Source: a virus. From it: a DNA stretch of 25,761 nucleotides. The notes beneath the pieces were generated by a model, which worked only from the letters and a program-made list of their open reading frames with translations, did not search any database and was not told the origin of the DNA. Positions within the stretch are counted from its first letter, which is position 1, and the number at the start of each line of letters is the position of its first letter. The stretch is from positions 1-25,761 of IMG/VR virus record IMGVR_UViG_3300006793_004609. The stretch is one strand, 5' to 3'. The translations under genes and the position numbers were made by a program. Shown one piece after another: positions 1 to 25,761 of this stretch.

Positions 1-191
1 AAGCACAAGGTGTTGATCGCTTTACTATGCTTGGCGAAGATGGTACCCAACAAGAAGTACCGTCACTATCATACGTAACTAGTTTGGAAGAGCAGTCAAG
101 AAAACAGCGAGCGGCTATTACTGTATTAGAGCGTAAGCTAACTCGCTGTGAGACTGCTATCGAGCAGTTGAAAAGCCTTATGAGGCCTTAA
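1..191 (+). CDS. C-terminal end of an unidentified phage protein, likely structural (5' end outside window)
   Basis: An open frame runs into the window from the left and ends at TAA 189-191; its first full codon here is at 3-5. About 62 residues are visible. The last 40 or so (from TSLEEQSRKQ) are highly charged with hydrophobic residues at heptad-like spacing (AAITVLERKL, AIEQLKSLM), which suggests a short coiled coil, as often found at the end of trimeric phage fibre or baseplate proteins. The family cannot be named from this fragment. The structural role is inferred only from the coiled coil and from the virion genes further along. Its last 14 bases overlap the end of the convergent minus-strand gene at 178-456. 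Confidence 0.6.
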   Translation, partial: AQGVDRFTMLGEDGTQQEVPSLSYVTSLEEQSRKQRAAITVLERKLTRCETAIEQLKSLMRP

Positions 192-456
192 GTCTACTTA
201 AAATTTCATTCTTAGAAAGACTTGCATTGGCTTTAACGCCACGTTGCTTTGCCTCTTTAAGGAGTTGAGTTTTAGTTAACTTATCGAAATCACATTTACC
301 TGAACCTTTCTTCTTTGTAGAAGTCTTCTTGGTTGTTGCTTTTTTCTTCGTTGAAGCCTTAGGTTTTGACTCAGTAGGTATTTCTCCTGGAAATACATCC
401 TCAATAATATTGGGCACTGATGCTCTACCTAAGATCTTGTTTATCCATTTAAACAT
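178..456 (-). CDS. Small lysine-rich protein with SAP/Rho-N-like C-terminal motif, possible DNA-binding protein
   Basis: A 92-residue protein. The frame is open further upstream, but the start is placed at ATG 454-456 because a strong Shine-Dalgarno (AGGAGG on the minus strand) lies just before it. The N-terminus (MFKWINKILGRAS) looks amphipathic. Residues about 30-54 are a lysine/threonine/serine-rich low-complexity linker (repeated TKKK/TTKKTS). The C-terminal 35 residues (DKLTKTQLLKEAKQRGVKAN then LSKNEILSRL) resemble the helix-extended-loop-helix of SAP, LEM/HeH and Rho N-terminal domains, which often bind nucleic acid. A DNA- or RNA-binding role is inferred from this motif and the basic tail. 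It is convergent with the gene ending at 191 and divergent from the gene at 514. A late-type box on the minus strand (ATTAAATA, 487 to 480) lies 23 bases upstream of its start. Confidence 0.75.
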   Translation of the reverse strand: MFKWINKILGRASVPNIIEDVFPGEIPTESKPKASTKKKATTKKTSTKKKGSGKCDFDKLTKTQLLKEAKQRGVKANASLSKNEILSRLKAS

Positions 457-479
457 AATTTTCCTCCTATAGGAACATA

Positions 480-492
480 TATTTAATAAATA
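480..492. promoter_or_regulatory. Overlapping divergent T4-type late promoter boxes
   Basis: On the plus strand AATAAATA (485-492) lies 21 bases before ATG 514. On the minus strand ATTAAATA (487 to 480) lies 23 bases before the ATG ending at 456. Both match the NNTAAATA form of the T4-like late promoter core, and the two boxes share three bases. The plus-strand box fits the other late boxes of this window closely. The minus-strand one is weaker evidence, because an AT-rich palindromic stretch can produce it by chance. Confidence 0.5.
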
Positions 493-513
493 CATTACAC
501 AGGAGAAGCAAAT

Positions 514-705
514 ATGGCTCAAAGAAAAGTATCAAGAGTATTCAATAAAGGTGAACTAACACTAGATAAGGTAGTTGGTGTAAGGCCTGATAATACAAAT
601 TCATTTATTAAGGCACCACTTAGAAAGGATACAACTTTTCGTAGAGGCACACCTTCAATGAAAACCGTTGCAAATGAAACTGCTGACGGATTTAAGAAAA
701 ACTAG
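514..705 (+). CDS. Small hypothetical phage protein, 63 aa
   Basis: A basic 63-residue protein beginning MAQRKVSRVFNKGEL. ATG 514 is preceded by AGGAGA at 501-506 and by a late promoter box at 485-492, so late expression is likely. The sequence is hydrophilic, without a membrane segment or cysteine. It contains a proline/asparagine stretch (VRPDNTNSFIKAPLRKD) and ends DGFKKN. I do not recognise a domain. Its stop lies 9 bases before the start of the membrane protein at 715, whose Shine-Dalgarno overlaps this gene's stop codon (ctaGGAGaa), so the two are probably co-translated. Confidence 0.75.
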   Translation: MAQRKVSRVFNKGELTLDKVVGVRPDNTNSFIKAPLRKDTTFRRGTPSMKTVANETADGFKKN

Positions 706-714
706 GAGAACTTT

Positions 715-879
715 ATGACTAACTGGATAAAAGCAAGAATTGACGAGCGTACATCTTGGGATGGAGCCGCTCTTATTGCAGTAGGTGTTATTGTATTGAT
801 TGCAGGACCTTTTGCTAAATTAGCCGCATACGGTGCTATTGCATACGGTGCATGGACTATTTGGAAAAAAGAAGACTAA
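715..879 (+). CDS. Small single-pass membrane protein, 54 aa
   Basis: Start ATG 715 follows TAGGAG at 703-708; stop TAA 877-879. The protein begins MTNWIKARIDERTSWDGAA, which is polar and amphipathic. A hydrophobic stretch follows at residues about 18-38 (ALIAVGVIVLIAGP, then FAKLAA). A second, weaker aromatic/alanine-rich segment (YGAIAYGAWTIW) comes next, and the tail is charged (KKED). This pattern indicates one or two membrane helices. Small membrane proteins of this kind are common among T4-like phages, but I cannot name a function. It lies between two other short genes and two bases before the gene at 882, an arrangement that suggests one transcript from the late box at 485. Confidence 0.75.
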   Translation: MTNWIKARIDERTSWDGAALIAVGVIVLIAGPFAKLAAYGAIAYGAWTIWKKED

Positions 880-881
880 TA

Positions 882-1133
882 ATGTTAGCAGGAAAATATG
901 ATTTCACATATGTAAAGTCAGGCAATGTTAGAACATTGCCTGGTGGGTTTACCAAGCCATTATTTAATGTTACAATAACAGATACCGAAACTGATACTAC
1001 AATTGAAGTTGATGATGTTGTTGAAGTGTTTGAACGTGAAGATTGGTTAGATACTATCTATACCAACAGTAAAAGAGCATGTGATAACCCAGACGACGAT
1101 GCATGTTGCTATAAAACAGCACGTTACGTTTAA
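882..1133 (+). CDS. Hypothetical acidic protein, 83 aa
   Basis: The start is placed at ATG 882, two bases after the previous stop; an in-frame start at 852 would lie inside the upstream gene. No good Shine-Dalgarno is visible, so translation is probably coupled to the gene before it. The protein (MLAGKYDFTYVKSGNVRTL) has an N-terminal half that looks like a short beta-rich domain, followed by a very acidic middle (IEVDDVVEVFEREDWLD). Three cysteines lie near the C-terminus, one in CDNPDDDACCYKTARYV and two adjacent. The paired cysteines could be structural or metal-related, but no known motif is evident. Its stop overlaps by four bases the stop of the convergent minus-strand zinc-ribbon gene. 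Function unknown. Confidence 0.7.
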   Translation: MLAGKYDFTYVKSGNVRTLPGGFTKPLFNVTITDTETDTTIEVDDVVEVFEREDWLDTIYTNSKRACDNPDDDACCYKTARYV

Positions 1134-1417
1134 AGTTTACTAATATCTAAATCACTAGACGCAGGCATATCCCAGATATTTTTCTTGGTTACGCCCATCT
1201 TTTGAGCAAAAACCTTACTATCACAGTTCTTACATACGTGAAAGTAGTTGTTTGATATACGTTTAGGATCCATTGATCCTCTTGCACGTTCAAATTCTGT
1301 ATTACAATTATCACAACGCATTACTACTAATGTAACATCACGCTTGTAGGTGTGTTCCTTGCCCGTTTTGCTTTTACGGGTATGCCTAGTTTGTGATTTA
1401 TATTCTCTTATAAACAT
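1130..1417 (-). CDS. Small zinc-ribbon protein (CxxC...CxxC), 95 aa
   Basis: The frame is open well upstream (into the iscA-like gene), but the sensible start is ATG 1415-1417, giving MFIREYKSQTRHTRKSKTGK and 95 residues. The first 33 residues are strongly basic. A zinc-ribbon follows: CDNC at residues 35-38 and CKNC at 62-65, separated by a loop with RARGSMDPKRIS. Such CxxC/CxxC pairs with a basic arm usually bind zinc and nucleic acid; some HNH endonucleases carry a similar ribbon, but no HNH residues are present here. No clear Shine-Dalgarno is seen. A sigma70-like promoter on the minus strand (TATAAT 1441 to 1436) would put the transcript start about 12 bases before the ATG. Role unknown; nucleic-acid binding is inferred. 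Confidence 0.7.
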   Translation of the reverse strand: MFIREYKSQTRHTRKSKTGKEHTYKRDVTLVVMRCDNCNTEFERARGSMDPKRISNNYFHVCKNCDSKVFAQKMGVTKKNIWDMPASSDLDISKL

Positions 1418-1435
1418 AACTATATTTACATTAAG

Positions 1436-1464
1436 ATTATAAAAACATAGACTAAATACTACAA
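1436..1464 (-). promoter_or_regulatory. Candidate sigma70-type promoter for the zinc-ribbon gene
   Basis: Read on the minus strand, TTGTAG (1464-1459) and a perfect TATAAT (1441-1436) are separated by exactly 17 bases. Transcription would begin near 1429, leaving a leader of about 12 bases before the start at 1417. The -35 box is a weak match (TTG only). The spacer contains the plus-strand late box of the iscA-like gene. Confidence 0.4.
1451..1458 (+). promoter_or_regulatory. T4-type late promoter box of the iscA-like gene
   Basis: ACTAAATA at 1451-1458 lies 17 bases before ATG 1476, followed by AAAGGAG at 1463-1469. It matches the TAAATA core shared by the boxes at 485, 14131, 14891, 17883 and 19269, differing only in the first two positions. 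It suggests late expression of the Fe-S carrier gene, together with the virion proteins. Confidence 0.55.
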
Positions 1465-1475
1465 AGGAGTTGAAT

Positions 1476-1853
1476 ATGATCACACTTACTGATGCCGCAA
1501 AAACACAATTAGACAAATTATGTACAGATAACAACGTATACGCTGTTACTTTAGGCATGAAAGGTGGCGGTTGTGCAGGTTTTGAATACGATTGGGACAC
1601 TGCTACAGAACGTTCAGATCTCGAAGATGACGCATTAATTGTTGAAGCTGGTAATGGAAACCTAGCAGTTGAAACAATGAGTTTGTTATATCTTGCAGGT
1701 TCAACTATTGACTACAAAACAAGCATTATAGGATCGCAGTTTGAAATAGACAATCCTATGTCTAAAAGCAGTTGTGGCTGTGGAGTTAGTATTAACATAG
1801 ACATGGACAAACTTGCTGAACAAGAACAAATTCTTGCAACAGAATTAAAATAG
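1476..1853 (+). CDS. A-type iron-sulfur cluster carrier (IscA/SufA/HesB family)
   Basis: A 125-residue protein with the complete signature of A-type Fe-S carriers. The conserved first cysteine C33 sits in GGGCAGF, and the C-terminal pair C100/C102 in SSCGCGVS, with the usual GSQFEIDNP stretch before it. These proteins bind an Fe or [2Fe-2S]/[4Fe-4S] cluster through the three cysteines and pass it to apo-targets. The start is ATG 1476, six bases after AAAGGAG, rather than the in-frame TTG at 1470. The C-terminal tail (MDKLAEQEQILATELK) extends some 15 residues beyond the usual end. The gene has its own late promoter and sits directly before the giant structural gene. HesB/IscA-like genes are known from marine myoviruses. 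SufB in the same genome suggests a connected role. Whether it is closest to IscA, SufA or ErpA cannot be told here. Confidence 0.92.
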   Translation: MITLTDAAKTQLDKLCTDNNVYAVTLGMKGGGCAGFEYDWDTATERSDLEDDALIVEAGNGNLAVETMSLLYLAGSTIDYKTSIIGSQFEIDNPMSKSSCGCGVSINIDMDKLAEQEQILATELK

Positions 1854-1874
1854 CCCGTTGGAGTATAATTTAAA

Positions 1875-4800
1875 ATGGCAAAACAAGACGTAAACATTGG
1901 TGTAGAAGGTAACGACGGTACAGGCGATTCAATTCGCGAGTCGTTTCGTAAAGTAAACGAAAACTTTAATGAATTATATGCAGTATTTGGCGAAGGTGGC
2001 CAAATATCACTTACAGACTTAGGTGACATTGCAATTGACTCGTTTGAAAACTTTCCAACTACAGACTCAGCGCCAGTTATGGCAGGTATCAATAATGATA
2101 CACAAGGTAGTAAATTAGAGTTTTATAGATTTGCTTCAGATAAATTTATAGATCCTACACTAGATGATAGTATTGCGTTTGATGCAAGTAGAGTAGACGA
2201 CGATGGCAGACCTGTTATTGTTGTTAGAGCAGTCAAAAGTGACTTAGCAAGTGACGGTAACCCAACACTAGGCGGAAACTTAGACATGGCTGGAAACTTT
2301 GTTGCATGCAATCCAGCACCACAAAATACTTGGAAACAAAAAGCAGAAGACAACGGCTACACCATTGACGATGTTCTTATTACTAAAGGTTACGCAGACT
2401 CCAATTACTTAAAAGGTGGTGGTACTGGCACAGGATCACAACTAAGAGTTAGAACAGAAAACGAAATATCTACTGAGGATTATACATTTACAATCAATAG
2501 TTACACTAGTGGTAACGCAGTTATTAATGACAGATATATTGATGGTGTATTAACAACAGGACAAGGACACGGCTTTGATAGTTCAGCAAATGGTGCTTCC
2601 TTTACATATAGTTCAACAGGAACATCAGCAGTTGACCAAACAAGTACAAAAGAATTAACAGATGTAACAGAATTTGCTACTGGTACATTCTTTGTAAGAG
2701 TTGTTAGTGATACACAACTTGGCTTATACAGAACTAAAACAGACGCTGAAGCAGGAACAAACAAATTAAATGTAGCAGGCGGTACTGGTACACAACAATT
2801 AGTAGACTTTTATTATCAGCCTAAGAAATTAACAGGCGACTTCCTTGCTAACGAAGCAATACCAAGAGAAAGCATTGTCCGTAGACAAGGTGATCAAATG
2901 GCAGGCAAATTATACTTGGAAGATCATCCAGGTGAACTTGCAGGCATAGGTACTCCTAATGGTATAGAAGATTTACAAGCGGCATCAAAATTTTATGTAG
3001 ACAACACAAGTTTTGCTTCAAACATTAACTTGTTTGTTAGTACAACAGGTGATGACACACAAGCATCAACACCTCCGGGCAAAGAAGGACGTTCACTAGC
3101 ATATGCATATAGATCAGTAAACGCCGCGGCACGTAGAGCAGAAGAAATTGTTGTATCAAGTCCAGTAGAACCTGGTCCGTACATGCAGAAAATTGAGTAC
3201 GGTGCTAATGCACAATCACTTGTATCATCTAAAATTTATAGTGCAGACTTTAAAGCAGGTGAAAGAGCAGACTACGGAGCATCAACTGAAAAGTTTAACT
3301 CACTTATTGTTCAAAACAAAGACTTTGTTATTGCAGAAACAATTAAATGGGTAAGTTTACAAATTGACACAGCAAATGCTGACCTTACACTTACTGAAAG
3401 TGATCCAACTTATATCTGGAAGAACTTTGCATACAATGAAGCAATATGTGCAAGAGACTTAGGTTACATTATTGATGCAGGTAGACTTGATACACGTTCA
3501 AGTGCAACAGCAAACAAATTATCAAGAAGTGCTGGTTTAAGATACTACAGTAATTCAAGTGGTAGACTTGCTGTTACTACACAAGAAGCACAAACTATTG
3601 CAACAATTAACAAAGCAAAAGAACTTTTTGAATCATATATTTTAATTAACACGGCATATCCAAATCCACTTAACACAGATTACGATCAGTTTTTTGATGT
3701 TGGTTTAGTTGACGCACCAAGTGCGGCTATTGATGTGTTCAGTGCTAAGATTGCTATTGTTACAAATATTATTGATAACGGTATTGACTCGGCTCCAGCA
3801 CTAAGAGAAGGTGCACCATATGTACTTAGAATTACTAATGGCGGTAATGACAGTGTATGGCAAGGTAAAGACTTAAACACAGACCTTATACCAGGTAAAG
3901 TTGTAACAGGCTCACGCAGTAATGCTATTGGTAGAATTATTACATACAGTAATGATATTAATGATGCTACTAACACAGACGAACTGGAACTAATACTTGA
4001 AGAACCATTTGAGTTTTTAGTTGACGGTGCTGGTAGAGATATTCAAAACGTTGAAGTTTCAGATTCGTTAGGTGACGAACTAGAATACGGTAACAGAGTT
4101 AGTCAAAAACAAATTACTATTAAAGTTGAATCAGGTATTTACGAAGAAGACTATCCAATTAAAGTAAGCTCACAAGTTTCAGTTGTTGGTGACGAGATGA
4201 GACGTGCAATTATACGTCCAAAGAATCGTGTATCACAATCTAAATGGGCAAACACTTATTTTTATCGTGACAAATACTTTGATGGTTTAACACTACACAA
4301 CAACACAGTAACGTTTGCAGACGAAGTTGCTCTTACACTTACTGGCGGTTCGTTAACAGCATACAAAGGCGATATACTTACACAAACAAGTACGTTTACA
4401 TATAACGAAGCAAAGTGTAGACGTGACATACAATACATTTTAGAGCAAGCAGGTTTTGATATTGTACTAGGTACAAACTATAACCAGATTGTTCAAGGTC
4501 TTGCATATCAAAACACAAGTGCAGGCGTTGTACAATCAAGTCAATTACAGCAAGAATTAGCATCAATTGGATTTGCAGGCAACAAAGTAGCATTATTAGA
4601 TGACGTTGCAGACAACAGTACAGCATTAAATAGATCACAAGCATACTTTGCTACTGTACTTGATCTTATTGAAAATGGTAACACAGATGAAAACAGTGTT
4701 AACAGTCCAGGTGACGGTGACTATGTTGCTGATATTACAAGTACACTTGTATTCCCAGACTTTAATGGTGTTGACTCAAACAAAGTTGCGGCAAGAGACA

Positions 4801-7800
4801 AACTACAAGCAAACAAACCGTTTATTAAAACAGAAATTATTGCACACATTAATAATGACACTACACCTCCAGCAGGCTTTGATAGTGACATGGAAGACTT
4901 GCTAGAACAAAATGTTGGACGTTGGACTGATGCATTAACATATAACATTTTATATGGCGGTAATGATGCGGCTTCAACACAAGCAAGACTATACTTTACA
5001 GATACTTCGCTTAACATTAATGGTACATATCAAACAGTTGTTAAAGCGGCTATTACACATTTCAAAACTATTGTTACAGATATTTTAACAGGTGTTACAC
5101 GTACAGGTGCAACAGGTAATGATAATACTGACGGTATTAACGATCAGATAATAAGTGGTAACAATGCAAGTGCAACAGAAGGTAGTGAAGCACAAGCATT
5201 ACTTGATATTATCTACAACGCTGTTGACAATCAAACATTGCCAACAGGAGTTACACTTCCAACATCAGCACTAAATGCCGCAGATATTTCGCAGGCACTT
5301 AGAGATGCTAAAGGTGATATTGATACAAACATTGCTAGTGGTGATGCAAGTATTAATATTATTGATTTAACTATTGACTTTATTAATAGTAATACAGATT
5401 CAAGAGCAGTTGTACAAGAAGATGTTATAAACAGCACATCAGTAGTTGTTACATACAATGATGGATATAACCCTGCAGGAGCAAACTTCTCAGCAAGTCC
5501 ACAGTTTAATTTAACAGATGATCTAAAATTAAACGGTGCGTTACAATCAGGATTAAAAGTTGCTTCAGCTGATACAACAAATACAAAAGACTTTGACATG
5601 GGTTGGCATTATGCTTCAGACTCACGCAAACCAATTAATACAAACAGTGCATTAAGTGTTAATAACTTAGGCAACAGAATTAACGCAAGTTTGATTCTAG
5701 CAGAAAACAAAATCAATATACAAGAAGATATATATGATTGGATGGATATCCAAGCAACAGCGGCACAAACAGCAGGCTTTGGTACGTGGGCTGAAACAAC
5801 TATTGTATTCACTGGAACAGTAGCGGCTGTCAAAGGCGAAACAATGACACAGGCAACAACAGGTGCTAGTGGTAAAGTTAAAGATGATCCAATTAATGCC
5901 GCAGGTAAAACAACAGTTGTACTTGTATCGCCAACAACAATATTCAATACTGCTAACAAATTAACAGGTAGCGAATCAGGAGATCCTGGTGCGGCAGGAG
6001 TTCCAGAAAGTGTTAACGTAGGTAAGTTTAGTTTTACTACTAAATGTAAAAGAGATATTGGATACATTGTAGATGCACTTGCAAATGACTTAACCAAAGG
6101 TCGTAACGATGCATCAATGCAAGTCCAAGGCTTATACTACGAAGGCGCAGTAGAAGTTGGACAAGAAGAAATTACAACACAAGCAATTAGTAGAATTGCT
6201 ACTGTTTGTGAAAGTTTACTTAATGTTGCAGGCATACAAGAGCCAAGCGGAACAGTACTAACAAGTTGGAAAACTAACTTTGCGGCAGCTGAAGATGGTT
6301 CAAGTGGTGTAGTAACTAACCTTATTAACACAATAACATACGCTTTCAATCCAGAATACAATCCACCAATACACAACAGAGACATGGATGTGTTCTTAAT
6401 GAACGATGCTACAATCATACGTAACTGTACTGTACAAGGACACGGTGGATTTATGACAGTGCTTGACCCTGCAGGTCAAATTCTTACTAAGTCACCATAT
6501 ATCCAAACAGGTTCAAGTTTCTCACAATCAGTTAACAAACAAGCATTTAGAGGTGGTATGTTTGTTGATGGATTTAATGGTAACATGCCATTAGAAATTG
6601 TAGGTCGTAAAAATGGTAACAACTTTAGATTGTTTGCAAGAAGTAAACGATCACAAGTTCAAGTTAATGGCGTAGGTGTAGGACACGGTTTATTTGTAAG
6701 ACGTCCTGAAGTTCCAGCACCATTCTATGTAAACGGTATACGTTACCAAGTTAACTCAATTATTAACCATGATCAAGAAAACGGTACTTGTGAACTTATA
6801 CTAGATGACAACTCAGGTGTTAAAGATGGTAACGGAAACGGCTTAGGCTGGGAAGGTCCAGTTACACATTATACACTAGTTAACGATGTAAGAACTCCAC
6901 AGTACGGACAAAGTGAAAACTATACAACAGTATTACAAACAGCTGGTAACAGATCACAGTTAGGTAATGACTTTACACAGATTAACGATTTAGGTTACGG
7001 TCTACTTGTTACTAACACAGGTTTATCAGAGATGGTTGGTATGTTCACATACTACTGTCATGCGGCATACTATGCAAACAACGGTTCTGAAATTAGATCC
7101 GTAGGTGGTTCAAATGCTTATGGTAACTTTGGTTTAGTTGCGGCAGGTAGTGACCCTAACGAAGTTCCACAAAGTGGTCAACTAGCATACAATACTGTAC
7201 AAACTGCTAAAGTATATAGAAACGAATCAGCACAGTTTGAAGCACAAGAACAACAAAACTATGTTTATGTTTACGATACAGACTTTATTCCTTTACCAGA
7301 AGGTGAAATTGATATTACCTTTGCAGAAAGAACTGCACTAGTTGGATTTACAGGAACAAATACTGTAGAAGTTACTGGTCACGGATATGAAACTGGTACT
7401 AAAATTAAAATTGAAAATAGTGTAGGTGTTACAGGACTAAATGACGATCACTATATTAGTAGAGTTGATGCAAATACATTTACAATATTCTCAGATGCGG
7501 CACTAACAAGTGCTAGAAACTTCTCAGGATCTTTAACAACACTAGGTGCTGTTATACCAGCAGACGGAGCAGGTACTGATTTAAGAAAATATGAAGTTGT
7601 AAATGTTATACCAGCAATAGTAGAAGATTTAATTCCAGCAGTTAACCAACAAGAGTTTACACTTAGTGGTGCAGTTAAAGCACATTATGGTGATACAGTT
7701 ACACAAGAAACTACAGGTGCTATTGGTAAAGTAGTTAGACCACAAAGAACAAGTAACGTTGACGGAGTAGTAGTTGGCGGAACAACATTGTTTATATCAC

Positions 7801-10800
7801 AAGCAGACAGTCCAGCGGCATTGTTTAATACTAGTGATAAAATTAAAATTACAGATGTTTATTCAAATGAAGACACAACAGAATTTACTGACAACATAAC
7901 TATTAACACTATTGATAGTAGTGCTGATACTAGTGGACTACCTCTTAAAGGTGGCAATGGTGCTGTTTGGAAAATTACATTTAGTAACCAAACATCAGAT
8001 AACACTAGTGCAACAGGCGGACTAGCACAACAGTTGTACGGTGGTGAGTCAGTTGTTATTAGAACAAGAGCCAAAGTTATATTTGACAATGTTGAAAGTA
8101 CAGACATTCGTCCTTCAACAGCAGTTGTATTATCAGAAGGTTCTAAAGTTTATAGATCACTTGCATTTAATGAGCAAGCAATTTCGTCCTGGGGTGACAC
8201 AGCAGATCAAACATTACCTTCAGGATTTAACCTTGTAACATTTGATGACAACTACAAATACATATTATCAACAGTTTCAAAAGATAAATTTGAATCACAA
8301 GTTAAACTAACACTAGGTTCAACAGTTGCAGTAACACGTGGAGATGTAATTACACAAGGAAGTGCAAGCGGTGTTGTTACAGAATCACAAGCAGGTGCTA
8401 CTGTAATTTACCTAAGTGATTGGAACGGAACATCATTTACTACAAACTCTATTACAATAAATGCAACAAGCACAACAGTAACAGATGTTGTAGAATTTAG
8501 TAGTAGTACAACATTCGGCGCAACAGCAGGCGATACAAAAATTGCTCTTACAAGTCCGGTAACTGATGCAGATTCTTTAGGAAGACTTAACAACGGCAAC
8601 ATGATATTTGGTTGGAAAGACAGAGTACACGTTGTTGTAGCATACCATGATGGTGAAGGTAATACGCAAGGTACTCCAGTAAGTGCAACACAACTAACAG
8701 GCTTTCCATACTATGAAATAGATGCGGCTCCACTTGTTGACAAGAGTACACAAGTAAGTCCAACACCTCCAGGTACAGGTATTGCTCGTCCATTGAGCAT
8801 AGGTAGTACACAACAGGTTGTTTTAAGTGTTGGTGCGCAAGACGGTATTGGTGCAAGTATTACTGTTAATATTTCACTTAACAGAGCAACAGGACATGAC
8901 TTTAGTAACATTGGTACTGGTGGATTTAACACAAGTAACTATCCAAACATACTATTTGGTAACCCTTCAGAAGCAAAAGCAGAAGCATATACTAACTCCG
9001 ACGTAGCTGAAAAATCTCAAGTTTGGGAAAGAGGCAAAGGGCGTGTGTTTGTTATGTCAACAGACGAAGATGGATTCTTTAGAGTTGGTAAGTTCTTCGA
9101 AGTTGACCAAGGTACAGGTACAGTTAAGTTTGCGGCACAAATTAATATCTCAGGCTTAGACGGACTAGGATTTAGAGATGGTGAAACAATTAGTAAGTTT
9201 ACTGGTGATAACGGTATGTCACCAATTGATAACAGTACAGTTCCAACATCATATGCTGTAGAACAATACATTGATAGACGTCTTGGATTTGATAGAAATA
9301 TGAATGTTAAGGCGGCACTCTTAGGTGATGGCTTCCTTCCACAAAAGAATCCAATACTAACAATTACAAGAGATTCAAATAACAATCCAAACCATACACT
9401 AAACATGCAGTCAGGTAGACTTGTACAGTTAGCAGATCCAACTGATGACTTAGATGCAACTACAAAACAATATGTTGATAAGCGTGTTTTTGCTAATGAT
9501 GAAGTTCAAGAACTTAAAGATATTGAACTAAATGATATTGGTTTTGAAGATGACTATGGTAAAAACGATTTATTAGTACTTACAGGTAACAGAAGAGTCT
9601 ATGTTAAACAAACACTTGGTAACCCAGATGATTGGAGAATTGGACAATTAATTACTGGTGTTGCTTCTGAAACAGCGGCATACATTGAAGACCTAGAAGC
9701 CAAGACACTTGATAACGGTGAAGAAATATATGTACTAACATACTCACCATTACAAATTACAAGTATTCAAACTAGTGGTGCTAACAATAACTTAACAGCA
9801 CAAAGAGGATTTACTGTTACACAGTCTGGCACAGGTGCTACAGGTGAAATACTTTGGGAACAAGATCAAAGTACAACAAATGAAAATAGACAAGTAACAC
9901 AAGGTAATGAAATACGTTTAATTAACACAACTGGTACATTTGTTGCTGGTAACAGTGCAAACGTATTAACAATTACAGACTTGTTTGGTACGGCTGTTTC
10001 AACAACAGTTTACCCATTATCAATAACAATACCAACTGTATCAGACTTTACTAATGAAAAGATAGAAAATACAGATGGTGCATATGGTAATACAACAGGC
10101 GGCTTTGACGGTGCAGTTGTAACAACTACATTAGAATTTGCAAACGCAAGTGAATCAAATCTGTCAGGTGATGGCGTACCAGGAAGCACAACAAGAAGTG
10201 ATGTTAACATTGCAGTCGAGCGTATACGTGGTACAATGGATAGCAATGGTCAATTATTAGACCCAGGTTCAACTAAAGTTAACCTACAACTACAAGATCA
10301 AAGTATTATTAATGCTGATGTAAACAACGAAGCAGACATTATACAATCAAAACTTGATATGAATAATGCTCCTGTACTTGTTAACAGCAACAACTTTGAA
10401 GATGCAAGTACAGCAGGACAACGTGTAAAACAAGCCAACCAAGGTTTATCAGCGTTCAGTGCAGATGCATTTGCTGAAGATCAAATTTGGACACTACAAG
10501 GTACTGATGTTGCGGCGTTTATTGCATCACTAGCAGTTAATGATGTTATTACACAAACTGCTGGTGCAAAAGAAGCATATGTAGTTGCTACTGATACAGG
10601 TGTTAACCAAATTAAAGTTAGATCATCAACAGCATTTACTATTGGTAACGCTGGTGCAAATAGACTTACAAGAATATCTATTAACCAAAGTGACTACACA
10701 CAAGATGCTGATGCACAAAGTAATACAACTATTAATACTGTATTGAACACAGGCTTTATAAATGTTAAAGACCGTGGTATTACTTTTGATAAGATACAAA

Positions 10801-13800
10801 ACTTACCAGAGAAAACACTTATTGGTCGTGCTGATATTGACTTTGATGGCGAACAAGAAGGTGCAGGCGAAAGTGGTATTACTAGAGCTATACCATTTAG
10901 TTTAGTAGTTGACGAAGGTGGGGGTCTACAAGATAAAGACTTTAACGACAGTGTACTAACAAAAGTTTCAGGTACAATTATTGTTACTGCTGGAGAACTT
11001 ACTTTACCAAACGGTACTAATATTACACAGGTAGGTAACACAGGTGCTACAGGTACTGTACAAGGTGCAGTGAATACTGAAAACGAAATGGTGCTTGTAG
11101 ATACAGCAGGAACATTTAATACCACAGGGCAACTACAAATTGTAAGTGGCAGTGCATTAGGTGTACAAAGTATTCCAACAGCAGTTATTAATTCACAAAA
11201 TTTACTAGGCTCAGCACTTGTTAAAATACGTGACGGAGTTTATGGATCTAGTATAATTAGTAAAACAGGTTCAGACGATAGTATAGTTAGAACACTTAAA
11301 AATGGTGACACAATTTCAGGTGTAGACAATACACTTAACTTAGGTGGTTGGATTAACCCTAGAGGTTTGTTAGTAGATAGTCGCAGAGTATTAGATACAC
11401 AAAGTGATACACTTTCCATATACACTCCAAACGATCATTTAAGTATACAAATTGAAGGTACTGCACCATCATCAGCCAATCCACTTTCAGATAAGAGTAC
11501 AGTTAGCATACCAAATGCTTCATTGCAAATTGGTTCAACAACTGTTCTTAAAGATGCTATTAACTATGGCGGATTTGCAGGTAACTTCCAACAGAACACT
11601 GAAGGTCCTACGCAATCAGATAGTGAACCATACTTAGTTACACCGTGGGTTTACACAAACTACATTCAAGCAATAGGTGAACTTTCAAGTGAAGGTACTG
11701 GTATATCAATTGGTGCAGGTGGTAGACATACTGGAGCAAAAGAAATTGGTTTAGTAGTTGCTGGTTACACTGATGCACTTAAAGTAAAAGAAACAGAAAT
11801 TTTACTAGGTACTAACGAAGTAACTCGTGTTAAAATTCTAAACGGTTCAACTAACGTATATAACTCATTTAATATTCTAGACGGAACAGATGTTAAATTT
11901 AGTGTAGCTGGTAATACAGGTAATACTAGTATTGTTGGTACATTAAGTGTTGATGAGGCTGTTACAGCAAACGGTGGCATTACAATTGACGACAGTGTGT
12001 TTGATGCTAATAAAATTAGTAGAACTAACGGCGACTTTGAAATTGAAACTGTTACAGTTGCTCCAGGCACAGGTGGTGACATTATACTTAACCCAGCTGG
12101 TAAGAATGTTATATTCAAAGAAGGCACTTCTGAAAGATTAAACTTTGATACTACTGTAGATGCTCAAGAGCTTACAACACAGGGTGCGTTTACTATTGAT
12201 GTTAACGGAACAGAAAAAGCCTTTACTGTTGAAGCAACAGGTAACATTGTATTAGATGCAGAATTAGATATTGAACTTAATGCAAATGGTGGTGACGTTG
12301 TAATTAAAGATGACACAGCTGATATATTTAAGTTTGCTAATACTGCAAATGGTTTAGATCTTGAATATGCAGAACAAGATAAAGTATTACGTATACGTGG
12401 TAACGATGACGGTACTATGTTCAACGCATTAACTTTTGATATGGCCAATGACGGTGATGCTCAATTTAGTAACAATGTTACAATTGACAATAATTTGACT
12501 GTTACTGGTACAGTTAACTTTAATGGCAATATTAACTTAGGTGATGCAGTTACAGATACTATTACAACAACTGCTATTGTTACTGATGATGTATTAGAAC
12601 TTAGACTTGACGATAACGATGCGGCAGGATTTAATTTAAAATTCCAAAAAACAACTGACAATATTGCAGGTGGTGATGACTTAGGTGTTATTACTTTCCA
12701 AAGTAATGGTGCAGTAGCGTCTACATTAGATCAAATAAAATCAACTATTACTGCAAATGCTACTGAAGTAGCTAACACCGCCGAGAGAAGTAATATTGTG
12801 TTTGCTACAGCAAGTGGCGTAAGTACAACTACTAATAGACTTGTAATTAGTGATACAATAACATCTAGTGCTAACATAGTAGCAAATAATACAGAGACTC
12901 TTGGTACAAGTGGTACTCCTTGGAGTAAAGCATATGTTACTAATAACTATGGTACACATCACGGTGATATCAAAGATGCTAGTGGTAATTTAATTGTTGA
13001 TGTAGGCACAGCACAATCTGGATCAGATCCGGCGGCTACTGTATTCTATGGTAAATTTAATGGACCATTAACAGGTGGTGTTGATACTGCAGGTGTTGCA
13101 GATACACTTCAGTCGTCACAGGAAGATACTGCAACAGATGCATTTGTTTATCCACTATGGGTAGGAGATAACCTAGCGTATGCATCTAGAAACGGCCAGG
13201 ATGCATTTACTACTGCTAACTTTAAAATGAATCCAACTAGTGGTAACTTAACAATAAGTGGGCAACTTAGCGCAGATACAATTAACATTGGCGCCAGCAA
13301 TTTAAGTACTATTGGATTATTTACAGCAGACATTTACGCAAGTGACGGAACAAATAAAATACTTGATGCAGGAACTGATGGAAGTAATGCTACATTTAAA
13401 GGTGCTGTTACAGGTACTGTTAGTTCATTAAGCAATCATGATACTGCTGACTTAACAGAAGGAACTAACCTTTACTACACAGACACTAGAGTTAGCACTT
13501 ATCTTACTAATAATAACTATGCTACTACAACTGATGTATCAAATGCAGTATCAAATGGTGCGTCAGCAAATGTAGCAGTTAGTAATTCTAATAACAGTAG
13601 TGCTAGTGACTTTTTCATTACATTTACAAATGACGCTGGTACGTCACAAGCAATAAGCATTGATAAAGATGCTAATTCTGGTTTAAAATACACACCTAGT
13701 TCGTCAACACTAACAGCATCAAACTTTGCTGGTAATGCTTCAACAGCTAATTTTGCTGACTTGGCAGAGAAATATGTTGGTGATCAAGCATACGAGCCAG

Positions 13801-14132
13801 GTACAGTATTAGTATTTGGTGGTGATAACGAAGTTACAATTTGTACAGCAAAAGGTGATCGTAAGGTTGCAGGTGTTGTTTCAACAGATCCTGCATACTT
13901 AATGAATAATACACTAGAAGGTGATACAGTTGTTGAACTAGCATTAACAGGGCGTGTTCCTGTTAAAGTTATTGGTACTGTTGAAAAAGGTGACATGCTT
14001 GTAACAAGTGCAATAGCAGGTTATGCAATGGTTGATAATGATCCTAAACTAGGTACAGTAATTGGTAAAGCAGTTGAAAACAAAGACGACGATGGCAAAG
14101 GAGTCATTGAAGTAGTTGTAGGACGTATGTAA
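1875..14132 (+). CDS. Giant modular virion structural protein (tail fibre/baseplate type), 4085 aa
   Basis: One uninterrupted frame from ATG 1875 (TTGGAG at 1858-1863) to TAA. The N-terminus carries a short module, NDGTGDSIRESFRKVNENF (residues about 13-31), common in large structural proteins of marine T4-like phages. Then come three tail-fibre-type units (MxG...DA..K.YVD). A segment resembling a pectin-lyase/beta-helix rung lies near residues 745-810 (SGIYEEDYPI, then GDEMRRAIIRP) and another near 1495-1600 (NDATIIRNCTVQGHGGF). There are three copies of an F.YNxAxCxRDIxYI module and seven copies of a GDxxTQxxTGAxGxV module. Residues about 3350-3950 are a beta-rich shaft with repeated TVTGTVNFNGNINL-like units. 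The last 120 residues (EKYVGDQAYEPGTVLVFGG to VIEVVVGRM) match the ending of several marine phage fibre proteins. Probably an adhesin or large fibre binding the host; the exact virion position is not visible. It is unusually long even for this family. Confidence 0.9.
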   Translation: MAKQDVNIGVEGNDGTGDSIRESFRKVNENFNELYAVFGEGGQISLTDLGDIAIDSFENFPTTDSAPVMAGINNDTQGSKLEFYRFASDKFIDPTLDDSIAFDASRVDDDGRPVIVVRAVKSDLASDGNPTLGGNLDMAGNFVACNPAPQNTWKQKAEDNGYTIDDVLITKGYADSNYLKGGGTGTGSQLRVRTENEISTEDYTFTINSYTSGNAVINDRYIDGVLTTGQGHGFDSSANGASFTYSSTGTSAVDQTSTKELTDVTEFATGTFFVRVVSDTQLGLYRTKTDAEAGTNKLNVAGGTGTQQLVDFYYQPKKLTGDFLANEAIPRESIVRRQGDQMAGKLYLEDHPGELAGIGTPNGIEDLQAASKFYVDNTSFASNINLFVSTTGDDTQASTPPGKEGRSLAYAYRSVNAAARRAEEIVVSSPVEPGPYMQKIEYGANAQSLVSSKIYSADFKAGERADYGASTEKFNSLIVQNKDFVIAETIKWVSLQIDTANADLTLTESDPTYIWKNFAYNEAICARDLGYIIDAGRLDTRSSATANKLSRSAGLRYYSNSSGRLAVTTQEAQTIATINKAKELFESYILINTAYPNPLNTDYDQFFDVGLVDAPSAAIDVFSAKIAIVTNIIDNGIDSAPALREGAPYVLRITNGGNDSVWQGKDLNTDLIPGKVVTGSRSNAIGRIITYSNDINDATNTDELELILEEPFEFLVDGAGRDIQNVEVSDSLGDELEYGNRVSQKQITIKVESGIYEEDYPIKVSSQVSVVGDEMRRAIIRPKNRVSQSKWANTYFYRDKYFDGLTLHNNTVTFADEVALTLTGGSLTAYKGDILTQTSTFTYNEAKCRRDIQYILEQAGFDIVLGTNYNQIVQGLAYQNTSAGVVQSSQLQQELASIGFAGNKVALLDDVADNSTALNRSQAYFATVLDLIENGNTDENSVNSPGDGDYVADITSTLVFPDFNGVDSNKVAARDKLQANKPFIKTEIIAHINNDTTPPAGFDSDMEDLLEQNVGRWTDALTYNILYGGNDAASTQARLYFTDTSLNINGTYQTVVKAAITHFKTIVTDILTGVTRTGATGNDNTDGINDQIISGNNASATEGSEAQALLDIIYNAVDNQTLPTGVTLPTSALNAADISQALRDAKGDIDTNIASGDASINIIDLTIDFINSNTDSRAVVQEDVINSTSVVVTYNDGYNPAGANFSASPQFNLTDDLKLNGALQSGLKVASADTTNTKDFDMGWHYASDSRKPINTNSALSVNNLGNRINASLILAENKINIQEDIYDWMDIQATAAQTAGFGTWAETTIVFTGTVAAVKGETMTQATTGASGKVKDDPINAAGKTTVVLVSPTTIFNTANKLTGSESGDPGAAGVPESVNVGKFSFTTKCKRDIGYIVDALANDLTKGRNDASMQVQGLYYEGAVEVGQEEITTQAISRIATVCESLLNVAGIQEPSGTVLTSWKTNFAAAEDGSSGVVTNLINTITYAFNPEYNPPIHNRDMDVFLMNDATIIRNCTVQGHGGFMTVLDPAGQILTKSPYIQTGSSFSQSVNKQAFRGGMFVDGFNGNMPLEIVGRKNGNNFRLFARSKRSQVQVNGVGVGHGLFVRRPEVPAPFYVNGIRYQVNSIINHDQENGTCELILDDNSGVKDGNGNGLGWEGPVTHYTLVNDVRTPQYGQSENYTTVLQTAGNRSQLGNDFTQINDLGYGLLVTNTGLSEMVGMFTYYCHAAYYANNGSEIRSVGGSNAYGNFGLVAAGSDPNEVPQSGQLAYNTVQTAKVYRNESAQFEAQEQQNYVYVYDTDFIPLPEGEIDITFAERTALVGFTGTNTVEVTGHGYETGTKIKIENSVGVTGLNDDHYISRVDANTFTIFSDAALTSARNFSGSLTTLGAVIPADGAGTDLRKYEVVNVIPAIVEDLIPAVNQQEFTLSGAVKAHYGDTVTQETTGAIGKVVRPQRTSNVDGVVVGGTTLFISQADSPAALFNTSDKIKITDVYSNEDTTEFTDNITINTIDSSADTSGLPLKGGNGAVWKITFSNQTSDNTSATGGLAQQLYGGESVVIRTRAKVIFDNVESTDIRPSTAVVLSEGSKVYRSLAFNEQAISSWGDTADQTLPSGFNLVTFDDNYKYILSTVSKDKFESQVKLTLGSTVAVTRGDVITQGSASGVVTESQAGATVIYLSDWNGTSFTTNSITINATSTTVTDVVEFSSSTTFGATAGDTKIALTSPVTDADSLGRLNNGNMIFGWKDRVHVVVAYHDGEGNTQGTPVSATQLTGFPYYEIDAAPLVDKSTQVSPTPPGTGIARPLSIGSTQQVVLSVGAQDGIGASITVNISLNRATGHDFSNIGTGGFNTSNYPNILFGNPSEAKAEAYTNSDVAEKSQVWERGKGRVFVMSTDEDGFFRVGKFFEVDQGTGTVKFAAQINISGLDGLGFRDGETISKFTGDNGMSPIDNSTVPTSYAVEQYIDRRLGFDRNMNVKAALLGDGFLPQKNPILTITRDSNNNPNHTLNMQSGRLVQLADPTDDLDATTKQYVDKRVFANDEVQELKDIELNDIGFEDDYGKNDLLVLTGNRRVYVKQTLGNPDDWRIGQLITGVASETAAYIEDLEAKTLDNGEEIYVLTYSPLQITSIQTSGANNNLTAQRGFTVTQSGTGATGEILWEQDQSTTNENRQVTQGNEIRLINTTGTFVAGNSANVLTITDLFGTAVSTTVYPLSITIPTVSDFTNEKIENTDGAYGNTTGGFDGAVVTTTLEFANASESNLSGDGVPGSTTRSDVNIAVERIRGTMDSNGQLLDPGSTKVNLQLQDQSIINADVNNEADIIQSKLDMNNAPVLVNSNNFEDASTAGQRVKQANQGLSAFSADAFAEDQIWTLQGTDVAAFIASLAVNDVITQTAGAKEAYVVATDTGVNQIKVRSSTAFTIGNAGANRLTRISINQSDYTQDADAQSNTTINTVLNTGFINVKDRGITFDKIQNLPEKTLIGRADIDFDGEQEGAGESGITRAIPFSLVVDEGGGLQDKDFNDSVLTKVSGTIIVTAGELTLPNGTNITQVGNTGATGTVQGAVNTENEMVLVDTAGTFNTTGQLQIVSGSALGVQSIPTAVINSQNLLGSALVKIRDGVYGSSIISKTGSDDSIVRTLKNGDTISGVDNTLNLGGWINPRGLLVDSRRVLDTQSDTLSIYTPNDHLSIQIEGTAPSSANPLSDKSTVSIPNASLQIGSTTVLKDAINYGGFAGNFQQNTEGPTQSDSEPYLVTPWVYTNYIQAIGELSSEGTGISIGAGGRHTGAKEIGLVVAGYTDALKVKETEILLGTNEVTRVKILNGSTNVYNSFNILDGTDVKFSVAGNTGNTSIVGTLSVDEAVTANGGITIDDSVFDANKISRTNGDFEIETVTVAPGTGGDIILNPAGKNVIFKEGTSERLNFDTTVDAQELTTQGAFTIDVNGTEKAFTVEATGNIVLDAELDIELNANGGDVVIKDDTADIFKFANTANGLDLEYAEQDKVLRIRGNDDGTMFNALTFDMANDGDAQFSNNVTIDNNLTVTGTVNFNGNINLGDAVTDTITTTAIVTDDVLELRLDDNDAAGFNLKFQKTTDNIAGGDDLGVITFQSNGAVASTLDQIKSTITANATEVANTAERSNIVFATASGVSTTTNRLVISDTITSSANIVANNTETLGTSGTPWSKAYVTNNYGTHHGDIKDASGNLIVDVGTAQSGSDPAATVFYGKFNGPLTGGVDTAGVADTLQSSQEDTATDAFVYPLWVGDNLAYASRNGQDAFTTANFKMNPTSGNLTISGQLSADTINIGASNLSTIGLFTADIYASDGTNKILDAGTDGSNATFKGAVTGTVSSLSNHDTADLTEGTNLYYTDTRVSTYLTNNNYATTTDVSNAVSNGASANVAVSNSNNSSASDFFITFTNDAGTSQAISIDKDANSGLKYTPSSSTLTASNFAGNASTANFADLAEKYVGDQAYEPGTVLVFGGDNEVTICTAKGDRKVAGVVSTDPAYLMNNTLEGDTVVELALTGRVPVKVIGTVEKGDMLVTSAIAGYAMVDNDPKLGTVIGKAVENKDDDGKGVIEVVVGRM
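3426..6150 (+). repeat. Three-copy protein repeat (FxYNxAxCxRDIxYI module) within the giant gene
   Basis: Copies begin near 3426 (residue 518: FAYNEAICARDLGYIIDAG), 4395 (residue 841: FTYNEAKCRRDIQYILEQAG) and 6027 (residue 1385: FSFTTKCKRDIGYIVDALA). Each continues into a G.N....V.GL.Y-like segment. A degenerate fourth copy may lie near 4914-5000 (WTDALTYNILYGGNDA). The conserved Cys-x-Arg-Asp core is notable. The copies are diverged at the DNA level and so are old protein modules, not recent duplications. Confidence 0.6.
4324..11160 (+). repeat. Seven-copy GDxxTQxxTGAxGxV module within the giant gene
   Basis: Units of about 55-70 residues begin near 4324 (KGDILTQTST), 5797 (KGETMTQATTGASGKV), 7650 (YGDTVTQETTGAIGKV), 8294 (RGDVITQGSASGVV), 9760 (RGFTVTQSGTGATGEI), 10480 (NDVITQTAGAKEAYVV) and 10954 (NGTNITQVGNTGATGTVQ). 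Several continue with a stretch ending in a T.F.....L.I pattern. The pattern suggests a small beta-sandwich or barrel unit strung along the protein. No fold is assigned with certainty. Confidence 0.6.
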
Positions 14133-14138
14133 TAAATA
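14131..14138 (+). promoter_or_regulatory. T4-type late promoter box
   Basis: AATAAATA lies 19 bases before ATG 14158 and overlaps the TAA stop of the giant gene. It fits the late-box series of this window and would drive the 240-residue structural protein. Confidence 0.55.
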
Positions 14139-14157
14139 TAGTAAAGCGGAGACAAAC

Positions 14158-14880
14158 ATGGCACTAAAAACTATAAACCTAGGCGGAGTTGCAAATGACG
14201 GCACAGGTGATGATCTAAGAGAAGCATTTGAAAAAGTTGTTTTTAACTTTAACGACTTAGATTTAAGAACACCTGAGGCAACTACTGTTCTTAATTTAGG
14301 AAGTGGTGAAGGATTATATGCCAGTTCGAATGTTGATGAATTACAATTTAAATCATTAGTAGGCGGAAACAATGTAACACTAGCATCTACAGATAATGAA
14401 ATTACTGTAAACGTTGATGCAGGAGTTACACAATTTATTGTGGCTGCCGATAGTGGTAGTTTAACAGTAACAGAAAATAATGGTTACACAGTCCAAGGTG
14501 GAACACTTATTTCAACAACAGTAAATGGTAGCAATATTACTATCGACTCAAGTGCGTTAGGATCATTAGAAGATGACCCAGCACCAAAACTTGCGGCAGG
14601 CCTTAATGCTGACGGATACAATTTAGGTAACGTTGGCTTAATAAATGCAACAACAGTAACAGCAAACTTTGCAGGTGACTTAACAGGTAATGTACATAAC
14701 ATTGATATAAGAGATCTTAACTATTATAAAGAACCTGCTAACAGTTGGAACTTTGGATCTATTACTCCTGTTGCAGTAACTAACTTATACGACTTTATGT
14801 TTCAAACAGCAGTTGTAGACTTTGGTGCTATTGCAGGCGGCGGCACAAATGTAAGTTTAGATCTTGGCGACGGATTGTAA
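14158..14880 (+). CDS. Virion structural protein with N-terminal NDGTGDxxRxxFxKVxxNFxxL module, 240 aa
   Basis: The N-terminus (MALKTINLGGVANDGTGDD, then LREAFEKVVFNFNDLDL) repeats the module that opens the giant upstream protein, so both may dock on the same virion partner. The rest is beta-rich and low in cysteine, with serine/threonine/asparagine-rich strands (VDAGVTQFIVAADSGSLTVT) and a segment ANFAGDLTGNVHNIDIRDL like that of phage fibre shafts. It ends with GGGTNVSLDLGDGL. The start ATG 14158 follows GCGGAG at 14145-14150 and a late box at 14131. The protein is much shorter than its neighbour and could be a tail-fibre adaptor or baseplate component. Exact role not identifiable. Confidence 0.8.
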   Translation: MALKTINLGGVANDGTGDDLREAFEKVVFNFNDLDLRTPEATTVLNLGSGEGLYASSNVDELQFKSLVGGNNVTLASTDNEITVNVDAGVTQFIVAADSGSLTVTENNGYTVQGGTLISTTVNGSNITIDSSALGSLEDDPAPKLAAGLNADGYNLGNVGLINATTVTANFAGDLTGNVHNIDIRDLNYYKEPANSWNFGSITPVAVTNLYDFMFQTAVVDFGAIAGGGTNVSLDLGDGL

Positions 14881-14890
14881 GTCAAGAGAC

Positions 14891-14898
14891 GATAAATA
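14891..14898 (+). promoter_or_regulatory. T4-type late promoter box
   Basis: GATAAATA lies 22 bases before ATG 14921, with AAGGA (14908-14912) as the ribosome binding site between them. It is identical to the boxes at 17883 and 19269. Confidence 0.6.
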
Positions 14899-14920
14899 TG
14901 CTATATAAAGGATTTTTTGT

Positions 14921-17878
14921 ATGGCTCTGTGGACACTAGCAAATAACATTACTCTTCGAGAAGTAGAAGAAGGTCAGACACTTCGCCCAGCTAAAACGGG
15001 TGAAAATAGGTCGGCGGCCTTGTTGCCTATTGATTTAGGTGCAATAACTGATAGTACTATTAGTATTATAAGCGGAAGTTTACCCCCAGGACTTAGAATC
15101 AAAGAAGGAACACTTCAAGGAACACCTTTAGAAGTAGCACGAGAAACAGATTTTAAATTTGTTTTACGAGCAAGTAAAGATGGCAACATCGAAGACCGAA
15201 CATATAATGTTAGCGTTAAAGGTGCCGATCAACCTATATGGGGAACTACAGCAGGTTCACTTCCAGTTGGAAACAATGATACATACTACATACTTGATAG
15301 TGCGCCAATTGATTTTCAATTAATTGCAACTGACACAGATACCGAAGCAGGCGAAACACTAGAATACTTTATTGCTAGTGGCGATGGCGAATTACCACCG
15401 GGCATACAACTTACTAGAGATGGTAGAATTGTTGGCGTTGTAGATCCTGTACTAGCATTAGACAAAGCCGCACAACAAGGATTTTATGATGATAGTCCGT
15501 ATGGTGCATTTCCTTTTGATTTTGGTACAAGACCTGCAAATGGTTATGACAGTTTTTATTATGATATTGAATTTTATGATAAGAGTGTTGCTACTAAGTC
15601 ACCTAAAAAATTAAATAGAAACTATCAATTCCGTGTAAGTGTAAGTGACGGTGACACAATACAAAAAAGATTATTTAGAATATATGTTGTAGGAGATGAT
15701 TTCCTACGTTCAGACAACACTATTATGCAATCGGGTAACACATTATTTGGTGCTGATGCTACTTTTGTAAGAACGCCAATATGGCTTACACCTGCAGACT
15801 TAGGTTATCGTAGAGCTGATAATTATGTAACATTATATCTTGATACAATTGATGCAAGTAATACAATAGGCTTTATTACATATGCATTAAAAGACACAAA
15901 CGATGACGGTAGTGTAAGTTCTATACCACCAGGTATGACACTAGACACAGGCACTGGAGAACTAGCAGGCACAGTTCCTTATCAGCCTAATGTTACCAAA
16001 GAGTATAAGTTTACAGTTACAGCAACACGTTATGTTGGACCTGCAACAAATACAGAAGATTTAAGTTTCGAAGTATACGAAACAACATACCCACAGAATA
16101 GAACTCCTGCAACAAAAATGAAAGCAGGCAAAAATTATGAAATTGTAAGTGTATATGGTACTACAGATTATACAACTGTTGGTGCGGCAAATAATGACAT
16201 TGGAACAGTATTTACATCGTCAGGTCCTACTAGCGGAACAAACGAAAGTTTAGTTAAACAAGCGGGCGGTGCATACACACTAAGAATTAAAAAGAGTCCT
16301 TATCTTGCTAAACTAAAAGGTAAAACTTTTAACCTTAAAGGTACATTATATACAATAAGCGAAATTAATAACGCAAGTTATTTGTTTGATGTTTTAATTT
16401 TTACAAAAGCATTAGATGCACGTTTAAATGTAGACGAACAATTTACAACTACTGTAACAATACCTGGTAAGGAAGATACAAACTCTTCACCAAAAGACAA
16501 AACATTTACAGTTAAGTTATTAGGTAAAGTAGATAGTACACTTAATTGGATAAGTCCTAAAGCATTAGGAACTATCAATGCTAACCTAACAAGTACATTT
16601 AGTGTAAATGCTACTACAAGTGTTGAAGGCGCAAACGTAAGATATATAAAAGAAGAAGGCAGATTGCCACCAGGATTATCTTTAGCACTTGACGGAGAAA
16701 TATTTGGTAAAGTACAACAGTTTGGTGAAAATAGATATAGAAGTTTTTGGAAAACAGGCAGAGCATATGTTAGTGATGACATTGTTAAAGTAGGTACAAC
16801 AAAATATAAATGTTTAATTGCACACACTAGTCAAGCAGAGTTTATAAGTGATACTGCAAAATGGGAAGTTTATCCAGGATTTGCAGTAAGTGGTTTAACT
16901 ACGTTTGATTCAAACGATATGTTGTTTGACGGTAACACTACAAGCATTGATAAAACTTACACATTTAAAACAAGAGCTGAAGATCAATATGGATTTAGTG
17001 CTATTAGAAGAAACTTCACTATTGTAATTAACGATCCTAATGATTTAGTATTCAGTAATATTGTAGTCAAAGCATTTCTTGGATCACAACAAAAGTTCTT
17101 GTATAATAGTTTTATTAGTGATCCTATTGTATTTGATCCAGCAAAAATTTACAGACCAAACGATACAGAATTTGGAACACAAAATGAATTAAAAATGTTA
17201 ATGTATGCAGGGATTGAAACTGTTGACATGAATAAATTTGTTGCGGCGGCTGCCAAAAATCATAAACGCAAACAATTTAAATTTGGTAGTATTAAAAAAG
17301 CAGTAGCATATGAACTTGGTACTAAAGTGCCAGTATACGAAGTTGTGTACATTGATGTAATAGATCCACAAGATCATAGTTCAGGCAATGTTCAATCAAC
17401 ATTAAAAATAAAAAGTAAAGTTGATAGAACAATAAACAGTACACAATACGAAACACTTGATAACACAAGTGACGTAGTTGACAATTGGCCGGATAGACGA
17501 AGACCAATAAGTAATACACTTAAGATTGATAGTGATGCAATTAAAGTAGATGAAGACAAACAACAACAAAAATATATTAGTAACATAACTAATATGAGAA
17601 ATAGAATTGCCGCTGTAGGTGAAACAGATAATAACTTTTTACCATTATGGATGCGTACACCACAAGAAAATAATATCGAAGCTCTTGGATATACGCCAGC
17701 AGTAGTATTAACTTACTGTAAACCAGGCACAGCAGATGAAATTTTATTAAATATAAAAAACAGTGCGTTTGATTTCAAATCAATTAACTTTGAAGTTGAT
17801 AGATATATTATAGATAGCACTAGAGGAAACAGCAACGAACAGTATATACTATTCGCAAATTACGACTTTAACGTCTAA
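14921..17878 (+). CDS. Large virion structural protein with He_PIG-like Ig repeats, 985 aa
   Basis: Begins MALWTLANNITLREVEEGQT. Four copies of the LPPGLxLxxxGxLxGT motif, typical of He_PIG (cadherin-like/putative Ig) domains, are visible at residues about 52-69 (SLPPGLRIKEGTLQGTP), 154-173 (ELPPGIQLTRDGRIVGV), 334-353 (SIPPGMTLDTGTGELAGTV) and 581-598 (RLPPGLSLALDGEIFGKV). The C-terminal third (from about residue 700) is different: more charged, with helical stretches (FVAAAAKNHKRKQFKFGSI) and possibly an attachment or assembly domain. Such Ig-like strings often decorate phage tails and bind cell-surface carbohydrate. The role is inferred from the domains and from its place between other structural genes behind a late promoter. 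Only the first part of the 985 residues can be assigned to domains. Confidence 0.85.
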   Translation: MALWTLANNITLREVEEGQTLRPAKTGENRSAALLPIDLGAITDSTISIISGSLPPGLRIKEGTLQGTPLEVARETDFKFVLRASKDGNIEDRTYNVSVKGADQPIWGTTAGSLPVGNNDTYYILDSAPIDFQLIATDTDTEAGETLEYFIASGDGELPPGIQLTRDGRIVGVVDPVLALDKAAQQGFYDDSPYGAFPFDFGTRPANGYDSFYYDIEFYDKSVATKSPKKLNRNYQFRVSVSDGDTIQKRLFRIYVVGDDFLRSDNTIMQSGNTLFGADATFVRTPIWLTPADLGYRRADNYVTLYLDTIDASNTIGFITYALKDTNDDGSVSSIPPGMTLDTGTGELAGTVPYQPNVTKEYKFTVTATRYVGPATNTEDLSFEVYETTYPQNRTPATKMKAGKNYEIVSVYGTTDYTTVGAANNDIGTVFTSSGPTSGTNESLVKQAGGAYTLRIKKSPYLAKLKGKTFNLKGTLYTISEINNASYLFDVLIFTKALDARLNVDEQFTTTVTIPGKEDTNSSPKDKTFTVKLLGKVDSTLNWISPKALGTINANLTSTFSVNATTSVEGANVRYIKEEGRLPPGLSLALDGEIFGKVQQFGENRYRSFWKTGRAYVSDDIVKVGTTKYKCLIAHTSQAEFISDTAKWEVYPGFAVSGLTTFDSNDMLFDGNTTSIDKTYTFKTRAEDQYGFSAIRRNFTIVINDPNDLVFSNIVVKAFLGSQQKFLYNSFISDPIVFDPAKIYRPNDTEFGTQNELKMLMYAGIETVDMNKFVAAAAKNHKRKQFKFGSIKKAVAYELGTKVPVYEVVYIDVIDPQDHSSGNVQSTLKIKSKVDRTINSTQYETLDNTSDVVDNWPDRRRPISNTLKIDSDAIKVDEDKQQQKYISNITNMRNRIAAVGETDNNFLPLWMRTPQENNIEALGYTPAVVLTYCKPGTADEILLNIKNSAFDFKSINFEVDRYIIDSTRGNSNEQYILFANYDFNV

Positions 17879-17882
17879 GTGC

Positions 17883-17890
17883 GATAAATA
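17883..17890 (+). promoter_or_regulatory. T4-type late promoter box
   Basis: GATAAATA lies 22 bases before ATG 17913, with CAGGAGA (17897-17903) between them. Same spacing as the box at 14891. Confidence 0.6.
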
Positions 17891-17912
17891 CTGCAACAGG
17901 AGAATATAGATT

Positions 17913-18497
17913 ATGTCAGACGTACCAGCAAACAATCCAATTAACACAGCAGATTTGGATATAGAATTTCCAGTACCAGGGCAAGACAACGATAGCCAAG
18001 GATTTAGAGATAACTTTACTGTTATTAATTCAAACAATACTTCTATCAAAACAAGATTAGAAGATATAGAAACTAATATTGTTAGAAAAGATGAGGACGT
18101 AACATATGTTCAGTCGTCTACTAATACAGTTACTATTGAAAATCCAAACGTAAAAGCACTTACTAAAACTAAAAAGAATATAACTACTGGAACTGAAATT
18201 GATTTTGCAGATGGCGACTATCATACTATTTCATTATCAAGTAGTAACACAACTGCAAGTACTGCTACATTTGATATCACAGGTTATGCATATGCTGGAC
18301 CATACCAAAAAGTTATATTAGAAGTTTCAAGTGATGCATCTTATACAATAGCATGGAACTCTAGTGTTACAATTAAATTTAGCGAATCAAGTTTTTGGTC
18401 AACTCCAGTAACAAATAGTTCTAAAGTACACATAATTGAACTTTGGACAACTAACGGTAGCGTATACTTTGCTGACTACATAGGCGCATATGCATAA
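17913..18497 (+). CDS. Virion structural protein, 194 aa
   Basis: The N-terminus (NPINTADLDIEFPVPGQDND, then SQGFRDNFTVINSNNTSIKT) is a variant of the GDxxRxxFxxVNxNF module of the giant and 240-residue proteins, here DSQGFRDNFTVINSN, so all three look related at their N-termini. A short helical stretch follows (TRLEDIETNIVRKDEDV). The C-terminal 110 residues are beta-rich and aromatic (YTIAWNSSVTIKFSESSFW, VHIIELWTTNGSVYFADYIG), resembling the tip domains of phage tail proteins. It is the last gene of the structural run, with its own late box. Its stop overlaps the next gene's start (TAATG), so the small downstream protein is probably translationally coupled. Precise virion location unknown. 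Confidence 0.8.
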   Translation: MSDVPANNPINTADLDIEFPVPGQDNDSQGFRDNFTVINSNNTSIKTRLEDIETNIVRKDEDVTYVQSSTNTVTIENPNVKALTKTKKNITTGTEIDFADGDYHTISLSSSNTTASTATFDITGYAYAGPYQKVILEVSSDASYTIAWNSSVTIKFSESSFWSTPVTNSSKVHIIELWTTNGSVYFADYIGAYA

Positions 18498-18733
18498 TGC
18501 ACCCGTTGTTTGAAAATTCTGACAATCTCTCTACTAGTGAAATAGAAGACAAAATCTTACTTTTAAACAGGCGATATTACCAAACTCGCAATCCTCAAGT
18601 ACAAGAACAAATATCAATGCTACTAGATACGTATAAACTAGAACTAGAAACACGTATGGTAGCAGAGAAAAAACGTCAACAAGATCAGCAAAATGGCGAA
18701 TCAGGACTTGACAATTTAATTAATATCAGTTAA
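18497..18733 (+). CDS. Small coiled-coil protein, 78 aa, function unknown
   Basis: ATG 18497-18499 overlaps the preceding stop codon. The protein is hydrophilic and mostly helical: TSEIEDKILLLNRRYYQTRN, then QVQEQISMLLDTYKLELETR, followed by a basic/glutamine-rich segment (MVAEKKRQQDQQNG) and GLDNLINIS. It has the look of a short two-helix coiled coil. Proteins beginning MHPLF with this layout occur in T4-like marine phages next to structural genes, as far as I recall, but I cannot assign a function. It shares a transcript with the structural protein before it. A candidate -35 box (TTGACA, 18708-18713) lies inside its last codons. Confidence 0.75.
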   Translation: MHPLFENSDNLSTSEIEDKILLLNRRYYQTRNPQVQEQISMLLDTYKLELETRMVAEKKRQQDQQNGESGLDNLINIS

Positions 18734-18741
18734 ACTAACTG
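18708..18741 (+). promoter_or_regulatory. Candidate sigma70-type promoter with inverted repeat at its -10 box
   Basis: TTGACA (18708-18713) is a perfect -35 box. Seventeen bases on lies TAAACT (18731-18736), a 4/6 match to TATAAT. A perfect inverted repeat CAGTTA-AAC-TAACTG (18727-18741) covers the -10. Transcription would start at or near the ATG at 18743, which has no Shine-Dalgarno, so a nearly leaderless message is possible. The -10 match is weak, so this is tentative. Confidence 0.3.
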
Positions 18742-18742
18742 T

Positions 18743-19273
18743 ATGCTTATGAAAACAGACTCTCTCGGTATCCCGCGATTTACAAATAAAGACTTGGTAG
18801 AAATGATCTATACAGGTAATGTAGACAAATGCCATGTGGTATTATGTGAGCAATCTGACGATATAGACAAGTTTAATGAGGCTATGGAAGAACAAGGCTT
18901 TGATAAACTACAAAAGTATATTCCATTAGATGTAGACGAAAAAACGTTTGACGGTGTATGTCAAAGTGAATGGTTTATGCCTGATGAATACAAAGACATT
19001 AATGTATATGAATATGTACTAGGCAAAGCAAAAACACCTTGCGAACAACATGTACAAGATCGTATATGGGAAGAAATGGAAGCATACAAAGAACGTGATA
19101 TGCACAACCTATTACGATATATGATCTATCTTGTAGACTTCATGCGTGAGAATAACATTGTATGGGGTGTAGGTAGAGGTAGCTCTGTAGCATCATATGT
19201 GCTATACTTAATAGGTATACACAAAATAGACTCAATCCAATATGACCTGGATTGGCGAGAGTTCCTTAGATAA
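18743..19273 (+). CDS. Fragment related to bacterial DNA polymerase III alpha subunit, lacking the catalytic aspartates
   Basis: A 176-residue protein. Residues about 120-176 (LLRYMIYLVDFMRENNIVWG, then VGRGSSVASYVLYLIGIHKI and DSIQYDLDWREFLR) match the stretch of bacterial PolIII-alpha that reads FLIVMEFI...[35 protein letters not shown]. In the full enzyme this is followed at once by PDxDxD, which carries the catalytic metal ligands; here the frame ends exactly before it (TAA 19271-19273). It therefore cannot polymerise by itself. The first 110 residues show no recognised motif but are rich in D/E. It may bind nucleotide or DNA, or act on the host polymerase; this is inference. No Shine-Dalgarno precedes ATG 18743 (or the second ATG at 18749). 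The stop codon overlaps a late promoter box for the next gene. Confidence 0.75.
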   Translation: MLMKTDSLGIPRFTNKDLVEMIYTGNVDKCHVVLCEQSDDIDKFNEAMEEQGFDKLQKYIPLDVDEKTFDGVCQSEWFMPDEYKDINVYEYVLGKAKTPCEQHVQDRIWEEMEAYKERDMHNLLRYMIYLVDFMRENNIVWGVGRGSSVASYVLYLIGIHKIDSIQYDLDWREFLR

Positions 19274-19276
19274 ATA
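19269..19276 (+). promoter_or_regulatory. T4-type late promoter box overlapping a stop codon
   Basis: GATAAATA contains the TAA stop of the PolIII-alpha-like gene and lies 27 bases before ATG 19304, with TTAGGAGA (19291-19298) before that start. Its sequence matches the 14891 and 17883 boxes exactly. Confidence 0.55.
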
Positions 19277-19303
19277 CGTATATAACCCCATTAGGAGAAT
19301 AAA

Positions 19304-19720
19304 ATGGCACTAAAAGGTAACAGCAGAAAAACTTATAAAACTATGCGTGGTAAAATGGTCGATATGGATCTTTTACAAGCACGTAATGAATTAACACCAG
19401 CAGTAGGTAATGCAAGAGTAAATGCACGTGGTGATGAAATTGGCCCAGGTGGCAAAATCATTAAGAAACGTGAAGAGCTTATGCGTGACTACTACGAAAC
19501 AAACAATGCTATAGCACACGAAGAAATGCCTGGTAGATCAACAGAATCTGTACAAGCAGACGAAGTTGTAGAAGAAGCACCTAAAGCAAAAAAGCAAACT
19601 AGAGCGCAAGCAAAAGTCGAGAAGGCTCCGGAACCTACTGCAAAAGAAGCAGAAGAATTTGGTGATGATCAAGAATGGATCGAAGACGACAACGGAAATT
19701 TTGTACCAAAAGGTGAATAG
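19304..19720 (+). CDS. Hypothetical phage protein with acidic disordered C-terminus, 138 aa
   Basis: Begins MALKGNSRKTYKTMRGKMVD. The first 65 residues look like an ordered, conserved-looking core, including LTPAVGNARVNARGDEIGPG followed by GKIIKKREELMRDYYETNN. The remaining half is low-complexity, alternating acidic and lysine-rich (ADEVVEEAPKAKKQTRAQAK, EAEEFGDDQEWIEDDNG) and likely disordered. Behind a late promoter box it is probably made late and could be a virion-associated or assembly protein. The N-terminal layout resembles a small conserved protein of marine T4-like phages, but I cannot name a function. Its TAG stop is followed immediately by the ATG of the oxygenase gene, implying a shared transcript. 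Confidence 0.75.
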   Translation: MALKGNSRKTYKTMRGKMVDMDLLQARNELTPAVGNARVNARGDEIGPGGKIIKKREELMRDYYETNNAIAHEEMPGRSTESVQADEVVEEAPKAKKQTRAQAKVEKAPEPTAKEAEEFGDDQEWIEDDNGNFVPKGE

Positions 19721-20305
19721 ATGCTACCCAATTTTATTGAAGAGTATGAACTCAACGATAAATCAATTTGCAATGCATTATTAGGTCTTTATCAAGAAGG
19801 CCATAAAAGAGGTTTGACGAATGACGGTGTTGTTGGAGATGCAGACACCGTTGATCATACTACAAAAAAGAGTACAGACTTTCCATTGCAAGAAGCAGGA
19901 AAAATTGGCCCAGCAGAAATGTTTAGGTGGCCAGACTATTTTGCAGAACTTTCTTCTTTTATAGATCACTACTTAGAGAAATATAAAATTCTAAAGTATG
20001 CTGGTAAACTTGAAATGTCACAGTTACCGCAAATACAATGTTATGAACCTTCTGAAGGTTTTTATAAATGGCATTGTGACGGAACACAACTTTCAAGTGA
20101 TAGAGCTCTAGTGTATATGACTTACCTAAATGATGTGCCAGATGGGGGTACTGAGTTTATGCACCAAGAGATAACTACAAAAGCAGTAAAAGGCAAAACA
20201 GTTATTTGGCCTGCAGGACTTACACATATCCATAGAGGACAAATAGCAAAAGAAGATACAAAATATATTATCACCGGATGGCTCTGGTGGGACAACACAA
20301 AATAA
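19721..20305 (+). CDS. 2-oxoglutarate/Fe(II)-dependent oxygenase (prolyl 4-hydroxylase-like)
   Basis: A 194-residue protein with the double-stranded beta-helix signature of 2OG-Fe(II) oxygenases. The metal motif is H118-x-D120 in YKWHCDG, the distal histidine is H169 or H171 in THIHRG, and the 2OG-contacting basic residue is probably K181 or R172, followed by YIITGWLW. The surrounding sequences (ALVYMTYLNDVPDGGTEF and PAGLTHIHRG) match the P4H-type group found in many marine T4-like phages. Such enzymes use Fe(II), O2 and 2-oxoglutarate to hydroxylate a protein, nucleic acid or small molecule; the substrate is unknown. The start ATG 19721 abuts the previous stop, so it is probably translated together with that gene. 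Needs iron, as do FdxA, SufB and the IscA-like protein of this window. Confidence 0.9.
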   Translation: MLPNFIEEYELNDKSICNALLGLYQEGHKRGLTNDGVVGDADTVDHTTKKSTDFPLQEAGKIGPAEMFRWPDYFAELSSFIDHYLEKYKILKYAGKLEMSQLPQIQCYEPSEGFYKWHCDGTQLSSDRALVYMTYLNDVPDGGTEFMHQEITTKAVKGKTVIWPAGLTHIHRGQIAKEDTKYIITGWLWWDNTK

Positions 20306-20315
20306 GAGGAAAACA

Positions 20316-20723
20316 ATGCCAACTAATGTAAACGCAATAAAAGGTAATTTAAGAGCAATCGGTAAGCGAGTACTTGTAACTGATATGCACTTTGGTGAAC
20401 AAGTTACTAGAGGCGGAATTATTATCGCAGGTGACGACGGTAAACAGCGTGGCATATATCCACGTTGGGCTAGAGTTTATTCTAAAGGTCCTGAAAACAA
20501 TGACCCGTATGAAAAGAATCAATGGGTACTAATTGAACACGGACGCTGGACACGTGGTATGAAAGTTGATACTGACGATGAAGGCGAAATTACAATTCAT
20601 ATGGTAGACGATGAATGTATATTAGCAATGGCAGACGAAAAGCCAAATGATCACCAAATAGGCGATGAAACAGCCAATGGTGGTTCAATAGATATCAACC
20701 CACAAGATTTCATAAACGCATAG
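20316..20723 (+). CDS. GroES/gp31-like co-chaperonin
   Basis: A 135-residue protein. The opening (IRAIGKRVLV-like: NLRAIGKRVLVTDM) matches the start of GroES folds. A mobile-loop region with GGIIIAGDDGKQRGIYPRWA (residues about 33-52) corresponds to the GGIVL loop that contacts GroEL. The later part (GMKVDTDDEGEITIHMVDDE, then CILAM) matches the end of the GroES barrel. The C-terminal 27 residues beyond this are an extra acidic tail. Phage GroES-like proteins (T4 gp31) replace or supplement host GroES so that the large capsid protein can fold in GroEL. That function is inferred from the family. AGAGGAAAAC precedes ATG 20316. The closest relative (gp31 or bacterial GroES) needs a search. Confidence 0.85.
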   Translation: MPTNVNAIKGNLRAIGKRVLVTDMHFGEQVTRGGIIIAGDDGKQRGIYPRWARVYSKGPENNDPYEKNQWVLIEHGRWTRGMKVDTDDEGEITIHMVDDECILAMADEKPNDHQIGDETANGGSIDINPQDFINA

Positions 20724-20731
20724 GAAAATAA

Positions 20732-21085
20732 ATGACAGACGTATTTGCAGATATTAATAAATTCGCAACGGCATGCGATCAAGCGCCAAGCGAAGCAAAC
20801 TATAAAATGTATCTTGATCTAATTCGAGAAGAAGTAGGCGAACTAGAAGATGCTATTGCAGACAACGACAGAATTGAACAGTTAGATGCATTAATTGATA
20901 TCTTAGTTGTTACAATAGGTGCAGTTCGAGCAGGCGGAATGAATGGCGAAGGTGCATGGAAAGAAGTAATGGACACAAACTTTGCTAAAATTGATCCGGA
21001 TACAGGTAAAGTTATCAAACGTGATGACGGTAAAGTGCTAAAACCAGAAGGTTGGAAAGCACCCGAACTTACCAATTTTATCTAA
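20732..21085 (+). CDS. mazG: MazG-like nucleotide pyrophosphohydrolase
   Basis: A 117-residue protein with the all-alpha NTP pyrophosphatase signature: EEVGE at residues 33-37 and E49xxD52...D56 in EQLDALID, which give the metal-binding EExxE...ExxD pattern of MazG, dUTPase-like and HisE-type enzymes. The length fits a single-domain MazG. It would hydrolyse (d)NTPs or related nucleotides to the monophosphate plus PPi; marine phages carry such genes and they are thought to influence nucleotide pools or (p)ppGpp signalling, which is debated. The end (KVIKRDDGKVLKPEGWKAPE) is typical of MazG-like phage proteins. Start ATG 20732 lies 9 bases after the previous gene, with AGGAAAA as a weak ribosome site. 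Confidence 0.85.
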   Translation: MTDVFADINKFATACDQAPSEANYKMYLDLIREEVGELEDAIADNDRIEQLDALIDILVVTIGAVRAGGMNGEGAWKEVMDTNFAKIDPDTGKVIKRDDGKVLKPEGWKAPELTNFI

Positions 21086-21101
21086 AAAATTAAAATAATA
21101 C

Positions 21102-21130
21102 TTGACTCCTAACAGTTTATGCGTTATAAT
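21102..21130 (+). promoter_or_regulatory. Strong sigma70-type promoter
   Basis: TTGACT (21102-21107) and TATAAT (21125-21130) are separated by exactly 17 bases; the -10 is perfect and the -35 is five of six. Transcription would start near 21137, leaving only about 17 bases before ATG 21154. It follows the MazG-like gene directly and would drive the run of replication, nucleotide and Fe-S genes to its right. Early phage genes using host sigma70 are expected in a T4-like phage. Confidence 0.8.
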
Positions 21131-21146
21131 ATGTATAAACGTTAGG
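21108..21146. promoter_or_regulatory. Inverted repeat flanking the -10 box, possible operator
   Basis: CCTAACAGTTTAT (21108-21120) and ATAAACGTTAGG (21135-21146) are reverse complements of each other apart from one extra base in the left arm. The loop between them contains the -10 box TATAAT. The right arm reaches into the Shine-Dalgarno (TTAGGAG, 21142-21148). The left arm lies upstream of the predicted start of transcription, so an RNA hairpin from this promoter is unlikely; a DNA-binding operator is the simpler reading. Confidence 0.55.
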
Positions 21147-21153
21147 AGATTCT

Positions 21154-21312
21154 ATGAAAATATCATCGCAAACAAGCGGTATTGGTACTACAGGTGCAAC
21201 AGGCGTAGCACTATTAGTACTACATTTAAGCGGATACATTACAGGGTGGGCTTGGCCTATACTATATGTAATGTTAATTATTTCAGGCATTGGACAAGAG
21301 AATAGGAAATAA
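21154..21312 (+). CDS. Small membrane protein, 52 aa
   Basis: ATG 21154 is five bases after TTAGGAG and directly downstream of the promoter at 21102. The protein starts MKISSQTSGIGTTGATG, a glycine/threonine-rich stretch. A first hydrophobic part (VALLVLHLSGYI) and then a second (AWPILYVMLIISGIG) are followed by a polar end QENRK, giving two short membrane helices around a turn. The pattern suggests a phage membrane protein of unknown role, perhaps in membrane takeover or holin-like, but nothing specific supports the latter. It is the first gene of the transcript from the sigma70-type promoter, and DexA-like starts two bases after its stop. A reading frame of similar length in another phase overlaps it but is less plausible. 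Confidence 0.7.
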   Translation: MKISSQTSGIGTTGATGVALLVLHLSGYITGWAWPILYVMLIISGIGQENRK

Positions 21313-21314
21313 GT

Positions 21315-21851
21315 ATGGCTATTCATGCAACAATCGACTTAGAGACCATTGACACAAAGCCAGGTGCAACTGTACTAAGTCTCGGTGGTGTTAAGTTTGA
21401 TCCAAAAACTAACGGCGAACCTCACTCAGAATTCTATATTAAAATTTGTATTGAAGACCAAGATAGATTAGGTCGTACCGAAAGTGACGATACAATAGAG
21501 TGGTGGGGCAAACAAAAACCGGAGATACGTGACGAAGCGTTCGACCAAACAGGAGCAGTTACAGTAGATGACGCTTTAAAGCAAATTAGTAAGTTTAGTG
21601 TTGGTGTTGATACGTTTTGGGGGCAAGGATACGGTTTTGACTATACCATTATGGAAGACATGTTCCGCCAAGGCGGAAGACCTATTCCGTGGAACTTCTG
21701 GCAAATAAGAGATTCTAGAACACTTTTTGCGTGTTGTGAGAACGATCCACGTAAAGCAATACAAAACGATTTGCATAACGCACTAGCGGATGCTTATTAT
21801 CAATCAAAAGCAATCCAGGTTGCGTACAAGGAGTTAGGAGTACAGAGGTGA
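21315..21851 (+). CDS. dexA: DexA-like DEDDh 3'-5' exonuclease
   Basis: A 178-residue protein with the exonuclease motifs: Exo I DLE (D8 and E10) in ATIDLETID, Exo II with D109 in YGFDYTI, and Exo III H154...D159 in LHNALADA (DEDDh type). The segment TIEWWGKQKPE and the FWQIRDSRTL stretch correspond to TIEWW and FWNQRDIRT of phage T4 exonuclease A (DexA), which degrades DNA from 3' ends. T4 DexA is longer (about 227 residues), so this is a shorter relative. It lies in the replication-linked gene run and may act in DNA degradation or in trimming during replication. RNase activity of the related RNase T-like families is an alternative. The start ATG 21315 lies two bases after the previous stop. 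Confidence 0.85.
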   Translation: MAIHATIDLETIDTKPGATVLSLGGVKFDPKTNGEPHSEFYIKICIEDQDRLGRTESDDTIEWWGKQKPEIRDEAFDQTGAVTVDDALKQISKFSVGVDTFWGQGYGFDYTIMEDMFRQGGRPIPWNFWQIRDSRTLFACCENDPRKAIQNDLHNALADAYYQSKAIQVAYKELGVQR

Positions 21852-22027
21852 AACGTGTAGCAAAAGAGGAGACCGCAGACGATAAACTCGTCCAAGAATA
21901 TTTAAAAAACGGCGGAAAGATAACCTACTACGAAGCAGGACAACGTTCTGAAGAAATTGATTACAAAGGCGGATTTTACGCAAGACGTAAAAAGAAGAAA
22001 GAAGCCAAAGAGCGAGGAGACGAATAA
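21848..22027 (+). CDS. Small basic protein, 59 aa, GTG start
   Basis: GTG 21848-21850 overlaps the TGA of the DexA-like gene (stop 21849-21851), and AAGGAG (21829-21834) is near it. The product MKRVAKEETADDKLVQEYL has a charged helical start, then GGKITYYEAGQRSEEI and DYKGGFYARRKKKKEAKERG, which ends in a cluster of eight basic residues. Short proteins of this layout (NGGKxT...GGFYGRRK) are, as I recall, recurrent in marine T4-like phages next to replication genes. No function is known to me; nucleic-acid binding through the basic tail is inferred. The next gene's ribosome site (GAGGAG) is inside this gene's end. The assigned start depends on GTG use, which is plausible for this overlapping position. 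Confidence 0.65.
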   Translation: MKRVAKEETADDKLVQEYLKNGGKITYYEAGQRSEEIDYKGGFYARRKKKKEAKERGDE

Positions 22028-22028
22028 T

Positions 22029-22193
22029 TTGGTTAGATGGTATGATTGGCCAGCGGCAATAGTATACGCTTATCTTATTATGTATTTCTTCTTTACAATA
22101 CCTATCTTTGGTGCTATAATAGCATACTTAATATATGAGTATTTGTGGGGACAGGTTTACTGTCAATTTAGATTACAACAGGAAAACACATGA
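22029..22193 (+). CDS. Two-pass membrane protein, 54 aa, TTG start
   Basis: No ATG is suitable; the best start is TTG 22029, nine bases after GAGGAG (22014-22019) and one base after the previous stop. The product (LVRWYDWPAAIVYAYLIMYF) shows two hydrophobic segments: IVYAYLIMYFFFTIPIF and GAIIAYLIYEYLW. A polar C-terminus ([13 protein letters not shown]) follows. That predicts a small inner-membrane hairpin with an aromatic-rich first helix. The function is unknown. Its stop overlaps the ATG of the clamp-loader gene (ATGA), so the two are likely translated together. A longer reading that begins upstream inside the preceding gene is possible but would lack a good start signal. Confidence 0.6.
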   Translation: MVRWYDWPAAIVYAYLIMYFFFTIPIFGAIIAYLIYEYLWGQVYCQFRLQQENT

Positions 22194-23104
22194 AAGAATT
22201 ATGGGTAGAAAAGTATCGTCCGAAAACAGTAGATGGTTACGTATTTCGTGATGACGCACAACGCAGTCAAGTAAAAAATTGGATTAAAGAAAAAACTATT
22301 CCGCATTTGCTGTTTAGTGGTAACGCAGGTATTGGTAAGACAACACTTGCTAAACTATTGTTTAATGAATTAGATTTGAATGACTTAGACATTTTAGAAA
22401 TAAACGCATCGCGAACAAACTCAGTAGATGATGTACGTGATAAAATTGTAAACTTTGTACAGATGATCCCATTTGGGGACTTTAAGGTTGTATTACTAGA
22501 TGAGGCAGACTATCTTAGCCCAAACGCTCAAGCGGCGTTGCGTGGTGTTATGGAAGAGTATCATACTACTGCTCGTTTCATTCTTACTTGTAACTATCCA
22601 AATCGTGTTATTCCCGCTTTGCATAGTAGGTGTCAAGGTTTTCACATTGCTAAAATTGACCAAACAGAGTTCACAGCTAGAGTTGCTGAAATACTTATTA
22701 CCGAAGGTGTTACTCCTGATTTGGATACGCTCGATACCTATGTAAAAGCAACATACCCTGACTTACGTAAGTGCATAAATATGGTACAGATGAACGTGCA
22801 AGACGGATTACTACTTGCTCCTAATGAAGGAGATACAGGTGAAAGTGATTGGAAACTTGACATGGTTGAATTGTTTAAGGCAGGCAAGATTCAAGAAGCA
22901 CGTAAATTGTTATGTGGCGCTATTCGTCCTGAAGAGATGGAAGAAGTTTACCGATGGCTATATGATAACATATCGCTGTTCGGAGATGATACCCAGCAGG
23001 ACCAAGCAGTGCTAATTATTAAACAAGGACTGGTGGATCATACACTTGTTGTAGATCCGGAGATAAATTTAGCCGCAGTGCTAATTAAACTAGCGAGGTT
23101 GTAG
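22190..23104 (+). CDS. 44: Clamp loader ATPase subunit (T4 gp44-like)
   Basis: A 304-residue AAA+ protein. Features in order: the N-terminal [12 protein letters not shown], characteristic of the RFC/gp44 small subunits; Walker A GNAGIGKT at residues 44-51; Walker B VVLLDEAD at 100-107; sensor 1 with ILTCN (131-135); the arginine-finger motif SRC at 146-148. The collar domain follows. It belongs to the T4 clamp loader (gp44 with gp62), which places the sliding clamp gp45 at primer ends using ATP. The sensor/SRC motif is intact, so it should be functional. The start ATG overlaps the previous stop, and its own stop overlaps the GTG of FdxA (TAGTG). gp45 and gp62 are not seen in the window. Confidence 0.95.
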
Positions 23105-23454
23105 TGACATACTTAGTAACAGACAACTGCATTAAATGCAAACATACAGACTGTGTAGCAGTTTGTCCAGTAGACTGCTTCTATGAGGCAGAAAACTTTC
23201 TCGCAATCAATCCTGAAGAATGTATTGACTGTGGAGTTTGTGTTCCAGAATGTCCAGTTAATGCTATCTATGAGGATACTGAATTGCGTAGTGAAGAACG
23301 AGAGAAGTGGGATGATATAAACCGTAAAGTTGTTGAGTCAGGTGCTCCGGTACTTGCTGAACAAATTGCGCCGTTGGATGACCACGCCGAATGGGATGGA
23401 TATCCTAACAAGTACGAAGAGTTTGGTATTATACCTCTTAAGGAAATAAAATGA
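23104..23454 (+). CDS. fdxA: 7Fe ferredoxin ([3Fe-4S][4Fe-4S], FdxA family)
   Basis: A 116-residue protein that matches FdxA along most of its length. The nine cysteines of Azotobacter ferredoxin I (C8, C11, C16, C20, C24, C39, C42, C45, C49 without Met) are present at 9, 12, 17, 21, 25, 40, 43, 46 and 50: [3Fe-4S] ligands 9, 17, 50; [4Fe-4S] ligands 21, 40, 43, 46. The text VTDNCIKCK...CPVDCFYE and [13 protein letters not shown] is typical. FdxA is a low-potential electron carrier. The start is GTG 23104, overlapping the clamp loader stop by one base. The C-terminal part ([20 protein letters not shown]) is shorter and more diverged than in bacteria. A bacterial-type 7Fe ferredoxin is unusual in a phage replication operon; possible partners are host reductases, an oxygenase or an unknown enzyme. 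Confidence 0.95.
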
Positions 23455-23642
23455 CAACACGGAATGATATAACCGGGGATGAGCTAAGAAGCAAGACTCC
23501 TACAGAAAAGTATCGAGACAACTACGATAAAATCTTTGGCAACAAAGACCAAAAGATAAAACAACAAGATTTAACAGAGCTTAATGGTGACGGTAATAGA
23601 GACCGTGGCCGCAATGGAGAGGATTTAAGCAACAATGGCTAA
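23451..23642 (+). CDS. Small hydrophilic hypothetical protein, 63 aa
   Basis: ATG 23451 overlaps the TGA of fdxA (ATGA) with AAGGAA just upstream. The product starts [20 protein letters not shown] and is almost entirely charged or polar, with no hydrophobic core ([20 protein letters not shown], then [13 protein letters not shown]). It is likely disordered. No family is recognised. Its last eight bases overlap the start of thyX, whose ribosome site (GGAGAGGAT) lies inside this gene, so it may act mainly as a translational link between fdxA and thyX. The frame is short and could be a chance product, though the overlapping start/stop on both sides supports it being real. Confidence 0.6.
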
Positions 23643-24309
23643 ACTAGTAAGTTATACACAAGCAACACCTGAATTTGAAGCTGAAGGCTTAACAGACCTT
23701 CAAGAGCTTGTAGCATTTTGTGCAAAGGTATCAAACCCTGCGGCACAAATTAATACAGAAACAAGTGAACGTTTGATTAAGTATTTGATCAAACATCAGC
23801 ATTGGTCACCGTTAGAAATGGTTAATGCTGTTATTGAAATTGAAACTACAAGAGACATTGCACATCAAATTGTGCGACACAGAAGTTTTGCGTTTCAAGA
23901 ATTCAGTCAACGCTATGCAGAGCCAGGTGAAATGGGCGAAGTGTTTATTACAAGTGAACCACGTATGCAAGATACTAAGAATAGACAAAACTCTATTGAT
24001 GTAGACTTGTCAGAAGATGGCATGGCTGAACTAGTAGTCAAGTGGGAAGAATTACAACAAGATGTAATTTATACATGCGGTCGTGCATACGATTGGGCAA
24101 TCGATAATGGTATTGCTAAAGAAGTAGCACGTAAAGTATTGCCAGAAGGTCTTACTAAAACACGTTTGTATATGAACGGTACGTTGCGTAGTTGGATACA
24201 CTACATTGATTTACGTAGTGCTAACGGTACACAAAAAGAACATATGGATGTTGCAAAAGCATGTGCAACAGTAATATCAGAAGTATTTCCAATAGCAAAA
24301 AGTTTATGA
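23635..24309 (+). CDS. thyX: Flavin-dependent thymidylate synthase ThyX
   Basis: A 224-residue protein with the ThyX signature RHRx7S at residues 81-91 (RHRSFAFQEFSQRY, 81-94) that binds FAD and dUMP. The later segment (ARKVLPEGLTKTRLYMNGTL) matches the family's substrate-binding end, and SWIHYIDLR is typical. ThyX makes dTMP from dUMP using methylenetetrahydrofolate, FAD and NAD(P)H, bypassing ThyA and dihydrofolate reductase. It is common in marine T4-like phages. The dCMP deaminase three genes on supplies dUMP, so both act in one route to dTMP for phage DNA. Start ATG 23635 follows GGAGAGG (23617-23623). The stop overlaps the next gene's start (ATGA). Confidence 0.95.
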   Translation: MAKLVSYTQATPEFEAEGLTDLQELVAFCAKVSNPAAQINTETSERLIKYLIKHQHWSPLEMVNAVIEIETTRDIAHQIVRHRSFAFQEFSQRYAEPGEMGEVFITSEPRMQDTKNRQNSIDVDLSEDGMAELVVKWEELQQDVIYTCGRAYDWAIDNGIAKEVARKVLPEGLTKTRLYMNGTLRSWIHYIDLRSANGTQKEHMDVAKACATVISEVFPIAKSL

Positions 24310-24524
24310 TGGGAGCAAACTGGCAAGCTGATCCGCAGAGAACTGTTGAAGAAAAGTTTGCTTGGTGGCCTACACGTAGTGGATCACATAAACTTATATG
24401 GTTAAAGCCATACTATGTTCAACACACTTACTATGATGATTTAGGTAAACCACCTATTAAAGGACGAAGTTGGGAGTACATCTATACTAAGAATGAACAC
24501 TTAGTAGAGCAGTTAAAAAGATGA
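24306..24524 (+). CDS. Small conserved-looking hypothetical protein, 72 aa
   Basis: The start is ATG 24306, overlapping the thyX stop; a second ATG at 24309 would give a product one residue shorter. An upstream in-frame start at 24261 would lie inside thyX and is not preferred. The protein (MMGANWQADPQRTVEEKFAW) is rich in aromatic residues and prolines: WWPTRSGSHKLIWLKPYYVQ, then HTYYDDLGKPPIKGRSWEYI. It ends with [10 protein letters not shown]. No membrane segment or known motif is apparent. Proteins of this kind beside thyX are, from memory, found in other T4-like marine phages, but I do not know a function. The tight overlaps on both sides show that it belongs to the nucleotide operon. 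Confidence 0.7.
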   Translation: MMGANWQADPQRTVEEKFAWWPTRSGSHKLIWLKPYYVQHTYYDDLGKPPIKGRSWEYIYTKNEHLVEQLKR

Positions 24525-24958
24525 AACAAAAATTTATAGATGCATACATGGATGTGGCCGAAAGGTTTGCAAAGTTAAGTCATGCCAAACGTTTACAAGT
24601 AGGTGCTATTGTTGTCAAAGACGATCGCATCATAAGTATAGGTTATAATGGTATGCCTACAGGATGGGATAACACTTGTGAAACTTTAGAGTTTACTGCT
24701 CCTGGACAGATTGCTCCTAGTACTAAATCTAAGCCTGAGGTATTACATGCAGAATCTAATGCTATTGCTAAACTTGCTAAAAGTGGCGAAAGCGGATTAG
24801 ATGCAACTATTTTTGTTACACATGCACCTTGTATCGAATGTGCTAAGTTAATATACCAGAGTGGTATAAGTACAGTATATTATAAAGATGCATATCGTAG
24901 TAGCGATGGTGTAGAATTTTTAAAGAAATCTAAAGTAAAGGTAATACAAAATGCTTGA
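24521..24958 (+). CDS. dCMP deaminase
   Basis: A 145-residue protein with the zinc motif of cytidine/deoxycytidylate deaminases: H76-A-E78 in VLHAESNAI and P103-C104-xx-C107 in [10 protein letters not shown], where H76, C104 and C107 hold zinc and E78 is the proton shuttle. The substrate-binding stretch [13 protein letters not shown] is typical of dCMP deaminase (phage T4 gpcd). It converts dCMP to dUMP, the substrate of ThyX upstream. The ATG overlaps the previous stop by four bases. The end of the gene overlaps sufB by eight bases (ATGCTTGA). The insert between the substrate region and HAE ([17 protein letters not shown]) is normal for this family. Confidence 0.92.
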
Positions 24959-25761
24959 AGAACAAGAAATTTCGCAGGAATATACTGCTGGTTGGTCTTC
25001 TAACGTAGAAACAGAATATCTTGGTAAGGGACTTTCTGAGAAAACTATCAGACTAATAAGCGACAAAAACAATGAACCCGAATGGTTACTTGATTGGAGG
25101 CTTAAAGCATTTAACGCTTTGAAAACTATGAAAGAACCCGATTGGGCAGAAGTAAATTATCCTAAAATTAATTATGATGAATTGTACTATCATAGTCGTC
25201 CTAAAAAATTATTAAACAGTTTAGACGAAGTTGATCCAGAAATTTTAGCAGACTTTGCAAAACTAGGTATTCCTCTAGACGAACAAGCAAAACTAGCAGG
25301 TGTTGCTGTTGATGCAGTATACGACAGTGTAAGTGTTACAACTACTTTTAAAGATATACTATTAGAAGACGGTGTAATATTTTGTAGTATTAGTGAAGCA
25401 GTAAAAGATTATCCTGACTTAGTTAAAAAGTATTTAGGCAGTGTTGTTCCACAAAAGGACAATTACTTTAGTTGTCTTAACAGTGCAGTGTTTTCAGATG
25501 GTAGTTTTGTGTACATTCCAAAAGGCACAACGTGTCCAATGGAACTAAGCACATACTTTAGAATCAATGCTGAACACACAGGACAGTTTGAACGCACACT
25601 TATTATTGCAGATGACGACAGTTATGTAAGTTACTTAGAAGGTTGTACTGCACCAATGCGTGATGAAAATCAATTACATGCCGCAGTAGTAGAACTTGTT
25701 ACTTTAGAAAATGCTGAAATAAAATATAGCACAGTACAAAATTGGTACCCGGGCGATGAAA
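24951..25761 (+). CDS. sufB: Fe-S cluster assembly protein SufB (5' part, cut by window edge)
   Basis: The first 270 residues of a SufB, out of about 480 expected, run to the window edge. The match to bacterial SufB is continuous: [113 protein letters not shown] and [12 protein letters not shown]. SufB with SufC and SufD forms the SufBC2D complex, the scaffold for cluster assembly under iron or oxidative stress. The segment [20 protein letters not shown] replaces the cysteine-containing insert of E. coli SufB and resembles alphaproteobacterial SufB. The start ATG 24951 overlaps the dCMP deaminase stop. sufC and sufD, if present, lie outside the window. A full-length scaffold gene in a phage is unusual. 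Confidence 0.93.

Follow-up and report, generated by a model that had tools for sequence, protein, structure and literature searches.

A sufB gene at the right edge of a viral contig and a putative phage SUF operon with a miniature SufD in its relatives

Assembly of Fe-S clusters is a core cellular pathway that involves many proteins, and the cofactor is needed by respiration, nucleotide synthesis and radical-SAM chemistry. The DNA analysed here (the window, 25,761 nucleotides) ends inside a sufB gene lying among phage genes, which raises the question whether this phage carries an isolated SufB or a larger machinery. Judged from gene content, the window's phage lineage probably encodes a complete, self-sufficient SUF assembly line, present as an accessory cassette between the genes for dCMP deaminase and PhoH. 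Since the sulfur donor, scaffold, ATPase and carriers are all encoded, the set is more than a lone SufB. If this holds true, a phage so equipped would be independent of its host for the Fe-S cofactor.

The window and the operon of its near relatives

The N-terminal part of sufB occupies positions 24951–25761 of the plus strand, where an open reading frame of 270 codons (24951–25760) is still open at the right edge of the record; the gene is truncated by the record end and encodes 474 amino acids in four near relatives. Two Pfam domains, SUFBD_core (E 4.4e-15) and SufBD_N (E 2.5e-13), are found above their curated cut-offs, and the reading of 24951–25760 as the N-terminal half of SufB in the initial annotation is thereby confirmed, the window's own copy being visible to codon 270. 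The frame starts with ATG and shares bases 24951–24958 with the dCMP deaminase gene (24521–24958, plus strand; PF00383 E 5.6e-23), the left border of the suf cassette, so that the eight-base overlap described earlier is also present. As the record consists of the window only, the C-terminus of its own sufB cannot be read, and the last 46 bases have no exact match among viral contigs. Over the 270 codons, dN/dS between the window and L005, one of the four near relatives, is 0.059, and sufB is under purifying selection.

The placement of sufB as a phage gene inside a replication and nucleotide-metabolism operon was likewise borne out. On the same strand lie a clamp-loader AAA+ ATPase (22190–23104; Pfam AAA / DNA_pol3_delta2), which is a replication neighbour marking the phage backbone, a ferredoxin-like protein with two 4Fe-4S-type motifs (23104–23454; Fer4 Pfam families), which is likely a client or an electron donor, and ThyX (23635–24309; PF02511 E 8.8e-42), a neighbour of the cassette in the operon that hosts it. 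At the other end of the window, an A-type Fe-S carrier of the SufA/ErpA/IscA superfamily is encoded at 1470–1853 (plus strand; PF01521 E 1e-14; TIGR00049 84.2 bits, cut-off 58.8), which has the three cysteines of the family. The window also holds a single frame of 4085 codons (1875–14132), the product of which looks like a giant tail-fibre or structural protein, and a free-standing piece of DNA polymerase III alpha of 176 aa (18743–19273; PF07733). Locus L305 has a comparable fragment, 159 aa long, close to the clamp loader. Rfam and tRNA scans of the window gave no match.

A scan of IMG/VR with the window SufB identified 35 contigs that hold a relative, and in four IMG/VR contigs SufB is 96% identical to that of the window across all 270 residues. 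IMGVR_UViG_3300017770_003026 is colinear with the entire window at 93–96% DNA identity and extends past its right edge, and all four near relatives are 94% identical in DNA to window positions 14924–25761, the part compared. Three of the four show 3–7 differences from L005 across the 4330 bases of the suf region, and their IMG dataset numbers differ. Given their near-identity in the suf region, they represent a single population that was met four times and is distinct from that of the window.

Of the two options offered in the initial annotation, a swap of the phage SufB into the host SufBC2D complex or a larger phage suf set just past the window, the four contigs show the second, with an intact overlapping operon. 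The gene order is sufB (474 aa), a Grx4-type CGFS glutaredoxin (102 aa), sufC (218 aa), a SufD-like gene (151 aa, mini-SufD hereafter), sufS (387 aa) and sufE (129 aa). Successive genes from sufB to sufE overlap by 4, 14, 17, 11 and 26 bases, with one terminal stop per frame. After sufE follows phoH on the opposite strand, assigned by its position and by similarity among the relatives, and beyond it lie genes for virion structural proteins, an endolysin and a DnaJ-like protein. Scanning L005 for promoters and terminators showed no excess over shuffled sequences (35 versus 30.0 and 5 versus 4.2, respectively). Upstream in record G001, the closest relative of the window, a QueD/PTPS-like gene is present (L046 4532–4981).

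Pfam supports every Suf assignment in L005, with SufC recognised as an ABC ATPase only. SufB exceeds the NCBIfam SufB equivalog cut-offs (818.6 versus 717 and 616.1 versus 346.4 bits), and the glutaredoxin exceeds that for Grx4. The best NCBIfam match of SufC is TIGR01978 sufC (163 bits, cut-off 212.8), that of mini-SufD is TIGR01981 (E 1.9e-13, 50 bits versus an equivalog cut-off of 222), and SufS and SufE, which pass their Pfam cut-offs, score 215 versus 475 bits and 48 versus 160 bits, respectively, in NCBIfam; because these NCBIfam scores fall under the cut-offs, SufC, mini-SufD, SufS and SufE are regarded as divergent. SufS keeps its Lys and Cys catalytic motifs, and the 'GC' motif of SufE aligns with a solved SufE. 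The phage SufC, in which about 30 residues are missing at the C-terminus, has E. coli SufC as its nearest solved chain and keeps the Walker and signature motifs. Residues C405, H433 and E434 of E. coli SufB correspond to C384, H412 and E413 in L005, and the equivalent of C254 is kept too, so that the sulfur-entry cysteine (C254) and the cluster-site Cys/Glu (C405, E434) could be mapped, with roles as given in Yuda 2017 (PMC5571166). Loss of the conserved C-terminal Cys/His region, which would have spoken against a working SufB, is not seen in the relatives.

The suf genes form an accessory cassette, because near relatives join phoH to the dCMP deaminase gene without suf. In loci L224, L227 and L229 the two genes abut, which is how the site looks when no cassette is present. 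Among the best 80 of 526 phoH loci, many of which are fragments, a clamp loader is found in 69, ferredoxin in 64 and sufB in 3, nearly all the ferredoxin-bearing loci are without suf, and all three sufB-positive loci are contigs already among the SufB matches. Phage genes on both sides and the variable presence (3/80 phoH loci) agree with what is expected of an AMG cassette. In a separate check of 20 records, 16 further phoH relatives of 38–358 kb showed no SufB/D match, the four positives being mini-SufD records that were included deliberately. Locus L228 presents another arrangement, in which a lone sufS of group A type (the type of the four near relatives) with its catalytic Cys kept lies between phoH and dCMP deaminase (8728–9915, minus strand); no sufB, C, D or E match was found in the 16.7-kb locus, nor any SufB/D match in the 72-kb record around it, and sufA is located elsewhere. 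Four more of these best 80 of 526 phoH loci have weaker sufS-like matches elsewhere.

Mini-SufD

The Pfam match of mini-SufD is confined to the later portion of the SufBD core domain (PF01458 E 8.7e-11, 42.1 bits versus a cut-off of 27). An AlphaFold model generated with 20 phage SufD rows (pLDDT 89.6, pTM 0.82) aligns over all 151 residues to residues 239–397 of SufD 2zu0_B (Z 10.9) and 239–396 of 1vh4_A (Z 11.0), with rmsd of 2.6–2.7. The model also matches residues 312–471 of chain E of 5awf/5awg, which we take to be SufB (Z 12.5), and SMS chain 9h78_B (Z 10.0), while unrelated beta-solenoids reach Z of up to 8.7–8.8. Foldseek gave no match at E ≤0.001 (best 1.6e-3), and each of the 11 highest-ranking chains belongs to SufB, SufD or SMS. 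A profile made from the mini-SufD rows alone matched only SufD in the PDB (E 0.0014). Modelling with these rows alone lowered the pLDDT to 70.8, with residues 115–124 including H117 under 50, and left the order of strands and helices nearly unchanged.

In comparison to E. coli SufD, mini-SufD is reduced to the C-terminal third; residues 1–238 and the last ~26 are missing, and the equivalent of Cys358 is Ala. On the model, its N-terminal domain and the greater part of its beta-helix are gone, and what is kept is the end that faces SufB together with the beginning of the helical domain. Only P104, H117 and G136 are invariant in the 20 phage SufDs, in an alignment that includes near-copies and full-length SufDs trimmed to ~190 C-terminal residues; H117 corresponds to H360 of E. 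coli SufD, the cluster-site histidine. The phages with a short SufD (143–153 aa) also have a short SufC (217–220 aa), and given these truncations a SufB-SufC-mini-SufD complex may not form. Mini-SufD also provides a naturally minimal construct for testing what part of SufD the scaffold requires.

Close to bacterial sufB genes, 69 complete SufD-like frames span 242–488 aa, with three phage loci set aside. The mini-SufD profile matched 38 of 41 whole bacterial genomes picked from the 80 best bacterial SufB matches (of at least 590), and no frame shorter than 261 aa was found in them. Some Sphingomonadales, Pelagibacteraceae and other Alphaproteobacteria have SufDs of about 240–310 aa, which suggests that the phages extend a reduction that is also found in bacteria.

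Spread and descent

Mini-SufD is present in 11 contigs, namely the four near relatives (group A) and seven contigs of a second group (group B), of which L304 and L305 are identical across 15 kb. As far as the contigs reach, the order in group B is sufB, sufC, mini-sufD, sufS, sufE, a DUF59/SufT-like gene and sufA, with grx between sufB and sufC in L304–L307, and the operon adjoins the clamp loader and phoH. One record of this group has 235,561 bases and carries gp23, the T4-type capsid gene; the designation as T4-like is based on the replication genes together with the gp23 that some of the relatives have. Across phage records the SufD frames fall into sizes of 384–435, 287, 195–201 and 144–154 aa. 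Records of 243, 328 and 340 kb have gp23, terminase, SufB, SufC and SufD matches, and in the 243-kb record sufB lies ~95 kb away from sufC/sufD. In four of the 35 records (G010, G013, G014 and G016) SufB is without a SufC or SufD match.

GenBank phage records yielded 20 matches, of which MW495066.1, 'Microcystis phage MaAM05', is the best. Its locus (L037, 259798–273876) contains pxpA, panB, panC and a full bacterial-type sufBCDS-iscU set, Pfam detected neither gp23 nor terminase in the record, and its SufB falls among bacterial ones; the record is probably a bacterial contig filed as phage. The SufB of the faecal record MT835665 groups with Bacteroidaceae.

Trees were quick and unrooted, with a limited bacterial sample. 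In the SufB tree (115 rows, excluding near-copies L001, L003 and L004 and the window fragment), the window's lineage lies within 28 phage rows behind a branch with support of 99, apart from 80 bacterial rows. Phage rows are likewise grouped for SufC (25 rows, 99) and SufS (26 rows, 96), in two trees from which roughly half of the bacterial rows were dropped, as were rows of unusual length and seven phage sequences that are near-copies or fragments. The two mini-SufD groups join at 99 in SufB, at 100 in SufC and at 100 in SufS, there together with L228. The alphaproteobacterial origin that had been proposed for the window's SufB lineage is therefore unsupported, as the phage rows stand apart from the bacteria at 99; an unsampled donor is possible, because the bacterial rows are the best 80 of at least 590 matches. 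Other phage-listed SufBs (L014, L015, L017, L031 and L032) sit among bacteria, with L032, from the 328-kb record G031, grouping with Pelagibacteraceae at 98, and in the SufS tree L011 and L013 also sit among bacteria. These placements suggest that there were several acquisitions or that some of the contigs are bacterial. In the SufC tree, L029 and L032 were flagged as long branches that meet.

Proposed working and alternatives

The near relatives combine this gene content with intact frames, catalytic residues and a phage-specific grouping of three subunits, and their mini-SufD has a predicted SufD fold. In the proposed assembly line, SufS would take sulfur from cysteine and SufE would pass it to SufB, which would build the cluster where it meets mini-SufD, with two SufC ATPases powering the opening of the complex. 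The cluster might then be handed on by the CGFS glutaredoxin, the A-type carrier and a SufT-like DUF59 protein, the last encoded in related phages. Mini-SufD may represent the minimum for scaffold chemistry, in that it retains the last SufB-facing turns of the beta-helix, including the counterpart of H360, and the initial helices of its C-terminal domain, which could dock SufC. We infer that the window's own suf copy continues as in the relatives. The phage Suf proteins would form complexes among themselves, not with host Suf, and run during infection. Possible recipients of their clusters are the ferredoxin of the phage, its radical-SAM enzymes in those phages that have them, and host Fe-S enzymes on which phage growth depends. 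The boldest form of the proposal is an autonomous, miniaturised phage Fe-S factory, in which SufD is cut down to a ~150-residue interface cap with one essential histidine and a SufC dock, and which forms a host-independent, phage-specific SUF lineage across T4-like and jumbo phages; the arguments for and against this form seem to us evenly balanced.

Several other explanations have to be considered. The phage subunits might mix with the host SUF complex and boost or redirect it, SufB swapping in for its host counterpart. In favour of this, the phage SufB is 64–68% identical to the 80 best bacterial SufBs (of at least 590) and keeps the mapped functional residues, but the operon supplies its own SufC, SufD, SufS and SufE, and the shortening of SufC and SufD together suggests a dedicated pairing; we consider mixing unlikely. 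It is more doubtful still that the cassette serves mainly for sulfur transfer (tRNA/DNA thiolation) via SufS-SufE with the scaffold genes as passengers. The lone sufS of L228 and the QueD-like gene upstream in G001 are compatible with such a role; against it stand the conserved SufB residues and SufD histidine, as well as the dN/dS of sufB, which is lower than that of the other four genes for which the window and L005 were compared.

That the operon is a decaying relic, with mini-SufD a degenerate fragment devoid of function, is suggested by the differing SufD sizes among phage records and by the retention of sufS alone in L228, yet the mini-SufDs of groups A and B are unbroken, are 46–52% identical, share 53 invariant columns in 7 sequences and occur in 11 contigs, which makes decay highly improbable. 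Least probable of all, to the point of being nearly negligible, is that the suf genes are host DNA, in chimeric contigs or transducing particles, and form no phage gene set. Some records filed as phage do look bacterial, such as MW495066.1 with panB, panC and pxpA beside sufBCDS and the four loci L031, L017, L014 and L015 placed among bacteria in the SufB tree, and gp23/terminase Pfam matches are found in 0/4 group A records, which are all fragments. A chimera with a bacterial genome, named at the outset as one possible refutation, is however contradicted by the four colinear contigs from separate datasets that agree with the window. Moreover, the sufB frame overlaps the dCMP deaminase of the phage module and phage genes lie on either side, the GC and GC3 of the suf genes are within or near the range of the neighbouring phage genes, SufB falls in a phage-only group and the 235-kb record has gp23 as well as a suf operon.

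The proposed assembly line resembles bacterial SUF (E. coli SufABCDSE; SufBC2D, PDB 5awf) in its protein set, in the family cut-off reached by SufB and in the cluster-site and sulfur-entry residues. It differs in being encoded by phages, in the size of SufD (~150 aa) and SufC (~218 aa), in the glutaredoxin within the operon and in its phage-only grouping. The reduced scaffold is reminiscent of SMS (SmsC/SmsB of methanogens), whose chain 9h78_B the mini-SufD fold matches and which is described as SufB2C2 without SufD, SufS or SufE (PMC12584684). The phage set, in contrast, has a full-length SufB, a tiny SufD and SufS/SufE, and the SmsB model scores 192.1 bits on the phage SufB against a cut-off of 650, which places it outside SMS.

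The viral Fe-S literature searched, covered in part for each source, describes isolated genes only (IscU, A-type carriers, NifU and SufE). T4-like environmental viral genomes were reported to carry an A-type carrier, IscU, Grx, PaaD and many radical-SAM genes (Nishimura 2017, PMC5332604), of which the A-type carrier, glutaredoxin and DUF59/PaaD-like genes recur here in a similarly T4-like setting; sufB and sufS have 0 occurrences in the main text of that paper. Viruses of a marine oxygen minimum zone carry sufE without sufS, plus nifU (PMC8940887), and the lone viral sufE is thought there to aid host SufS, unlike the present case in which the partners are encoded together. Further reports concern viral nifU, plus nifS on a putative transposable element (PMC7785012, which in addition refers to previous virome studies that reported ISC- and SUF-related genes), sufA (PMC10580990), iscA (PMC8226683) and a viral Fe-S biosynthesis protein (PMC7678222). 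A phage SufBCDS set was not found in the literature searched, the coverage of which excludes preprints, many journals and supplements. PHROGs contains families that resemble SufB and SufS (phrog_12033 and phrog_12787), neither of which has a named function.

A high load of radical-SAM enzymes was considered as the reason for carrying suf and is unsupported by two comparisons of records with and without suf. Records with suf (16 selected of 37) have 71 radical-SAM matches in 1.92 Mb, and gp23-related records without suf (30 records of ≥20 kb out of 80 loci; SufB/D 0/30) have 50 in 1.79 Mb, i.e. 3.7 versus 2.8 per 100 kb. A second comparison gave 18 matches in 0.42 Mb for four suf records and 75 in 1.83 Mb for 12 phoH relatives (4.3 versus 4.1 per 100 kb). 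The four group A records have zero radical-SAM matches, an absence that carries little weight because the records are all probably fragments. Two phoH-related records without a SufB/D match, G075 (179,647 bases) and G078 (275,366 bases), hold 23 and 18 radical-SAM matches, respectively.

Record G007 (141.7 kb) carries genes for CsgG, curlin-repeat, FecR-domain and CHASE2-adenylate cyclase proteins immediately upstream of its group B suf operon (L043 8033–15425), and these curli-type genes either reside on a phage contig or are a sign of a mixed contig. The same record encodes two TctC-type tricarboxylate-binding receptor proteins (L040 18759–19676 and L045 15473–16453).
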